Shown here: positions 1 to 64,000 of the stretch, piece by piece
How the letters are laid out: each line of letters starts with the position of its first letter
Numbering within the stretch: position 1 is the first letter of the stretch
Source of the DNA: Bacteroidaceae bacterium
GTDB taxonomy: Bacteria; Bacteroidota; Bacteroidia; Bacteroidales; Bacteroidaceae
Reading direction: 5' to 3'
NCBI GenBank assembly: GCA_017524545.1
Contig: JAFXVN010000041.1
Coordinates: forward strand, 36,687-100,686
DNA length: 64,000 nucleotides
Notes under the pieces: generated by a model
Told to the model about the DNA's origin: nothing
Databases searched by the model: none
Seen by the model: the letters and a program-made list of their open reading frames with translations, nothing else
Program-made: the position numbers and the translations under genes

Positions 1-984
1 GTTTCCCTTTCACCGCATGTTCACGGAGGCGACTCCGTACAGAAGAACATGTATGGTGTCTGCATCGCACTGGTACCTGCACTGCTTGCCAGCCTATGGT
101 TCTTCGGACTGGGTGCTGCCATCGTGCTTGCCACATCGGTGCTCGCTTGCCTCTTCTTCGAGTGGGCCATCACAAAATTCCTTTTGAAGCGTCCTGCTTG
201 TACAATCTGCGACGGCAGTGCCATCCTCACAGGCTTGCTGCTGGGCTTTAACCTGCCAAGCAACCTGCCCATCTGGATAATCATCGTCGGTGCCCTTGTT
301 GCCATCGGCATCGGCAAGATGACCTTCGGCGGCCTGGGGCAGAACCCCTTCAACCCCGCACTCGTGGGTCGCGTATTCCTGCTCATCAGTTTCCCTGTGC
401 AGATGACCACATGGCCCGTAGCCGGTCAGCTCACTGCCTACACGGATGCCGAGACTGCCGCCACACCACTTGCTATTATGCAGAATGCCATTGCGAGCGG
501 CGACCCTCGCGTACTTGAGGAACTGCCCGACGCAACAGAGATGCTCATCGGTCAGACAGGCGGTTCCCTTGGCGAGGTCAGCGCCTTGCTGCTTCTGCTG
601 GGCTGCGCCTTCATGATTTGGAGGAAGATTATCACCTGGCACATTCCCGTCAGCATTCTCGGCACGGTTGCCGTCTTCTCGGGCATCATGCACACGGTCA
701 ACCCCGTCTATGCAATGCCACATGTCGTGCTGATGAGTGGCGGCTTGATTCTCGGTGCCTGCTTCATGGCAACGGACTATGTCACCTCGCCCATGACGGC
801 AAAGGGACAGCTTATCTACGGTGTCTGCATCGGTCTGCTGACCGTCATCATCCGTAACTGGGGAGCCTATCCCGAAGGCATGTCGTTCGCCATCCTCATT
901 ATGAATGCATTCACACCTCTCATCAATACTTATTGTAAGCCGACACGCTTCGGCGAAGTCATCAGAAAGGAGGAAAAGAAATGA
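1..984 (+). CDS. rnfD: RnfD, membrane subunit of the Rnf electron-transport complex (5' end outside window)
   Basis: Integral membrane flavoprotein of the Rnf complex, which couples electron flow between ferredoxin and NAD to ion pumping across the inner membrane. The frame is open from base 1 and reads VSLSPHVHGGDSVQKNMYGV, the usual RnfD/NqrB amino-terminal region, so the first in-window ATG (position 49) is internal and the true start lies upstream. Many hydrophobic helices follow. The stretch GGLGQNPFNPALVGR and the motif AETAATPLA, which resembles the covalent flavinylation site of NqrB/RnfD (S/T-x-A-T), support the call. The stop overlaps the rnfG start (ATGA), indicating translational coupling. 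rnfC and rnfB presumably precede the window. Confidence 0.95.
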   Translation, partial: VSLSPHVHGGDSVQKNMYGVCIALVPALLASLWFFGLGAAIVLATSVLACLFFEWAITKFLLKRPACTICDGSAILTGLLLGFNLPSNLPIWIIIVGALVAIGIGKMTFGGLGQNPFNPALVGRVFLLISFPVQMTTWPVAGQLTAYTDAETAATPLAIMQNAIASGDPRVLEELPDATEMLIGQTGGSLGEVSALLLLLGCAFMIWRKIITWHIPVSILGTVAVFSGIMHTVNPVYAMPHVVLMSGGLILGACFMATDYVTSPMTAKGQLIYGVCIGLLTVIIRNWGAYPEGMSFAILIMNAFTPLINTYCKPTRFGEVIRKEEKK

Positions 985-1535
985 AGAAGCTTGAATCTAC
1001 TTGGTACAATATGGCTATTGTGCTGACGGCCATTGCTGCCGTTGCCGGTGCTGCTCTCGGCTATGTGAACAGCATCACCGCTCCCACCATCGAGGCCCTC
1101 AAAGCCCAGCAAGAGAAAGATGCGGAGATGGAAGTCCTGAACGGTCAGGAAGGCACAGCCATCAAAGTGTCCGACCCGAAAGGCTTCGGCGGCACACTCA
1201 CAGTCATGGTCGGACTTGCCCCCAACGGCACAATACTCGGTTACAAAGTGCTTGAATCGAGCGAGACCCCGGGACTGGGCGCCAAGGCTCAGGACTGGTT
1301 CCAGCAGGGACAGAAGGGCGACATCATCGGCAAGCAGGCAGGCAAGCTGACCGTCAGCAAGGACGGCGGCGAAGTGGATGCCATCACGGCTTCGACCATC
1401 ACCAGCCGTGCCTTCCTGCGCTGCATCAATGCCGCTTACGAGACACTCTCTGGAAGCACTTCTGACGGACAGAGCGGTGCAAGCAAGAAGTGCAAGTCTG
1501 ACAAGTCGGACGAGTCAGACCATAATAATATATAA
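981..1535 (+). CDS. rnfG: RnfG, covalent-FMN subunit of the Rnf complex
   Basis: 184-residue subunit with one amino-terminal membrane helix (about residues 10-30) and a periplasmic FMN-binding domain. LESSETPGLG (91-100) and DAITASTITS (133-142) are the hallmarks of the NqrC/RnfG FMN-binding fold; a threonine in the second motif normally carries FMN by a phosphoester bond. The ATG overlaps the rnfD stop, and rnfE follows after 19 nt with a GGAGG-type ribosome site (around 1541-1546). Oddity: the last 25 or so residues are hydrophilic (SDKSDESDHNN) and come from a reiterated GACAAGTCGGACGAGTCAGA-type string, so the tail looks repeat-derived rather than part of the fold. Confidence 0.95.
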   Translation: MKKLESTWYNMAIVLTAIAAVAGAALGYVNSITAPTIEALKAQQEKDAEMEVLNGQEGTAIKVSDPKGFGGTLTVMVGLAPNGTILGYKVLESSETPGLGAKAQDWFQQGQKGDIIGKQAGKLTVSKDGGEVDAITASTITSRAFLRCINAAYETLSGSTSDGQSGASKKCKSDKSDESDHNNI

Positions 1536-1554
1536 TGTATAGGAGGAAACAGAT

Positions 1555-2136
1555 ATGAACAATATGAAAGTCCTGCTTAACGGCATCATAAAGGAGAACC
1601 CCACGTTTGTGCTCCTGCTGGGTATGTGTCCGACGCTCGGAACGACCAGCAGTGCTATAAACGGCATGTCGATGGGACTCGCCACGATGGCAGTCCTCAT
1701 CTTCTCCAACCTCATTATTTCGCTCATCAAGAACCTGATTCCCGACAAAGTGCGTATTCCCTCGTTCATCGTCGTGATTGCATCTTTAGTGACCATCCTG
1801 CAAATGCTCATCAAAGCATACGCGCCCGACGTTGACAAGAGCCTTGGCCTCTTCATCCCGCTCATCGTGGTGAACTGCATCATTTTGGGTCGTGCAGAAG
1901 CTTTTGCCGCCAAGAACGGCGTAGTGAGCAGCATCTTCGACGGCATCGGTATGGGTATCGGCTTCACCATCGCCCTCACCCTTTTAGGAGCTGTTCGCGA
2001 ACTGCTCGGCACGGGTAAGGTCTTCAACATGACGCTTTACTCCGAGGACTACGGCGCACTCGTCTTCGTGCTGGCTCCCGGAGCCTTCATCGCTCTCGGT
2101 TATCTCATTGCAATTATGAATAAAATTAAGAATTAA
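1555..2136 (+). CDS. rnfE: RnfE, membrane subunit of the Rnf complex
   Basis: 193-residue polytopic membrane protein, homologous to NqrD. It begins with the family-typical segment KENPTFVLLLGMCPTLGTT and continues with about six hydrophobic helices. Together with RnfA it forms the antiporter-like membrane pair of the complex. It sits between rnfG and rnfA in the standard order and has a good ribosome site (AGGAGGAAAC) upstream. The final residues (NKIKN) and the stop codon are read from the first unit of an AATTAAGAATTAA-type repeat that fills the following gap. Confidence 0.95.
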   Translation: MNNMKVLLNGIIKENPTFVLLLGMCPTLGTTSSAINGMSMGLATMAVLIFSNLIISLIKNLIPDKVRIPSFIVVIASLVTILQMLIKAYAPDVDKSLGLFIPLIVVNCIILGRAEAFAAKNGVVSSIFDGIGMGIGFTIALTLLGAVRELLGTGKVFNMTLYSEDYGALVFVLAPGAFIALGYLIAIMNKIKN

Positions 2137-2190
2137 AAAAGAAGAATGAAGAATTAACTTTTAACTCTTAATTCTTAACTCTTAATTAAA
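2118..2190. repeat. Low-complexity AATTAAGAATTAA-type repeat between rnfE and rnfA
   Basis: Reiterated AAGAATTAA / TTAACTCTTAATTCTTAA units on both strands overlap the end of rnfE and fill the gap to rnfA. The same unit recurs near 19570-19655, 36716-36745, 38280-38310 and 46265-46300. The two halves are partly self-complementary and could form a weak hairpin inside the operon transcript. Confidence 0.7.
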
Positions 2191-2200
2191 ACATTTGATT

Positions 2201-2821
2201 ATGGCTTACATACTTATATTCATCACAGCGATCTTTGTTAACAACATCGTCCTGTCGCAGTTCTTAGGCATTTGTCCCTTCCTTGGTGTCAGCAAGAAGG
2301 TGGACTCTGCCCTCGGCATGGGTGCGGCTGTGGCCTTCGTGCTTACGCTTGCCACCATCGTCACCTATCTCATTCAGATATATGTGCTCAATGCCTTTGG
2401 CCTTGAATACCTTCAGACGATTGCCTTCATCCTCGTCATCGCAGCTCTGGTGCAGATGGTGGAGATTATCCTAAAGAAGAGTGCTCCTGCTCTCTATCAG
2501 GCACTTGGCGTTTTCCTGCCGCTCATCACCACCAACTGCTGCATCCTTGGTGTGGCCATCCTCGTAGCAAACGGCACATACGCTACGCAAGGTCTTGAAC
2601 CCGACCTTCTGACCGGCGTCGTCTTCGCCATCAGCACAGCCATCGGCTTTGCCCTTGCGCTCGTCGTCTTTGCTGGCATTCGCGAACAGCTTGCCATGAT
2701 GGACGTGCCCAAAGGTATGCAAGGCATGAGCATCGCCCTCGTCACAGCTGGCCTGCTGGCAATGGCCTTCATGGGTTTCAGCGGCGTAGATAACGGTCTG
2801 AAGACATTGTTTGGGTTATAA
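2201..2821 (+). CDS. rnfA: RnfA, membrane subunit of the Rnf complex
   Basis: Polytopic membrane protein (about 206 residues), homologous to NqrE. It starts MAYILIFITAIFVNN and carries the conserved LSQFLGICPFLGVS and FLPLITTNCCILG segments; the cysteines in these segments are the ones proposed to bind the intramembrane iron-sulfur cluster in Rnf/Nqr. I chose the ATG at 2201 rather than an in-frame TTG six bases upstream because the family begins with this Met. It is the last gene of the operon; a GC-rich palindrome follows the stop. Confidence 0.95.
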   Translation: MAYILIFITAIFVNNIVLSQFLGICPFLGVSKKVDSALGMGAAVAFVLTLATIVTYLIQIYVLNAFGLEYLQTIAFILVIAALVQMVEIILKKSAPALYQALGVFLPLITTNCCILGVAILVANGTYATQGLEPDLLTGVVFAISTAIGFALALVVFAGIREQLAMMDVPKGMQGMSIALVTAGLLAMAFMGFSGVDNGLKTLFGL

Positions 2822-2888
2822 GCCCCCCCCGCTCCCCCTTTGGGGGAGTGCTAAAATAGTAAATAGTAAATCGTCAAATAGTAAATTA
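2821..2888. repeat. GC-rich palindrome plus AAATAGTAAAT repeat between rnfA and galE
   Basis: Directly after the rnfA stop is a palindrome of the form CTCCCCCTTTGGGGGAG, followed by three or four copies of an AAATAGTAAAT-like unit up to the galE start. The palindrome could terminate the Rnf transcript. The same GC-rich element recurs inside uvrA (44324-44417) as part of a perfect inverted repeat. Confidence 0.65.
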
Positions 2889-2893
2889 CAAAG

Positions 2894-3907
2894 ATGAACA
2901 TTCTGTTAACTGGTGGCGCAGGCTACATCGGCAGCCACACCCTTATCGAGTTAGACAAAGCTGGTCACAGCGTAGTAGTGGTAGATAATTTCTACAATTC
3001 ACAGCCCGAGGCAATCCGTCGTGTCGAGAAAATCATCGGCCACAAGGTGACATTCTACGAGGCCGACATCCGCGACCGTGCTGCGATGGACAAGGTCTTC
3101 ACAGAGCATAAGATTGATGCTGTCATCAACTTTGCCGGACTGAAAGCCGTAGGCGAGTCGGTAGAGAAGCCGCTTCTTTACTACGAAACAAACATGAACG
3201 GTGTGTTCGTGCTCGTTGACGTAATGCGCCAGCATGGTTGCAAGAACATCATCTTCTCCTCCAGTGCTACCGTCTATGGCGACCCCGCCATCATACCCAT
3301 CACCGAGGAATGTCCGAAAGGTCAGTGCACCAATCCCTACGGATGGACAAAGTCAATGCTGGAGCAGGTGCTGATGGATGTGCAGAAGGCTGACCCCGAA
3401 TGGAATGTCGTGCTCCTGCGCTACTTCAACCCCATCGGTGCCCACGAGTCGGGACTCATCGGCGAAAACCCCAACGGCATCCCCAACAACCTGATGCCCT
3501 ACATTACACAGACAGCCATCGGCATCCGCAAGGAGCTCGGCGTCTTTGGCAACGACTACGACACACACGACGGCACAGGTGTCCGCGACTATATCCATGT
3601 GGTTGACCTCGCCAACGGTCACGTCTGCGCACTCAAGGCTATCCAGGAGAACAAGGGCCTTGCCATCTACAATCTCGGCACAGGTCACGGCTATTCCGTC
3701 CTGGATGTCGTAAAGGCATTCGAGAAGGCCAACGGTCTGAAGGTTCCCTACGCCATCAAGCCCCGCCGTCCGGGTGACATTGCCACATGCTACTGCGACC
3801 CGGCAAAGGCAAAGCGCGAACTCGGCTGGGAGGCAAAGTTCGGCATCGAAGAGATGTGCCGCGACTCATGGAACTTCCAGAAGAACAACCCCAACGGATA
3901 CGAATAA
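2894..3907 (+). CDS. galE: UDP-glucose 4-epimerase
   Basis: Cytoplasmic short-chain dehydrogenase-type enzyme interconverting UDP-glucose and UDP-galactose for the Leloir pathway and surface polysaccharide synthesis. 337 residues, the normal size. The NAD-binding motif TGGAGYIGS is at residues 6-14, SSSATVYG at 122-129, and the catalytic Tyr/Lys pair lies in YGWTK (149-153). RYFNPIGAHESG and RPGDIATCYCDP are typical of GalE rather than other epimerases. It stands alone between the Rnf operon and the protease pair. Confidence 0.95.
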   Translation: MNILLTGGAGYIGSHTLIELDKAGHSVVVVDNFYNSQPEAIRRVEKIIGHKVTFYEADIRDRAAMDKVFTEHKIDAVINFAGLKAVGESVEKPLLYYETNMNGVFVLVDVMRQHGCKNIIFSSSATVYGDPAIIPITEECPKGQCTNPYGWTKSMLEQVLMDVQKADPEWNVVLLRYFNPIGAHESGLIGENPNGIPNNLMPYITQTAIGIRKELGVFGNDYDTHDGTGVRDYIHVVDLANGHVCALKAIQENKGLAIYNLGTGHGYSVLDVVKAFEKANGLKVPYAIKPRRPGDIATCYCDPAKAKRELGWEAKFGIEEMCRDSWNFQKNNPNGYE

Positions 3908-3951
3908 AGATAAAAAGGTAAAAAGGTGAAACAATTTAACGACTATCAACT

Positions 3952-6900
3952 ATGAAAAGACTTGCTATATCTTTCATGACGCTCGGCTTTGCTCTGATGG
4001 CAACAGCAGAACCCGTCGGCAAGCAGGCTGCGCTCTTCACGGCACAATCATACATGCTTGCAAAGGGCAAAACAGTAGAGGCCTCCCCCATCCCCTCCCA
4101 AGGAGGGGAGAATCGGAGGAAAGCTTCCCCGTCTGAAGAGGACCAGCCCTACTACTATGTCTTCAATGCTGGCGGCGACGGCGGCTATGTCATCGTGTCC
4201 GCCGACGACCGTACAGAACCCATTCTCGGCTATGTTGACCACGGCACGTTCGACCCCGACAACATCCCCGAGAACATGCGCTCCTGGCTCCAGCTCTATG
4301 CCGACCAGATTAAGTATATCGTCGATAATGACATACAGCCAAACTCTCCCCTCCTCAAGAAGCGCAACAAGGTGCGCGGCACGAAGCACAGCGTGGGCGA
4401 GCTGCTGACGTCACGTTGGAATCAGGGAAATCCCTACAACATCCTCTGCCCGAACTATTACACCGACAAGGACAACAACGAACACAAGTATCCGGCTACA
4501 GGCTGTACGGCAACGGCTATGGCACAGGTGATGTACTTCTACAAATACCCCGACAAGACGAAGGCCATCATTCCTGCCCACAGCAACACCTACACCTTGC
4601 AGAACGGCACACAGAAGACTGTTTCGGTCAAGGCCATCCCTCGCAACACCGTCATCGATTGGGACAACATGCGCGACACATATTCATGGCAAGGCGAAGC
4701 CAATGCCAATGCACAGGACACGGCTGTCGCCAACCTGATGCTCTTGTGCGGCCAGGCTGTACACATGGGCTGGGGTCCTTCCTCCGGCGCCAACTTCGAT
4801 GCAGAGGTCTTCATCAAGTATTTTGGCTACGACAATAGTGCCTACAGAGCCTACCGCAGCGACTACAGCATCGACGACTGGTTCGACATGATCTACAAAG
4901 ACATTGCCGAGGGCTACCCAGTCTGCTTTGCAGGCTTCTCGTCTGGCGGCGGCCATGCCTTCGTGCTCGATGGTTTCGACGGCGACAACCTGTTCCACGT
5001 CAACTGGGGCTGGGGAGGCGGCAGCAACGGCTGGTTCCTCGTAGGCATCCTCAATCCTGGCGACACCAGCGGCATCGGAGCCAGCAGCAGCAGCGACGGC
5101 TACAGTATGGGCCAGTATGCGCTCTTCAACCTTCGCCTGCCCGACACCAACACGGCAGACACCTATCTATACATCAAGGATGTTTCTGTCGCCAGCAGCA
5201 TTTCTATCAAAGCCACATTCGAGAACAGGACTGGCGCTGCAGGCAGCTTCCATACTGGCATCGTGAGAATGGACGACGACGGCAATATCTCTCTCGTTGG
5301 CTCACAGCAGACTATCACAAGTATGGCCAACAACACCTCTCAGACTAAGACCTTCAGCATCAAAGGCAAGCTTCCCGAGGGCACTTATAAGCTCTCCCCG
5401 GCCAGCAAGCCGACAAGAAGCACCGAATGGCGTCCGAAACACAACATGTACAACCACTACATCGAAGCTGTGGTTGATGCAGAGGGCAATCTCACCTTGA
5501 CACCCGTCGATATAAGCAATGGCAACAGCGTCGCCATCGACACCATCGTCTTCCCCGGCACACGCATCGCGGGTCAGGAGCAAGAGGTGAAAGTGACATA
5601 CCGTAACCTCGGCAACGAATACTTCAAGGAAATCCGGTTCTTTGCCAGCCAGACACAACAGAAGATTTATACCGAGAGCCGTTCGATTGTTGCTGTACGC
5701 AGAGGCGAAACCGTCGATGTGTCCTACTTCTTCACACCCGAAGAGACCGGCACCTACAACCTCTGGTTCTGCACCGGCAGCGACGGCAGCGGACAGGTCG
5801 GTACTGGCACGATGGAGGTTATCACGGAAAGTCAGGCCGACAAAGCCAACCTTTCCGTCAGCTCCTATACCATCACAAACCTCGTCAGCGGAGCCGTCTA
5901 TGGCAAGCAACTTGTAGGCAAGGCTACCATCAAGAACAACAAGAATGTGGATTTCCACGGAAAGATACGCCTCCAGATATGGAACCAGCCGAACAGCTCA
6001 GGCTCCGCATGGAGCGGTTCGAGCCACACATACGAGGTTGACATCTTGGCAGGCAAGGTTGCCACGGTGGATTTCTCGTTCGACGGCCTCAGCGAGAACA
6101 ACAAGTACTACCTCGCTGCCTCCTACGTCAACCAGAGCGGCTCGCTTACCAACGGCGGCGTATGGGACCTCGGCGGCTGGGAAATGAAGGCTGGCGTAGC
6201 TCTGTGGAAGACCGACGGCACACTCACCGGCAAGGCATACGCCACCACCATGACGACTGCCAGCAACATCTGCGGCGTACTGGCTGATTGCAGCAAGAAG
6301 ATTAACCGCATGTCGCCCAACAAGAACACCAACACCATCTACGCCTTTGCCGCAGGAATGGAAATGCCGGAAAGACTCGACACGTCGAATGTCGTTCTTG
6401 GTAGCCGTGCAGAGCGCATCAGGCTGAATAACGAGAACCCCTTCTTCGTTCCCGCCACATTCGATGCCGACAGCGCATCCTTCACCTACACCTTCCCCGA
6501 GACAGAGGAAGGCACGGGCTGGCACGCTTTCACCATGCCCTTCGAGGTGGATTCCATCTTCGTGGACGACATCCCTGTCAGCCTCGACGACAGCCTCAAG
6601 CACTTCTGGATTTACGAGTTTGCTGCGCAAGGCAATAATGGCGAGGTCATTTTCGCCCCGGCTGAAGTGCTGCGCGGCGGAACGCCCTACATCATTGCCG
6701 CCGACGCCACAATGGCAGGACGCTCCATCGTCTTCCGTTCGCTCGACGTGCCTTTCTTCAAGACCGGCTCGGACAAGATGGTTGTCACATCCCCGGACTA
6801 CAAGTTCCACGGCAACACTCTTGCGCCGAAAGTCAAGGACTGCTACGTCCTGAATGCAGAGGGGACAGCCTTCGAGTATGTCACAGTGAACACAACACTG

Positions 6901-7164
6901 ACGGCTCTCGGCTCCTACTTCTCCACCACCCTGCCCGAGGAGTTGCGTCTGGCCAGCATCGTGCTGCCCGAAATACCAAAGGCACCCGTCGATGACAATA
7001 TGGGCGACCTCAACGGCGACAGCAGGATAGACATTGCCGATGCCGTATGCATCCTGGACATCATGTCTGTTGAAGGTTACGAGAAGAACGCCGACATCAA
7101 CGGGGACGGCAGAATCGACATTGCCGACTTCGTGGGCATCCTCGACATCATGGCGGGAGAATAA
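3952..7164 (+). CDS. Secreted C10 (streptopain-like) cysteine protease with dockerin-like tail, copy 1
   Basis: 1070-residue exported protein. The signal peptide (residues 1-19) is followed by a SpeB-type inhibitory pro-domain (about 25-135) and the C10 papain-fold catalytic domain: nucleophile Cys185 in PATGCTATAM, catalytic His335 in GGGHAFVLDGF, then NWGWGGGSNGWF. A long beta-rich region follows. The last 55 residues hold two Ca-loop repeats, DLNGDSRIDIADAVCILDIM and DINGDGRIDIADFVGILDIM, as in type I dockerins. The next gene is a close paralogue. Oddity: residues 44-63 (SPIPSQGGENRRKASP region) come from a GC-rich CCTCCCAAGGAGGGG palindrome lying inside the pro-domain. Confidence 0.9.
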   Translation: MKRLAISFMTLGFALMATAEPVGKQAALFTAQSYMLAKGKTVEASPIPSQGGENRRKASPSEEDQPYYYVFNAGGDGGYVIVSADDRTEPILGYVDHGTFDPDNIPENMRSWLQLYADQIKYIVDNDIQPNSPLLKKRNKVRGTKHSVGELLTSRWNQGNPYNILCPNYYTDKDNNEHKYPATGCTATAMAQVMYFYKYPDKTKAIIPAHSNTYTLQNGTQKTVSVKAIPRNTVIDWDNMRDTYSWQGEANANAQDTAVANLMLLCGQAVHMGWGPSSGANFDAEVFIKYFGYDNSAYRAYRSDYSIDDWFDMIYKDIAEGYPVCFAGFSSGGGHAFVLDGFDGDNLFHVNWGWGGGSNGWFLVGILNPGDTSGIGASSSSDGYSMGQYALFNLRLPDTNTADTYLYIKDVSVASSISIKATFENRTGAAGSFHTGIVRMDDDGNISLVGSQQTITSMANNTSQTKTFSIKGKLPEGTYKLSPASKPTRSTEWRPKHNMYNHYIEAVVDAEGNLTLTPVDISNGNSVAIDTIVFPGTRIAGQEQEVKVTYRNLGNEYFKEIRFFASQTQQKIYTESRSIVAVRRGETVDVSYFFTPEETGTYNLWFCTGSDGSGQVGTGTMEVITESQADKANLSVSSYTITNLVSGAVYGKQLVGKATIKNNKNVDFHGKIRLQIWNQPNSSGSAWSGSSHTYEVDILAGKVATVDFSFDGLSENNKYYLAASYVNQSGSLTNGGVWDLGGWEMKAGVALWKTDGTLTGKAYATTMTTASNICGVLADCSKKINRMSPNKNTNTIYAFAAGMEMPERLDTSNVVLGSRAERIRLNNENPFFVPATFDADSASFTYTFPETEEGTGWHAFTMPFEVDSIFVDDIPVSLDDSLKHFWIYEFAAQGNNGEVIFAPAEVLRGGTPYIIAADATMAGRSIVFRSLDVPFFKTGSDKMVVTSPDYKFHGNTLAPKVKDCYVLNAEGTAFEYVTVNTTLTALGSYFSTTLPEELRLASIVLPEIPKAPVDDNMGDLNGDSRIDIADAVCILDIMSVEGYEKNADINGDGRIDIADFVGILDIMAGE

Positions 7165-7206
7165 ACCGCACATCAGACAACCTCAAAATCAAAGACCAAC
7201 ATCAAA

Positions 7207-10200
7207 ATGAAGAAAAACACTTTGTCAATCTTCCTGACGCTCTGCCTTTTAGTGTTTCAACTCTTTAATGTTTTAACACTAAAAGCAGAGCCCATAGGGA
7301 AGCAGGCTGCGCTCTACACGGCACAGACCTATATGCTTGCAAAGGGCAAAACTATAGCCCCCCAACCAACCTCCCCCCAGGGAGGGAGGCTTTCAAGTGC
7401 GTCACTCTCCTCCTCCTCGGGGGAGGAGTCGGAGGAGGGGGCTTTCTACTATGTCTTCAATGCAGGAAACGATGGCGGCTATGTCATCGTCTCGGCCGAC
7501 GACCGCATAGAGCCTATCCTTGGCTATGTGGAACAGGGTTCGTTCGACCCCGACAACATCCCCGAGAACATGCGTGCATGGCTCCAAGGATGTGCCGACG
7601 ACATCAAGTTTGTTATCGATAACAACATCAGCCCCGACTCCCCTGTGCTCAAGAAGCGCAACAGGATAAGCAGGACGAAACACAGCATCCCGGAACTGCT
7701 GACGAGCCGCTGGAACCAAGGTCATCCCTACAACCTGACCTGTCCCAAATACTACAAGGGCGACGGCACGCAGGCCTACCCCGCCGCAGGCTGTGTGGCT
7801 ACGGCTATGGCGCAAGTGGTTTACCACTACAAGTTCCCCGAAAAGACGAAGGCAATCATCCCTGCCCATTCCAACAAATACAAGTTGGACGACGGTACCG
7901 AGAAGACCGTGACGGCAAAGGCTGTGCCGCGCAACACGCCCATATACTGGGATTTGATGCGCGACACCTACAACTGCAACAGTGAGCATGAGCATGATGC
8001 GGCAGACTCGGCTGTCGCCAATCTGATGCTCTATTGCGGTCAGGCCGTCAAGATGGGCTGGGGCGCATCCTCTGGTGCTGTCACTTCACGGTCGCGTGAT
8101 GTCTTCATCAACTACTTTGGCTACGACGACTGCGCATATTGGGGCGGACGTGGCGACTACTATATCGACGAGTGGTTCGACATGCTCTACGACGAACTGG
8201 ACGCTGGCTATCCAGTCCTCTATTCCGGCCACTCGTCGGGCGGCGGACATGCCTTCGTGCTGGACGGTTTCGACGGCGACAACCTCTTCCACGTCAACTG
8301 GGGCTGGGGAGGCGGCAGCAACGGATGGTTCCTCGTCAGCATCCTCAATCCGGGCGACAACAGCGGCATCGGGGCAAGCAGCAGCAGCGACGGCTACAGC
8401 ATGAGCCAAGGTGCGCTCTTCAACCTCCGCCTGCCCGACAACGTCAAGGCCGACACCTATCTCAACATCAAGGACGTGACGATTATCAACGGCACTGCCA
8501 TCAAGGCGACCTTCGAGAACAAGACGGGTGCGACGGGCAGCTACCACACCGGCATCGTCAAGCTCGAAGAAGACGGCAGCCTCACCCTCGTTGGCACCAA
8601 GCAGAACATCACGGGCATAGCAGACGGCTCTTCCCTGGCCAAGACATTCCAGCTGAAGAAGAAGCTGCCCGAAGGCACCTACAAGCTCTCGCCCGCCAGC
8701 AAGCTGACAAGAAGCGAAACGTGGCGGCCGAAGTACGACATGCGCGACGAGTACATCGAGGCTGTTGTGGGTCCCGACAGCATTCCTGTGCTGACCATCA
8801 AGCAAGCAGTTTACGACATCAGCATCGACACCATCGTCTTCCCCGGCACCCGCATCGTAGGCAAAGAGCAGGAGGTGAAGGTCACGTTCCGCAACAATGC
8901 CGACGAATACTACAAGACCATCTATCTCCTTGCCAGCAAGACACAGGAAAAGGTCTATACCGAAAGCAAGTCGATGGTTGCCATACGCAAGGGCGAGACA
9001 CTCGACGTGTCGTACTTCTTCAAGCCCGAAGAGACAGGAACCTACAACCTCTGGTTCAGCACCGACGACAAGGGCAACAATGTTATCGGCGAAGGGACGG
9101 TGGAAATCATCGAGGAAGCGGATGCCGTCAAAGCCAACCTCTCCATATCCTATTCCATCACCAACCTCGTGAACAACATTGCCTACGGCAAGCGGCTCAT
9201 CGGCAGGGCATCCGTCAAGAACAACAGCTCGCAAGAATTCCACGGAGGCATCAAGCTACAGATATGGAGCCAGAAGATTGGTAGCAACACCGCATACAGC
9301 GGCTCCACGCGCTCGTACAATATAGATATTGCTGCCGGCAAGTCGGCAAGCGTGGAGTTCGACTTCTCTGGCCTGAGCGAAGGCTACTATTATCGCTTCA
9401 AAGCGATGTACGCCAACCAAGACGGGACGCTGGCCAACGGAGGCATCTGGGACAACAAATGGGAAATGCAAGCCGGAATCCTGTCGTGGAAGAACGACGG
9501 CACCGTTACAGCCAAGGCATATAGTGTCTCCCTGACGACACTCTCCACCGTCTGCGGAGTCTATGCCGACTGCAGCAACAAAATTTCGCGCATGATGCCC
9601 AACAAGAATCCCAACACTATCTATGCCTTTGCACCCGACATGTACGTCCCCACCAGCCTCGACACGACAAATGTCGTGAGCGGCGGTCATGCCCAGCACA
9701 TCAACCTCTTTAGCGGATACCCGTACTATCTGCCCACAACCTTCGAGGCCGACAGCGCATCCTTCACCTACACCTTCCCCGAGACAGAGGCAGGCACAGG
9801 CTGGCACGCTTTCACTATGCCCTTCAAGGTGGATTCCATCTTTGTGGACAACGGCATTCCCGCTTTGCTGAGCGACAGCACCAACCACTTCTGGATATAC
9901 GAGTTCGCAGCCCAAGGCGACAACGGCGAAGTCATCTTTGCCCCAGCCACAGAACTGCGCGGAGGAACGCCGTACATCATCGCCGCAGATTCTACCATGG
10001 CAGGACGCTCCGTAGAGTTCCGTGGGATGGGTGCCACCTTCTACAAGACAGGCAGCGACAAGATGATAGTCTCCTCCCCCGACTATAAATTCTACGGCAA
10101 CACCTATTCGCCCAAGCTCAAGGACTGCTACATCCTGAATGCCGACGGGACAGCCTTCGAATATACGACGACCAACAAATCCCTGCCAGCTCTCACCGCC

Positions 10201-10449
10201 TACTTCACCACTGACCTGTCGGATGAGCTGCGCCTTCCAAGCATCGTGCTCCCCGAAGTTCCCAAGGCATCTGTACAGAAAACGACAGGCGACCTCAACG
10301 GCGACAGCAGGACAGACATCGCCGATGCCGTATGCATCCTGGACATCATGTCAACAGAGTCCTACAGCAAAGACGCGGACCTCAACAACGACGGCAAGGT
10401 CGATATAGCCGACTTCGTCTGCATCCTCGACCTAATGGCAGAACAATAG
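7207..10449 (+). CDS. Secreted C10 (streptopain-like) cysteine protease with dockerin-like tail, copy 2
   Basis: 1080-residue paralogue of the preceding gene, alignable along its whole length, so a tandem duplication. It has an amino-terminal signal segment, a SpeB-type pro-domain, nucleophile Cys196 in PAAGCVATAM, the His motif GGGHAFVLDGF, NWGWGGGSNGWF, a long beta-rich stalk and the double dockerin-like repeat (DLNGDSRTDIADAV, DLNNDGKVDIADFV). The copies differ most in the pro-domain around residues 50-78: copy 1 has one GC-rich palindrome there, this copy has two (CCTCCCCCCAGGGAGG and CTCCTCCTCGGGGGAGGAG), coding a Ser/Glu-rich loop. It probably acts at the surface in peptide nutrition or host-protein degradation. 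Confidence 0.9.
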   Translation: MKKNTLSIFLTLCLLVFQLFNVLTLKAEPIGKQAALYTAQTYMLAKGKTIAPQPTSPQGGRLSSASLSSSSGEESEEGAFYYVFNAGNDGGYVIVSADDRIEPILGYVEQGSFDPDNIPENMRAWLQGCADDIKFVIDNNISPDSPVLKKRNRISRTKHSIPELLTSRWNQGHPYNLTCPKYYKGDGTQAYPAAGCVATAMAQVVYHYKFPEKTKAIIPAHSNKYKLDDGTEKTVTAKAVPRNTPIYWDLMRDTYNCNSEHEHDAADSAVANLMLYCGQAVKMGWGASSGAVTSRSRDVFINYFGYDDCAYWGGRGDYYIDEWFDMLYDELDAGYPVLYSGHSSGGGHAFVLDGFDGDNLFHVNWGWGGGSNGWFLVSILNPGDNSGIGASSSSDGYSMSQGALFNLRLPDNVKADTYLNIKDVTIINGTAIKATFENKTGATGSYHTGIVKLEEDGSLTLVGTKQNITGIADGSSLAKTFQLKKKLPEGTYKLSPASKLTRSETWRPKYDMRDEYIEAVVGPDSIPVLTIKQAVYDISIDTIVFPGTRIVGKEQEVKVTFRNNADEYYKTIYLLASKTQEKVYTESKSMVAIRKGETLDVSYFFKPEETGTYNLWFSTDDKGNNVIGEGTVEIIEEADAVKANLSISYSITNLVNNIAYGKRLIGRASVKNNSSQEFHGGIKLQIWSQKIGSNTAYSGSTRSYNIDIAAGKSASVEFDFSGLSEGYYYRFKAMYANQDGTLANGGIWDNKWEMQAGILSWKNDGTVTAKAYSVSLTTLSTVCGVYADCSNKISRMMPNKNPNTIYAFAPDMYVPTSLDTTNVVSGGHAQHINLFSGYPYYLPTTFEADSASFTYTFPETEAGTGWHAFTMPFKVDSIFVDNGIPALLSDSTNHFWIYEFAAQGDNGEVIFAPATELRGGTPYIIAADSTMAGRSVEFRGMGATFYKTGSDKMIVSSPDYKFYGNTYSPKLKDCYILNADGTAFEYTTTNKSLPALTAYFTTDLSDELRLPSIVLPEVPKASVQKTTGDLNGDSRTDIADAVCILDIMSTESYSKDADLNNDGKVDIADFVCILDLMAEQ

Positions 10450-10534
10450 GCCACAGCCTGCTGCATTCTTCCTCACAGCCCGGCACATTCGCCTGCACAA
10501 GGAAGGAGAAAACCGCTCATAACCTGTTACAAAG

Positions 10535-10622
10535 TTATTTTCAAGGCTTGATAATATATTTTCACGGCATGATAATATATTTTCAAGCCTTGAAAATATA
10601 TTATCAAAGCTTGAAAATAGTT
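10535..10622. repeat. Array of four ~21-bp TTTTCAAGCCTTGAAAA-type units
   Basis: Four consecutive units of the form TTTTCAAGGCTTGATAATA, each centred on CAAGSCTTG, with a period of about 21-22 bp. One is a full palindrome (TTTTCAAGCCTTGAAAA). A near-identical array lies at 40071-40160. Units abut without spacers, so this is not a CRISPR array. The flanks contain CCTGCCTCGCAG repeats (10630-10665). The rest of the 10450-10804 gap holds no gene. Confidence 0.8.
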
Positions 10623-10732
10623 ATCAGCCCTGCCTCGCAGAGTTTTATGCCCTGCCTCGCAGGGTTTCATAAAAGCCTTGAAACCTTTATTAGCCATGTC
10701 GCGAATTGAAATCAGGGCTTATAAAACGACAA

Positions 10733-10764
10733 GTGGGTGTGCCAAAAAGAATTGACACACCCAC
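10733..10764 (-). terminator. Hairpin downstream of rplT
   Basis: GTGGGTGTG and CACACCCAC form a perfect 9-bp stem around a 14-nt loop about 40 nt past the rplT stop. It is placed to end the thrS-infC-rpmI-rplT transcript. No long U run follows on the minus strand. Confidence 0.55.
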
Positions 10765-10804
10765 TGTTGTCTGTAAATCTCGAATGGACGAGTGTCCGTC
10801 GGAG

Positions 10805-11149
10805 TTACTTCACTTTTGCTACGATGGCCTTGAATGCCTCGGGGTAGTTGACGGCGAGGTCGGCAAGCACCTTGCGGTTGATTTCGATGCCGGCCTTGTG
10901 CAGGAGTCCCATCAGCTGGCTATAGCTGAGACCCTCCATGCGGGCAGCGGCATTGATACGCTGAATCCACAGGGCGCGGAAGTTGCGCTTCTTGGTGCGA
11001 CGGTCGCGGAAAGCGTATGTGAGACCCTTCTCCCAAGTGTTCTTGGCAACGGTCCACACGTTCTTGCGTGCACCAAAGTAACCTCTGGTCAAACCCAGAA
11101 TTTTCTTTCTCTTAGCTCTTGAAGCTACATGATTTACTGATCTTGGCAT
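10805..11149 (-). CDS. rplT: 50S ribosomal protein L20
   Basis: 114-residue basic protein that binds 23S rRNA and is needed for early large-subunit assembly. It begins [19 protein letters not shown] and contains [20 protein letters not shown], diagnostic of L20. It is the last gene of the conserved infC-rpmI-rplT cluster. The 169-nt gap to rpmI is unusually long and filled with TTTGCCATTTCCCATTT and CTATGAACTATGAAC repeats. Confidence 0.97.
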
Positions 11150-11318
11150 AATTTTGTTTCGTTTTGAATGTTAGCGCCAAAGGATTTACCATTTTGTCAT
11201 TTGCCATTTCCCATTTGATTATGGACTGTGGACTATGAACTATGAACTTTGAACTTTTGTGCTAAAGCATTCGGTTAATAACTAAAGTAAATTTCTTTTT
11301 CCTGAGGTGTTCAGAGGT

Positions 11319-11516
11319 TTAACGGAGGCAGAAGAGGTCGCGAACCTGCTTCATGTTCTCGGTCACAACGATAGCGCTGTGGTCGAGGTTGCGCTTCTGT
11401 TTCTTTGTCTTCTTCGTCAGGATGTGGCTGTGGTAGGCGTGGTGACGCTTTACCTTGCCGGTTCCGGTGAAAGTGAATCTCTTCTTTGCGCCGGAGTTAG
11501 TCTTTACTTTTGGCAT
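11319..11516 (-). CDS. rpmI: 50S ribosomal protein L35
   Basis: 65-residue very basic protein beginning [20 protein letters not shown], the standard L35 start, with [20 protein letters not shown] in the middle. It belongs to the large ribosomal subunit and is co-transcribed between infC and rplT as in most bacteria. Confidence 0.97.
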
Positions 11517-11590
11517 TTTTTTGTGTTTTGTTAATTATTAATTATTATAATGATGTGGCAACGCATATACCAGGGCGTTACGCACTATCT

Positions 11591-12247
11591 TTAGTCATCA
11601 AAGTCCTCCCCTTCCACCTTCGGCCCTGTGTATTCCTTGCGGGCTTTCTGCTGCGGAGCCTTCTTCTCACGGACGGGAGCCTCTACCGCTTCCTCTGCTT
11701 CCTGAGGCTTGCGGGAAGCCGTCTGCTTCTTGGGGGCGATGAACATAATCATGCGCTTGCCCTCAAGCTGCGGCATCTGCTCCACCTTGCCGTATTCCTC
11801 CAAATCGGCAGCGAAACGCAACAATAGCACTTCGCCCTGCTCCTTGAAGAGGATGCTACGTCCCTTGAAGAAGACGTAAGCCTTCACCTTGTCGCCATCG
11901 CTGAGGAAGCCCTGCGCGTGCTTGAGCTTGAAGTTGTAGTCGTGGTCGTCGGTCTGAGGTCCGAAGCGAATCTCCTTGACATCCACCTTCACCTGCTTGG
12001 CCTTGACCTCCTTCTGGTGCTTCTTCTGCTGGTAGATGAACTTGCTGTAGTCGATAAGACGGCATACAGGAGGCTCTGCGTTGGGGGAAATCTCCACAAG
12101 GTCAACACCACGCTGCTCTGCTATCTGCAGTGCCTTGGAGATGGGTACTACTGTGCTCTCTATTTCATCGCCTACGATACGGACTTCGCGGACACCACGA
12201 ATCTGCTCGTTGACGCGATACTGTTGTTTTAGGGTTGGTTTCTTCAT
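11591..12247 (-). CDS. infC: Translation initiation factor IF-3
   Basis: 218-residue factor that binds the 30S subunit, prevents premature 50S joining and checks initiator tRNA pairing. [18 protein letters not shown] marks the amino domain; [19 protein letters not shown] and [20 protein letters not shown] the linker and carboxy domain. A 40-residue charged tail ([19 protein letters not shown]) follows the IF-3 core. It uses ATG, not the rare AUU start known from E. coli infC. A -7 box lies 44 nt upstream inside the end of thrS. Confidence 0.96.
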
Positions 12248-12290
12248 TAATTATTATTGAACAAGTTGACTTCGTCGACTTTTGCGGCTG

Positions 12291-12298
12291 CAAAGTTA
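12291..12298 (-). promoter_or_regulatory. -7 box TAACTTTG for infC-rpmI-rplT
   Basis: TAACTTTGCAGCC on the minus strand matches the Bacteroidota TAnnTTTG element. It overlaps the end of thrS, giving the infC group its own promoter. No clear -33 TTTG is visible. Confidence 0.5.
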
Positions 12299-14251
12299 AC
12301 ACTTTTCTGTCATTCTACGAACTTCTTCGAGGATTTTCTTTGCAAAATCTTCAAATTTCATCGTTCCTTGCTCTCCTCCGCCACGTTGACGGAAGCTTAC
12401 GGTACCCTCTTCCTGCTCTTTTTCACCTACGATGAGCATGTAGGGGATGTGCTTGAGCTCTGTGTCGCGAATCTTGCGGCCAATCTTCTCGCTGCGGTCG
12501 TCAATTGTTGTGCGGACACCTACTGTGTCGAAGTAAGCCTTGAGCTTCTCGGCATAGTCCTGATACTTCTCGCTGACGGGAAGGATGGCAACCTGGTCGG
12601 GTGTGAGCCACAAGGGGAAATGACCGGCTGTATGCTCGATGAGGACTGCCACAAAACGTTCCATCGAACCGAACGGGGCACGGTGAATCATCACGGGCCG
12701 ATGCTTCTGTCCGTCCTCGCCGACATACTCCAACTGGAAGCGCTGAGGCAACTGATAGTCAACCTGAATGGTGCCGAGCTGCCAGCGGCGGCCGATAGCA
12801 TCCTTCACCATGAAGTCGAGCTTCGGGCCGTAGAAAGCAGCCTCGCCAAGCTCCTGACGAGCCTTCATGCCCTTCTCGGCACAAGCGTCGATGATGGCTT
12901 GCTCTGCTGTTGCCCAGTCCTCGTCGGAACCGATGTACTTCGTCTTGTTGTTCGGGTCGCGCAGGGAAATCTGCACCTCCACGTTCTCCTCGCTGAAATT
13001 GAAGGTTGCGAAGACACGCTGAATGATGTCCATGACGTTGATGAACTCCCTCTTCACCTGGTCGGGACGGCAGAAGATGTGAGCATCGTCCTGCGTGAAG
13101 CAACGGACGCGCGTCAGACCGTGCAGCTCGCCACTCTGCTCGTAACGATACACCGTACCGAACTCGGCGCAGCGGAAAGGCAGCTCCTTGTAGGAACGGG
13201 GACGGTTGGCAAAAATCTCGCAGTGGTGGGGACAGTTCATGGGCTTCAGCAAGTACTCCTCACCCTCCTCAGGCGTCTGAATAGGCTGGAAGCTGTCCTT
13301 GCCGTAGTGGTCCCAGTGGCCGGAAGTCATGTAGAGGTTCTTGCCGCCGATGTTGGGAGTGATGACCTCCTGATAGCCGTACTCTTTCTGAATCTTGCGC
13401 AGCATCTCCTGAAGACGGAGACGGAGGTCGGTGCCTTTCGGAAGCCAGATGGGAAGTCCCTTGCCCACACGCTCGCTGAACATGAAGAGTTCCATCTCCT
13501 TGCCAATCTTGCGGTGGTCGCGCTTCTTGGCCTCTTCGAGCATGACGAGGTACTCGTCGAGCATCTTCTTCTTGGGATAAGAGATGCCGTAGAGGCGTTG
13601 CATCTGGTCTTTCGTAGCGTCGCCGCGCCAGAAGGCACCTGCGATGCTCATCAGCTTGACGGCCTTGATGATGCCGGTGCTGACGATATGCGGACCTTTG
13701 CAGAGGTCGGTGAAGTTGCCCTGCGTATAGGTCGTGATGCTCCCGTCCTCGAGGTCTTGGTCGATGTGCTCGCACTTGTAGGTCTGGCCGGCTGCACCGA
13801 ACAGGGCAAGACTGTCTGCCTTGCTTATCTCCTTGCGCACCACGGCCTCGTCCTTGCGGGCAAGCTCCAGCATTTTGTCTTCAATCTCCTTGAAGTCACC
13901 TTCGCCGATTTGCTTGCCGTCGGGAAGCAGGACATCGTAGAAGAAGCCGTTCTCGACAGCAGGGCCAAAGCCGAACTGAATGCCGGGATAGAGTTCCTGA
14001 AGAGCCTCTGCAAGGAGGTGGGCGCTTGTGTGCCAGAAGGCGTGCTTGCCCTCTTCGTCCTCGAACTTGTAGAGCTTGATGCTTGCGTCCGCGTTGATGG
14101 GGCGATTGAGTTCTGTTGTCTCGCCATTCACGCCACAGGCCACAACGTCCTGTGCCAAACGGGGTGAAATACTCTGTGCAATCTCATAACCAGTGACACC
14201 GCTCTCATATTCACGAACAGAGCCATCAGGGAAGGTAATCTTTATCATCAT
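12296..14251 (-). CDS. thrS: Threonyl-tRNA synthetase
   Basis: 651-residue class II synthetase that charges tRNA-Thr. It has an amino-terminal TGS domain ([16 protein letters not shown]), an editing domain with the zinc/His motif [11 protein letters not shown], catalytic motifs ([33 protein letters not shown]) and a carboxy-terminal anticodon-binding domain ([14 protein letters not shown]). Normal length. The start is MMIKIT with two adjacent ATGs; either could be used. It heads the cluster with infC and has a strong promoter about 50 nt upstream. Confidence 0.97.
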
Positions 14252-14299
14252 GCCATTTACGATTTGACAATTTACGATTTACTATTTATTTTCGGGCTG

Positions 14300-14330
14300 C
14301 AAAGATAGTACTTTTTCATCATATAACAAA
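14300..14330 (-). promoter_or_regulatory. Bacteroidota promoter for thrS (TTTG-N19-TATCTTTG)
   Basis: On the minus strand TTTG (14327-14330) is followed after 19 nt by TATCTTTG (14300-14307), matching both the -33 and -7 consensus elements at standard spacing. Confidence 0.75.
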
Positions 14331-14375
14331 AGAAAAAGGGAAAAAGAAAGAGCAAAAAGGGAAAAGACGAAAAAA

Positions 14376-14404
14376 CATGCAGGGAGGTGTCATATCCCTG
14401 CATG
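14376..14404. terminator. Hairpin terminator between thrS and the 14.4-16 kb remnant
   Basis: CATGCAGGGA and TCCCTGCATG form a perfect 10-bp stem with a 9-nt loop. T-rich tracts flank it on both strands (GTTTTGTTT and GTTTTTTCG), so it can terminate in either direction. It lies just past the stop of the minus-strand gene at 14438. Confidence 0.75.
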
Positions 14405-14437
14405 TTTTGTTTCACAAGTTTGCTGATTTTCACTTGT

Positions 14438-16047
14438 TCACCTTTTTACTTTGTCACCTTTCCTAAACAGGATTTTCTTCCTGCCCACGATGTTGACTTG
14501 GTTCTCCTGCGGCTCGTCATGCCTACGGCCACTAAGGTCATACCATTTACCATTTAGCCATTTACCATTTACATTCTCCTCCTCCTCGGGGGAGGTCGGG
14601 AGGGGGCTTATACCATCCTCGAAGTCCTGTCCGTAGGTCTTGAAGCTGCGCTCGCGCTCGATGACCTTCTGCTCCACATTGCCTGCGGAGTCCGTAGCTA
14701 GTACGCAGAAGCCGTAGTCGATGCCCTCGAAGATGTGATAGTCGAACTGCGGGCTTTCCGTCTCACCCTCCTTCCACCACGGCGCATTCTCTCCGGCCTG
14801 TACATACCAAGTGTACTTCCAGACGCCCGACCGCTCATCGAAGCCGTCAGCTGTAATGCGCAGCGTGCTGTCGTTCACCATCCATGAATTATCGATGACG
14901 CTGCTCGGAGCCACTGCATCCACGATGTTCGTCCAAGTGGGCGTGAGGATGGCTTCCTCGTAGTCGAAGACAATGCCTGCACGGTTGTTTATTTCCGTGC
15001 CGTCGGCCAGACCTGTACGGAGACTGATGTCGAATGACACCTCACCGATACCCGATGCCCCATCATAGTTCACGGGCAGTATGCCTTGCATTGCATCATC
15101 CGTCGCCTCCATTGTCATGGGGTCAAGCGATAAGAAGTCCCAAGTGGCAACACCATTCTGCTCGTCATACTTCAATTGAATCTGAGCAATTACGTTGATG
15201 TCAGGACGCAAGTCTATCGTCTTCAAGAAGCTTTGCTCTCCATTAAGAGCAATCTTTTTGTCACCTAAAGTAATGCCTGTTGGCGAGAAGGTTGTGAGAT
15301 CGAAGTACCTATTATCAAGAGTGTCACTCACCACAATGTGGTGTGCAGCGGCATTGGCTACTGTTGAATCATTCTCAAACTCAATGTCGTAATAGACATT
15401 CACTATATTCTTAGACACGAACTTGCTGCCAGTATCTGAAGTGTAGCCATATATCTCATTCGGGTCGCCGGGCATATATGGATCTTGAGGATGAGGTGGC
15501 GGGGGTGGACAAGACCGGGGGTCGCGCTCGCGCATCTGCTCTAGGGCATCCTCTATGGCATCATGTATTTCGGTTAATTCATCGGGGAGCAACTCGCCCA
15601 TACAACCTCTTCGCACCTGGTTAAAAATGTCCTCAGGTGACTTGAGGGGAAATCTTTGATAAGGCCAATCCATTCCCATGTCTTCATATGTTTTTCCGTA
15701 GGCCTCGTACAATTATCGATGAACTGCCTACTGTCATCCATCCAATAGCCTGCCGCGTCGCAGAAGCGGATGCGGAAGTCGTTCTTCGCGTACACCATCG
15801 GCTGGCCGTCCTTTGTCTCGAAGTGGAAGCATGTGGAACGTATTGGCTCTTGTTGCATCGGTAGCAGAGCAATGAGCGTGTAGGGGTTGACCGCAGCATC
15901 AAGCGTCACCGTCTGTATGGCTGCGGTGTTGTTGTTAAGCCAATACTTATAGGTGCAGGTCTTCCTGATTTGCTGTCCTGAAGGTATCGCCAAACACCTA
16001 TAATCACACAAATGGAACCCCACACCTAAATTGGTGCGAGTATTCAC
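14438..16047 (-). pseudogene. Frameshifted remnant of a large secreted protein
   Basis: Two overlapping frames together read as one protein. The first (from 16047) has a beta-rich segment (QIRKTCTYKYWLNNNTAAIQ ... DAAGYWMDDSRQFIDN). Near 15705 sense switches to the second frame (YEAYGKTYEDMGMDWPYQRF), consistent with loss of one base. The second part (to 14438) has DUF11-like beta domains, a Ser/Pro/Glu loop encoded by a GC-rich palindrome (14573-14608), and the ending WYDLSGRRHDEPQ...VGRKKILFRK, typical of Prevotella secreted proteins. No signal peptide remains. The terminal KGDKVKR comes from an AAAAGGTGA repeat. A sequencing error is an alternative to decay. Confidence 0.6.
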
Positions 16048-16097
16048 ATCTTACTTGGTGATTATGTGTTGGAATGTTTTGGCGATATTCTCAGGAC
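15974..16097. repeat. Imperfect ~40-bp inverted repeat at the start of the remnant
   Basis: The left arm (15974-16010) and right arm (about 16055-16097) are inverted copies sharing GTCCTGA, TATCGCCAAA and ATAATCAC blocks, with a short internal gap. The arms are separated by about 45 bp. The left arm is coding in the minus-strand remnant, so the right arm looks like an inverted partial copy of its 5' end. The segment 16048-16198 holds no other recognisable gene. Confidence 0.6.
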
Positions 16098-16198
16098 ACT
16101 GACCATAAGAGTAAACACTCTATCTTCTTATGTCTTTCTGCTTTATGTCATTGGTCTTGTTGTTTTTGTGTTGATGACTGTTTTACCAGTGTTCTCTG

Positions 16199-16456
16199 CT
16201 ATGCTGCTATTCTGCCATTGTGGAGTTCATCGATGGGGAAATACAGGTCGCGGTTCTTGCCCCATGCTATGTTGCCCATATCGTCGATGTAGAACTTCTT
16301 GAACTTCTTCTCGTCAAGATAACGGTTGTACTGGGGATGTGGGTTTTCCGCAATCCACGAACCGAAATCGATGGTCACAACTGCTCCATCATTGAAAGTA
16401 AGCTTTACAGTAAACTGGCCCACATAATCGGCCCTCTCTATTCTCAGGTATTTCAT
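16199..16456 (-). CDS. DUF2442 domain protein
   Basis: 85-residue protein matching the DUF2442 pattern: a short beta fold with YVGQFTVKLTFNDGAVVTID, then FYIDDMGNIAWGKNRDLYFP. DUF2442 proteins are often encoded next to DUF4160 proteins in putative toxin-antitoxin-like pairs, as here. Its ATG overlaps the upstream stop by 4 nt. The biochemical role is unknown. Confidence 0.8.
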   Translation of the reverse strand: MKYLRIERADYVGQFTVKLTFNDGAVVTIDFGSWIAENPHPQYNRYLDEKKFKKFYIDDMGNIAWGKNRDLYFPIDELHNGRIAA

Positions 16457-16758
16457 TTCAGTCTCTTTTTAATAGTTGTACATACCACTCTCTTCTTCTT
16501 GACAAAGTAGTTAGTCCATTTATCTATGATGTTGTCGGCATACTCCCTTACGAAACGCTCTGCCACTCGCTGGTCTTTTGAAGGTAAGGGGGGAACTCCT
16601 TCCTTTTCCCTCATTAAGACTTCTTTGACCTTCCCATCTTCCATGATAATGTCGAACACCGATTCCTTGTGGTCATGCTGCACATGAACATGTATGGGGT
16701 CATGCTCATTGGAATGGAAGAAGAATACAAATCCAAAGTATCTGTAAATATCAGGCAT
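16453..16758 (-). CDS. DUF4160 domain protein
   Basis: 101-residue protein with the DUF4160 signature: an amino-terminal strand YFGFVFFFHSNEHDPIHVHV with several His residues, then a helical part. It is the first gene of a two-gene unit with the DUF2442 gene (ATGA overlap). Such pairs are scattered in accessory DNA and are suspected toxin-antitoxin modules, which is inference from context only. The carboxy terminus is very basic (KKKRVVCTTIKKRLK). Confidence 0.8.
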   Translation of the reverse strand: MPDIYRYFGFVFFFHSNEHDPIHVHVQHDHKESVFDIIMEDGKVKEVLMREKEGVPPLPSKDQRVAERFVREYADNIIDKWTNYFVKKKRVVCTTIKKRLK

Positions 16759-16874
16759 GGTCTGGTTTAACTATGGTTGAGCAAATGAAATGTTTCGTGT
16801 CTCCTTTATGGGAAGCACGGGACAAAAATAGTGTTTTTCAACAAATAACAAAAGCTTTCGGGGGAAAGAAATGC

Positions 16875-19004
16875 TTAATCTTTCTGCTTTTTTTCTTTTG
16901 TTTTCTCTTTCGAGTACTTCTTGATGAGGTTATAGGCGGAATAAAGTCCCAGTTCGCCGGCCTGGGAGAGGTCAATCAGTCCCTGCTCGGTCTGTCCGCC
17001 GAGGATATAAGCCACACCTCTGCCGTAGTAGGCACTGGGGAAGTGCGGGTCGAGTTCGATGGCGCGGCTGAAGGACTTCTGCGCTGCGACATAGTCTGAC
17101 AACTGCACCTGCACGCAACCTATATTATAATGTAGGAAAGGGGCGTCGGGCATGAGGTCGGAGGCTTTGCCGTAGTCCTGCATGACCATAAGATAACCCA
17201 GGCGGAGGTCGGAGGCATTTGCTGTCGTTCGCGACACTTCGAGCTGGGCAAAACGGCACTGGGCTCGCAGGATGTATGCTAAAGCAAGTGAAGAGTGAAG
17301 CGTAAAGAGTAAAGAATCTGAGTTGCCATTTAGAATGAATTCGTCCATGTCTGCAACGGCATTCTCGAAGTCGCGGACATGATAGTAATCGAGGGCACGA
17401 CGCAGGAGCAAGCCCTTGTCTGCCTGTCCCTGTTCAAGCTTTTCAGAGAGCATGGCAATGGTGGCTTGATGGGCTTCGGTCTGCTTTGCCGTCATTGGAG
17501 CCACATTATCCGTCAGATATAATTGGCGTGGAAGGACATTATGGGCGTTCAGTTCCTCTATTTGTTGGCAATAGGCGACATACGTATTGGTCTCGGAAGT
17601 ACGCTTGTAGTATGTGAGCGAGTAGATGGGCTCTGGCCTCAGCTCTGTCTGGCGGTTCTGCACCTTGCCGCGATACTCGCTTGCATATTCGTTCTCCTCT
17701 TCGTGGGTGTCCTCTTCGACAAGGGCCGCATAGTCCTCGATGTTGTGCTCACTCTTCTTACGGGTACGCACAGGTTGCTTCTTGCCTGCAGCAGCATCCA
17801 ACCGCGCCTGCAACACCTTAAACTCGTCGCGTTCGGCACCGTTTGTGTCGCCTATCTTTCGTTTGATGGCAGCCCGGTGGCGATAGCCGTCCCAAAACTC
17901 AGGGTAGTCCTTGATGACGGCACTGATGTCGCGAATGGCTCCGTTGTAGTCACCGACGTTGTCAAGTAGGAGGGCGCGGTTGTAGAGGGCGATGGTGTTG
18001 TCCGGCTCCAGTTCCAGCACGAAGTTGAAGTCCTCGATGGCCAGATTGTCCTCACCCACACTGGCACGAAGCAGGCCACGGTTGTAATGTGCAATGAAGT
18101 TGCGCGGTTCGAGGTCGAGGCAGGCGTCATAGTCGGACATGGCTCCCCTGAGGTTGTCCTGATTGTAGCGGGCCAAAGCGCGATTGACATAGAGGCCAGC
18201 CGTTCGCGGTGTCTGCGTGATGGCTTTGTCGAGCGAAGCCTCTGCTTCCTTGTACTCCTTCCTGTTCGCCTGGAACATAGCCTTCAGGCTCCATGCCCTG
18301 CCGTCGTATTCGTCCAGCTCTATGGCACGGTCTGTCCATTTCTCTGCCAGAAGCGTGTCTGTACGAAGCAACGAAACCTGTGCCTTCAGAGTGTATTGGT
18401 CAGGGTCCTTTGGCCAATGACGCATCGAGACATCAAGCGAGGAGTCTGCCCGTTCATACTCCTTCATCTCTATCTGGCAGAGCACGATGTTGTGCCAGGA
18501 GTTATGGTCTAAAGGATTGATGGAGATGGCCTTGCGATAGTCCTCCTCCGCCAGGGCATAACGGCTCTGGTTGATGCGGCAAATGGCGCGCAGGACATAA
18601 TGGTTGAGAGCGTAGGGGTTGCGCTCCACGGCATTGTTGCAGTCAATCTCCGCCCCCTGATAATCCTCCAGATAATACTTCGCCAAAGCCCTGTAGAAGT
18701 AAGGTTCACCGAGCCAAGGCTTCGCATTGATGACCATATTGAAGCGCTGGATGGCAAGCACATAGTCCTCGTAATAGAGGGCATTGCGTCCCATCAGAAG
18801 TACACGCTCTGTGTTAATCTGAGCCTTCAAAGGTGAAAGGGTGAAAAAAAGAAGATAGAAGATAAAAGAAGATATGCGGCTCCGCCACGTTCCGCCTGCG
18901 CCTGAGGCTTCAGCCGAAGAAGATAGAGGACAATACTTTCGTTCGCTAAAACTTACGTCTTCTATCTTCTTCTTTCTTCCTCTATCTTCTTCTATCTCCC
19001 TCAC
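16875..19004 (-). CDS. Tetratricopeptide-repeat protein, exported
   Basis: About 640 residues of TPR repeats (for example GEPYFYRALAKYYLEDYQGA and FIAHYNRGLLRASVGEDNLA) after an amino-terminal export signal, so probably a periplasmic or outer-membrane-associated scaffold. A Lys/Arg/Glu-rich linker interrupts the repeats near residue 410. The frame opens at GTG 19004, overlapping the def stop (GTGA). The first 60 codons are made entirely of repeats, and the hydrophobic signal (SSFIFYLLFFTLSPLKAQ) is read from TCTTCTTTTATCTTCTATCT-like and CACCCTTTCACC units. The true start could be internal, but no other ATG precedes the signal. Confidence 0.85.
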   Translation of the reverse strand: MREIEEDRGRKKKIEDVSFSERKYCPLSSSAEASGAGGTWRSRISSFIFYLLFFTLSPLKAQINTERVLLMGRNALYYEDYVLAIQRFNMVINAKPWLGEPYFYRALAKYYLEDYQGAEIDCNNAVERNPYALNHYVLRAICRINQSRYALAEEDYRKAISINPLDHNSWHNIVLCQIEMKEYERADSSLDVSMRHWPKDPDQYTLKAQVSLLRTDTLLAEKWTDRAIELDEYDGRAWSLKAMFQANRKEYKEAEASLDKAITQTPRTAGLYVNRALARYNQDNLRGAMSDYDACLDLEPRNFIAHYNRGLLRASVGEDNLAIEDFNFVLELEPDNTIALYNRALLLDNVGDYNGAIRDISAVIKDYPEFWDGYRHRAAIKRKIGDTNGAERDEFKVLQARLDAAAGKKQPVRTRKKSEHNIEDYAALVEEDTHEEENEYASEYRGKVQNRQTELRPEPIYSLTYYKRTSETNTYVAYCQQIEELNAHNVLPRQLYLTDNVAPMTAKQTEAHQATIAMLSEKLEQGQADKGLLLRRALDYYHVRDFENAVADMDEFILNGNSDSLLFTLHSSLALAYILRAQCRFAQLEVSRTTANASDLRLGYLMVMQDYGKASDLMPDAPFLHYNIGCVQVQLSDYVAAQKSFSRAIELDPHFPSAYYGRGVAYILGGQTEQGLIDLSQAGELGLYSAYNLIKKYSKEKTKEKKQKD

Positions 19005-19020
19005 TTTTTCACTTTTACTT
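18836..19020. repeat. Repeat block forming the 5' end of the TPR gene
   Basis: GAAGATAGAAGATAAAAG and GGTGAAAGGGTGAAA units on one side and TCTTCTATCTTCTTC units on the other face each other around a GC-rich centre (18885-18920), making a loose inverted structure. It overlaps the end of def and the first 60 codons of the TPR gene. Confidence 0.7.
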
Positions 19021-19558
19021 TATAGTTGCACGAGAACTTGCCCTTCCTGATGTCCTGAAGCTTTGGGTTGGTGAGCTGGCGGCGAAGTCCCTTCAAATGG
19101 TCGGTGAAGACCACGCCATCGAGGTGGTCGAACTCGTGCTGCATGACGCGGGCCAAGTAGCCGCTCACCCATTCGTCATGTTCCTGAAACTGCTCGTCCA
19201 GATATGTGACACGTATGCGAGTGGGGCGTTTCACCTTCTCGTGGATGCCAGGCAGACTGAGGCAACCTTCCTCCGAGACATCCGTCTCCGTCTCGTCGTA
19301 CTCCTCGATGTATGGGTTGATAAAGGTCTGGACATAGCCCTTGTATTCGGGCATGTCTTCGCTGATGACATCCAGATTGATGATGGCGAGTCTGATGGGA
19401 AGTCCCACCTGAGGAGCCGCCAAGCCGATGCCCTCGCTGCGTTCGAGGGTTTCGTACATGTTCTTTATGAGCTGCTCCAGCTCCGGATAGTCTTTGTCTA
19501 TCTCCTCAGCCTCTTGACGGAGCACAGGCTGACCGAATGTGTATATTGGTAATATCAT
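19001..19558 (-). CDS. def: Peptide deformylase
   Basis: 185-residue metalloenzyme that removes the formyl group from nascent chains. All three family motifs are present: GIGLAAPQVG, EEGCLSLPG (metal-binding Cys) and MQHEFDHLDG (two metal-binding His and the catalytic Glu). ATG start at 19558. The tail KVKVKK and its stop are read from an AAAAGTGAAAAAGTGA repeat that also provides the GTG start of the TPR gene. Confidence 0.97.
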   Translation of the reverse strand: MILPIYTFGQPVLRQEAEEIDKDYPELEQLIKNMYETLERSEGIGLAAPQVGLPIRLAIINLDVISEDMPEYKGYVQTFINPYIEEYDETETDVSEEGCLSLPGIHEKVKRPTRIRVTYLDEQFQEHDEWVSGYLARVMQHEFDHLDGVVFTDHLKGLRRQLTNPKLQDIRKGKFSCNYKVKVKK

Positions 19559-19648
19559 TTTCTCTTCAAAATTAAGAGTTAAGAATTAACAATTAAGAAT
19601 TTTCCTTAAAGATGTCTTGACCTATTCTTAATTCTTCTTTTTAAATTC

Positions 19649-20065
19649 TTAATTACTCCTTCGTTCCATCCAGCCTTGCAGGATGATTGTGGCACTCACC
19701 TCATCCACAAGGGCTTTGTTGCGGCGTGCCATTTTGCCGATTCCGCTCTGTAGGATTGCTTTCTGCGCAAGGACGCTGGTATAACGCTCGTCCCACATCT
19801 CGACAGGAACCGTGGGAAATGCTTTCTGCAGTTGAACCACAAAAGCTCGCACTCGCGGCAGGTTGTCGCTGTCCCGCCCATTGGTCTGTTTGGGCAGCCC
19901 CACCACGAAACGCTCCACCGTCTCCTTCGAAAGGTAATCCTTCAGGAACGCCAGCAGCCCTGGTGTCTCGACTGTAGTCAGTCCTCCGGGAATAATCTGC
20001 AAGGGGTCCGTCACAGCCAAGCCGGTGCGACGGACCCCATAGTCTATAGCCAGGACTCTTCCCAC
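19649..20065 (-). CDS. ruvX: YqgF/RuvX-type putative pre-16S rRNA nuclease
   Basis: 138-residue RNase H-fold protein. The amino-terminal strand with the acidic residue (RVLAIDYGVRRTGLAVTD), FVVGLPKQTNGRDSDN and EMWDERYTSVLAQ are the family motifs; KALVDEVSATIILQGWM ends the fold. The family was named a Holliday-junction resolvase homologue and is now usually assigned to 16S rRNA 5'-end maturation. GTG start. It is probably co-transcribed with def. Confidence 0.93.
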   Translation of the reverse strand: MGRVLAIDYGVRRTGLAVTDPLQIIPGGLTTVETPGLLAFLKDYLSKETVERFVVGLPKQTNGRDSDNLPRVRAFVVQLQKAFPTVPVEMWDERYTSVLAQKAILQSGIGKMARRNKALVDEVSATIILQGWMERRSN

Positions 20066-20077
20066 ATTATAATAAAT

Positions 20078-20185
20078 AAAGAATAGGGAATAGGGATTAG
20101 GGAATAGGGTTTAATTGTCCCATAGTTGGGAAACTGTTGTGAAAAACTCTATTCCCTAATCCCTAATCTCTATTCCCTAATCCTG
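20078..20185. repeat. Inverted AATAGGGATTAGGG repeat between ruvX and the SPOR lipoprotein
   Basis: GGGAATAGGGATTAGGGAAT units (about 20087-20110) and CTATTCCCTAATCCCTAAT units (about 20148-20182) face each other across 40 bp. They can fold into a long imperfect hairpin, possibly a terminator. The same family recurs at 20860-20918, before the YtxH operon. Confidence 0.7.
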
Positions 20186-20187
20186 AA

Positions 20188-20676
20188 TCACTTCTTATAC
20201 AGCAGCCAAGCGCCGGGATATTGACCTTCGAGCTGCGCACGCTTCTGAGCGGCTTCGGCCTTGGTATCAAAGCTGCAAGCCACAACGCGATAGAAGGTCT
20301 GGCCATTCACCTGAGCCTGAGCCACACAGCTGTTGTAGCCCTGACCGGCAAACTTCTGCATGAGGGCAACACCGTTAACCTTGTTTTGAACAGATGCCAC
20401 AACCACGCCATACTGCTTCAAAGGACTGCCTTCCACGAAGGACACGTTCTCGTTGCGAACGGTAACATTGTTGTAGTCAGCCACAGGAGTTGTGGCGACA
20501 GGAGTCACCGTCTGGGTTGTTACCTGCTGAACAGGTGTTGTGGTAGTTGCAGGTGCTTCTGTCTGCATGGCCTTTGCCTTTTCGTAAGCCTTCTTGTAGG
20601 CGCTTTCTTTACTCTTGCATGACGACATCATGAACACAGCGCAAACGGCAGCGCCCATCAAAAGAATCTTTTTCAT
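20188..20676 (-). CDS. SPOR-domain lipoprotein
   Basis: 162 residues. A lipoprotein signal with the lipobox Cys in MMSSCKSK (Cys20) is followed by a Thr/Pro/Val-rich spacer (about 44-66) and a carboxy-terminal SPOR domain (about 85-160: LKQYGVVVASVQNKVNGVAL ... FYRVVACSFDTKAEAAQKRA). SPOR domains bind glycan strands stripped of stem peptides, often at the division septum. It is a single gene with its own promoter at 20723. Confidence 0.9.
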   Translation of the reverse strand: MKKILLMGAAVCAVFMMSSCKSKESAYKKAYEKAKAMQTEAPATTTTPVQQVTTQTVTPVATTPVADYNNVTVRNENVSFVEGSPLKQYGVVVASVQNKVNGVALMQKFAGQGYNSCVAQAQVNGQTFYRVVACSFDTKAEAAQKRAQLEGQYPGAWLLYKK

Positions 20677-20722
20677 AAGTGGTTTATATGTTTTAAGTTA
20701 CTTTTTCTCTTATTTTACCTTG

Positions 20723-20753
20723 CAAAGGTATCGCTATTTCTGCACAAAACCAA
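20723..20753 (-). promoter_or_regulatory. Promoter for the SPOR lipoprotein gene (TTG-N20-TACCTTTG)
   Basis: TACCTTTG on the minus strand (20723-20730) with TTG 20 nt upstream, about 47 nt before the ATG. Confidence 0.65.
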
Positions 20754-20825
20754 CAAAACAGATAGAAAAAGCTCTTTTTTCAACATTTTTTTGCATTTTT
20801 GTGCTGCTTAAACGCCGAAAAGTGC

Positions 20826-20833
20826 TATATTTG
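20826..20833 (+). promoter_or_regulatory. -7 box TATATTTG for the YtxH operon
   Basis: TATATTTG on the plus strand about 140 nt upstream of the YtxH start. The leader carries AATAGGGATTA repeats. Confidence 0.5.
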
Positions 20834-20971
20834 TAGGCGCAGAGCATAAATTCAAGGATTAAGGATTAGGGATTAGGGATTAGAGAATAGGGATTAAAGA
20901 ATAGGGATTAAAGAATAAAGAAACAACCATCATATAGAATTATGGACTCAAATAAAGAAAGGAGAACAATA

Positions 20972-21187
20972 ATGAAAGCATTGGATTTTATGGTCGCCTT
21001 TGTTGGCGGTGCAGTGGTTGGAGCTGCTTGTGGTTTGCTTTTTGCCCCCGAGAAGGGCAGCGACCTTCGTGAGAAAATTGCAGAAGCCCTGCGCAAACGC
21101 GGCATCAAGCTCAACCGTAAGGAGATGTCCGACCTCGTTGACGAAATAGCCGAGGAGCTGCAGGCCACGAAAGAAGAGGAAGCATAA
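20972..21187 (+). CDS. YtxH-domain small membrane protein
   Basis: 71 residues. The amino-terminal hydrophobic stretch (MVAFVGGAVVGAACGLLFAP) runs into EKGSDLREKIAEALRKRGIK, the YtxH/GvpP signature, then a charged helix. I chose the ATG at 20972 because GGAG lies 7 nt upstream; an in-frame ATG at 20942 would add ten residues with no ribosome site. It is the first gene of a compact three-gene operon. The role is unknown; the family is associated with envelope stress. Confidence 0.85.
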   Translation: MKALDFMVAFVGGAVVGAACGLLFAPEKGSDLREKIAEALRKRGIKLNRKEMSDLVDEIAEELQATKEEEA

Positions 21188-21190
21188 ACA

Positions 21191-21556
21191 ATGAGCTACT
21201 CTGACGATCTGCAAACGCTCTGGGCTGAGATAAAGAACCACCTGGAGCTGCAGAAGCAGTATCTGCTGATGGACACTGCAGAGAAGCTGACTGTGCTCCT
21301 CTCTGCAGTGGCCATCGCAGTCATCTGTCTGACGCTTGGGGCAATGGCACTCTTCTTCATGCTGTTTGCCATTGCAGCCTGGATAGGGCAGATAGCCGGC
21401 AACGCATTTCTTGGCTTCCTCATCATGGGCGCGCTTCTTCTGTTGCTGATGATGATTGCCTACGCTGGGCGCAAGCGGTGGATTATCCAGCCTCTGTCGC
21501 GCCTCGTTGTCGGTTTGTTCTTACAGGAAGAAGAGGGGAAGGAGGCTGAGGCATGA
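21191..21556 (+). CDS. Phage-holin-like (YqjE/Holin-X type) membrane protein
   Basis: 121 residues with two central hydrophobic segments (about 31-60 and 66-92) between an amphipathic amino helix (LWAEIKNHLELQKQYLLMDT) and a carboxy-terminal acidic tail. This is the arrangement of the Holin-X/YqjE family, typically found beside YtxH- or ElaB-like genes. It starts 3 nt after the YtxH stop and its end overlaps the next gene by 4 nt. Despite the family name it is probably a resident envelope protein. Confidence 0.8.
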   Translation: MSYSDDLQTLWAEIKNHLELQKQYLLMDTAEKLTVLLSAVAIAVICLTLGAMALFFMLFAIAAWIGQIAGNAFLGFLIMGALLLLLMMIAYAGRKRWIIQPLSRLVVGLFLQEEEGKEAEA

Positions 21557-21822
21557 GCAGCATTCTTAATTCTCCCGACATCCTTGCCGCCCTGCAGCAC
21601 AGGAAGATGGCAACAGGACAGAAGCTGAAGGCATCCCGCGCACGCATCATGGATACCGCCAACCGACTCTGGTCGCCGCCTGCCAAAGCCACAAGCAGAG
21701 CAGAGGGCATCAGCCGCCTCGTTTCCAACGGTGTCCTTATCTACAACGGCATCCGCATCTTTGCCAATGTCGTTTCTGCTGCACGTTCCCTCTTCGGCCA
21801 TCGCCGCCGGCGCCGCCGCTAA
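21553..21822 (+). CDS. Small basic protein, third gene of the YtxH operon
   Basis: 89 residues, overlapping the holin-like gene by ATGA. It is basic, with a central Lys/Arg-rich helix (MATGQKLKASRARIMDTANR), a weakly hydrophobic segment (SNGVLIYNGIRIFANVVSAA) and a polyarginine end (GHRRRRRR). Its place matches YqjK-like genes that follow YqjE, but the sequence alone does not prove homology. Confidence 0.7.
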   Translation: MSSILNSPDILAALQHRKMATGQKLKASRARIMDTANRLWSPPAKATSRAEGISRLVSNGVLIYNGIRIFANVVSAARSLFGHRRRRRR

Positions 21823-21895
21823 AGTGCCGTCGTATGTCTGCCCGTCTTCTTCTGCAAAAACGACAATAGGGTATGAAAAAGCCTGAATTAATGGC

Positions 21896-24058
21896 ATGAC
21901 GCCGAACACAGAACTGCGTACGGCGTGGGACTTCGTGGAGAACACGGGGCGGAGCATCTTCCTGACTGGCAAGGCAGGGACCGGCAAGACGACGTTCCTG
22001 AAAACTGTGGTGGAACGCTCGCGCAAACGGTCTATCGTAGTGGCTCCGACAGGCGTGGCAGCCATCAATGCGGGCGGTGTCACCATCCATTCTTTTTTCC
22101 AGCTACCCCTCTCGCCCTACGTTCCGGGCGCAAAGGTGGAGAGCAAGTTCGACTTCGGCAAGGAGAAGCGTAAAATCATTGCTTCGATGGACTTGCTCAT
22201 CATCGACGAAATCTCGATGGTGCGTGCCGACCTGCTCGATGCCATCGACGCTGTGCTCAGACGTTTCCGCGAACATGGCGAGCCCTTCGGCGGTGTGCAG
22301 CTGCTTATGATAGGTGACTTGGCACAGCTGACACCCGTCGTCACACCTGAAGACGAACAAATCCTAACGCCTTTCTACGACACACCTTACTTCTTCAGCT
22401 CGAAGGCACTTGAGCAGATTGACTATGTGACCATCCAGCTGACGCACGTCTATCGCCAGCAGGACGAAGCGTTCATCTCCCTGCTGAACGAGGTGCGCGA
22501 AGGCGACCCATCGGCAGAGGCACTGGCGAAGCTGAACAGCCGTTATCAGCCCGCGTTCGTCCCCCGTCCCGAGGAACCTTACATCCGCCTCACCACCCAC
22601 AACCACATTGCCAACCACTACAACGAATCGGAGCTGCAAAAGCTGCCAGGCCAAGCCTTTACCTATCACGCGGAAATCAGCGGCACCTTCCCCGACTATG
22701 CCTACCCCACTGCCGAGACGCTGGTTCTGAAGGAAGGCGCACAGGTGATGTTTGTGAAGAACGACACCTCGGCCGGCCACCTGTATTACAACGGACGCAT
22801 CGGCCGGGTGAAGGAGATTGGCGAAAGCTACCTCTCCGTCTATTGTGAGGGCGATGCCGAAGCCATCGAAGTGGAGCCACAGGAATGGGAGAACACACGC
22901 TACAAGCTGAACGAACAGACGCGGGAGATAGAAAGCGAGGTGCAGGGAACCTTCCGCCAGCTGCCTTTGCGTCTGGCTTGGGCCATCACCATCCACAAGA
23001 GTCAGGGGCTGACCTTCGACCGCGCCATCATCGACGCTAACCAGAGTTTCGCGCCCGGACAGGTCTATGTCGCCCTGAGCCGCTGCCGCACTCTCGAAGG
23101 CCTTGTGCTTGCAAAACGCCTTGACACATACGCCATCATCAACGACGAACGTGTCGATAATTATATCGCCGGGCAGGAGGGCGATGCAGAGCGCAGCATC
23201 CAACAGCTGCCCATGCTCAAGCAGGAATATGGGCGCACCCTGCTCCTGCAGCTCTTCGACTTCCGCCTTATCCTCTACAAGGAGGAGACGATGATGCGCC
23301 TCTTCAATGAATTCTTTTACCACAGTCACACTTCGCTCAGGCAGCTGCACAACCAGGCACTGCAAGACCTCCGCGAGCACGTCACCACCGTTGCCGACAA
23401 ATGGCGACAGAAGATTCTGGCCATGTCCATTGAGGCTATGCACGATGCAGACTTCCTTGACCGCGTGAAGCGCAGTGCCGAATACTTCGAGCTGCAGTTG
23501 CGCGACATCCTTGAAAATCCCATCAAACTCAGTGCCAAGGTTGAGACAAACAACAAGCAGGCCGCCCGCCGCTTAGACAACACCCTGCCCGACCTGCGCC
23601 AAGCATGGCTTGCACGCCGCTATCTGCTCCAAAGGATTGCGGAACTGGGCTTTAGCGTTGATACTTATCTCCGCGAAAAATACATGTCAACGCTCGATGC
23701 TTTTCCCGAAGAGACTCTCAAGAAAGCGAAACGGCAGCGCAAGCCCCAAACGCCCAAAGAGCCGAAGCCCAAGACGTGGGAAGTTTCCTACGACCTCTAC
23801 CGTCAGGGCATGAAGCCCGACCGCATCGCCCAAGAGCGCGGACTCACCCTTGGCACCGTATTGGGGCATCTTGTCCGTTACGTCGATTCGGGCATCGTCT
23901 CTTTCAACGACCTCGTATCGCCCGAGCATCAGCAAGCCATCGAGCATAGCATCCGGAAGGTCGGTACAGACAGCAACACCACAGCCATCAAAGGTCTCTG
24001 TCCGTCCGAAGTCACTTACGACGAGATACGTTTGGTCATAGGGAGAATAAAAAGGTAA
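21896..24058 (+). CDS. Pif1-family DNA helicase with carboxy-terminal HTH
   Basis: 720-residue superfamily 1B 5'-3' helicase. Walker A GKAGTGKTTFL (about 25-35), APTGVAAINAGGVTIHSFF (Ia), Walker B LLIIDEISMV, GDLAQLTPV (III), LTHVYRQ (IV), WAITIHKSQGLTFDRAIID (V) and VYVALSRCRTLEGL (VI). The last 100 residues hold a helix-turn-helix (YRQGMKPDRIAQERGLTLGT), an addition seen in Bacteroidota Pif1-like proteins. Likely acts at stalled forks and G-quadruplexes. The stop lies in an AAAAAGGTAAAAAGG repeat. The gene opens a run of DNA-repair genes. Confidence 0.93.
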   Translation: MTPNTELRTAWDFVENTGRSIFLTGKAGTGKTTFLKTVVERSRKRSIVVAPTGVAAINAGGVTIHSFFQLPLSPYVPGAKVESKFDFGKEKRKIIASMDLLIIDEISMVRADLLDAIDAVLRRFREHGEPFGGVQLLMIGDLAQLTPVVTPEDEQILTPFYDTPYFFSSKALEQIDYVTIQLTHVYRQQDEAFISLLNEVREGDPSAEALAKLNSRYQPAFVPRPEEPYIRLTTHNHIANHYNESELQKLPGQAFTYHAEISGTFPDYAYPTAETLVLKEGAQVMFVKNDTSAGHLYYNGRIGRVKEIGESYLSVYCEGDAEAIEVEPQEWENTRYKLNEQTREIESEVQGTFRQLPLRLAWAITIHKSQGLTFDRAIIDANQSFAPGQVYVALSRCRTLEGLVLAKRLDTYAIINDERVDNYIAGQEGDAERSIQQLPMLKQEYGRTLLLQLFDFRLILYKEETMMRLFNEFFYHSHTSLRQLHNQALQDLREHVTTVADKWRQKILAMSIEAMHDADFLDRVKRSAEYFELQLRDILENPIKLSAKVETNNKQAARRLDNTLPDLRQAWLARRYLLQRIAELGFSVDTYLREKYMSTLDAFPEETLKKAKRQRKPQTPKEPKPKTWEVSYDLYRQGMKPDRIAQERGLTLGTVLGHLVRYVDSGIVSFNDLVSPEHQQAIEHSIRKVGTDSNTTAIKGLCPSEVTYDEIRLVIGRIKR

Positions 24059-24094
24059 AAAGGTAAAATGGTAAAATGGTGAAAAAGTGAAAAG

Positions 24095-24856
24095 GTGAAA
24101 GCTACAGAGATTATTACTTTCATGGAGTCCCAACGCGATGAGGAACAACGGCAAATTCTCATGCGGTTCTTCAAAACAGGCAAGGGCGAATACGGAGAAG
24201 GAGACGAGTTCCTTGGCCTGAAAGTGCCGCAGACGAGGGAAGTGGTTCGAGCTGCGCAGAAGGACTTGGCATTGGAGGAAGTGCCGGAACTGTTGATGTC
24301 CCGCTGGCACGAAGTCCGTCTCTGCGGCCTGCTGATACTTGTAGCGAAGTTCGAGAAACTGGCAACAAAGCGACTTGAAAACAACGAAGCCTCCATCCGA
24401 GAGCGCGACAACATATTAAAGATGTATCTCCGCTATGCAGAGCAAGCAAACAATTGGGACTTGGTGGATCTCTCCGTCCACAAGATTCTCGGGCATTGGC
24501 TCCTATTGCCAACTCATTTGGGCGACAAGGATTACAAGATAGCACTCCTCGATTCCCTTACCCGGAGCAACAACCTCTGGAAGCAGCGCATGAGCATGGT
24601 ATGCACATGGAAGACCACGCAGCAGGGCGACTCGTCGTGGTGCCTGCGCTATGCCGAGATGCATCTGCACCACCCTCACGACCTCATGCACAAGGCCGTC
24701 GGCTGGATGCTACGGGAGATGGGCAAGCGCATCTCAATGGACTTGTTGAGGGACTTCCTTGCAGAGCACGCCCACGAAATGCCACGCACCGCCCTCCGCT
24801 ATGCCATCGAGAAGATGACAGACAAGGAGCGACAATACTGGATGCAAAAAGATTAA
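24095..24856 (+). CDS. AlkD-like DNA alkylation repair protein
   Basis: 253 residues of helical HEAT-like repeats matching the AlkD/AlkC glycosylase superfamily, which excises alkylated bases. Family features: LKVPQTREVVRAAQKDL, LLMSRWHEVRLCGLLILVAK, NNWDLVDLSVHKILG and HHPHDLMHKAVGWMLREMGK. The best start is GTG at 24095, inside an AAAAGGTGAAA repeat; an in-frame ATG (24122) gives a shorter option. It is followed by TfoX-N and MGMT-like genes, consistent with an alkylation-repair group. Confidence 0.88.
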   Translation: MKATEIITFMESQRDEEQRQILMRFFKTGKGEYGEGDEFLGLKVPQTREVVRAAQKDLALEEVPELLMSRWHEVRLCGLLILVAKFEKLATKRLENNEASIRERDNILKMYLRYAEQANNWDLVDLSVHKILGHWLLLPTHLGDKDYKIALLDSLTRSNNLWKQRMSMVCTWKTTQQGDSSWCLRYAEMHLHHPHDLMHKAVGWMLREMGKRISMDLLRDFLAEHAHEMPRTALRYAIEKMTDKERQYWMQKD

Positions 24857-24861
24857 AGACA

Positions 24862-25179
24862 ATGGCAAGCAAACAGGACTTTGTGCAATTCGTCGCCGAG
24901 CAGTGCGGCGGAACAGGAGAGATAACGGCAAAGAAGATGTTCGGCGACTACGGCATCTATTGCGACGGCAAGATATTCGGGCTTATCTGCGACGACCGCT
25001 TCTACCTAAAGCCCACGGAAGCTGCGCGTCCGTTGCTGCGAACCGTCGATATGCGTCCGCCCTATCCAGGAGCAAAAGACTACTTTTATATCGCCGACGT
25101 GGACGACCGCGACTATCTTTCTCTGCTTGTTCGGGAGACATGCAAGGCTTTGCCTGAACCGAAAAAGGTGAAAAAGTGA
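24862..25179 (+). CDS. TfoX amino-terminal domain protein
   Basis: 105 residues consisting only of the TfoX-N fold: ITAKKMFGDYGIYCDGKIFG, CDDRFYLKPTEAARPLL and YPGAKDYFYIADVDDRDYL. Full-length TfoX regulates competence in gamma-proteobacteria; stand-alone N domains are common and of unknown role, often near DNA-repair genes. I chose the ATG at 24862, five bases after the AlkD-like stop; the frame stays open upstream but only as an overlap of that gene. The tail PKKVKK and stop come from an AAAAAGGTGAAAAAGTGA repeat. Confidence 0.88.
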   Translation: MASKQDFVQFVAEQCGGTGEITAKKMFGDYGIYCDGKIFGLICDDRFYLKPTEAARPLLRTVDMRPPYPGAKDYFYIADVDDRDYLSLLVRETCKALPEPKKVKK

Positions 25180-25230
25180 AACTATTTACGCTTTCAACCT
25201 TTCACTTCTTCACCTTTTTAACCTTTACAT
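25172..25230. repeat. Inverted AAAGGTGAAAAAGTGAAA repeat between TfoX-N and MGMT-like genes
   Basis: GAAAAAGGTGAAAAAGTGAA (25159-25180) is mirrored by CTTTCACTTCTTCACCTTTT (about 25198-25219), so the gap can fold as a hairpin. The left half codes the end of the TfoX-N protein. Confidence 0.6.
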
Positions 25231-25231
25231 A

Positions 25232-25600
25232 ATGAGGGACTACTACGACAAGATGACAGCGGAAGAGGCACGGGCATTTCGTGATACCGTGCTGACCATC
25301 GTCGGCCAAATACCACCGGGTCGCGTCATGTCGTACGGCCTCATCGCCACTTTGGCAGGCTGGCCGAGCCATGCAAGGATGGTAGGGCGCACACTTCGCT
25401 ACACCCCAGGGGCAGAGCTGCTGCCTTGCCATCGCGTCGTCAACGTGGTTGGCCGCACAGCTCCCGGTTGGAAGAGACAACGCATCCTATTGGAAGAAGA
25501 GGGTGTTACCTTCAAACCCAACGGCCACGTCGATATGAGCCGCCATCTATGGGATGATGCGAACCGGTCATTAGGATTTCCCTATGCTATATATCAGTGA
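25232..25600 (+). CDS. MGMT-family DNA alkyltransferase-like protein
   Basis: 122 residues corresponding to the carboxy-terminal domain of O6-alkylguanine-DNA alkyltransferases: RVMSYGLIATLAGWPSHARM (helix-turn-helix), VGRTLRYTPG, and the active-site motif LPCHRVVN. The Cys of PCHR is present, unlike ATL proteins where it is Trp or Ala, so direct methyl transfer is possible. The amino-terminal RNase H-like half is missing, as in short MGMT-family proteins. It lies in the AlkD/TfoX-N/UDG repair group. Confidence 0.9.
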   Translation: MRDYYDKMTAEEARAFRDTVLTIVGQIPPGRVMSYGLIATLAGWPSHARMVGRTLRYTPGAELLPCHRVVNVVGRTAPGWKRQRILLEEEGVTFKPNGHVDMSRHLWDDANRSLGFPYAIYQ

Positions 25601-25692
25601 GAAATCCTTTAGGCGTATAGGTCATTATTTTACACAAGAGATCCTTTTTGCTTTTTCGGGTCCTGTTATCGACGAAATTATGGATTGTCGGT

Positions 25693-26325
25693 CTAACTTA
25701 TTAGAACAGAATCAAACATCCTTTTATATGCCTCCGCTTTCTTGTCGAAGGAGAGGGGATAGGCGCGGGATGATGAGGGCAGACGCCAAAGGAGCAACGG
25801 CTCGCCACACATATTATATATATAAGGTATAGGGAGAGAGGTGTTGACCTTGGGGATTTCGGAAATGCCGAGCGAGGCACAGATGGTCTCTGCGGCTTTC
25901 TCGCCTGTCGTGACAATGGCACGAAGATGGGGCAGCTTGGCAAGCAAGGCGCGGATGTCGGTCGGCTCCACCACTTCGAGGAACTTGTCGGAGGCATTGT
26001 CATTAAGGCGGCGGACAGCGGTCGAGGTGTCGAAGAAGGCAATGCCCTTCGCCTCGCAGAATGCCACTATCTCGTCCAATTTGAAGCGCTTCTCCTTCTC
26101 CAGGACAAAGTGATTCTTGTCGCCAAAGAACACCTGTCCCTCGATTCTCCAGTGGTCGTTGATCCAATTCGGGTAGAAAAAGTCGATGCACCACCGCTTC
26201 CGCTGCGGCGGGAAGCTGCCCAGAAACAGGATCTTTGCCCCTACGGGCAGAAAAGGCCGCAAGGGATGATACTCGATACCGCCTTGGCTTCTGGCTATGT
26301 TTTCCGTGTTAAGATAACTCACCAT
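25693..26325 (-). CDS. Uracil-DNA glycosylase superfamily protein (DNA-deoxyinosine glycosylase-like)
   Basis: About 210 residues. GAKILFLGSFPPQRKRWCID is motif 1 of the family 4/6-type UDG fold; FFYPNWINDHW and GIAFFDTSTAVRRLNDNASD follow; LRAIVTTGEKAAET and the carboxy-terminal LPSSSRAYPLSFDKK match the second conserved loop. It probably removes deaminated bases. I chose ATG 26325; the upstream in-frame extension is made of AAGAATTAAG-type repeats and overlaps the divergent rubrerythrin promoter. It converges on the MGMT-like gene. Confidence 0.85.
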   Translation of the reverse strand: MVSYLNTENIARSQGGIEYHPLRPFLPVGAKILFLGSFPPQRKRWCIDFFYPNWINDHWRIEGQVFFGDKNHFVLEKEKRFKLDEIVAFCEAKGIAFFDTSTAVRRLNDNASDKFLEVVEPTDIRALLAKLPHLRAIVTTGEKAAETICASLGISEIPKVNTSLPIPYIYNMCGEPLLLWRLPSSSRAYPLSFDKKAEAYKRMFDSVLIS

Positions 26326-26394
26326 TCGTTGCTTATTTTGCACAAAAATACAAAGAAAATAAGAATTAAGAAAGCAGAATTGAGAATTATTTCT

Positions 26395-26402
26395 TACCTT
26401 TG
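26395..26402 (+). promoter_or_regulatory. -7 box TACCTTTG for rubrerythrin
   Basis: TACCTTTG on the plus strand, 36 nt upstream of the rubrerythrin ATG. No well-spaced -33 TTTG is seen. Confidence 0.55.
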
Positions 26403-26438
26403 TACTCAGAACGCACAAACCCTTTAATTCACGAGACA

Positions 26439-26981
26439 ATGAAAGACCTGAAAGGAACCAAGACGGAGCAAAACCTCAAGGAGGCTTTTGCCGGCGAGAG
26501 CATGGCTCGCAACAAGTACAGCTACTTTGCATCGAAGGCCAAGAAGGACGGCTACGTGCAGATTGCCTCTATCTTCGAGGAGACGGCTGCCAACGAGAAG
26601 GAACACGCCAAGATGTGGTACAAGCTGCTCAACGGCGGCAGCGTGAGCGACACCCGCACGAACCTTGCCGACGCAGCCAGCGGCGAGAACTTCGAGTGGA
26701 CCGACATGTATGCCCGCATGGCAAAGGAGGCTCGCGAGGAAGGCTTCGCAGAGATTGCCGAGAAGTTTGAACAAGTGGCAGCCATCGAAAAGGAGCACGA
26801 GGAGCGCTACCGCAAGCTCTTGAAGAACATCGAGGACGGCATCGTCTTCTCCCGCGAGGGCGACGTCATCTGGCAATGCGCCAATTGCGGCCACATCGTC
26901 ATCGGCAAGAAGGCGCCCGAAGTGTGTCCCGTCTGCGACCACCCGCAAAGCTACTTCCAAATTAAGGCAGAGAACTATTAG
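26439..26981 (+). CDS. rbr: Rubrerythrin
   Basis: 180-residue cytoplasmic non-haem iron protein that reduces peroxide in anaerobes. A four-helix ferritin-like domain supplies the di-iron ligands ([41 protein letters not shown]), and a carboxy-terminal rubredoxin domain holds two CxxC pairs ([23 protein letters not shown]). I chose ATG 26439, the family's usual [10 protein letters not shown] start. A GC-rich palindrome and AAATGGTAAAT repeats follow the stop. Confidence 0.96.
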
Positions 26982-26983
26982 CC

Positions 26984-27048
26984 CCCTCTCCCAACCTCTC
27001 CCCCGAGGAGGAGAGGAGTAAATGGTAAATGGTAAATAGTAATTGGTG
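26984..27048. repeat. GC-rich palindrome and AAATGGTAAAT repeat after rubrerythrin
   Basis: CTCCCCCGAGGAGGAGAGG sits right after the stop, then AAATGGTAAATGGTAAATAG. The latter contains the start codon of the EamA transporter gene. Confidence 0.65.
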
Positions 27049-27925
27049 TTATCATCTCGTGGCCTTCTTGGTCGTAGCCATTTGGGGGTCCACGTTTGTC
27101 TTCACGAAGCTGTTGCTGCTGGCGGGTCTCTCGCCAGCACACATCTTCACGCTGCGCTTCCTGATTGCCTACGCAGCACTGCTGGGCATTGCAACCTTTA
27201 AGCGTCCCTTCCGATGGTTCTCTAAGACGTGGCGCGACGAATTGCTCATGCTGGGGCTGGGGCTGACGGGCGGCTCGCTGTACTTTTTGACGGAGAACGC
27301 CGCTATGTGCTACACGACGACCACCAACACATCGCTCATCGTCTGCCTCTGCCCGCTGTTTGCCGCTTTGCTCATATCCTTGTTCTATCGCGACCAACGC
27401 TTGCGGGGCATACAGATTGTAGGGAGTCTGCTGGCAGCAGTCGGCGTGGCCATCGTAGAGCTGAACGGCCACTTCGTGCTCCATCTTTCGCCGATGGGCG
27501 ACACGCTTGCCTTCGCTGCCTGCCTCTGTTGGGCGGGCTACAGCCTGCTGATGATTCCTGCCTGCAAGCGTTACGACACCTTGTTCATCACCCGCAAGCT
27601 CTTCTTCTACGGCCTGCTCACCATGATACCTTTTTATATAATGTATCCCCAATGGCCGCCGCTCGAAGCGCTTCTGGAGCCTCAGACGATTGCCGAGCTG
27701 CTTTTCCTCGGAGCCATCGCCTCCACGCTCTGCTACTACCTGTGGGGCTGGGTGATTCGCAACCTCGGAGCCGTCACGGCAACGAACTATGTCTATTTCA
27801 ATCCCGTTGTCACCATCATTTGTGCCTGGATTGTCCTGAGCGAACGCATCACGACTTGGTTCCTCCTCGGCACAGCCCTCATCCTCGTCGGCATGTATTT
27901 TGCAGACAAAAAAGTGAAAAGGTGA
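27029..27925 (+). CDS. EamA-family (DMT) transporter
   Basis: 298-residue inner-membrane protein with ten hydrophobic helices arranged as two EamA repeats (first: LVAFLVVAIWGSTFVFTKLL; second: DTLAFAACLCWAGYSLLMIP). FNPVVTIICAWIVLSERIT is the typical last-helix signature. The substrate cannot be inferred. The ATG at 27029 lies inside an AAATGGTAAATAG repeat and there is no other good start, so the first four or five residues (MVNSN) are repeat-coded. The tail DKKVKR is also repeat-coded. Confidence 0.88.
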   Translation: MVNSNWCYHLVAFLVVAIWGSTFVFTKLLLLAGLSPAHIFTLRFLIAYAALLGIATFKRPFRWFSKTWRDELLMLGLGLTGGSLYFLTENAAMCYTTTTNTSLIVCLCPLFAALLISLFYRDQRLRGIQIVGSLLAAVGVAIVELNGHFVLHLSPMGDTLAFAACLCWAGYSLLMIPACKRYDTLFITRKLFFYGLLTMIPFYIMYPQWPPLEALLEPQTIAELLFLGAIASTLCYYLWGWVIRNLGAVTATNYVYFNPVVTIICAWIVLSERITTWFLLGTALILVGMYFADKKVKR

Positions 27926-27987
27926 AAAAGTAAAAAGCTGAAAGCCTTCGTAGCACAACACATCAAACGAGACATCCTGCTTTTCGC

Positions 27988-28626
27988 TTACACCAGCAAA
28001 GACAATACTGCCCCCCAATGGGCGAGGGCGCCAAGAAGGACGAAAACGTGCCAGATGGCATGATAGTGAGGGTGGCTGTCGTGGGCAAAGAAGTAGGTGC
28101 CTGCAGTATAGGCGATGCCTTCGGCGAGAATAAGCCAAAGCGTCACTGGTGTCAAGAGCTTTATCACGGGTTCTGCAATCAACACGATGCTCCAGCCCAT
28201 GATGAGATAGATGGCAAGCGATAGGCGCGGCCAGCGTCCCATGGCAAAAATTTTGTAGAATGCACCTGCAATGACTGTCAGCCATTGCAGGGAAAACACC
28301 AGCCAACCGAGCCAGCCGCCTACTACGCCAATAAGGATAGGCGTGTAGGAACAGGCTATCATCACATAAATGCTGATATGGTCGAACTTGCGCAAGACAC
28401 GCTTCACGCGCTCGCCACGCACCCAATGATAAATGGTGCTGCTGAGGAACATAAAGAACATGCCGAACAGGAAACAGATAACGCCGAACACCATCTGCCA
28501 GCTGACATCGGCAGCAAGCCACACCAGCCAGATGCTGCTCAAAGCAAAGACCGCTCCGCCAAAATGCGTCCAAGTATTCCCAAGTTCTGTCTTAACAGGC
28601 CAAAAACTTTTCATTTTCGACGCCAC
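27988..28626 (-). CDS. Hemolysin III / YqfA family membrane protein
   Basis: 212-residue, seven-helix membrane protein of the PAQR-like hemolysin III family. STIYHW, KFDHISIYVMIACSYTPILI and HDSHPHYHAIWHVFVLLGAL carry the conserved metal-site His/Ser/Asp residues. The name comes from a Bacillus protein; the physiological role in Bacteroidota is unclear. The start may be the ATG four codons in (28614). An AACGGATTTCACGGATTC repeat lies just upstream (28636-28670). Confidence 0.88.
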   Translation of the reverse strand: MASKMKSFWPVKTELGNTWTHFGGAVFALSSIWLVWLAADVSWQMVFGVICFLFGMFFMFLSSTIYHWVRGERVKRVLRKFDHISIYVMIACSYTPILIGVVGGWLGWLVFSLQWLTVIAGAFYKIFAMGRWPRLSLAIYLIMGWSIVLIAEPVIKLLTPVTLWLILAEGIAYTAGTYFFAHDSHPHYHAIWHVFVLLGALAHWGAVLSLLV

Positions 28627-28708
28627 GATTTATACAAAACAACGGATTTCACGGATTCAACGGATTGACTTTTCATAACGGAAGACGTGTCATATTCTAT
28701 AGGCTGTA

Positions 28709-31210
28709 TCAACAACTCCGTTGTTTCAGTTCTTCGTTTATCACATCCTCTGCCTTCTTTTTCAAATCCTCGTATGTCTGCTCTTCCGTAGGCTTTATTG
28801 CTGGCAGATAGGTAACTACGATATGTCCTGTCTTGATGAAGCTGCTGCCGCGCGGCAACGCTTCGTAAGCTCCGCGAATGCAGACGGGCACAATGGGTAC
28901 GCCAAGTTCCTTGGCAAGGATGGCAAAGGTCTTCTTGAAAGGAACTGTTTGTCCATCGTGGGTGCGTGCTCCTTCGGGGAAAATGACGATGCGGTGTCCT
29001 TCGCGCAGCACCTTGGCAAGTTTCAGGATTGAATCCTTGAGGTTGGCACGTTCCATGACGATGATGTTGCTCTTCGCAGCAAACTTGCGGCGTCTCTCGC
29101 CCCGGACATGTTCTTCCGTGGCATAGAAGAAGTATTTGCCGAGCTCGCTCCAAGGCAGGCCAGCGAGCACCAACGGGCCGTCCACAAAGCTTTGGTGGTT
29201 GGGAGCCAAGATGCATGCACCATTTGCTGGAATGTTCTCCTTTCCCTTTATCGTGAGACTGTTGTGGCAACGGAAGAAGCACTTGAAGAGACGCGATACA
29301 AAGCGATAGGCGAAGCCTGCTGTTGGTAAAGGCAGGTTTTCCACCGGTCCCAGAAGAAGTTGATGCCAATCGACATCCTCTGCCTCCATCTTGGTCTTTT
29401 CTGCCGCAACATGGCGTGCCAATGCCTCGACATTAGGGAAGCCCGGCATTTCATCTACACTGACTGAAGTGCCGAAGGTGCTCTCAATGAAACCCTGCAG
29501 GCTGACCTTGTCGAGGGAGTCGAGGGCGAGGTCGGTCTCAATATGGTCAGCAGCATGAACCTTGACACCCTTCTCCGACTCGATGAAGCGTTTGAGCAGG
29601 AGGTATTCCTCGAAATTAGGCTCTGGTTTTGCTTCATGCTCCTTGTTCCTTGCCCCCTGCTCCTCTTTCAGAATGGCGCCAAGCTTGTAGCGCTGCAACT
29701 TGTCGAGCCTTGTGCGGGGCAGTTCGCCACGATAGACAAGCACACTCATTATCTTCTTGTAAGCGGAGACGGTAATGTTATAAGGCTCCAGCACTTCACG
29801 CTTCAATTGGACGGACACTTCGTTGTCGGTCAACGTCGCTGCCCATGACGGTTGCGGCACAATAATGGCACGGAGCATGTCACCGTCCTGCACCACTGCC
29901 GCCTCCTTGACCAACTTGTCGTACTTCTCCAGCTTATACTCTATCTCGCTGGGCTGCACGTTCTTGCCGTTGCTGAGGACAATGATTTCCTTCGTACGGC
30001 CGGTGATGATGATGCGTCCTGCGGAATCGAATGTGGCGAGGTCGCCAGTATGCAGATAGCCGTCGCTGTCAATAACGGCCGCCGTCTCTTCGGGGCGATT
30101 GTAATAGCCCTTCATCAGGTTCGGGCCTTTCACACAGAGTTCGCCATCGACCAGTTTGCAGTCCACCCCAGGCAGGGGCAAGCCCGAACATCCAGGGATA
30201 ATATCACCGGGCCGCGTGAAGGCGATGATGGGAGCCGTCTCTGTCATGCCGTAACCTTCGAGCACGTCAAGCCCGAGCGTACGCAAGCCCTCGCCTATCT
30301 CCCTGTCCAAAGCAGCACCGCCACTGACAAGGTAGTCGATGTGTCCGCCCATTTTCTTCCTCACGGAACTGAAGACAAGACGACTGAGCGTTCTGCACTT
30401 CGCCGCACGGCAGAGGGCGAAAAGTATGCGTCCGGGAGCCGACTGGTCTATCTTCTTCTTGATGCCAGCGTAGAGCGTCTGCCAGAGTCGGGGAACACCT
30501 ATCATAATGCCCACCTGACCGCGACAGAGCGTATCCATGATGTCGGGGCCTGAGAGCGAAGGGCTGATGGCTACACCGCCACCCATGTAGATCGGAGCGA
30601 TGAGGGAACCCATAAGCGGCAGGACATGGTGCAACGGCAAAAGGATGAGCGCACGCCGCTTCTCGGTATAGATGGGAACATCGTACGACACGCTGTGCAC
30701 ATTGGCTTTCAAGTTGGCGAAGCTCAACATGACACCCTTCGGCGAACCAGTCGTGCCGGAGGTATAGATGATGACGGCTGTATCGCTGTTGTCCGGCTCG
30801 CTAAGTGCCGACCAGGGCAGGATGGAGGTGACAGGCTCGTCTTTGAGCGATAGCTTTTCATAGTCGTCGATAAGGAAGACACTTGTCTCAACCTTTGCCG
30901 CTTCTATGGCTTCGCGCAAGACCGCCTCACGCTCTTTCGACACCCAGACAGCATCGGGACGGCAGTCGTTCAGGATATATGCGACATCGGCCGCTGTGCT
31001 CGAAGCATCAACGGGAATGGCAATGCCTTCGTTCAGCCACACAGAAAAGAAGGCATACACCCAGCCTTCTCTGTTCTCGCTGAAGATGACGGTCTTCGCA
31101 TCCTTGCCCTTTGGTGTCTTTCTGGCATACTGTGCCACTCTCTGCAGCAGTTCGCGGTACGTCACGTTATGCTCGCCGGCAATGATGGCTATCCTATTCA
31201 AATCTATCAT
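28709..31210 (-). CDS. Fused acyl-CoA/ACP synthetase - acyl carrier - acyltransferase
   Basis: 833 residues with three domains. First, an AMP-forming ligase (about 1-500): VIIYTSGTTGSPKGVMLSF, EGYGMTETAPIIAF, HTGDLATFDSAGRIIITGR. Second, an acyl-carrier domain (about 555-630) with the phosphopantetheine Ser in LALDSLDKV. Third, a PlsC-type acyltransferase (about 650-830): NHQSFVDGP (H-x4-D) and FPEGARTHDG. This suggests self-contained activation and transfer of fatty acids onto lysophospholipid, like Aas but with its own carrier. I chose ATG 31210; the upstream extension is repeat sequence and crosses the promoter. An inserted QGARNKEHEAKP-like linker comes from a GCTCCTTGTTCC repeat (29637-29668). 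Confidence 0.9.
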   Translation of the reverse strand: MIDLNRIAIIAGEHNVTYRELLQRVAQYARKTPKGKDAKTVIFSENREGWVYAFFSVWLNEGIAIPVDASSTAADVAYILNDCRPDAVWVSKEREAVLREAIEAAKVETSVFLIDDYEKLSLKDEPVTSILPWSALSEPDNSDTAVIIYTSGTTGSPKGVMLSFANLKANVHSVSYDVPIYTEKRRALILLPLHHVLPLMGSLIAPIYMGGGVAISPSLSGPDIMDTLCRGQVGIMIGVPRLWQTLYAGIKKKIDQSAPGRILFALCRAAKCRTLSRLVFSSVRKKMGGHIDYLVSGGAALDREIGEGLRTLGLDVLEGYGMTETAPIIAFTRPGDIIPGCSGLPLPGVDCKLVDGELCVKGPNLMKGYYNRPEETAAVIDSDGYLHTGDLATFDSAGRIIITGRTKEIIVLSNGKNVQPSEIEYKLEKYDKLVKEAAVVQDGDMLRAIIVPQPSWAATLTDNEVSVQLKREVLEPYNITVSAYKKIMSVLVYRGELPRTRLDKLQRYKLGAILKEEQGARNKEHEAKPEPNFEEYLLLKRFIESEKGVKVHAADHIETDLALDSLDKVSLQGFIESTFGTSVSVDEMPGFPNVEALARHVAAEKTKMEAEDVDWHQLLLGPVENLPLPTAGFAYRFVSRLFKCFFRCHNSLTIKGKENIPANGACILAPNHQSFVDGPLVLAGLPWSELGKYFFYATEEHVRGERRRKFAAKSNIIVMERANLKDSILKLAKVLREGHRIVIFPEGARTHDGQTVPFKKTFAILAKELGVPIVPVCIRGAYEALPRGSSFIKTGHIVVTYLPAIKPTEEQTYEDLKKKAEDVINEELKQRSC

Positions 31211-31235
31211 AATGCCTACATCTATTATTTCGGTG

Positions 31236-31243
31236 CAAAGGTA
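31236..31243 (-). promoter_or_regulatory. -7 box TACCTTTG for the ligase-acyltransferase gene
   Basis: TACCTTTG on the minus strand, 25 nt upstream of the chosen ATG. This supports 31210 over the longer frame. Confidence 0.6.
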
Positions 31244-31348
31244 CAAAAAAAAGCGAAAAGTGAAAAGTGAAAAGTGAAAAATACCATGCAGAGTTGCTGC
31301 GGTAGAATTTTTTTCACTTTTCACTTTTCTCTTTTCACCTAAAAGTCG

Positions 31349-31356
31349 TACCTTTG
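31349..31356 (+). promoter_or_regulatory. -7 box TACCTTTG for the SWIM-SNF2 helicase
   Basis: Part of AAAAGTCGTACCTTTGCAG, a string shared with the promoters at 46357 and 50738. ATG follows 15 nt later. Confidence 0.6.
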
Positions 31357-31371
31357 CAGAAAAAGGAACCT

Positions 31372-33600
31372 ATGGAGAGCAATCAAAGCACAGAGCGGAG
31401 GCTGAGCAACACCGTCAAGCCCGACGGGATGGGGCTCGAGGAATGGCAGGTGGCACTGCGGCAGCAACAGGCACAGCGCGAACACTTTGCCATCAGCGAG
31501 GTAGGAGAGCAGTTCAGTCCTGGCGAATACACAGTCCGCAACCCCAGGTCGCGCAGCCAGTACAAGGTCATCTACCGAGGTGCCTACAGCCCCTGGAACT
31601 ATTGTTCCTGCCCGGACTTCCGCACATCGGGTCTCGGCACCTGCAAGCATGTGGAGGGCGTGAAGCTGTGGTTGCAGGCGGAAGGCAAGGAGGTCTATCG
31701 CAGAGAACCCGACTACACATCTGTCTATATTGACTATCATGGCGGACGAAGCATCCGCATCCGCATCGGTGAGGCTCATCGCAGGGAACTTACAGCATTG
31801 GCTCAAGAATACTTCGACCACGCCTCAGTCCTTCGCCCCGAAGCCTACGCAAGCTTCGACACCTTCATCGAGAAGGCACGGGGCATCGACCCGTCGCTGC
31901 GTTGCTACCCTGATGCTCTGGAACTTGTTATCAGCGAGCGCGAACGGTTGCAGCGGGCTGCACTTGTGGAGAACGTCTATATGGACGAGACTCTGGATGC
32001 CCTGCTCACCACCAAACTATACCCCTATCAGAAAGAGGGTGTCCGCTTTGCTGTCAAAGCGGGCAAGGCCATCATTGCCGACGAAATGGGACTTGGCAAG
32101 ACGGTACAGGCCATCTGCTGCGCTGAAATCTATCTGCGGCAGAAGATGGCAGAGAGCGTGCTCATCGTCTGTCCCACTTCCCTCAAATACCAATGGAAGA
32201 GGGAGATAGAACGATTTGCGGGGGCAAAGAGTTTGATTATCGAAGGCTATGCTTCCAAGCGGATGGAACTCTACAATGCTGCTGTTCCTTATAAGATAGT
32301 CTCCTACCAGTCCCTCGCCAACGACATCAAGTCGCTGAACCGCCTCTCCACCGACCTGCTCATCATGGACGAGGTGCAGCGGCTCAAGAACTGGAACACG
32401 CAGCTGGCACAGGCCGTCCGCCGCATTGACTCCCACTACAGCGTGCTGCTCTCCGGCACACCGCTTGAGAACAAGCTCGACGAATTAGTCTCCATCGTGC
32501 AGCTTGCCGACCCCTACTGCCTCTCACCGCTCTATCGCTTCCGCTACGACCACATCATCACCGACCCCTCATCGGGCAAAGCCATCGGCTACAAGAACCT
32601 CAACGACATCCGCGAGCGGCTAAAGGACACCCTCATACGCCGCACAAAGCAAAGCGTACGGCTGCAATTGCCAAAGCGGACAGACCAGTTCCTGCTCATC
32701 CCTATGACACCTGGGCAGAGCAGCCGCCACGAGGAGCTGCGAACCGCCGTGGCCCGACTGGTGAGCAAATGGCAGCGCACCCACAGCCTCAGCGAGGAAG
32801 AACGCCGCCGCCTTCTGCTCATGCTCGGACAGATGCGCATGTTGGCAGACAGCACCTTCGTCATCGACCAGAATCTGGAGAACAGGCATGACACAAAGGT
32901 GGCAGAGCTGATGAACATTCTGGACGATGCTCTGAATGGCGGCACGGCAAAAATTGTCATCTTCAGCGAATGGGAGCGCATGGCGCGATTGGTGGCAATG
33001 GAGCTTGACGCACGCGGCATCCGCTATGAATACCTGCATGGCAGCGTGCCTGCCCAGAAGCGCAGCGAACTCATCGACCGGTTCACGAACGAAAGCGACT
33101 GCCGCATCTTTCTCTCCACCGACGCTGGCTCCACAGGCCTCAACCTGCAGTCGGCAAGCATCCTCATCAACCTCGACCTCCCCTGGAATCCAGCCATCCT
33201 GGAACAACGCATCGGGCGCATCTACCGTATCGGGCAGGAAATGCCCATACAGGTTATGAACCTCGTCTCGAAGGACTCCATCGAAGAGAGCATGATAGAC
33301 CGTCTGCGCTTCAAGCGTTCTATGTTCGAAGGAGCTTTGGACGGCGGCGACGACACCATCTTCCTCAGCGACGACAGGTTCCGTGGGTTTATGGAAAGCC
33401 TCTCCCCTGCCCTCTGCAAAGGAGAGGGAGAAAGCCCCAAAGAAGAGGAAGAAGAGGTTCTGCCATTCACCCCTCCTTTGGAGGGGACGGGGGAGGCTGC
33501 CATTGGCGCCTTCCTCACCTCCCTTCGCGACATCCTTCAGTCGCCCGAAAAGACAAAGCAGCTTGCAGACGCAATCACACAAATACTGAATAAATTATGA
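31372..33600 (+). CDS. SWIM zinc-finger SNF2-type helicase
   Basis: 742 residues. An amino-terminal SWIM finger (YCSCPDFRTSGLGTCKHVEG, CxC...CxH) precedes a SNF2/Rad54-like ATPase: IIADEMGLGKTVQAI (Walker A), LLIMDEVQRLKNW (II), VLLSGTPLENKLDEL (III), FLSTDAGSTGLNLQSA (V), WNPAILEQRIGRIYRIGQ (VI). Such proteins translocate on duplex DNA and remodel bound proteins. ATG 31372 was chosen because an in-frame TTG lies within the -7 box. Near residues 680-710 an insert (LCKGEGESPKEEEEEVLPFT) is read from GC-rich palindromes (33400-33500). It overlaps the next gene by ATGA. Confidence 0.9.
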   Translation: MESNQSTERRLSNTVKPDGMGLEEWQVALRQQQAQREHFAISEVGEQFSPGEYTVRNPRSRSQYKVIYRGAYSPWNYCSCPDFRTSGLGTCKHVEGVKLWLQAEGKEVYRREPDYTSVYIDYHGGRSIRIRIGEAHRRELTALAQEYFDHASVLRPEAYASFDTFIEKARGIDPSLRCYPDALELVISERERLQRAALVENVYMDETLDALLTTKLYPYQKEGVRFAVKAGKAIIADEMGLGKTVQAICCAEIYLRQKMAESVLIVCPTSLKYQWKREIERFAGAKSLIIEGYASKRMELYNAAVPYKIVSYQSLANDIKSLNRLSTDLLIMDEVQRLKNWNTQLAQAVRRIDSHYSVLLSGTPLENKLDELVSIVQLADPYCLSPLYRFRYDHIITDPSSGKAIGYKNLNDIRERLKDTLIRRTKQSVRLQLPKRTDQFLLIPMTPGQSSRHEELRTAVARLVSKWQRTHSLSEEERRRLLLMLGQMRMLADSTFVIDQNLENRHDTKVAELMNILDDALNGGTAKIVIFSEWERMARLVAMELDARGIRYEYLHGSVPAQKRSELIDRFTNESDCRIFLSTDAGSTGLNLQSASILINLDLPWNPAILEQRIGRIYRIGQEMPIQVMNLVSKDSIEESMIDRLRFKRSMFEGALDGGDDTIFLSDDRFRGFMESLSPALCKGEGESPKEEEEEVLPFTPPLEGTGEAAIGAFLTSLRDILQSPEKTKQLADAITQILNKL
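33400..33500. repeat. GC-rich palindromes inside the SNF2 helicase gene
   Basis: Two palindromic elements (TCTCCCCTGCCCTCTGCAAA/GGAGAGGG and CCCCTCCTTTGGAGGGG) separated by an AAGAGGAAGAAGAGG run. They are read in frame as an acidic linker near the carboxy terminus of the helicase. Confidence 0.7.
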
Positions 33601-34658
33601 CTATACTCGTCACCGGTGCCAGCGGTTTTATTGGCAGTTTTATCGTAGAGGAAGCTCTGAACAGGGGCTTCGATGCTTGGGCAGGTGTGCGTGGCACAAG
33701 CAGTCGCCGCTACCTTCAGGACGAACGCATACACTTTGCACAGCTCGACATGCAGAACCCCGACAAACTGCAACAGCAACTTCTAACCTACAAGAGTGAG
33801 ATGGGCGGACGAGGATGGGACTATGTCATCCATGCCGCAGGTGCCACCAAGTGCCTGCACCGCGAGGACTTCTTCCGCACCAATACCGAAGGAACAAAAA
33901 ACCTCATCGATGCCCTACGCAAGACCGACATGGTACCACGCCGATTTGTTTTCCTGAGCAGTCTCAGCATCTTCGGTGCCATCCGCGAGAAGCCCGTTCG
34001 TCGCCCCACATCCGACAATCCTTGGATATATTCCCCTATCCTCCTCTCTGACCAGCCGCAGCCCAACACTGCTTACGGAGAGAGCAAGCTTGCTGCCGAA
34101 CATTATCTGCAGGAGCAGAAGGACTTCCCCTATACCATCCTGCGACCAACTGGTGTCTATGGCCCCCGCGAACGCGACTACTTCCTCATGGTGCAGAGCA
34201 TCAAGCAGCATATCGACATCGCCGCTGGTCTTACGCCGCAGGAGATTACCTTTGTATATGTGCATGATGTGGTGCAGGCCGTCTTCAAGAGCATGGCGGC
34301 ACCAAAAGCTGAGGGTAAAGCCTACTTCCTCAGCGACGGACAGGTCTATAGTAGCCGCAGCTACAGCGACCTCGTCCAGCAGCAGCTCGGCAATCCCTGG
34401 GTGCTGCACCTCAAGCTGCCGCTCTGCCTGCTGAGAGCCGTCTGCTGGGTAAGCGGCAAGATAAGCCACCTAACCGGTAAGATGAACGCCTTAAACGACG
34501 ACAAGTACCACATCCTCTCGCAACGAAACTGGCAGTGCGAAATAGAGCCTGCCATCGCCGACTTCGACTACGCCCCCGAGTGGTCACTCGAACGGGGCGT
34601 AGAGGAAAGCATCCGCTGGTACTGCAAAGAGGGTTGGCTGCCCCAGCAAACGGTTTAG
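33597..34658 (+). CDS. NAD-dependent epimerase/dehydratase family protein
   Basis: 353-residue extended SDR. The cofactor motif TGASGFIGSF is at residues 6-15, the HAAGATK loop near 81, and the catalytic Tyr/Lys in YGESK (about 161-165). RPTGVYGPRERDYF and the rest resemble nucleoside-diphosphate-sugar epimerases and 3-beta-hydroxysteroid dehydrogenase-like members; the substrate is not evident. It is translationally coupled to the helicase gene (ATGA) and overlaps the convergent barrel gene by 4 nt at its end. Confidence 0.88.
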   Translation: MTILVTGASGFIGSFIVEEALNRGFDAWAGVRGTSSRRYLQDERIHFAQLDMQNPDKLQQQLLTYKSEMGGRGWDYVIHAAGATKCLHREDFFRTNTEGTKNLIDALRKTDMVPRRFVFLSSLSIFGAIREKPVRRPTSDNPWIYSPILLSDQPQPNTAYGESKLAAEHYLQEQKDFPYTILRPTGVYGPRERDYFLMVQSIKQHIDIAAGLTPQEITFVYVHDVVQAVFKSMAAPKAEGKAYFLSDGQVYSSRSYSDLVQQQLGNPWVLHLKLPLCLLRAVCWVSGKISHLTGKMNALNDDKYHILSQRNWQCEIEPAIADFDYAPEWSLERGVEESIRWYCKEGWLPQQTV

Positions 34659-35146
34659 AAGTAATAGCCGAAGCTAACTTTCAAGCCGAATTTCGTGTAA
34701 TCCTTAAAGTGATTTAGGCACATGTCAACGTAGAAGGCCGGCTCTACGCTGACGTGGTCGTTCAGATAGAAGCAATAGCCCACCTCGGGTGTCAGATATG
34801 CGTTGTGTGCAACGGGAGCACCGCCGCCTGCACTGCTCAGACCGTACCTGAGACCGCCGCCGAAGAATATACCGTTCCGCTGCAAGCAATAGCGGGCACC
34901 TGCGCCCAGAGAGAACTCGTTGGCACCGTCCTGGTGATTCCATCCGAGCTGGCCTTGCAGCATCCAACCGTCAGCAATGAAGTAACCGGCACCCGCACCG
35001 AAGCCAAGGTGGAAACCGCCAGCCTTCTGGTAGTCAAGACCAAAACTGGTGAGCGAAGCGTTTACATACTTTGTACCCTTCTCGAACTGTGCCGAAGCAC
35101 CGAGAGAAATAGCTGCGAGAAGCAGCGCAACAAAAATCTTCTTCAT
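34655..35146 (-). CDS. Outer-membrane beta-barrel protein
   Basis: 163 residues. A signal peptide (KKIFVALLLAAISLGASAQ) is followed by a small barrel of alternating aromatic strands (FHLGFGAGAGYFIADGWML, GIFFGGGLRYGLSS, TPEVGYCFYLNDHVSVEPAF) ending in FGLKVSFGYYF, the terminal aromatic expected for BAM-dependent insertion. I took MKK at 35146. A TAACTTTG box (35153-35160) is so close that the transcript would have almost no leader. Confidence 0.82.
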   Translation of the reverse strand: MKKIFVALLLAAISLGASAQFEKGTKYVNASLTSFGLDYQKAGGFHLGFGAGAGYFIADGWMLQGQLGWNHQDGANEFSLGAGARYCLQRNGIFFGGGLRYGLSSAGGGAPVAHNAYLTPEVGYCFYLNDHVSVEPAFYVDMCLNHFKDYTKFGLKVSFGYYF

Positions 35147-35152
35147 AACAAA

Positions 35153-35160
35153 CAAAGTTA
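35153..35160 (-). promoter_or_regulatory. -7 box TAACTTTG abutting the barrel-protein start
   Basis: TAACTTTG lies six bases upstream of the ATG at 35146, so transcription would begin within a few bases of the start codon. Confidence 0.45.
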
Positions 35161-35206
35161 ATTTACGATTTGACTATTTACAATTTACTATTTATTTACG
35201 ATTTCA

Positions 35207-36640
35207 CTATTTGGCTGTTTTCCTATAGAGGGTTATAATTGCCAGTACCATCATCAAGGCAAGGCCGGCAGAAAGACCGACGGAGAGCGGCAGGCCGAAG
35301 CCCTCTGGGGCGATGATGATATAGCTGGTACATACGACTGTCATAAAGAGGGCGGGCAGAAACGCTATCCAATAGCACATTGCCTGCTTCCGAAGCCACA
35401 CCGTTGCTGCCCAGAGCATGATGCAGGCAAGCGTCTGGTTCGTCCAAGCAAAGTAGCGCCAGAGGGCATTGAAGTCGATGAAGAACAAAGCTGTCGTGAT
35501 AGCAAAGAGGGGCAGACAGAGCATAAGGCGCTTTGCAATGCTCTTCTGGCTGATATGCAGGAAGTCGGCAACGATGAGTCGGGCACTGCGGAAGGCCGTA
35601 TCGCCGCTTGTGATGGGCGCTGCCACCACGCCGAGGATGGCAAGCACAGCACCTACGGTTCCCATCCAGCCAGTGCTGATTTCCTTGACCACGATGGCAG
35701 GATTGCCCAGAGAGGCCAACTTCTCGTATGCCGTCGCGCCCTCTTCACCCGGCAACATGCTGGCAAACTTCACAGCGGCGGCAGCCCAGATGAGTGCCAC
35801 AATGCCCTCGGTAATCATGGCTCCATAGAAAATGGGACGGCCGAGACGTTCGCTTGTCAGGCAACGAGCCATAAGCGGACTCTGCGTGCCGTGGAAGCCA
35901 CTGATTGCGCCACAGGCAATGGTGATGCAAAGCATGGGGAAGATGGGCAAATCCTTCGGGTGATGCGTCACGAAAGGTGCATCCGTCAGCTCCGGCATCC
36001 AACCCTCCTGTGTATAGATGTTCCAGCCAATGCCTACAGCCATAGCAAGCAGAGCAAAGCCAAAAACGGGATAGACTCTGCCGATAAGCTTGTCAATAGG
36101 CAGCAAGGTGGCAAGGATGAAGTACAGGAAGATGAGCGTCAGCCAGAAGCCGTTCGAGAAGAACCAGCCCTGGTCAGACGTCATATTGTCGAGCAGAGAA
36201 GCGGGTGTTGTCACAAAGACTGCGCCGACAAGGACGAGAAGCACCAGTGCACCCACTCGCATCACCAGCCGCATCCCATTGCCAAGCTCATTGCCAATTA
36301 TCTCAGGCAGAGAGACACCACCCTGCCGAATACATATCATGCCGCAAAGGTAGTCGTGAACCGCGCCCGCAAAGATGCAGCCAAACACTATCCAAAGATA
36401 GGCAGCAGGGCCGAACAGGATGCCCATGATGGCACCGAAGATGGGGCCTGTGCCTGCGATATTGAGGAACTGGATGAGGAACACGCGCCAAGCAGGCATG
36501 GGCATGAAGTCCACGCCGTCCTGCTTCTCGTAGCAGGGCATCTTGGTTGCATCGGAAGGCTTTATGACGCGCTCAACGACGGCTCCGTAAAGCAAATAGC
36601 CCAACAAAAGGCATACAAGGGATACTGTGAATGTTAACAT
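35207..36640 (-). CDS. cstA: CstA-family peptide/pyruvate transporter, copy 1
   Basis: 477-residue inner-membrane protein with many helices. GTGPIFGAIMGILFGPAAYL, HDYLCGMICIRQGGVSLPEI and SGFHGTQSPLMARCLTSERL are conserved CstA segments. CstA proteins import peptides or pyruvate during carbon limitation. It is shorter than the roughly 700-residue enterobacterial CstA, as is common in Bacteroidota. A close paralogue lies immediately upstream in the same orientation, separated by ACGATTTACTATTT and TTAACTCTTAA repeats. Confidence 0.92.
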   Translation of the reverse strand: MLTFTVSLVCLLLGYLLYGAVVERVIKPSDATKMPCYEKQDGVDFMPMPAWRVFLIQFLNIAGTGPIFGAIMGILFGPAAYLWIVFGCIFAGAVHDYLCGMICIRQGGVSLPEIIGNELGNGMRLVMRVGALVLLVLVGAVFVTTPASLLDNMTSDQGWFFSNGFWLTLIFLYFILATLLPIDKLIGRVYPVFGFALLAMAVGIGWNIYTQEGWMPELTDAPFVTHHPKDLPIFPMLCITIACGAISGFHGTQSPLMARCLTSERLGRPIFYGAMITEGIVALIWAAAAVKFASMLPGEEGATAYEKLASLGNPAIVVKEISTGWMGTVGAVLAILGVVAAPITSGDTAFRSARLIVADFLHISQKSIAKRLMLCLPLFAITTALFFIDFNALWRYFAWTNQTLACIMLWAATVWLRKQAMCYWIAFLPALFMTVVCTSYIIIAPEGFGLPLSVGLSAGLALMMVLAIITLYRKTAK

Positions 36641-36740
36641 CTAATTTATTTTCTATTTGACGATTTACTATTTACGATTTATTGACGATTTTATTATTTC
36701 GCTATTTGGGTGTCTTTCTTAACTCTTAACCCTTAATTCT
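36641..36740. repeat. Repeat-filled gap between the two cstA copies
   Basis: Units of TGACGATTTACTATTTACGA and TTCTTAACTCTTAACCCTTA fill the 85 nt between the genes and run into the end of copy 2. No gene or clear promoter is seen. Confidence 0.6.
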
Positions 36741-38213
36741 TAACTTTATAAAGCCCAGTGCCACGATGGCGGTAAACGCTCCACCTATTGCATAACCCAA
36801 TGTAGTATCGAGGCCGAAGCCGTTCTCCTTGTCTATCAGGATGAAGCAGGCACTCACGGCACACATGAAGACGGCGGGGAAGTAGGCTATCAGCCACGAC
36901 CAGCGCGGCAGGATTCCCTTTCCGTCTGTGCGATGCTTCAGGAAATGTGCGATAGTGAAAAAGGTGAAGGTTGCCAGAACCTGATTGAACCAAGAGACAT
37001 AGAGCCAGAGCACCTTGAAGCTGCTGACGTTCAGCATGGCGATGGCGACGGCGAACAAGGGGGCTGTGAGAATGAGACGCTTCATGAGCGGTTTCTGGTC
37101 GTAGTGGCTGAAGTCGGCCACAATCATGCGGGCTGCACGGAATGCGCTGCCGCCCGTACTCATCGGGGCTGCCACGATACCCAGCACAGCCAGCACCAGT
37201 CCTGCATTGCCCAGCCAGTCGTTGCACATCCGCTCAACCAAAAGGCCCGGATTCATCTTCACCGTTCCGCAGGCAGTCATCGCGTTGTAGAGCTTCTCGT
37301 AAGGCGTAGTGCCCGCGATGTCCATCATATCGACGAATTTCATCGCTGCTGCAGCCCAGATGAGGGCAACCACACCTTCCGTCACCATTGCCCCGTAGAA
37401 ACAGCGAAGACCATACTTCTCGTTCTTGATGCAACGCGCCATCATCGGGCTTTGCGTAGCATGGAAGCCGCTCACTGCTCCGCAGGCAATCGTAATGAAC
37501 AGGCCTGGGAACAGGGGCGTATAGCTGACGGGGTAATGGTCGCTGAAAGATTCCATGATGCTGGGGATATTGCCCTCGTGCGTGAAAATGCCGAAGCCGA
37601 TGAGCACCGCCATGATGAGCAGCGCCGCACCAAACACAGGATAGATGGTGCCGATGACTTTGTTGATGGAAAAAACGGTGACGGCAAGGTAGAAGACGAG
37701 AATCAAGACTGTCCAAATGAGGTTCGTGTCGGCCACATCGAACAGCCTCAGCGTCAACTGGTCCATCAATCCAGCAGGAATCAGCACGAAGCTGGCACCT
37801 ACGCAAATCATCAGAACGAGCGTCACAACACGCATCACCAGTCGGCAAACGCTACCCAGCTCGTCGCCTATGATTTCCGGCAGTCCCATTCCGTCGCGCC
37901 TGATGCTTATCATGCCTGCCATGTAGTCGTGCATGGCTCCGCCGAGGATGCAGCCGAAAACTATCCAGAGGAAAGCAGCAGGCCCGTAGAGCACGCCCAT
38001 CATCGCGCCGAAGATGGGGCCAGTGCCTGCGATATTGAGGAACTGCACCGTATAGACTTTCCACGTCGGCATGGGGATATAGTCGGCACCGTCCTGCTTC
38101 GTATAGCAAGGCGTCTTGCGCTCCGGGTCAACACCGAACACCTTCTCTACAAATGTACCATAAACAAAATAACCAAGCACCAGACAGGCCAGCGCTATGC
38201 AAAATGTCAACAT
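36726..38213 (-). CDS. cstA: CstA-family peptide/pyruvate transporter, copy 2
   Basis: 495-residue paralogue of the downstream gene with the same core segments (GTGPIFGAMMGVLYGPAAFL, HDYMAGMISIRRDGMGLPEI, SGFHATQSPMMARCIKNEKY). It is the promoter-proximal copy, with a TATCTTTG box 51 nt upstream. The two copies have diverged widely outside these segments, so they may differ in substrate. Confidence 0.92.
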   Translation of the reverse strand: MLTFCIALACLVLGYFVYGTFVEKVFGVDPERKTPCYTKQDGADYIPMPTWKVYTVQFLNIAGTGPIFGAMMGVLYGPAAFLWIVFGCILGGAMHDYMAGMISIRRDGMGLPEIIGDELGSVCRLVMRVVTLVLMICVGASFVLIPAGLMDQLTLRLFDVADTNLIWTVLILVFYLAVTVFSINKVIGTIYPVFGAALLIMAVLIGFGIFTHEGNIPSIMESFSDHYPVSYTPLFPGLFITIACGAVSGFHATQSPMMARCIKNEKYGLRCFYGAMVTEGVVALIWAAAAMKFVDMMDIAGTTPYEKLYNAMTACGTVKMNPGLLVERMCNDWLGNAGLVLAVLGIVAAPMSTGGSAFRAARMIVADFSHYDQKPLMKRLILTAPLFAVAIAMLNVSSFKVLWLYVSWFNQVLATFTFFTIAHFLKHRTDGKGILPRWSWLIAYFPAVFMCAVSACFILIDKENGFGLDTTLGYAIGGAFTAIVALGFIKLRIKG

Positions 38214-38263
38214 CTCTTATTTACCATTTAATCATTTACCATTTACCATTTGCATTCACGGCA

Positions 38264-38271
38264 CAAAGATA
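38264..38271 (-). promoter_or_regulatory. -7 box TATCTTTG for the cstA pair
   Basis: TTTGTATCTTTGTGCC on the minus strand upstream of copy 2; TTTACCATTTACCATTT repeats fill the leader. Confidence 0.55.
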
Positions 38272-38315
38272 CAAAAAAATGAAGAATTAAGAATGAAGAA
38301 TTGAGAATAATTTCG

Positions 38316-38323
38316 TAATTTTG
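38316..38323 (+). promoter_or_regulatory. -7 box TAATTTTG abutting the GHL10 gene start
   Basis: TAATTTTG ends 4 nt before the ATG at 38328, implying a nearly leaderless transcript. Confidence 0.5.
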
Positions 38324-38327
38324 CAGC

Positions 38328-39875
38328 ATGAAACACACATTATATATATATATAAGCCTCATCACCTTCCTTTTCAGCATAGAAACAAGGGCACAAGTAC
38401 AACATAAAAAGAGCGATTTCCTGCCAAAAAGTGTCACTTCCGCCTTGGACAATCGTCCGTTGGCAGCGGAGCAATCGGAGTTGTTCCTTTCCGCACCGTC
38501 TGCCCCCAAACATGAGGTAAGAGCCGTTTGGCTGACGACCATTATGGGCTTGGACTGGCCAAAGACTCTGGCAACGAACGAAGAGAGCCGCCAAAAGCAG
38601 AAGGAGGAATTGTGCCAGATTCTCGACCGGTTGCAGGCCTGCCGCATTAACACGGTGGTTCTTCAGACGCGCCTCCGTGGTTCGGTCATCTATCCGAGCA
38701 AGATAGAGCCGTGGGACATCTGCCTGACTGGACAGTTCGACCGCGACCCTGGCTACGACCCGCTGGCCTTCGCTATCGAAGAGACGCACCGCCGAGGGAT
38801 GGAACTGCACGCATGGCTTGTCACCGTGCCTGCCTTCAAAATCATCAATGCCAAGAAGATGGGCAAGCGGAGCCTGATGCGCACACATCCCGAACTGCTG
38901 AAAAAGCATGGCGAGCAGTACTATCTCGACCCGGGACTGCCAGGTTCTGCGAAGTATCTGACGGCTCTTTGCCAAGAGATTGTAAGCAATTACGACGTTG
39001 ACGGCATCCATTTCGACTACATTCGCTACCCCGAACAGGCCGAATCCTTCTCCGATGCCGCAACTTTCAAAAAGTATGGGAAGGGGCAAGACAAGCATGC
39101 GTGGCGACGCGACAACATCACAAGGATGGTTCGGGAGGCGCACGAGGCCGTCAAGGAACTGAAGCCCTGGGTGCGCTTCAGCTGCTCTCCTGTAGGCAAG
39201 TTCAAGGATTTGAGCCGCTATTCGGCAAAAGGCTGGTCGGCCTTCGGCACCGTATATCAGGATGCACAGGGGTGGCTGCGCGAGGGCATCATGGACATGC
39301 TGTTGCCGATGATGTACTTCCAGGGCGACCACTTCTACCCCTTCGCCGTAGATTGGAAGGAGAACTGCTACGGACGGACTGTTGCTCCCGGCCTCGGCAT
39401 CTACTTCCTGTCGCCAAAGGAGAAGAACTGGGGCTTGGGTGTCATTCAGCGGGAACTCTGTTATCTGCGGCACATGGGACTCGGCGGACAAGCCTACTTC
39501 CGCAGCCAGTTCCTGACCGACAACACAAAGGGCATCTATGACTACCTCCAGACGGACTTCTATCCCTACCCTGCCCTGCTGCCGCCCATGACTTGGCAGA
39601 GCACATCGCGCCCCGACGTGCCGCTACTTGTAAAACGCGAACGCAGGAATGGTGTCAACGAATACCTCGAATGGGTGCCGAAGGAGGGATGCCGCTACGT
39701 CATCTATGCCAGCCGGGAACATCCTGTTGACACGAGCAATCCTGCAAACATCGTCAAGGTGACGTACGACAACAGCTATATTTACAGCCTCCTCGCAGCC
39801 TATTATCACAATTACCACATCGCCATCACCGCCCTCGACCGCTACGGCAATGAGAGCCTCCCGCTGGAGCTATAA
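38328..39875 (+). CDS. GHL10/YddW-family glycosyl hydrolase-like secreted protein, copy 1
   Basis: 515-residue exported protein (signal peptide about residues 1-24). TIM-barrel segments of the GHL10 (DUF187/YddW) family: HEVRAVWLTTIMGLDWPKTL, INTVVLQTRLRGSVIYPSKI, GMELHAWLVTVPAFK, YDVDGIHFDYIRYPEQAESF (likely catalytic acids), VRFSCSPVGKFKDL and DMLLPMMYFQGDHFYPFAVD. A fibronectin-like carboxy domain ends the protein. The family probably cleaves peptidoglycan-related or other surface glycans. A paralogue is at 46372. Confidence 0.9.
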   Translation: MKHTLYIYISLITFLFSIETRAQVQHKKSDFLPKSVTSALDNRPLAAEQSELFLSAPSAPKHEVRAVWLTTIMGLDWPKTLATNEESRQKQKEELCQILDRLQACRINTVVLQTRLRGSVIYPSKIEPWDICLTGQFDRDPGYDPLAFAIEETHRRGMELHAWLVTVPAFKIINAKKMGKRSLMRTHPELLKKHGEQYYLDPGLPGSAKYLTALCQEIVSNYDVDGIHFDYIRYPEQAESFSDAATFKKYGKGQDKHAWRRDNITRMVREAHEAVKELKPWVRFSCSPVGKFKDLSRYSAKGWSAFGTVYQDAQGWLREGIMDMLLPMMYFQGDHFYPFAVDWKENCYGRTVAPGLGIYFLSPKEKNWGLGVIQRELCYLRHMGLGGQAYFRSQFLTDNTKGIYDYLQTDFYPYPALLPPMTWQSTSRPDVPLLVKRERRNGVNEYLEWVPKEGCRYVIYASREHPVDTSNPANIVKVTYDNSYIYSLLAAYYHNYHIAITALDRYGNESLPLEL

Positions 39876-40403
39876 GGGAAAAGCAAATTTCGGGGTCAGC
39901 ACGAATTTACGAGAAAATAATTTGCGGGACAGCATAATTTATCCCAAATCGGTCATTCGATATTTTACAAGTTATGATGTGGCTGGAAGCCAATACAGCA
40001 GTGTAACCGAGGACAATGTGCCGTAAAACTTCACACAGCGTGTCACAAAACTTCACATAGCGTGCTTACAAATTATTTTCAAGCTTTGAAAATCTATTTT
40101 CAAGGCTTGATAATATATTTTCAAAGCTTGATAATATATTTTCACGCCTTGAAAATAATTATATAACGAGCCTAAAAGACTTTTATGCCGTGTTATAGGG
40201 AGCTTTATATCGCGCTTTTCGAGAGTTTGTTCCCTGTTGGTAAGTGTATTACTTTGATTTGTGTTGTATGAAACTTGAGACGCGCAGTGTCCATTGAACG
40301 ATTTGGGGTAAATAGAGATACTATTCCCAATCTATTCTATACAACATGTGGAAGCCACAAACGGGCCTCCACATGATTGAAAGAATCCTATGATTGCAAA
40401 GTA
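39876..40403. other. 528-bp gap: repeat arrays, no gene seen
   Basis: Two adjacent copies of AAAACTTCACAYAGCGTG (40026-40065, period about 21) and the TTTTCAAGSCTTGAAAA array lie here. Short open frames have no ribosome site or recognisable product. GTGGAAGCC and GGCCTCCAC (40349-40372) form a hairpin that may terminate the lipoprotein gene on the minus strand. Confidence 0.5.
40071..40160. repeat. Second array of ~21-bp TTTTCAAGCCTTGAAAA-type units
   Basis: Four to five units of TTTTCAAGGCTTGATAATA/TTTTCAAAGCTTGATAATA with the same period and AT-rich joints as the 10535-10622 array. Both arrays lie downstream of genes for secreted proteins and are followed by TTTTATGCC-containing sequence. 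Confidence 0.8.
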
Positions 40404-40883
40404 TCAATTTGTAGTCTGCGTTTTACTACATTCAGCTGTTTCTCCACCATCTCCCAGGTATGGAACTCTTAGTTTCCCATTAACAATAGTAATAATCCAT
40501 CCATAGTCTGACAATTTTATCACATTGCCGTTCCTTTCATAAGCTGTAGTTTCCTTGCGCTCTCTACCCCAATAATATTTAGCTCCACTAATCGTTGTCG
40601 CATAATCACTGCCACTTGTATATATAATACCATATTCTACAACCTGGTCGTCTATGAAATGGATAGCCGCACGATAATAAGACCCATCAACAGCATTTTG
40701 TGGGGTATTTGTCCACCACCCTATTAGGTCGGCGTTTTTATATGTCTCTTGTGTGTTGTCTTTGTCTTTGTCTTTTCCATCATCTGTGTTTACTGGAGGT
40801 TCAATTATTTCATCTTCATCATCTCCACAAGAGACGAGTCCAAGGCATAAAGACATTGCAAGCAAATAAATGTATTTTCTCAT
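40404..40883 (-). CDS. Hypothetical lipoprotein
   Basis: 159 residues with a lipoprotein signal and lipobox (LCLGLVSCGDDED, Cys19), an acidic linker (DDGKDKDKDNTQE) and a compact domain with LIGWWTNTPQNAVDGSYYRA and KYYWGRERKETTAYERN. It looks like a lipocalin- or META-like small beta domain as found in many Bacteroidota surface lipoproteins, but no family is certain. It lies alone between repeat-filled gaps. Confidence 0.75.
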   Translation of the reverse strand: MRKYIYLLAMSLCLGLVSCGDDEDEIIEPPVNTDDGKDKDKDNTQETYKNADLIGWWTNTPQNAVDGSYYRAAIHFIDDQVVEYGIIYTSGSDYATTISGAKYYWGRERKETTAYERNGNVIKLSDYGWIITIVNGKLRVPYLGDGGETAECSKTQTTN

Positions 40884-41375
40884 AATAAGTCAAATAAAAA
40901 GGCGGAACCATTCGATGCTTATTAGCACTCTGGTTACCGCCAAGTGACCTATTACGTAACAAGCACGAATAGTTCACGCCATGGAAGCGTGAACCTTTAT
41001 CTGCTTGTTCTTTCGTAATGAATATTTGGCGGTATTCGAGTGCAAAGAACAAGAGCAAAAGCTCAATATCCTATATTTCCAAGCACGAACGGAAACGCTG
41101 GTTAATGATTGTGTTTGTTAATTAAATCCTGTGGCTCTGCAAGGCTGTGCCTCATCTTTGAGCCGAATGCGTTTCTCGTTCTATTTACTTCATTGGCAAA
41201 TCATGTTTAAGGGTTATACATTATTATATTGTTCACTTATCATACTTTACGCCTGCAAAGGTACGCTTTTTTCTCCATCCTGCCAAACAATTCTTTTCAT
41301 TTCCTTCACTACCAGCCCATGCCTCGAAGTGCCTACACGCTCAAAAATGTAAAATTCTTCAATGCAACTGAAGCA
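40884..41375. other. 492-bp gap with a promoter and a hairpin, no gene seen
   Basis: A good minus-strand promoter (41256-41287) lies about 370 nt upstream of the lipoprotein gene. Between them is a hairpin (TTCACGC...GCGTGAA, 40974-40994). Short open frames here show no family features. The gap could be a long leader. Confidence 0.45.
41256..41287 (-). promoter_or_regulatory. Promoter TTTG-N20-TACCTTTG
   Basis: TTTG (41284-41287) and TACCTTTG (41256-41263) on the minus strand at ideal spacing. The nearest downstream gene is the lipoprotein starting at 40883. Confidence 0.65.
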
Positions 41376-43070
41376 TCAAAATACGCGGACGGGGCGGACG
41401 CTCTGACCAAAGTAGCGGTCGTCGTCGAACCAGCTGATGTAGTTCCGTTCGATGTTCAGGCCGTACGCGCCATCGCTGCCGCTCGTGCTGAGCGAACGCG
41501 ACCAGTAGCCGCCATAGGTTCCTGCGTTGTAGCGGATCGTGTTGTAGCGGTAGCCCGCAGCGGGCAGGAATATGGAATTGCCGTTGCTCTTGCTCGTAAT
41601 CCTACGACCATTCACACCGTTCTGCGTTACCCATGTCGTTGTCGTATTGTTGCTGTCATATAGCTCTTTCAACTGTGCTATGCTCGGCATCTGCCAGCCT
41701 GGACCCCAGTTCACTGTCGCGGCATCGTCGTCAGGCTCAAGCTCCGTCAGGCCGTCGCCAACGAATGTGCCGTCGTCGTACCAGCAAGCATTCTTCTGAC
41801 CATCAGCAAAAGTATATTTGTTTAACTGAGTCCAAACCGACTGCCCTTCATTTATCCACTGGTAGGTGGTCCAGTTGTAGTCCGTTTTCGGCTGCGTCTC
41901 GCCCCAGGCAAAATAGGAGCCATAGCCTTCAGGGCTGTTTGCGCCCACATTGCACGTCGCCCACAGCGTGCCGGAGGGCAACCCAAGGTCAACCCAAGTA
42001 TGGGATTTGTCTTCCCGCTCGAAACTCTTCACCACACCATAATGTGGTACGCCATCAATCAGAATATATGACCTATAATAAATTGTGCCAACACCTGGAG
42101 AAACCAGCTTGACCGTATAGCAGTTATCGTCGCTCACCTCGTCGGAGGTGACGGTCTGGTCGTTGACCGTTGGCAACTCGTCCTTGCCATAGCAAACTCC
42201 AAGCAAAAGCGTGCTGTAGGCACCGCCACCTATGGTGAGATACGAACGGACAGTTAGCGTCTCCTCGTCAATGTCGCCAGTCTCTACAACATCGTCATCA
42301 AGCGTGCGGAAAGTGCGCACTGTGCCGTAGCGCGTCTGCCCGTCAACAATGGCGTATGGGCGATAGTAATAGTCTGTGCCACCAGCCAGCTGCCGCAAAT
42401 GCAAGGTGAAACTGTCGGAAGATGCAGTCAGCACATTATCGTCCGTGGTAGGCTTGATGCTTGTGCCATAGCAGATGCCATGTGAGAGGGTTGAATAGGC
42501 CGACAGCACATTCACGCTGCCCGACACCGTGGCGCTGAAACAGGTAATGGACGTGGCTTCGCCTGTCATGAACTTCACGTTAATACCATTCGTCGTGAAA
42601 GACTTCACCCTACCATAGAACCAGATGCCGCTCTGATAGACAAATGAACGAAAATAATAGGTTGCATTGGACATGAGGCCGCCTATCGTCTTGGTGTAAC
42701 GGCCGTCGGGTGACACATATTTGGGATCGACAAAGACCTGCGTGCCGTTGCTCTTGTTGGGAGTGCCTTCAAGACAATAGATGAAGCCGACGCGGAGGTC
42801 TGTCGAGAGGTTGTCGCGAATGCTGCCGGCATAGCCCACGAGTGTCGCCGACCTGGTGGTGATGTCAATGGCATCGCCAGTCACCGACGGGTCAAAAGTC
42901 GGGGCAATGCCTGGCATGTAAATCTCTTCGAATGTGATACTGTCCAACTGCGAGACACTGTATTCGGCTTTTTGGTCGTCTGCCATGTGGAGCACGACCT
43001 TTTGCGCCTTTACCGTCGGCGAACAAGCTGCAAGAATGAATAGAATCGTGAAGATGTTTTTTGCCTTCAT
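41376..43070 (-). CDS. Secreted protein with Fn3-like repeats and a FISUMP domain
   Basis: 564 residues from ATG 43070, starting with a signal (MKAKNIFTILFILAACSPTV). Next is a Prevotella-type element LHMADDQKAEYSVSQLDSIT, then about three fibronectin-III-like repeats with recurring YYxRxYxxxxGxxxYGxVxxF strands (about 60-345). The carboxy half is a FISUMP domain (WVDLGLPSGTLWATCNVGAN ... GYWSRSLSTSG ... SVRPVRVF). Likely a surface adhesin or lectin-like protein. The upstream in-frame extension was rejected because the signal peptide begins at this Met. Confidence 0.85.
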   Translation of the reverse strand: MKAKNIFTILFILAACSPTVKAQKVVLHMADDQKAEYSVSQLDSITFEEIYMPGIAPTFDPSVTGDAIDITTRSATLVGYAGSIRDNLSTDLRVGFIYCLEGTPNKSNGTQVFVDPKYVSPDGRYTKTIGGLMSNATYYFRSFVYQSGIWFYGRVKSFTTNGINVKFMTGEATSITCFSATVSGSVNVLSAYSTLSHGICYGTSIKPTTDDNVLTASSDSFTLHLRQLAGGTDYYYRPYAIVDGQTRYGTVRTFRTLDDDVVETGDIDEETLTVRSYLTIGGGAYSTLLLGVCYGKDELPTVNDQTVTSDEVSDDNCYTVKLVSPGVGTIYYRSYILIDGVPHYGVVKSFEREDKSHTWVDLGLPSGTLWATCNVGANSPEGYGSYFAWGETQPKTDYNWTTYQWINEGQSVWTQLNKYTFADGQKNACWYDDGTFVGDGLTELEPDDDAATVNWGPGWQMPSIAQLKELYDSNNTTTTWVTQNGVNGRRITSKSNGNSIFLPAAGYRYNTIRYNAGTYGGYWSRSLSTSGSDGAYGLNIERNYISWFDDDRYFGQSVRPVRVF

Positions 43071-43154
43071 ATTGATGTGTTTTTCGGGCTTCTCTGCCAC
43101 TAAGATATGTTTTTTATTTTGTTTTCTTTCTTTTCTTATTGTTGAACTACCCAA

Positions 43155-46100
43155 TTATTTGGGTTTGTTGTCTTTCCCCTGTTTCAGTTTCTCCCGCAGG
43201 AACTTGGCTGTGTAACCGTCCTTGCACTTTGCCACTTCCTCGGGTGTGCCTGCGGCAAGGAGATAGCCTCCGGCATCGCCGCCTTCGGGACCAAGGTCGA
43301 TGATATGGTCGGCACACTTGATGACCTCCAAGTTGTGCTCGATGATGATAATGGTGTGGCCGCGACTGATGAGGGCGTCGAAGGCTGCAAGCAGCTTCTT
43401 GATGTCGTGGAAGTGAAGGCCGGTCGTGGGTTCGTCGAAGATGAAAATGGTTGAAGACCCTACCCGACCTCCCCTTAAAGGGGAGGAGTTGACATTTGTC
43501 GAGCCTTGCTTCTCTCCCTTTAAGGGAGAGTTAGAGAGGGTCTTTGTCCCTAAGTAATAGGCAAGCTTGACGCGCTGGTTCTCGCCGCCAGAGAGGGTTG
43601 ACGACGACTGGCCGAGCTTAATATAACCCAAGCCGACGTCCTGAAGGGGCTTGAGCAGGGCGACGATGCGCTTCTGCCCATGCTCTGTGAAGAACTCGAT
43701 GGCCTGATTGATGGTCATATCGAGGATGTCGCAGACATTCTTGTCGTGGAAGCAGACATCGAGGATTTCAGGCTTGAAGCGCTGGCCGTGACAGCTTTCG
43801 CAAGGCAGCACAAGGTCGGCCATGAACTGCATCTCGATGGTGACGGTGCCCTCGCCTTTGCATTCCTCGCAGCGTCCGCCGTCGGTGTTGAAACTAAAAT
43901 AAGCAGCCGTATAACCCATCTGCTGCGAGAGCGGCAGGGAAGCGAAAAGTTTCCTTATCTCATCCCAAGCCTTGACGTAGGTGACAGGATTGGAGCGCGT
44001 GCTCTTGCCGATAGGGTTCTGGTCAACAAATTCAATGGCACTCACCATCTTCATGTCGCCCTCCAAGCGCAGGAACTCGCCCGGACGGTCGGCCACCTCG
44101 TCGAGCTGCCGCTTCATGGCATTGTAGAAGATGTCGCGCACGAGGCTGCTTTTGCCGCTGCCGCTCACGCCTGTCACACAGGTCATTACACCCAATGGGA
44201 AGCGCACATCAATGCCCTTCAGGTTGTTGGCCCGAGCGCCCTTCACCTCGATATAGCTGTTTGACTTGCGGCGGCTCACAGGCAGAGGAATGGTCTCGGT
44301 GCCAGAAAGGAAAGCGAAGGTGTAGCCCCCTCCCCGCTCCCCCTTTGGGGGAGTGCCACATACCCGCTGCCTCATCGCTCCAAGGCACTCCCCCAAAGGG
44401 GGAGCGGGGAGGGGGCTTGGGGGTTGTCCTTGATACACAACCTCACCTCCCAAACGTCCTGCCTCGGGACCAATATCGATGAGCCAGTCTGCTGCACGGA
44501 TTATCTCTTCGTCGTGCTCCACCACAATGACGGTGTTGCCCAAGTCGCGAAGCTGTTTCAAGACCTTGATGAGCCGTTCCGTGTCGCGGCTATGGAGGCC
44601 GATGCTCGGCTCGTCGAGAATATAGAGGCTGCCCACAAGGCTGCTGCCAAGCGAGGTGGCAAGGTTGATGCGCTGGCTCTCACCACCGGAAAGGCTGTTC
44701 GACGGACGGTTCAGCGTCAGATAGCCCAGCCCGACATCCAACAGGTATTGCAGTCGGTTCTTTATTTCCGTGAGGATGCGCTTCGCTATCTGCGCTTCAT
44801 GTTCGTCCAGCTTAAGGTTCTCCACCCACGGCAACAACTCGCTGACCGAGATATTGACCAGTTCTGTGATACTCTTGCCGCCCACCTTCACATAGTTTGC
44901 CTCGGGGCGAAGGCGTGTGCCGTGGCACTTCGGACAAACCGTCTTGCCACGATACCTAGCCAGCATCACACGGTTCTGAATCTTGTACTGCCCCTGCCGC
45001 AGGTAATCGAAGAAAGCATCTATGGAAAGGAGGCCCCACTCCCGCTCCTCGGGGAAGATGCTCCAACTTTCAGGAACGAGACAGCCCCCCACCCAACCTC
45101 TCCCCGAGGAGGGAGGCTTTACTTGTGCCGCGTTCTCCCCTCCTCCTCGGGGGAGGGGTTGGGGGAGGGGGCTTCCGTGCCAGAGCCAGTCCTTCTCCTC
45201 TTGTGTCAGCTCGAAATAAGGCTTGAAGATGGGGAAGCCGCGTTCGGAGTTGAAGCGGATGAACCAGTCCTTCCACTCGCTCATCTTCTCGCCCCGCCAA
45301 CATACGACCGCTCCGTCATAGACGCTCAACGCCGTATTGGGAATGACTATCTGCTCGTCGATGCCGATGACCTTGCCGAAGCCTTCGCATTCGGGACAGG
45401 CTCCTGCTGGGGAATTGAAGGCAAAGAGTTTGTCGGTCGGCTCCTCGAAGGTGATGCCGTCGGCCTCGAAAGAAGTTGAGAAGGTGAAAAGTTGAGAAGG
45501 TAAGAACAGGAGCACTGCTGTGCCGTGTCCTTCGTAGAAAGCTGTCTCGCAGGAATCAACCAGTCGGGCGATGGTGTCGCGGTCGCTGCCAGCCGTCAAA
45601 CGGTCAACAATTAAGGAAACGGAACTATCCTCTTGCTCCTTGCTCCCTGCTCCCTGCTCCTGATAATCCTCAATGCGCATAACTTCGCCATTAGCGAAGA
45701 CTCTCGCGAAACCGCTCTTCCTGTACATCTCAAGCTGCTGTTCGAGGGTGCGCCCCTCTGGAAGACGAATGGGACACATCATCATCAGCTTTGTTCCCGC
45801 CGGTTGGGAGAGCATACACTGCACGACATCCTCCGTCGTGTGTCGCTTCACCTCTTTGCCGCTTATGGGCGAATAGGTATGCCCTACGCGGGCAAACAGC
45901 AATCGCAGGTACTCGTAAATCTCCGTGCTTGTGCCGACCGTGCTTCGCGGGTTGCGGCTCGTCACTTTCTGTTCGATAGCAATGGCTGGCGGAATGCCCT
46001 TGATGTAGTCGCACTCGGGCTTGTTCATCCTGCCGAGGAACTGACGGGCGTAGGCACTTAAGCTCTCCACATAGCGACGCTGCCCCTCGGCATAAAGCGT

Positions 46101-46232
46101 GTCGAAAGCCAAGCTGCTCTTGCCGCTGCCGCTTAGTCCTGTAATAACGACAAGTTTCCCTCGCGGTATTTCAAGACTGATGTTCTTCAGATTATTGACC
46201 CGTGCACCCTTTATTTGTATGCATTCCTCCAT
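43155..46232 (-). CDS. uvrA: UvrABC excinuclease subunit A with repeat-derived inserts
   Basis: 1025-residue damage-recognition ATPase of nucleotide excision repair. Two ABC modules: Walker [14 protein letters not shown] and [13 protein letters not shown]; signatures [20 protein letters not shown] and [20 protein letters not shown]; zinc motifs [20 protein letters not shown] and [20 protein letters not shown]. UvrA is usually about 940 residues. The excess comes from at least four in-frame inserts read from GC-rich or reiterated DNA (about 43448-43547, 44324-44417, 45083-45178, 45630-45664) plus a minor one near 45475-45510. All lie between conserved motifs, so function may be kept. Start ATG 46232 ([17 protein letters not shown]). 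Confidence 0.94.
43448..43547. repeat. Palindromic insert 1 in uvrA
   Basis: Contains CTCCCCTTTAAGGGGAG-type and TCTCCCTTTAAGGGAGA palindromes within a wider inverted arrangement (GACCCT...AGGGTC). It is read in frame as a loop ([10 protein letters not shown] ... [10 protein letters not shown]) just before the carboxy-terminal Walker B region. Confidence 0.8.
44324..44417. repeat. Perfect 34-bp inverted repeat inside uvrA
   Basis: Arms 44324-44357 and 44384-44417 are exact reverse complements over 34 bases, separated by 26 bp. Each arm contains the inner palindrome CTCCCCCTTTGGGGGAG found also after rnfA. It is read in frame as a Pro/Gly-rich loop ([12 protein letters not shown] ... [10 protein letters not shown]). 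Confidence 0.92.
45083..45178. repeat. Palindromic insert 3 in uvrA
   Basis: Two facing elements of AGCCCCC...CCCGAGGAGG form an imperfect inverted repeat of about 35 bp. It is read in frame as [15 protein letters not shown] ... [12 protein letters not shown] in the amino-terminal half of UvrA. Confidence 0.8.
45630..45664. repeat. TTGCTCCTTGCTCCCTGCTCC repeat insert in uvrA
   Basis: A reiterated CTTGCTCC/CCTGCTCC string coding [10 protein letters not shown]. The same repeat type makes an insert in the acyl-ligase fusion (29637-29668). Confidence 0.7.
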
Positions 46233-46252
46233 CTTTTCTGACAAATTTCGCG

Positions 46253-46260
46253 CAAAGATA
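46253..46260 (-). promoter_or_regulatory. -7 box TATCTTTG for uvrA
   Basis: TTTGTATCTTTGCGCG on the minus strand 20 nt upstream of the chosen uvrA ATG; supports the 46232 start. Confidence 0.6.
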
Positions 46261-46356
46261 CAAAAAATAAATGAAAAAAGAAGAATGAAGAATGAAGAAT
46301 TTGCCATCGAACCGATAAATTATGGATTATGAACTATGAATTGTGAATAAAAGTCG

Positions 46357-46364
46357 TACCTTTG
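46357..46364 (+). promoter_or_regulatory. -7 box TACCTTTG for GHL10 copy 2
   Basis: Part of AAAAGTCGTACCTTTGCATC; the ATG follows 7 nt after the box, so the leader is only a few bases. Confidence 0.6.
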
Positions 46365-46371
46365 CATCATT

Positions 46372-47853
46372 ATGAGACAAAAACTGCTTTTTATGTTGCT
46401 CCTTGTGGCAGCAACAATGATGGGACAAAATCCCAAGAGAGAGTTCCGTGGGGCTTGGATTCAGGCCGTCAACGGACAGTTTCAGAACATGGGGCGCGAC
46501 CGTATGCAGGCGATGCTTACGAGCCAGCTCAACGACTTGCAAAAGGACGGCATCAACGCCATCTTTTTCCAAGTGCGCGTGGAGGGCGATGCCCTATACC
46601 CAAGCCAGTTGGAGCCATGGAGCCGCTACCTGACAGGTCAGCAGGGACTGTCCCCTAACCCTTACTGGGATCCACTGGAGTGGATGATTGGGCAATGCCA
46701 TGCCCGAGGGATGGAACTGCACGCCTGGATTAATCCCTATCGAGCCAAGACGAAGGGAACGACGGCCTTAGCAGCGAACCACGAATACTCACGCCACCCT
46801 GACCGTTTCTTCAACTACGACGGACTTTTCATCTTCGACCCCGGACTTCCCGAGAACCGCGACTATATCTGTCAGGTGGTGCGCGACATCGTGACCCGCT
46901 ACAACGTGGACGGCATCCACATCGATGACTACTTCTATCCCTACCCTGTTCCCGGCCTTGACATTCCCGACGACGCTTCCTACAATGCCTACGGAGGCGG
47001 AATGAACCGAGGCGACTGGCGCCGTCAAAACGTCAACAAGTTCATGCAGCAGCTGTGCCAGACAATTCGCAAGACGAAGCCGTGGGTGAAGTTCGGCGTT
47101 TCGCCCTTCGGCATCTACCGCAACCAGCGCAACGACCCCAATGGCAGTGCTACGAACGGTTTGCAGAACTACGACGACCTCTATGCCGACGTTTTGGAAT
47201 GGGTGCGCCAAGGCTGGGTTGACTACAACATTCCGCAGATTTACTGGGAGATTGGCAACTCGTCAGCCGATTACGAGACATGCATCCGCTGGTGGAGCAC
47301 CAATGCCGGCCAGCGTCCGCTCTACATCGGTCAGGACGTAAACCGCACGGTCAAATATGCCGACCCTGTTAACCCCAACCAGCATCAGATGCAACGCAAG
47401 TATCAGATGCAACGCACCTTGCCAGGCATCCAGGGCAGTTGCCAATGGTATGCCTCTGCCGTCTGCGAGAACCCTGGTGGCTATCAGGACATCTTGCGCC
47501 AGCAATTCCACAGCACCCCTGCCCTGCAACCCCTGATGCCTTGGATTGACCGTAAAGCTCCTGGCAAGCCTCGCAAGACGGCCATCGTCTGGACAGAAGA
47601 CGGACCAATGCTCTTCTGGACAGCCCCCAAGGGAAAGACAGAGATGGACAAAGCACAGCAGTATGTTGTCTATCGCTTTGGCCCGAAGGAAAAGGTGAAC
47701 CTCAACGACGCTTCGCACATCCTGTGCATCACCAAAGAGACCATGCTTCCGCTCTCCTATCAGGGAGGAAACACGAAGTACACCTATGTTGTTACAGCCC
47801 TCGACCGCTTGCAGAACGAGTCGAAAGCCGTCAGGAAGAAGGTGAAGCTGTGA
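46372..47853 (+). CDS. GHL10/YddW-family glycosyl hydrolase-like secreted protein, copy 2
   Basis: 493-residue exported protein (signal about 1-20). GHL10 barrel segments: KREFRGAWIQAVNGQFQNMG, INAIFFQVRVEGDALYPSQL, GMELHAWINPYRAK, YNVDGIHIDDYFYPYPVPGL (likely catalytic acids) and KFGVSPFGIYRNQRNDPNGS, then a carboxy-terminal fibronectin-like domain (TKYTYVVTALDRLQNESKAV). The second half is duplicated at 49707-50373. It is followed by a DUF45 metallopeptidase that overlaps its stop. Confidence 0.92.
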   Translation: MRQKLLFMLLLVAATMMGQNPKREFRGAWIQAVNGQFQNMGRDRMQAMLTSQLNDLQKDGINAIFFQVRVEGDALYPSQLEPWSRYLTGQQGLSPNPYWDPLEWMIGQCHARGMELHAWINPYRAKTKGTTALAANHEYSRHPDRFFNYDGLFIFDPGLPENRDYICQVVRDIVTRYNVDGIHIDDYFYPYPVPGLDIPDDASYNAYGGGMNRGDWRRQNVNKFMQQLCQTIRKTKPWVKFGVSPFGIYRNQRNDPNGSATNGLQNYDDLYADVLEWVRQGWVDYNIPQIYWEIGNSSADYETCIRWWSTNAGQRPLYIGQDVNRTVKYADPVNPNQHQMQRKYQMQRTLPGIQGSCQWYASAVCENPGGYQDILRQQFHSTPALQPLMPWIDRKAPGKPRKTAIVWTEDGPMLFWTAPKGKTEMDKAQQYVVYRFGPKEKVNLNDASHILCITKETMLPLSYQGGNTKYTYVVTALDRLQNESKAVRKKVKL

Positions 47854-48359
47854 AAAGATTTACGCCTGAGACGCGCATTGATGCAGAGGACTTCCGGCTG
47901 AGGTTCGAGCAGAAAGATGTGTCGTACGTAAGGGCAGAAATGGACGAGACCGGCATCGTTTGCTATTACGAGTCGGCAGAACTCTTTGCAGATGCAGACA
48001 TTCAGGCTTGGATTACGAAGACGCTGGAAGCCTTTGCCCGCAAGCGTGTCAAAGCAAGACTTGTGCCACGCCTCCTCAATATGGCTAAAGAACGAGGCCT
48101 CAACGTCAACAATGTCAAGGTCTCATCGGCAAAAGGCCGTTGGGGCAGTTGCAGTTCAAAGGGCAACATCAACCTCTCCCTCTATCTTGTGCTCCTTCCC
48201 CGTCACCTTCAGGACTACGTCTTGCAGCACGAACTGACACACCTCATCGAGATGAACCACAGCCCCCGCTTCTGGGCACGCCTCGACGAGGTATGCGACG
48301 GCAAAGCCAAAGCCCTTCGAAAGGAAATGAGAGGCTACAACACGTCGTTTCTAGCTTAA
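47850..48359 (+). CDS. DUF45/YgjP-like (M48-type) metallopeptidase
   Basis: 169 residues. VSSAKGRWGSCSSKGNINLS and the zinc motif LQHELTHLIEMNHSPRFW (HExxH plus a downstream His) identify the YgjP/SprT-like WLM metallopeptidase family. I chose GTG 47850, which overlaps the preceding stop (GTGA) and implies coupling to the GHL10 gene. The usual amino-terminal beta domain is short here. Target unknown; probably cytoplasmic, as no signal peptide is present. Confidence 0.85.
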   Translation: MKRFTPETRIDAEDFRLRFEQKDVSYVRAEMDETGIVCYYESAELFADADIQAWITKTLEAFARKRVKARLVPRLLNMAKERGLNVNNVKVSSAKGRWGSCSSKGNINLSLYLVLLPRHLQDYVLQHELTHLIEMNHSPRFWARLDEVCDGKAKALRKEMRGYNTSFLA

Positions 48360-48449
48360 AGTTTTATTTTGCAAGCATAGGCAGAACAGACTTACAGAGA
48401 CTTAACAAAATCAAAGCAGAACCACAACGTTTCGCCCGATAGCCTCACC

Positions 48450-49187
48450 TCAACGGATTGCTTTCTTTGGCATTTGTTGTATAATCTTACCTTGCAGCAT
48501 TTTTCCGTTTGCATGTTTGTTTCTCTTAATGCCATCACTGCCCCATGTCCCCCATTGCTTAAAAAAGAATGCCGAACCTTGAGATTCTACTTGCTGTTTA
48601 ATGTTAACAGCCCATTCCTGTTTCATTGGTCTGGCTTTGGGTCCGCTCTCACCTCCGACTATTACCCAATCTATGCCTACGAGGTTTATATCTCCCAAAT
48701 CCTCTATCAACGGCTCGCATGACAGGAACTTAACCGAAGCATTCAAATGGCGCAGATGGTCTATTCTGTATTTTGTCGCTTGACATTCCACGGTAACACC
48801 TAACCACACGTTTCGAGGTATAGTCCGCGTTTTGAAATACTCTTCCATCCGTTCAGCGCGTTTTGTCAGGATTTGATAACGGTGTTGAGGAGTCTGTATA
48901 ATAGTATTCATTACTTCATCGACAAACTCATAAGGAACTCCCTCATGGAAGATGTCACTCATAGAGCAGACGAAGATATTATGCGATTTGTTCCATTTTA
49001 GAGGTTCTTGCAAATCGTCCTCATGCAAAGCCAGCTCAAATCCATGTTGGTATTTCTCCAACCCCATAGCCTTCAGACGTCGTGCCATCACTTCAGCATA
49101 GCAATGTGCGCAACCTGCCGACTTCTTAGTGCAACCCGTTATGGGATTCCACGTCTTGTCCGTCCATTCTATTTTAGTCGTCCTCAT
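48450..49187 (-). CDS. DUF5131 (phage Gp37/Gp68-like) three-Cys-motif protein
   Basis: 245 residues starting KIEWTDKTWNPITGCTKKSA, with three cysteines in GCTKKSAGCAHCYAE, the signature of the PF07505 Gp37/Gp68 family. This is a divergent radical-SAM-like barrel often paired with the three-Cys-motif partner TcmP. Other markers: FVCSMSDIFHEGVP, RYQILTKRAERM, VIVGGESGPKARPM. The start overlaps the end of the decayed tcmP (ATGA). The pair is frequent in phages and defence islands and its function is unknown. AT-richer than the neighbouring core genes. Confidence 0.88.
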   Translation of the reverse strand: MRTTKIEWTDKTWNPITGCTKKSAGCAHCYAEVMARRLKAMGLEKYQHGFELALHEDDLQEPLKWNKSHNIFVCSMSDIFHEGVPYEFVDEVMNTIIQTPQHRYQILTKRAERMEEYFKTRTIPRNVWLGVTVECQATKYRIDHLRHLNASVKFLSCEPLIEDLGDINLVGIDWVIVGGESGPKARPMKQEWAVNIKQQVESQGSAFFFKQWGTWGSDGIKRNKHANGKMLQGKIIQQMPKKAIR

Positions 49188-49578
49188 AATCCTCGTTTCT
49201 TCTTAATAATCTGACTCGCAATCTTAATTGCAGTTTGATTGTTTGATGCACATGCGAAGTGAAAAATTGGTGTGTTCCTTGTATTGTACAACACCAATGG
49301 TTTTTCGGTTACATAACCAAATATCGTTTTAAGCTGTTCTATATACAGTTCCGCAATCTTCTCAATGGGTTTCTTCACTTTCTCTATGATTTCCGTTTCA
49401 CCAAACAGCGTATCGAGTTTCTTTTTCTTATAAAAATAGTCTTTCAAGAAGTCCTCATCTTTTCCAAAGAAAGATGTCAACCTTTCGGCATGAGTGAGTT
49501 CACACTTCCGCCCCAAGATGATGATTCACAAGCCATCAATCCGCCTTGTTCTTCTATGTGATTATATGTTTCGCTCAT
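49184..49578 (-). pseudogene. tcmP: Decayed three-Cys-motif partner gene (tcmP remnant)
   Basis: The promoter-proximal frame (ATG 49578) reads MSETYNHIEEQGGLMACESS and stops after 33 codons. A second frame from about 49525 reads the carboxy-terminal portion (HAERLTSFFGKDEDFLKDYF ... TPIFHFACASNNQTAIKIAS), which matches the end of TcmP (P-x-YHL-x-FAS-like). TcmP is normally about 250-300 residues, so the central catalytic-like part is missing. A deletion plus frame change is the simplest explanation. Its partner DUF5131 gene is intact. Confidence 0.6.
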
Positions 49579-49598
49579 ACCATTTATCTTTTCGTTTG

Positions 49599-49606
49599 CA
49601 AAGTTA
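49599..49606 (-). promoter_or_regulatory. -7 box TAACTTTG for the tcmP remnant/DUF5131 unit
   Basis: TAACTTTGCAAACG on the minus strand, 20 nt upstream of ATG 49578. The promoter survives although its first gene is broken. Confidence 0.5.
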
Positions 49607-49706
49607 ATCAATTATTTCGAAAAGTACTATAGAATCATCTTTTAAAATTATTACTGTCCGCTAAAAATCTTGGGGGCTTTCAGCAATCTCTAATTTCTCG
49701 GACAGC

Positions 49707-50373
49707 CGATGTGCTGGAATGGGTGCGACAGGGATGGGTGGACTACAACATCCCGCAGATTTATTGGGAGATAGGCAACAAGGCTGCCGACTATGAGACG
49801 CTCATCCATTGGTGGAGCAAACATGCTGGACAGCGTCCTGTCTTCGTCGGACAAGATGTTCAGCGCACGGTCAAGTTCACCGACCCCAACAATCCTTCCC
49901 AGCACCAGATGAACCGCAAGTACCAGTTGCAACGTTCTCTGCCCGGGATTGAAGGCAGTTGCCAATGGTATGCTGCTGCCGTTTGCGAGAATCCCGGCAA
50001 CTATCAGGAAATGTTGCGCCAGCAGTACCACAGCTCGCTGGCCCTCCAACCTCTCATGCCTTGGATTGACGGCCAAGCTCCGGGCAAGCCTCGCAAAACG
50101 GCTGTCATCTGGACAGAGGACGGTCCCGTTCTCTTTTGGACAGCTCCGAAGGCTAAGAGTGTCATGGACGAAGCCTGCCAGTATGTTGTCTACCGCTTTG
50201 CCAAGGGCGAGAAGGTGAACCTCAACGATGCATCGAAGATTCTCTGCTTCACTCGCGACACGATGCTTCCCCTCAACTATCAAGGTGGCAAGACGAAGTA
50301 CACCTACGTCGTCACAGCTCTCGACCGTCTGCAGAACGAGTCGAAGGCTGTCAAGAAGAAGGTGAAGCTGTAG
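49707..50373 (+). pseudogene. Truncated duplicate of GHL10 copy 2 (carboxy-terminal half)
   Basis: About 220 codons aligning with the second half of the 46372 gene from DVLEWVRQGWVDYNIPQIYW to the stop (SKAVKKKVKL), with many synonymous and some amino-acid differences, so an old duplication. Homology begins abruptly at GCCGATGTGCTGG (49706) after unrelated sequence. No signal peptide, barrel amino half or ribosome site remains; the GTG at 49711 is only a nominal start. Confidence 0.8.
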
Positions 50374-50575
50374 CCCAAGATGCTTCTCTATTCACGACAA
50401 GGAGCTGGGAAACATTGCCGTGACCGTGAATGCGCGGTCACGACAATTTGTCTTACGCTACAAAGACGGTCGTACAGTTCAACCAGTCATTCCTCCCTAC
50501 GGGAACAGCGACCGCTGGTTCATCTTCTGTCAGGCCATAGAGCTGATAGACAAGGTGGTCGATTTCTGCTTCTAA
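50366..50575 (+). pseudogene. Fragment resembling the amino-terminal domain of a DUF45 metallopeptidase
   Basis: An open frame immediately after the truncated GHL10 copy reads FSIHDKELGNIAVTVNARSR then QFVLRYKDGRTVQPVIPP, like the beta domain that precedes HELTH in YgjP-type proteins. After this it runs into unrelated residues and stops. As the intact GHL10 copy 2 is also followed by a DUF45 gene, the duplicated unit probably spanned both genes and was truncated at each end. No convincing start codon. Confidence 0.4.
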
Positions 50576-50612
50576 CGCGGAAGTGTCTGTGTTATAATTG
50601 ATTTGTTTTTAC

Positions 50613-50708
50613 TTCAGGCCGCTCCACGAATCATCCGTCAGCTTGTGCTCGATGATGTAGTCGCGAAGTCTCGTCCGCCAGACCTTGTTCTACAAGAAAT
50701 ACTTCATC
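50613..50708 (-). pseudogene. Short relic with an in-frame nonsense codon
   Basis: On the minus strand the sequence reads MKYFL, a TAG, then NKVWRTRLRDYIIEHKLTDD and SWSGLK before a normal stop. One changed base (AAG to TAG) would give a 32-residue protein. No family recognised; it may be the 3' end of a lost gene. Confidence 0.3.
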
Positions 50709-50737
50709 ATTCATAGTGTTATTCCAAGAAAAAGCCG

Positions 50738-50745
50738 TACCTTTG
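50738..50745 (+). promoter_or_regulatory. -7 box TACCTTTG abutting the orphan nuclease start
   Basis: AAAAGCCGTACCTTTGCATC ends directly before ATG 50750; only 4 nt separate the box and the start codon. Confidence 0.6.
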
Positions 50746-50749
50746 CATC

Positions 50750-51235
50750 ATGGAATTGGATAAAGACTTCATTGTAGACGAAATATACGGAGGCAGACTG
50801 CTCATCAGCGTCAGGGCAGACCAACGAGAGTTGGCCAGCAATATCCGCGCAGCTCGTGCCATCCTCAATTCTTTTCCTGACACATATATCATTATCAACG
50901 CCCACACGATAGAACTTGGTCACAAAAACCCCGAATATACTATCGATAGTCATCTTGGCGACCGCAAGGGGATTATGTCGGAAAAAGGAGTGACGGCCGG
51001 TTTCAAGTCAGCAAAGAAACAAGGTTGCAAGATTGTGGTAATCGATTTGGACGAACACATCTGGCAGGTACGGCCCTTTGAACTTTCTAAATACATCTCA
51101 CGCAGGAAGGCTGATTTTGTGAATGGCTTGATGGAGGCTTGTTATATAGTTTTCGATGGTGAAGCCGTAGTCGTGAATGCAAAAGACCAGACTCGTCGGG
51201 AGATAGAATCCATTATAGAAGAATTAAAGCCGTAG
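50750..51235 (+). CDS. CdiA-CT-like (BECR-fold) predicted nuclease domain protein
   Basis: 161 residues, no signal peptide. The layout YGGRLLISVRADQRELASNI ... AARAILNSFPDTYIIINAH ... IDSHLGDRKGI ... AKKQGCKIVVIDLDEHIW resembles the tRNA-nuclease toxin domain found at the ends of CdiA and phage MuF proteins (GG-R-x-S start, central D-x-K, QGC-x-VV core). Here it stands alone with its own promoter and a terminator. No immunity gene is obvious next to it. Confidence in the fold is moderate; activity is inference. Confidence 0.6.
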   Translation: MELDKDFIVDEIYGGRLLISVRADQRELASNIRAARAILNSFPDTYIIINAHTIELGHKNPEYTIDSHLGDRKGIMSEKGVTAGFKSAKKQGCKIVVIDLDEHIWQVRPFELSKYISRRKADFVNGLMEACYIVFDGEAVVVNAKDQTRREIESIIEELKP

Positions 51236-51254
51236 GTACTCGACCCACGGCTTT
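51226..51254 (+). terminator. Hairpin overlapping the stop of the orphan nuclease
   Basis: AAAGCCGT and ACGGCTTT pair across a 13-nt loop in which GG and CC can extend the stem. The stop codon lies within the left arm region. An AT-rich tail follows. Confidence 0.55.
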
Positions 51255-51562
51255 AAATAAATCGACGGTTGCGGAGCTTGATGTTATCGCGCCTATATGC
51301 AACTCTCATCTGGGTGCAAAAGTACAGACTTATTTCCTATCTCCCAAACATTTCCGACATTATTTTCCGAAACATGCCGATTTTGCTATTCATTGTTTGC
51401 AAGATCATCCATCTTACATCTTTCTATTTCGCATAATAAACCCCGAAAGTTTTTGTCTAACTTTCGGGGTTCACTTCACAATTAGGCACATCCTCTTTTT
51501 CTTTTTCTTAGTTATTACCTTCTACAATTTTTATTTGCTTTACTCCCAATAGCATCATTTAC
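51236..51562. other. 327-bp gap between convergent units: terminators only
   Basis: The gap separates the orphan nuclease from the end of the minus-strand cassette. Apart from the two hairpins it contains no open frame with recognisable features. Confidence 0.5.
51439..51471. terminator. Strong hairpin terminator at the end of the 51.6-59.9 kb cassette
   Basis: AACCCCGAAAGT and ACTTTCGGGGTT form a perfect 12-bp stem with a 9-nt T-rich loop. It lies about 90 nt past the last cassette gene and can act on both strands. Confidence 0.75.
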
Positions 51563-51745
51563 TTATTCTGGTTTCCTCTCCTCTGTCTTAAGTCCAAGGT
51601 GATAGTAGTCGGAGATGCGCTTGAGATCTTCAGCTTTTGTTCCATTGCTGATGTTCGAGTAGATATACCAGCCATCGCATTCGTGTTGCCAGATGCGACC
51701 TGGCCTCAGCCTGTCAAGCCATAAAGAGGATGATTCAGGAAACAT
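51563..51745 (-). CDS. Small protein, last gene of the cassette
   Basis: 60 residues (MFPESSSLWLDRLRPGRIWQ ... GWYIYSNISNG ... ISDYYHLGLKTEERK). It starts 6 nt after the stop of the 485-residue gene, so it is very likely co-translated. No family recognised; the short aromatic-rich fold could be a partner or regulatory subunit, but that is speculation. Confidence 0.55.
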   Translation of the reverse strand: MFPESSSLWLDRLRPGRIWQHECDGWYIYSNISNGTKAEDLKRISDYYHLGLKTEERKPE

Positions 51746-51751
51746 TTGATG

Positions 51752-53209
51752 TCACTCTCTGTCGCTTGGTGTCTTAACACTTTCTGATAATAATTTCCTG
51801 AATTTGGAAAAGCCTTCTTCATCGGACAAAAGTCCAAACAAGTCGTTGTCTATTATAGCGCAAGAGTAATTATTTTCGATATAGTCGTAAGTCGGTTCAA
51901 TTTCTCCCGAATCCCCACAAGTATTCCAATCTTTAGGAATCAAGGTCCAGAACGATTCGTCGCCCATAAAGTAGAATGGAATGGCGATGTTGAAAGAAGA
52001 TGCTGTTCCCATAATGTCCAGACAGACATCGGCAAACTCCATAAGAAGTTCATCACTCAACGTGATTTCATTCGACCTTATAGTTCCCTTTTGGACAAGA
52101 TTTCCTATTGCTATCAACAACAAAGCTTTTTGAACAACACATGTATTGTAATTCTTTCGTTCTCTCATAGACACAAAGAGCCTTGAGTATTTCCCAAGTG
52201 GTGATTCTTCTTTTTGGGGAGCGACATTCCTCATCTTCTTCTTTGCAGCTTTGCCTTTAGCGGATTTGGCATCATAGAAATGCATACCATAATCTTCAAG
52301 ATAAGCCATCAGGTCGATAAACATCTTCTTTCTCTTGTCCTTGTGCTTTTCATAACATTCCAATTGTGAATTGAACCATGCTGCCAATTCCGGCTCGTCC
52401 TCCTGAGCAGGCAACTCCAGATTCTCGTCAACATACCATTTCACTTGGTCGCAATTCCTTTTGTAAGAGTATTCAAACGGAGTAAACATCCACTGGTCGT
52501 ATTCTTTCAGGTATTGTTGAAAGGTTGCACGCAGACCTGCCAATTCCTTTGCTGTACTTTTGGTGAAATCAAGATACCATCTGTATAGGCTTTCTTCTGC
52601 TTCAAGACCGTGAGATTGTGGCGAACGGTGTTTTTCCTCCATAAACGTCAGGAACTCCATGATGCGTTGCTCGGCATATTGTATCTTCTTCTTTTCGATG
52701 CTGTAAATGTGGAATCGTTTATCATATTCTTTTGCTTTCAAACCAACATAGCCATCAAGAAAGAAAACGAACCTACCCTGAGGGTCGCCATTAAGGTTAG
52801 CACGAATACTTCCAATGTAGGTTTCTGGAAGATAACACTTAATTTTCTGTAGCAAATCCTCCAGCTTGATCGGTGTTGGTGATTGCTCCAACAGGTGTTC
52901 TGTATAGTCCCCAACCTTAAAGGTTCTTTTATTGAACTTCTTTTCATCGATTCTTTTGGGTTTCGGCTTGGCGTTGACAGAAGCCACAAACTCAGGAAGA
53001 ATACTGTCAAGTTCCTCAATATCCGAGATGGCTTTGAGAAGTTCATCTTTCAACTTATGGGACTTCTCGATATAGTCAACCTTTATCCCGTCATTAGACA
53101 GTTCTATCATGTCTTTAGACGTGGAACAGCCAAGAATCACAAGCACTCGTTTAAGCTGTTGTGAAATAACGCCTATGTCGGAAAGTTGTTTTAAAGTGTA
53201 CTCCTTCAT
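51752..53209 (-). CDS. HARE-HTH-like cassette protein with a restriction-associated-looking carboxy domain
   Basis: 485 residues. The amino part is helical/coiled (HKLKDELLKAISDIEELDSI). About 110-160 has a winged-helix pattern like HARE-HTH (PIKLEDLLQKIKCYLPETYI then GDPQGRFVFFLDGYVGL). A Lys-rich linker precedes a carboxy domain (about 345-480) with VQKALLLIAIGNLVQKGTIR, IPFYFMGDESFWTLIP and CAIIDNDLFGLLSDEEG. This K-x-LLL-A-I-x-x-L / PF-x-x-x-x-x-x-FW-x-L pattern resembles modules before HNH nucleases in restriction enzymes. No HNH motif is visible, so it may read DNA rather than cut it. Overlaps the radical SAM gene by 4 nt. Confidence 0.65.
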   Translation of the reverse strand: MKEYTLKQLSDIGVISQQLKRVLVILGCSTSKDMIELSNDGIKVDYIEKSHKLKDELLKAISDIEELDSILPEFVASVNAKPKPKRIDEKKFNKRTFKVGDYTEHLLEQSPTPIKLEDLLQKIKCYLPETYIGSIRANLNGDPQGRFVFFLDGYVGLKAKEYDKRFHIYSIEKKKIQYAEQRIMEFLTFMEEKHRSPQSHGLEAEESLYRWYLDFTKSTAKELAGLRATFQQYLKEYDQWMFTPFEYSYKRNCDQVKWYVDENLELPAQEDEPELAAWFNSQLECYEKHKDKRKKMFIDLMAYLEDYGMHFYDAKSAKGKAAKKKMRNVAPQKEESPLGKYSRLFVSMRERKNYNTCVVQKALLLIAIGNLVQKGTIRSNEITLSDELLMEFADVCLDIMGTASSFNIAIPFYFMGDESFWTLIPKDWNTCGDSGEIEPTYDYIENNYSCAIIDNDLFGLLSDEEGFSKFRKLLSESVKTPSDRE

Positions 53210-55173
53210 CTCTGCATTTCTTGGTCAAATTCTTTCTTTAGTTCGTACAAATCTCGTCCCTCTGTAATGATGTCGTCTCTAAAGTCAACATAGTATCTCA
53301 GGAGTCTTTTGATGACAGGCTCTTCGAAATCATCCACAATAGTCGCATTAAACACATTGGTATGAATAACCTCACATACATCATTCCATCTTTCTTCGGA
53401 AACAGAAGCCTTGCATTCTTTCCATGCATTCCGCCAATGATTCGTTCCAATACCAACATCCTTCTTATTGTCTAACCATTTGAAGAAAAATCGGTAAATG
53501 ATAAAAGTCTCAGGCATTTCAAGCAAGTCCATATACTCATCCTCGTCTTTACCAAAGGCCTCGCAAAAGAACGAATGCCCTCTGCCTATTTTGCCCTTGG
53601 TACTATTAAGGATAGCCTGAACTGCTCTTATGTATTTTCTGTTCCAATACTTCCCAATATAATCCCTGTTGTGAGAAAAGTCCTCAGCATCACCCTCTTT
53701 TTTCCGCAGAGGATGGTATTTCATGGGGAATGAGTAGATGCTAATATTAAGCTCCTCGCATAGGTCAACATTTATCTTCATCCTCTGATACAATTCTACA
53801 GGCTTGTCGTTGAAATTGTATAGAAGATAGTTTGAAAAGTCATTCATTCCGGCAGCAACGCTCAACCTTATGGCTTTTTCGTATGCAGGTCTTGTTCTAA
53901 TGTCATCGAATGCAATTCTTAGTGGCCTTATTGCAATACGCGACAATAGCTCCACATTTTTCTCATTAAACAATCGAGCGTCAACACCTTGATTGAAATC
54001 AACATAGCGAATTTTGGGAGTGGGCTTGAAGTGTTTCGCATATATATCCTTTATTTCTTCGTATGCTTCCAACAGGGCGTCTTTCCGTGTAGTAAGAAAT
54101 TTCAAGATATGGTATTTGGATAATATCTTATAGACCTGATACGATTCTTCCCCTTTCAGCCTGTCATAGAAAGCCATGATTAAGGAGTGAGCCTTGCGTA
54201 TATAAGCCCTGTCGTTTACATTATTCCTCAGATTACGTATGGCAATCGCCAACAAGTCTGGCTGGGTGAATTTTGCGCCTCTTTCAAACCCGCAATCGAT
54301 GATATCTTGAATGATGTGAGGAAGTTCTTCTGATGCCAACACATTGTTGTCCATCAGCAGCATGTTCTGCTGTTCGCCATATAGCTCTCGTATACGTTCA
54401 ATACGTTCTTTCAGGGGAATGTAACTGTTGTATATCGGCTCCAATATGGGTACGGCGCAGAAGGAACAATGACGGATACATCCTCTTGTTGTGTAACCAT
54501 AGTATGCATTCGTCATGGGATACTTGTATTCTATTTCGTCAAGAATGGAGTAATCCAAAGGCAATTCGTCAATCATCTGGGTATCGCCTTTGTCTAAATC
54601 GCCTGCTTTCAGAATGCCGACGTGGGGTCTGATGCCCGTTGCCTCCTCTATTTCCTTAGGCTGTATAGAAGCCAATACGCCTCCAACCATTAAGTCTTTA
54701 GGCTTCTTGACGAGTAGCTTTGCAAATTCTATCGTCTCTATGGTTGTTTTCCAGTAGAAGGTAAACAGAGTGGTTACAAAAACTCTGTCCCACTCTGGAT
54801 ACTTCTTCCAAGTTCCCTTCCAATAGAAATCCTTGAAATCGATAGCAACAGAGCGCAGTTCTTCGCTTTGGGGTGACAATTCAGTTCCGATAGCATCAAG
54901 CGCAGTTCCTTTTCTTGTCTTGATGTATTCAAAGATGTAGTCTTTTCTAATATACCAGTCTTGGGTTTTGTCAATCTTGTTAAATGCAGCAATACATTTG
55001 TCTGCTATTTGTTCTATTATGAATTGCTTTAAGTCACCCTTATAGAACAAAACATCCCAGTTGCCAAGATTCTTGTGGTAGGTGGCAATCTTCATCAGTC
55101 CAATTGGCGGGAACTTGTTGCTGTAATTGGGCTCTATCAATAGTGCTTTATATCGCTTCTTAGGCCTTGCCAT
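53206..55173 (-). CDS. Radical SAM protein of the cassette
   Basis: 655 residues. The cluster motif CxxxCxxC is in TTRGCIRHCSFCAVP (about 233-247). It is preceded by a B12-binding-like Rossmann region starting LLIEPNYSNKFPPIGLMKIA, though no DxHxxG cobalamin motif is obvious. The SAM barrel continues (MLLMDNNVLASEELPHIIQD, FNQGVDARLFNEKNVELLS), and a long helical carboxy-terminal region of about 200 residues has no recognised domain. Radical SAM enzymes usually modify nucleic acids, peptides or metabolites; the substrate here is unknown. The start and stop each overlap the neighbouring cassette genes. Confidence 0.85.
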   Translation of the reverse strand: MARPKKRYKALLIEPNYSNKFPPIGLMKIATYHKNLGNWDVLFYKGDLKQFIIEQIADKCIAAFNKIDKTQDWYIRKDYIFEYIKTRKGTALDAIGTELSPQSEELRSVAIDFKDFYWKGTWKKYPEWDRVFVTTLFTFYWKTTIETIEFAKLLVKKPKDLMVGGVLASIQPKEIEEATGIRPHVGILKAGDLDKGDTQMIDELPLDYSILDEIEYKYPMTNAYYGYTTRGCIRHCSFCAVPILEPIYNSYIPLKERIERIRELYGEQQNMLLMDNNVLASEELPHIIQDIIDCGFERGAKFTQPDLLAIAIRNLRNNVNDRAYIRKAHSLIMAFYDRLKGEESYQVYKILSKYHILKFLTTRKDALLEAYEEIKDIYAKHFKPTPKIRYVDFNQGVDARLFNEKNVELLSRIAIRPLRIAFDDIRTRPAYEKAIRLSVAAGMNDFSNYLLYNFNDKPVELYQRMKINVDLCEELNISIYSFPMKYHPLRKKEGDAEDFSHNRDYIGKYWNRKYIRAVQAILNSTKGKIGRGHSFFCEAFGKDEDEYMDLLEMPETFIIYRFFFKWLDNKKDVGIGTNHWRNAWKECKASVSEERWNDVCEVIHTNVFNATIVDDFEEPVIKRLLRYYVDFRDDIITEGRDLYELKKEFDQEMQR

Positions 55174-56723
55174 TATCTTAGAGCTTTAATAGTATCGGCA
55201 ATCAACTTCTCAAGCGTTGCCTTATTGTCTGATTCCCACTTCCTTCGGAGTATTGCAAAGATTTTACGTATGACCTTTATACTTTCTACGCTGTATTTGT
55301 CCGACAATACGGAGAGTTCATCAGAAGCAACAATTTTAACTGTTGGTTTGTCCTTTTTCGTTTTCTCTGCTGGTGTTTCCCCACCATTCTCTTGTATCTC
55401 TTTAGATTTGTTCTGATAGTATTCCACAAGAGGAGTTCCGGCAGAAGAGGAAGCAATTTCTTTTCCCGAAGTACGCTCTATCGTTGCCAATGCCTTTTCG
55501 ACTTCCCCTTTTGCCTGAACCTTATCGACATCTTTATTGTCGGAGTTCACTTTGGAAACGCCCACATTCAGGTCGCGTACTGCTCTTTTTAGTTCGCTGG
55601 CCATATAATAAATCTGGCGCATCTCTGTAAACTTCTCTCTCAACAGGTCGTAGAGACGGATTGCCTCATGTGTAGAAGCAAGCCCTTGTCTGGTGCTGTC
55701 GGGGACGATGTCAGCACTTACTACATGTATCTCACCATAGAAATAGTGGTTCCCTCGTGCCTCGTGAAAGTATTTGTCAAGGAGTTTTGCATCGCCTATT
55801 TGGATATTATTCTTGCGTAGTCTTATACCTCGGTTGGGTTCAAACTCGTCATTTACTTTTTCTGGAATCTCCTTAGAGAAAGGCGTAATTGCATACCATC
55901 CCCAGGCTAATTCTTCTTCTTCATCTTTTAGATGGAATATCTCAATACCTAATATCTCATCACCAGTTCCAATTACAGTTTTTCCGTAATTTTTCTTTAT
56001 TGGCTTGTTATTGACGCTCACATTTACATACTTCATTCTTGAGTATAGTTCCTTGAACTCCTCATTCTTTGAAATCAGAAGATTCTTGAAGGGCATGGAA
56101 TAATCAATGGGGGCAACTGCCGAGAGATACGACATAATTTCATCAGCTGAAAGAAGTTCGTCATAACCTTCCTTGATATTCTCCAAAGTCACCTCAAAGA
56201 AATGGTCGTCGCTATCCGTGATACGGCGCACTTCTGATATTTCAGACATAACCGTAACAGCATCACTACGATTGTTCTTGTCTCTGATAATGCTTCTCGC
56301 AAGGTCTGAATTGATTGCTACTTCAGTACCTTCTTTCTCCCCTGATGCTTTTGTGCGGAAAACCAAACGAGAACAGAAACCGGCACCAACAAGTCGGCCA
56401 ACTCCATACTGCCCGGCTTGAACATAGCCATCCTTTTCTGAAGCTGCTATATTAAGTAAAGCCGATGGCGCTTTTTCAAGCGATATGCCTGTACCATTGT
56501 CTCTGATTGTGACAGTTCTGTGTTTCGGGTCAACAGCAACATTCACAATTCCATTATTAACATTCGGTAGGAGATTCTTTGTTACAGCCTCTTGGATTGC
56601 ATCGAAAGAGTTCTGGATATACTCTCGGTAGATGACTTTACATTCGTCATACATATTGAACATCAACATTTCAATGATGTTCTTACCAAAAACTGGCTTG
56701 GGGGTCTTTGTTGAATTATCCAT
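55173..56723 (-). CDS. GHKL (Hsp90/MORC-like) ATPase of the cassette
   Basis: 516 residues. The Bergerat fold is clear: YREYIQNSFDAIQEA (N-box), TIRDNGTGISLEKAP (G1), and DGYVQAGQYGVGRLVGAGFC (G2 lid). A transducer-like region follows (EPNRGIRLRKNNIQIGDAKL), then a coiled-coil and a helical carboxy terminus (about 390-516). It resembles HtpG-related ATPases found in defence loci rather than a sensor kinase, as no receiver or DHp part is present. It overlaps the HerA-like gene by 8 nt and shares one base with the radical SAM gene start. Confidence 0.85.
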   Translation of the reverse strand: MDNSTKTPKPVFGKNIIEMLMFNMYDECKVIYREYIQNSFDAIQEAVTKNLLPNVNNGIVNVAVDPKHRTVTIRDNGTGISLEKAPSALLNIAASEKDGYVQAGQYGVGRLVGAGFCSRLVFRTKASGEKEGTEVAINSDLARSIIRDKNNRSDAVTVMSEISEVRRITDSDDHFFEVTLENIKEGYDELLSADEIMSYLSAVAPIDYSMPFKNLLISKNEEFKELYSRMKYVNVSVNNKPIKKNYGKTVIGTGDEILGIEIFHLKDEEEELAWGWYAITPFSKEIPEKVNDEFEPNRGIRLRKNNIQIGDAKLLDKYFHEARGNHYFYGEIHVVSADIVPDSTRQGLASTHEAIRLYDLLREKFTEMRQIYYMASELKRAVRDLNVGVSKVNSDNKDVDKVQAKGEVEKALATIERTSGKEIASSSAGTPLVEYYQNKSKEIQENGGETPAEKTKKDKPTVKIVASDELSVLSDKYSVESIKVIRKIFAILRRKWESDNKATLEKLIADTIKALR

Positions 56724-58383
56724 TAGGGAATTGTTTATAGGTTGGACGAGGGAATCTTACATTTACCAACGAACGTAACGCGGGATTAGAGATAATATAT
56801 TCGCCAGGACTTAGGCGTGTCATCATGTTCTGATAAGTTTTAGGAATATAACGATAGTCGGGCTTTGATACCTCTATGGCGTTAGTTCTTCCGTAGGCTG
56901 CTGTGGCACAGTTTCCTTTCACCCGGTCGTGGATAGCACTACGGAACTGCTCCACAGAGAACAGAATGATGCCAAGTGATCGTCCACGTTCAGCTATATC
57001 AAGCAGTTGTTTCAGAATAGGAGAGTTCTTAGGAACGTCGTTCGACGCATACTTATTCAACTCATCAACAAACATAATGACCTTATGGGGAATGTTGTCC
57101 CTCTCTGCACCAAGCTTCAAATCGTAAATAGCTCTTGCCACACTACCGAACACGAAGCTTTGTGTGTTTTCGTCAAGGCGGGCGATATCAATTACCATCA
57201 CCTGATTCTTCTTCAAGTTTTGGCTAATCTCATCGCAGATGTCAACTTCGCTGTTGCTCAAAATATCTTTGGCAAAAACGTCGTTGTTGATAGCCTTGCC
57301 TATACAACGCTTGAATTTTCGCCAACTGGTAATCATGATTTCATTCTTTGTGCCACCATTGGTACCAGTCTTTGTACATTTATCAATGGCTTCTTGAAAA
57401 GTTGACCATTTATTAATACCGTGAAAATCGCCTTCATGGTTAATGATGTAGTTGACACAACTTTCCATTGTTCCGCTGCTGTCATCTTCGTTTGCTAGCA
57501 GAAGATCAAGTTTATCCTGGCATTTGTCAAATACGAACTTGTAGGTTTTTGCCTTACCCTTTGTCATCTGAATCTTGATGTCACTCGGAGCTGCATACGA
57601 CTGTGTTCGAGCCGTCAACTGGTCTTTGCCGTAAGGATAATAGTATGTTACGTTTTCAAATGGTGTGGGATTCAGCCCAAGTTTGTCGGTATAGATTTCT
57701 TTATCCTCATCCGACAGGCCGACATTTGCCTCGTCAATAGCCATAAGGTCTCGTCCTTTGACATTGAAGAAGACGAAGGCTACACTTTCATTGTCATCAC
57801 TACGGAACTTCTGTTGAATGGCACGGAGCAAGAACATAGAATACGAAGTTTTTGCTGCCAAGCCAGAAATGCCTGAAACATTCATGTGCGCTCCATCAGG
57901 GCCAATCAGGAAATGGGTATCTAAAACGACTTTCACCTTTATGGCTTCTTCTCCTTTGTACATCTGAAGATATCCGCATACAAGGGGATTCTTGACATCC
58001 TCATCACTTAAACCCAAAGCAGCCTTTATGTCATCTGGGTTGCATAATGACACCTGCCTGTCATTAAGCACAGGAGTGTAGATACCCTTTGTGTTGTGGG
58101 TTACGCTGCATTTCACGTAGTTCATTCCGAGACGGTTCATATTGCCTATGTTTGGAGCAATGTCACCGAAGTCGCTTGATATGTAACTTGTAAAATGGCT
58201 GGGAGCATCTGTCACATGACTGATTTCTTCTATAACACCGTAAGTGACAGAATCTCCTTCGTGTTGGACCTTTACAATGTCAAACGGACTGAGGATTTGT
58301 TTCTTGTCAGTCCAAAAAAAGAAGTTGTCTATCGTTGACGGACATTTCTCTGTTGCTGACACCTTACCTATAATCTTTTCCAT
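56716..58383 (-). CDS. HerA-like (FtsK/HerA superfamily) ATPase of the cassette
   Basis: 555 residues. An amino-terminal HAS-barrel (SPFDIVKVQHEGDSVTYGVI) is followed by a P-loop region at about 172-185 (MNVSGISGLAAKTSYSMFLL). The P-loop is unusual: the Gly before Lys is Ala (GLAAKTS rather than GSGKS). Walker B is KVIMFVDELNKYA; LLDIAERGRSLGIILFSVEQ and YRYIPKTYQNMMTRLSPGEY match later HerA motifs. HerA-type hexamers pump duplex DNA and usually work with NurA nucleases; a NurA-like protein is encoded 4 nt upstream. Confidence 0.85.
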   Translation of the reverse strand: MEKIIGKVSATEKCPSTIDNFFFWTDKKQILSPFDIVKVQHEGDSVTYGVIEEISHVTDAPSHFTSYISSDFGDIAPNIGNMNRLGMNYVKCSVTHNTKGIYTPVLNDRQVSLCNPDDIKAALGLSDEDVKNPLVCGYLQMYKGEEAIKVKVVLDTHFLIGPDGAHMNVSGISGLAAKTSYSMFLLRAIQQKFRSDDNESVAFVFFNVKGRDLMAIDEANVGLSDEDKEIYTDKLGLNPTPFENVTYYYPYGKDQLTARTQSYAAPSDIKIQMTKGKAKTYKFVFDKCQDKLDLLLANEDDSSGTMESCVNYIINHEGDFHGINKWSTFQEAIDKCTKTGTNGGTKNEIMITSWRKFKRCIGKAINNDVFAKDILSNSEVDICDEISQNLKKNQVMVIDIARLDENTQSFVFGSVARAIYDLKLGAERDNIPHKVIMFVDELNKYASNDVPKNSPILKQLLDIAERGRSLGIILFSVEQFRSAIHDRVKGNCATAAYGRTNAIEVSKPDYRYIPKTYQNMMTRLSPGEYIISNPALRSLVNVRFPRPTYKQFPNG

Positions 58384-58387
58384 ATTC

Positions 58388-59566
58388 TTAGAATATTTTG
58401 TATATTACTTCTTTGTCTAAATACTGGGATTTGCAGAATGATTCTGTAAGATAAACGGGATACAAATGATTTGCCCATCTGGCATCATTGCCATAGCACA
58501 CAGGAAATGCTTCCCTTATAAGATTTGCTGATATAATGTCTATGATTTCCGTGTCAATCATAGCCCCTTTGTCGTCAAGAACCATTTCGCATTTCACTAT
58601 ATCTGATACTGGAGTTTCACGGAAATCGCTATTCCTAAGGCGCAAGTACCACACAGCATAATAACTCTGTGAGTATTCCGATTGATACTCATAGACTTTT
58701 GTCCTCTCGAATGGTTTTAGGTTTGAAATGGTCTTTGATAGCCTGTTACCCTCAAAGTCGTTCATCAACTCTGGGTCAAAACGCTTTGAAACACCTACTA
58801 CATGTCTGTAATTTTGATGCAGAAGGGCAAACTCTGTAGAACTCATGTTCGAGTATCTGGGATTGTAGTCGATAGAACCGTCTTTTATCAGGAAATGTTC
58901 GTCGTCGAGCAAGTGACGTTTACAAAGTTCCTTTACAACCAATTGCTCCGAGTCTGTCATCTCGTTCTGAATGAGAGCCTGAGCACGACTTCTGTATTTG
59001 TCTTTACCTTTCAGCAAGTCATCGTGGCCGTCCGTCTTGTATAGCAGCATTTGATTCAACTTGATATTGTGTTCTTTGAGAAATGGAACCTTTTCCATTT
59101 CCATGTTGATTTTTTCACAATAAAGTCTACAGAAGTTACCACCTTTGTTTTCATCGTCAAGGTCGAAGTCATCAGGCATGGCAATAACAATCTTGTTTTC
59201 AACCACCAGCTTTTTGAATATATCCCTTGAAGGACGTTGACAACATCCTACGATGATTTGTCCTGCCAGAACAGGGTAAATCTTTCGCCCGATAGCGATA
59301 TCATCAATCTTGTATATATGACGGGAACCATCAAGAAAATAGAAAAAGATAGGGGTCGTTGCCTCTATATATTCATCGCTTATTCTGATAGTTCTCACCC
59401 TGCTTTGGTTGGATTCAGCAAAAGGACTTTTAGCTATCTGAGTGGCGGGCTTGTCATCATAGTCAAGGGTCTCTGGGAGATTTTCGTCCAGAGACATCTT
59501 CTTGGTATGATAGAGGGTGTATTTGCCGCTGCCCTGTTCTTGGATATAGTCAAGTATCTTGCCCAT
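58388..59566 (-). CDS. NurA-like nuclease-domain protein of the cassette
   Basis: 392 residues. PIFFYFLDGSRHIYKIDDIA contains the DGS(R) motif that marks the first metal ligand of NurA nucleases. The carboxy terminus (IDIISANLIREAFPVCYGND then ARWANHLYPVYLTESFCKSQ) fits the family's final conserved His/Tyr-Pro segment. Its position immediately before a HerA-like ATPase gene supports the assignment. NurA-HerA pairs resect DNA ends in archaea and recur in bacterial defence loci. Assignment is by motif and context, not by a full-length match. Confidence 0.65.
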   Translation of the reverse strand: MGKILDYIQEQGSGKYTLYHTKKMSLDENLPETLDYDDKPATQIAKSPFAESNQSRVRTIRISDEYIEATTPIFFYFLDGSRHIYKIDDIAIGRKIYPVLAGQIIVGCCQRPSRDIFKKLVVENKIVIAMPDDFDLDDENKGGNFCRLYCEKINMEMEKVPFLKEHNIKLNQMLLYKTDGHDDLLKGKDKYRSRAQALIQNEMTDSEQLVVKELCKRHLLDDEHFLIKDGSIDYNPRYSNMSSTEFALLHQNYRHVVGVSKRFDPELMNDFEGNRLSKTISNLKPFERTKVYEYQSEYSQSYYAVWYLRLRNSDFRETPVSDIVKCEMVLDDKGAMIDTEIIDIISANLIREAFPVCYGNDARWANHLYPVYLTESFCKSQYLDKEVIYKIF

Positions 59567-59598
59567 TGTTATCTAATGTTATTAGTTCTCGGGGGTTA

Positions 59599-59865
59599 TT
59601 AGCATACAGACGACTGGTAGTAGTCCCTGTTCAGACAAATAAGATAATTGTCACCTATTAAAACAAGTACATCAGTTTTTGGAACTGACCAGTCTAACAA
59701 CTCGTCGAATCCCATATCTGCAACCTCCTCGCGTTTTACCTCGCGCCATCCTTCTGTTTGAGCGAGCATTTCTAGCATTTTGGCGGTATCCTCTTCAACT
59801 AAATCTATCAAGCATCCCCATTCTTCATACATTCCACCTGTGGGTATGGATAAATGTCTCTTCAT
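59599..59865 (-). CDS. Small protein, first gene of the cassette
   Basis: 88 residues, mixed alpha/beta (MKRHLSIPTGGMYEEWGCLI ... VPKTDVLVLIGDNYLICLNR). It is acidic, starts the cassette, and is separated from the NurA-like gene by 32 nt. No family recognised. A position at the head of an operon with a long structured leader would suit a regulator or a target-mimicking partner, but nothing in the sequence proves either. Confidence 0.6.
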   Translation of the reverse strand: MKRHLSIPTGGMYEEWGCLIDLVEEDTAKMLEMLAQTEGWREVKREEVADMGFDELLDWSVPKTDVLVLIGDNYLICLNRDYYQSSVC

Positions 59866-60073
59866 ATTGACAAACCGATTTTAGGGCATCGGCCAGCAAC
59901 TATTTGTCTGACTGATACCCAAGCGTCAGGGGATTATTAACATTCAGAGGTCAACAAAGCAAAAAACGAGGGTATCTCCTGCTGCTCGTTCTGACATTTA
60001 GGCCGTAGGAATTGCCCTCTCAATAGAACGAACAGATATGATACCCTCGGGAGTATATATACTATGCACCAAA

Positions 60074-60109
60074 AGTGTGCGTGAGGGCATAGAAAGCCCT
60101 CGGCACACT
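60074..60109. ncRNA. Strong hairpin in the cassette leader (possible structured RNA)
   Basis: AGTGTGC pairs with GCACACT and GAGGGC with GCCCTC, with a 7-nt loop and one asymmetric bulge, making 13 base pairs. There is no T run, so a terminator is less likely. It may be part of a leader RNA, a small RNA or a protein-binding site. Confidence 0.35.
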
Positions 60110-60297
60110 CCGGCTGCGCATAATATACACATCCGTAGGCGTCACCTCTGCGTTTGTCTTTGATTGAGATTTGAGTTTCCTACGTTCAAATGTCCAAAAA
60201 CAAAGCGTTAGTGTCGCTTTTCACAATGTAGTAATCTGCTCTATTGGCTCCGTCTTCCACTGATGACATCACAGCCGTTAATAGGCAGATTCTTCCG

Positions 60298-60305
60298 CAA
60301 AAGTA
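60298..60305 (-). promoter_or_regulatory. Candidate -7 box TACTTTTG for the cassette
   Basis: The only TAnnTTTG match found on the minus strand in the gap upstream of the first cassette gene. No -33 element is visible, so this is tentative. Confidence 0.3.
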
Positions 60306-60458
60306 CGAAGAAAAAGTGAAAAGTGAAAAGCGAAAAGTGAAAAATTAAACGAAGAGAGGAAAATAAGCGTGAAAAGAGAAAATATCATCCCTATTTTGTG
60401 GGTTGCATTTATCCGATTTTTGTGAAAAGGCCTGCCGTAGAATAGAATAGTACATTTT

Positions 60459-60764
60459 TCACCACAGATACTCTTCGACGTAATCGTCGAAGACGGGCTG
60501 TTGCTGCCAGCCGAAGGCGCGGAGGTTTTGGCGAATTCGCAAGTCGGTGAGGCGATCAATAGTTTTATGCACCAACTTCTCCACCTCGTTATATTTCATG
60601 GTCTTCATTGTGGCGAAAATCTCAAAAGGCAAGGGAACAGCAGTATTATCCAGTTCCTTATTTCTCACATCCATTGGACGCGAACTCTTGCCAATCTTCA
60701 CCCAATCCTCGCGGAAGCTGGGGTTTGTCAGAATGTAAACGTAGCCAGGTTCTTTGTTGCTCAT
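60459..60764 (-). CDS. Chimeric T5orf172 (GIY-YIG-like) / DUF6078-tail protein
   Basis: 101 residues. Residues 1-78 are a T5orf172/MUG113 domain (PGYVYILTNPSFREDWVKIG ... YNEVEKLVHKTIDRLTDLRI), a GIY-YIG-related fold. Right after IRQN the sequence becomes AFGWQQQPVFDDYVEEYLW, nearly the same as the end of the DUF6078 protein at 62323 (DFGWQQQPAFDDYIEEYLL). The normal end of the T5orf172 domain is missing. The gene seems to be a deletion fusion of a T5orf172 gene to a DUF6078 gene at a short IRQ-coding homology. Whether it is functional is unknown. Confidence 0.65.
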   Translation of the reverse strand: MSNKEPGYVYILTNPSFREDWVKIGKSSRPMDVRNKELDNTAVPLPFEIFATMKTMKYNEVEKLVHKTIDRLTDLRIRQNLRAFGWQQQPVFDDYVEEYLW

Positions 60765-60783
60765 ATTGTTTCAAATGTTTATG

Positions 60784-61980
60784 TCAATACATTAATCCTA
60801 CTATCCAGAGGGGTAATTTCTTGCCAACGGGGAATTCCATTGAATCAGCAAGGATGTAAGAGTTGGGGATGTCTGCTATCTGGTCGAAGGTCTTGTCTTG
60901 CCCTCCGACTTCTATGGTGATTTTGCCGTCAATCAGAAAGTCACCTTGCGTTTTGCCGTATTCTACAGTGTGGCTTACTGATAACTGATTGACCGCAAAG
61001 CACTCTCTTTGTGTACCGACATTCAGGTTTGAGCCCAGCGCACAGAGCATATTAGGATTGTGCAGATATATCTTGTCGGGTTTCTGCATCTTGGTCACCG
61101 ACTTATTATCTGCATAGAGCAGATGCAGCAATTCGGCTCTCTGCATGCTTGACAGATAGCTTAGAACCGTTGTTTTGTTAAGTTCCAGATACGATGAGAG
61201 CTTTGCGATGCTTACATCGTAAGGCTGATTGTTGGCTAAGAAGAGTAACATGGCTTTGAGCTTGCGGGTATAGGCCGGATCAACGCCGCAGAACTGGGTC
61301 ATTTCCTGATCGATAATAAAACTCACCACGTTCTCTATGCGGCTATAGTATTCTTGCTCATTGCCATCGTAGAAAGGATAGTAGCCCACACGCAGATATT
61401 CTTCAAACAAAGCCTGGGGATGGCACACCTTGCAAACTTCTTCGCAAACGGCATCGGCATCCTCCAGCACTTCATCCAGTGTGTGTACAGGAAGTTCGAT
61501 ATTCTTATAAAATCTGAGGTATTCGCGGAATGAAAGCCCCGCCATATCATAGCTGAGCACCCTGCGCGAGAGGTCGGCATCAGCATTCAGAATCTGAAGG
61601 AGTGACGAGCCTGTAAACGTAATCTTCATGTCGGGCCACAGGTCGATTATCTCTTTGAGTTCCTTGCTCCATGTGGGATATTTATGCACTTCGTCGAGGA
61701 AGAGGTGCTTGCCGCCCATCAGATGGAAGCGATCTGCAATTTCCAGAAGCGTGTGGTTAGTAAAAAACATGCTGTCCATCAGGCAGTAGAGTGCCTCGCC
61801 AGCATTTACGCCATACTTTTGCTTAATATATTGGCGCACGAGTGTTGTCTTTCCCACACCACGTGATCCTCGTATAGATACGAGTTGTTTTTCCCAATTT
61901 ACGGATTTCATCATCTCGCGGACAATCTTTGTGCTTGTCTGCGATATCAATATACGATGTTTCTTAAATAGCGTCTCCAT
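60784..61980 (-). CDS. AAA ATPase with DUF4143-type carboxy terminus
   Basis: 398 residues. Walker A IRGSRGVGKTTLVRQYI (about 37-53), Walker B HLFLDEVHKYPTWSKEL, sensor TFTGSSLLQIL, then GLSFREYLRF and a carboxy-terminal winged-helix/nuclease-like region (SSYLELNKTTVLSYLSSMQR, KTQGDFLIDGKITIEVGGQD). This is the common ATPase family (AAA_14/DUF4143) widespread in accessory DNA of gut bacteria; roles in stress or mobile-element control are suspected but unproven. It has its own promoter and lies between T5orf172/DUF6078 fragments, so it may have inserted there. Confidence 0.88.
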   Translation of the reverse strand: METLFKKHRILISQTSTKIVREMMKSVNWEKQLVSIRGSRGVGKTTLVRQYIKQKYGVNAGEALYCLMDSMFFTNHTLLEIADRFHLMGGKHLFLDEVHKYPTWSKELKEIIDLWPDMKITFTGSSLLQILNADADLSRRVLSYDMAGLSFREYLRFYKNIELPVHTLDEVLEDADAVCEEVCKVCHPQALFEEYLRVGYYPFYDGNEQEYYSRIENVVSFIIDQEMTQFCGVDPAYTRKLKAMLLFLANNQPYDVSIAKLSSYLELNKTTVLSYLSSMQRAELLHLLYADNKSVTKMQKPDKIYLHNPNMLCALGSNLNVGTQRECFAVNQLSVSHTVEYGKTQGDFLIDGKITIEVGGQDKTFDQIADIPNSYILADSMEFPVGKKLPLWIVGLMY

Positions 61981-62007
61981 AATGATGACCTTATATCTTT
62001 ATGGCTG

Positions 62008-62039
62008 CAAATATAAAGAAACTTATCGTAATAACCAAA
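62008..62039 (-). promoter_or_regulatory. Promoter TTTG-N20-TATATTTG for the ATPase gene
   Basis: TTTG (62036-62039) and TATATTTG (62008-62015) on the minus strand at consensus spacing, 28 nt upstream of the ATG at 61980. Confidence 0.75.
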
Positions 62040-62103
62040 ATTTCCAGCAAAAAGGTTATCGTAATAAGCGATTTTTGCAGATAACAAGTTATTGAAGCAA
62101 GCT

Positions 62104-62196
62104 TTAGCCGATCTTTACCCGGTCCTCACGGAAGTTGAGGTTCTTGCAAGTATGCAGGCGACCAGAGGTCGAGCGGCTGAGTATGTAAACGTAGCC
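62104..62196 (-). pseudogene. Fragment of a second T5orf172 (MUG113-like) gene
   Basis: The minus strand reads GYVYILSRSTSGRLHTCKNL then NFREDRVKIG and a stop, matching residues 7-25 of the 60459 protein with a 10-residue insertion. No start codon in a proper context remains. It lies upstream of the ATPase and downstream of an intact DUF6078 gene. Confidence 0.6.
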
Positions 62197-62322
62197 GGGT
62201 TAAGTATTTGAACACGAATTACCATAAATTATATGTCCTTTAGTTTTCATCGAATTCACGTTATTTATGATAATTATTAACAGAACTTGCCGTGCTTACT
62301 TCGGGAAGGCAAGGGCTTTTCC

Positions 62323-62784
62323 CTACAACAGGTACTCTTCTATGTAGTCGTCGAAGGCGGGCTGCTGCTGCCAGCCGAAGTCGAGGAGGGTCTGGCGGAT
62401 GATTTGCTCGACGTCGGGGGTGATGGGGCGGCGGCCACAGTGGTAGTCGTAGTAGCGGCGACGGGAGAAGAGGGCGATGAGGCGCTGCTTGATATCGCGT
62501 GCCAGTCGGCTGGGGATGTCGTCGTACATCTTACTGATTCCGAGGGGCATGCGGAGGGGTTCGCTGGGACAATACTGTGGGCAGTCTTCGCCCTGCATCT
62601 TTGGGTTCCTGAGGTTGACGACAGTCACGACAGGGTAATTTTCTGGGACATAGTCTTTCAGGATGGTGCGCAGGCAATGTTCGCGCCTGGGGCAGCTTTG
62701 GCTTTGGCAGACAGCACCTTTTGTTACAAATCCTCGGAAAAGGTCATCTCTTGTCATTTGTGCTTCGCGATTATAGAACCTCAT
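62323..62784 (-). CDS. DUF6078 family protein
   Basis: About 153 residues (start MRFYNREAQMTRD; an ATG three codons upstream is possible). Cysteines at GAVCQSQSCPRREHCLRTIL and GEDCPQYCPSE suggest a metal site. The rest is helical, ending in LDFGWQQQPAFDDYIEEYLL. DUF6078 proteins are restricted to Bacteroidota and are uncharacterised. The promoter TACCTTTG lies 48 nt upstream. Confidence 0.75.
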   Translation of the reverse strand: MRFYNREAQMTRDDLFRGFVTKGAVCQSQSCPRREHCLRTILKDYVPENYPVVTVVNLRNPKMQGEDCPQYCPSEPLRMPLGISKMYDDIPSRLARDIKQRLIALFSRRRYYDYHCGRRPITPDVEQIIRQTLLDFGWQQQPAFDDYIEEYLL

Positions 62785-62831
62785 AAATATCAATCAAGAT
62801 TTATATAAAAGATGGTTTGTATTTTGTGATG

Positions 62832-62862
62832 CAAAGGTACGAATAAAAAACTCAAACAACAA
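62832..62862 (-). promoter_or_regulatory. Promoter TTG-N20-TACCTTTG for the DUF6078 gene
   Basis: TTG (62860-62862) and TACCTTTG (62832-62839) on the minus strand. Confidence 0.65.
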
Positions 62863-63211
62863 CAAATTCAGCAAAAAAACTTTTGCTACTTTATAGCGGT
62901 AGCACTCTTGTAAAGTATTGCGAACTCTGCGTGTCCTTAACGAAGACAACAGCATTGACCTTTTTCGGAAGTAAAACTCGACGAATGTCAACATATAAAA
63001 TTTATATCAAAGATTTGAAGAAAGCCTATTCACCTATTCACTTTTATAGATAATCAACAGATATTCAAAGTAATACAAGGTGAATAGAGCATTCTATTCT
63101 ATGTACAGCTATTCACTTAATAAGGCAAAACGATGGTAAAATGACACTTGTTTTGTTGCTTATCAATTGAATACCAATATGTTCACTATTAACATAAAAA
63201 GCCGCGACAAA

Positions 63212-63275
63212 CTGTTTCACACGTTGAAACGGTTTGTATCACGTGCGAAACAAACCGTTTCAGCAGGTGAAACAG
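63212..63275. repeat. 26-bp inverted repeat (CTGTTTCAC ... GTGAAACAG)
   Basis: Arms 63212-63237 and 63250-63275 match at 23 of 26 positions with a 12-bp spacer. Each arm holds two internal GTTTCA/TGAAAC elements (TGAAACGGTTTGT), so four related half sites are present. It could be an operator, recombination or replication site. Confidence 0.8.
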
Positions 63276-63482
63276 AATTGGACTCCATAGAATGACGCCT
63301 TTTTCTGGCTTTATCGAAGGGTAAAAGAGTGTTTTGTGGATAATCTTCTCAGGGTGAATAGGTGAATAGAGGCTTTATTCGTCTATTCACCTATGTAACT
63401 ATCAGTAATTCATTTCAATAATACAACAAAGTGAATAGGTGAATAGATAATTAGAAAATCAAATGATAAATGTCATTCTTTA

Positions 63483-63514
63483 TTTGGTAAACTCGAAAAA
63501 TACTCGTATCTTTG
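63483..63514 (+). promoter_or_regulatory. Promoter TTTG-N20-TATCTTTG for the last gene
   Basis: TTTG (63483-63486) and TATCTTTG (63507-63514) at exact consensus spacing. The leader to ATG 63731 is about 210 nt and contains both 13-bp arrays. Confidence 0.75.
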
Positions 63515-63536
63515 CAGCAAAATAAAGGGAAAAAAG

Positions 63537-63702
63537 AAGTTATGAAGAGAAGTTAAGACACGGAGTTATGAAGAGGAGTTATGACGGGCTAAATGCTTGG
63601 GCTGGCAGATTTTCTTATCGAATAGTAGTAATGGCTCATTATAACTCCTGATTATAACTCCTGATTATAACTCCCCATTATAACTTCTAATTATAACTCC
63701 GG
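63537..63702. repeat. Opposed arrays of a 13-bp unit in the leader of the last gene
   Basis: Four head-to-tail units of GAGTTATGAAGAG type (63537-63588) face five units of ATTATAACTCCTG type (63638-63702), both with an exact 13-bp period and sharing the core GGAGTTAT in opposite orientation. The spacer is 49 bp. The two arrays can pair into a long hairpin in the RNA. Confidence 0.85.
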
Positions 63703-63730
63703 AAACTTAAACAAGAAAAGGTCTTGAAGT

Positions 63731-64000
63731 ATGAACATCAAAGTTACCATCGTTAAACACTATCTAAATAAAAAGGAAACATACACGACGCTTGAGCTTG
63801 CCGAAGTGGTCAGGAGAATCAAACAACAGATTTACGAGTCGGTGTGCCGAGAGGTGCGGGAGCGGTCTCCGTTGATGGAGGCGCAGCTGAGGCTGGACCG
63901 TAAGGATGGGGTGGATATCCCTTGGGCTTACATGCTCCCCAGGGTTTGCTTCTCGTCGGTGACGCTGAACAGGAACCGCCAGCAGGTGATGAAGACCTAC
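63731..64000 (+). CDS. BT4734/VirE-N-like protein (3' end outside window)
   Basis: The first 90 codons of a gene running off the window: MNIKVTIVKHYLNKKETYTT, LELAEVVRRIKQQIYES, then IPWAYMLPRVCFSSVTLNRN. This resembles the BT4734-like amino-terminal (VirE_N) domain of Bacteroidota proteins often fused to primase/helicase-like domains on mobile or prophage DNA. The assignment rests on the LPRVCFSS segment and overall layout and needs the rest of the gene. Its long leader with opposed repeats is distinctive. Confidence 0.55.
   Translation, partial: MNIKVTIVKHYLNKKETYTTLELAEVVRRIKQQIYESVCREVRERSPLMEAQLRLDRKDGVDIPWAYMLPRVCFSSVTLNRNRQQVMKTY

Follow-up and report, generated by a model that had tools for sequence, protein, structure and literature searches.

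Within the window analysed here, a 64,000-nucleotide stretch of contig JAFXVN010000041.1 from a Bacteroidaceae bacterium, we identified what sequence comparison indicates to be a conserved unit of four genes in the fixed order NurA-HerA-GHKL-radical SAM. We read this cassette as a horizontally acquired, DNA-directed defence system of restriction-modification-like character, and give this reading slightly less than an even chance. The observations behind it are the four-gene unit and its conservation, its patchiness, the active-site motifs and folds of its proteins, and a swap for a methyltransferase at two loci. The features of the locus are as follows, in window coordinates:

59599..59865, minus strand: optional ORF, 88 aa; relatives in L036 and L073 (best 80 of 544 loci)
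58388..59566, minus strand: NurA-type nuclease, 392 aa, core gene 1
56716..58383, minus strand: HerA-type DNA translocase, 555 aa, core gene 2 (profile match and invariant motifs)
55173..56723, minus strand: GHKL (HSP90-like) ATPase, 516 aa, core gene 3 (Pfam, HtpG profile, invariant residues)
53206..55173, minus strand: radical SAM enzyme with an N-terminal B12-binding-like Rossmann domain, 655 aa, core gene 4
51752..53209, minus strand: accessory protein, 485 aa; family at 22/80 loci (best 80 of 544)
51563..51745, minus strand: ORF of 60 aa, probably outside the unit; no relative found, and outside the block shared with L036
51925..60232, no strand: block common to the window and L036 (Prevotella UBA3757, the nearest relative), from blastn

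All seven ORFs in the ORF list of the window lie on the minus strand at the coordinates of the preliminary description, which had noted their short overlaps and gaps; the intergenic spacings, in order, are 32, 4, -8, -1, -4, and 6 nt. That description had also called the stretch AT-richer than the core genome and bordered by gene fragments, and both points hold: GC content is 41.3% in the seven-ORF stretch versus 53.0% in window bases 1-48000, and one flanking ORF has a match limited to a short part of GHL10, while another combines T5orf172 with a DUF6078 tail at its end. Blastn aligns the window with L036 at 74.8% nucleotide identity over 8366 columns (51925-60232) and gives no second match beyond this block at E 1e-5, and the block probably approximates the transferable unit. 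No Rfam match to a non-coding RNA reached the gathering score in 50500-62000.

The genes had been expected to be conserved together and in order as a seven-gene system, and this stands for the four core genes, all present at 70/80 loci recovered with the radical SAM query (genome_contigs, best 80 of 544 confirmed loci). With 13 of the 80 loci set aside for having less than 5.2 kb upstream, the four genes occur at 65 of the 67 loci with enough upstream sequence (best 80 of 544). The two exceptions are L104, with GHKL-radical SAM and no NurA-HerA, and L102, where the other core genes are absent and the radical SAM gene is fused in frame to response-regulator-like sequence, perhaps through misassembly. 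In the draft assembly containing L243, NurA is retained, radical SAM occurs as two separate ORFs, and a stop lies within the HerA match. Neighbours lie within 60 nt of each other at 69/70 NurA-HerA, 68/71 HerA-GHKL, and 67/74 GHKL-radical SAM junctions (best 80 of 544 loci); such close spacing, with a constant order for four of the seven genes, is more than chance. The order persists down to 47% radical SAM identity, including contigs labelled Ignavibacteria and Aminicenantes, and is kept in viral contigs at a HerA identity of 38-39%. Flanking ORFs differ between loci that keep the cassette order. Intact relatives occur in the cultured commensals Phocaeicola barnesiae (L042) and Parabacteroides faecalis (L096). 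With HerA as query, we observe the full cassette in 12 of 16 other genomes, two of the remaining four being cut by contig ends, and in 4/5 viral contigs; these genomes seem to overlap the radical SAM-centred set (G349=L107, G437=L085, G718=L114, G597=L105, and G090=L054).

A seven-gene unit was rejected: the core comprises four genes, and the 88-aa, 60-aa, and 485-aa ORFs are accessory or unrelated. Relatives of the 88-aa ORF occur at 2/80 loci, and comparison with ORFs of 50 aa or longer at these loci gave none for the 60-aa ORF (both best 80 of 544); the latter falls outside the shared block, since the window-L036 identity spans 51925-60232. Members of the 485-aa family carry RNA polymerase alpha-CTD (17/20), sigma-70 region 4 (14/20), and HARE-HTH (2/20) domains, the first two in the longer members and without a match in the short protein of the window. 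HARE-HTH had been proposed as a key domain of this protein, a proposal we withdrew, as no HARE match appears in it at E up to 1.

The assignments of NurA, HerA, GHKL, and radical SAM made earlier from sequence are borne out by profile and structure comparisons. The motor, HerA, is of the ring translocase type, and the nuclease, NurA, has an RNase H fold. The window HerA, single copy in its own genome, matches Deinococcus radiodurans HerA (7f6d_B) with an E value of 2.2e-57 and the Walker A stretch aligned, and its residues K178-T179-S180 and D440-E441 are invariant in an alignment of 24 sequences. A NurA-fold nuclease is encoded in the same operon, and motor and nuclease together match the Deinococcus HerA-NurA complex, the closest solved complex. 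By these family features, HerA and NurA are predicted to form a motor-nuclease complex with nuclease activity.

A HerA tree of 33 hand-chosen tips, rooted on SbcCD-linked HerAs, places the GHKL-radical SAM-linked sequences in a 25-tip clade (support, 0.999) apart from the SbcCD-linked ones. Sister to it is a pair from L219 and L232 (pair, 0.997; joint clade, 0.98), where NurA-HerA lies beside an Eco57I-like protein (Pfam 1.2e-11 in L219; 40% identity between the two) and no GHKL or radical SAM was matched in the stretches read. At these two loci an Eco57I-like DNA methyltransferase takes the position of the GHKL-radical SAM pair, and the swap suggests that the pair may include a self-protecting DNA modification enzyme. 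The comparison connects one motor-nuclease family with three or more sets of partners, among them SbcCD, an Eco57I-like methyltransferase, and GHKL-radical SAM.

The GHKL protein matches Pfam HATPase_c_3 (2e-10) and, by profile search, HtpG (E 4.8e-13), and residues E34, N38, D75, G79, G104, G107, and G109 are invariant in an alignment of 21 sequences (the GHKL tree used 49/99 sequences). Among the assignments of window proteins it alone lies above the Pfam cut-off, the radical SAM match being sub-threshold. The radical SAM protein is predicted with a pLDDT of 94, and fold comparison shows a B12-binding-type architecture as in AprD4, MgmA, TsrM, and MiaB. Its C232-C236-C239 motif (CxxxCxxC) is invariant in 78 sequences, in agreement with the fold matches, and is absent from 2/153 relatives, L103 (with an unread residue at the site) and L150. 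The DxHxxG motif expected for cobalamin binding does not appear in the conserved N-terminal columns of the alignment; to our knowledge, AprD4 and MiaB do not use cobalamin.

The cassette is patchy, being found in 6/395, 6/395, and 9/393 sampled genomes (own genome included), with cassette HerA in approximately 2%; this patchiness leads us to reject a housekeeping role, which the preliminary description had named as one alternative. In the relatives search, the 31/101 matches were mostly short, generic radical SAM matches; besides G000, only G090 and G076 were near full-length, and G050 held radical SAM remnants alone. A first viral scan with a single radical SAM sequence gave no relative; the viral radical SAM set used here is the best 80 of 438 loci. 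No full cassette was found in 72,556 plasmid records, where the six HerA matches were all below 30% identity (the Nonomuraea and Nostoc records among them lack usable annotation) and none of 12 radical SAM matches covered 80%. The cassette was probably acquired horizontally and would move between genomes. Defence matches account for approximately 12/100 flank proteins versus approximately 2/55 background proteins among the matches listed, where the flank figure takes matches to five listed systems as different proteins, 25 of 100 flank and 25 of 27 background families are listed, families not in these VIA-align lists may still be present, and the 55 background proteins come from one genome. 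From 420 eligible flank proteins, 110 were drawn and 100 used, the ten closest to stretch ends being left out; the flanking defence genes are only suggestive.

In viral-collection contigs and in plasmids of alphaproteobacteria, relatives of the radical SAM enzyme adjoin genes of the DndB/DpdB-like, ParB-like, and SNF2 types. In phage contigs, distant relatives follow ParB-like genes near large terminases (read by eye), which suggests that some phages may bear the product of the enzyme. A DNA methyltransferase beside the phage radical SAM gene (cluster c4) was considered and rejected, the neighbour being ParB-like in the examples read; the misreading arose because single linkage had merged ParB-like proteins with methyltransferases.

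From this genomic context, Menshen-like genes inside some cassettes included, we infer that the cassette acts against phages or plasmids. NurA and the HerA ring translocase would together make up a motor-nuclease through which incoming DNA is threaded and broken down, the radical SAM enzyme would mark or license DNA and so spare the host's own, and the GHKL ATPase may serve as its ATP-driven clamp or switch. Weighing against this reading are the core proteins, in which we saw no DNA-recognition domain, the restriction of the methyltransferase swap to two loci, the damaged cassette at L243, L104 with its GHKL-radical SAM pair alone, and the plasmid records, where a full cassette was not found. 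We tentatively raise, as a possible though doubtful extension, restriction-modification-like immunity of a new class: a GHKL-gated or -clamped B12-type radical SAM enzyme would install a novel mark on host DNA, NurA-HerA would destroy DNA without it, and orphan radical SAM-ParB pairs of phages would copy it for protection. If the enzyme does modify DNA, this would be a new DNA modification chemistry and would account for the so far unassigned radical SAM genes beside ParB-like genes in phages.

Among the fold relatives of the enzyme are some whose substrates are small molecules, peptides, or RNA, which counts against DNA modification and gives some weight to a rather unlikely alternative: a defence system whose radical SAM enzyme has a non-DNA target. 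The enzyme would synthesise or change a nucleotide signal, a peptide, or a protein partner (GHKL or HerA, for instance), which in turn would activate NurA-HerA during infection, with GHKL as the sensor. At the inspected loci, GHKL does occur whenever radical SAM lies with NurA-HerA, the stretch examined from Marinitoga camini virus 1 being the exception. However, DNA is indicated by the ParB/DndB-like neighbours and by the methyltransferase swap, and clustering of ORFs of 50 aa or longer brought out no conserved small gene. Less probable still is a role in repair or DNA-end processing on mobile or accessory DNA rather than in immunity, with NurA-HerA resecting ends and the radical SAM enzyme repairing lesions. 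The Deinococcus complex would fit this, as would the SbcD and SbcC-like genes that adjoin distant HerA relatives (L227, read by eye), but the cassette contains no SbcCD, its HerAs form a separate clade (NurA, GHKL, and radical SAM being the window neighbours), and it is rare among sampled genomes, sometimes with Menshen-like genes inserted. Reversed polarity, as in type IV restriction, with GHKL-radical SAM recognising or altering modified phage DNA for NurA-HerA to destroy, would suit the phage contigs with ParB-like genes and terminases; it is improbable, as no base-reader domain was identified in the four core proteins and an enzyme would be an odd reader. Finally, unrelated neighbours kept together by chance or linkage are a general possibility, sampled genomes being mostly Bacteroidota, which the order held at such low identities, across phyla labels and viral contigs, and between differing flanks makes very improbable.

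The preliminary description knew of no named system with this gene set, and we likewise find none in PADLOC 2.0 or in the portions of the literature available to us. Recognition as a known system by PADLOC was rejected, as window proteins give weak matches only (HerA: mad8, 1.7e-5, and HerA models from 2.3e-5; DpdC and CARF3 near 0.004). The closest known system is Tdp (TdpC and TdpAB), a phosphorothioate-based defence whose TdpAB shares the NurA fold with the cassette nuclease; the cassette differs in its radical SAM and GHKL partners, and its HerA profile does not match TdpA up to E 10. The Deinococcus-type end-resection complex is the closest solved relative of the motor-nuclease, whereas the cassette is patchy, GHKL-radical SAM-linked, and separate in its HerA clade. 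The L219 and L232 loci, for which we know of no name, resemble it in NurA, a sister-clade HerA, and an occupied partner slot, which holds an Eco57I-like protein; they differ in that neither GHKL nor radical SAM was matched in the stretches read. For Menshen, which we take to be the NsnABC system, an embedded AAA_15 and 273-aa pair at L114 matches NsnB (1.4e-63) and NsnC (4e-9), and cluster-mates of this pair lie inside 5/80 cassettes (best 80 of 544); most cassettes lack them, including that of the window, whose seven proteins give no PADLOC match to NsnA, NsnB, or NsnC at E up to 1. DndB/DpdB-like proteins adjoin radical SAM relatives in alphaproteobacterial elements, and of Dnd/Dpd core components PADLOC finds in the window only the weak DpdC match, 22 residues long. 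HerA-type motor-nuclease defence is already known, none being found with a radical SAM enzyme as conserved partner. SIR2-HerA and HerA-DUF4297 are defence systems that couple a HerA motor to an effector, and, as far as the accounts of them available to us extend, the cassette shares this plan, with NurA as the effector and two extra conserved partners.

The window carries a patchily distributed unit of four genes, in which the motifs of the motor, nuclease, GHKL, and radical SAM proteins are conserved. It lies within seven minus-strand ORFs that are present at 51563 to 59865, as the preliminary description held, and that are both tightly packed (spacings of 32, 4, -8, -1, -4, and 6 nt) and AT-rich (41.3% GC versus 53.0% over window bases 1 to 48000). 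A radical SAM profile search of named genomes gave at least 544 confirmed relatives, of which we kept the best 80 of 544. The proposed seven-gene unit recurs in kept order for NurA, HerA, GHKL, and radical SAM, all found at 70 of the 80 kept loci and at 65 of the 67 whose upstream sequence exceeds 5.2 kb, but not for the other three genes. Because the 485-aa family recurs at 22 of these best 80 of at least 544 loci, relatives of the 88-aa ORF at 2, and none of the 60-aa ORF at any, we treat the system as four genes and these ORFs as putative accessories. Core genes abut across the kept loci (median spacing 1, 1, and -4 nt), whose MAG labels are chiefly Bacteroidota, with some Ignavibacteria, Aminicenantes, Victivallales, Gastranaerophilales, and Clostridia. 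At one contig (L102:9335-11959), a radical SAM ORF minus its first residues is fused in frame to response-regulator-like sequence, perhaps through misassembly or recombination.

HerA profile matches were found in 6/395 class, 6/395 phylum, and 9/393 order genomes, own genome counted each time. All 16 distinct other genomes were examined, some overlapping the radical SAM sample, and 12 hold NurA, HerA, a GHKL, and radical SAM; among these, in L243 the radical SAM gene is split and the sole GHKL is of the second type, and in L244 a 428-aa ORF interrupts HerA. Contig ends follow HerA-GHKL-radical SAM in L241 and NurA-HerA in L245, while divergent locus L227 has SbcC- and SbcD-like genes (by eye) and a NurA near that of Deinococcus (4.4e-25). 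Four of five viral contigs with HerA relatives carry the full cassette, and an 8.9 kb fecal “bacteriophage” record also holds the four core genes; neither HerA nor radical SAM searches found the full cassette in the plasmid collection.

An Eco57I-like protein adjoins NurA-HerA in L219, the last of the 16 genomes (1998-8007; 1,076 aa), and in the fifth viral contig, L232 (3349-10997; 1,127 aa). The two proteins are 40% identical, L232 has an extra 411-aa ORF, DNA methyltransferase-like by eye, and these loci look like a second unnamed NurA-HerA system. In a HerA tree of 33 chosen tips, rooted on SbcCD-linked HerAs, the 25 GHKL-radical SAM HerAs form a single clade (support 0.999), sister to the two methyltransferase-linked HerAs (joint clade 0.98); all 28 non-SbcCD tips cluster at 0.944.

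GHKL-radical SAM also occurs without NurA-HerA, in the stretches examined, on alphaproteobacterial plasmids and viral-collection contigs, accompanied by ParB-like, SNF2, and DndB/DpdB-like genes. Some plasmids add a PIN_8 protein and a second GHKL, again with no NurA-HerA in the stretches examined. Two alphaproteobacterial plasmid clusters (L003:2789-14578 and L004:2800-14636) encode a helicase, a ParB N-terminal protein, a DGQHR protein, radical SAM, and GHKL, together with a PIN-like protein and another GHKL, and are possibly another unnamed defense system. In phage contigs, a shorter radical SAM gene directly follows a ParB-like gene near large terminases (identified by eye). This pair, with its ParB-like gene of cluster c4, is seen in most of viral contigs L139, L141-L147, and L154, and may modify DNA. 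Marinitoga camini virus 1 has NurA-HerA and a radical SAM gene on opposite strands, with no GHKL within the 16.8 kb stretch examined. In viral contigs L129:8300-12600 and L134:8342-12588, radical SAM is flanked by a second radical SAM and a gene of weak RAMP/Csa2 likeness (L129 by scan, L134 by eye).

The methyltransferase swap (two loci), the DndB- and ParB-like neighbors, and the orphan genes in phages suggest a DNA-marking role for the radical SAM enzyme; NurA-HerA would then degrade DNA without the mark, with GHKL as a putative clamp or gate. In Tdp systems, DNA is marked and DNA without the mark is degraded, the logic proposed here. Five of the 80 kept cassettes (best 80 of at least 544) have an embedded gene pair, which in L114 resembles NsnB and NsnC of Menshen. 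Context supports a defense system, and defense-gene enrichment in the flanks is no more than suggestive.

The preliminary description knew of no named system with its seven-gene set, and PADLOC 2.0 gave weak matches at most for window proteins. The open-access literature searched for radical SAM with HerA, NurA, or GHKL, and parts of PMC12977600, PMC10853773, PMC4158269, PMC7159879, and PMC11229311, gave no description of the four-gene set; NurA and GHKL go without mention in the part of PMC10853773 covered. As far as PADLOC 2.0 and this literature reach, the four-gene set is unnamed.

The window derives from a 3.6 Mb draft genome. Its closest radical SAM relative among the best 80 of at least 544 (87%) lies in a Prevotella MAG (L036), and the source is accordingly assigned to Bacteroidota. 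Since nucleotide identity with L036 is confined to 51925-60232, with the rest of the window unmatched, about 8.3 kb seems to move between genomes as one block. Adjoining the cassette, a DUF5131 gene (Pfam, 1.6e-106) is followed by a 110-aa ORF without a Pfam match (48450-49516). A 161-aa ORF (50750-51235) weakly matches a CdiA C-terminal domain of contact-dependent inhibition (2.2e-4, under the curated cutoff). A T5orf172 ORF (60459-60764) has a tail like the end of DUF6078, with a fuller DUF6078 gene about 1.6 kb off (62323-62793), and looks like a chimera or a duplicated tail.
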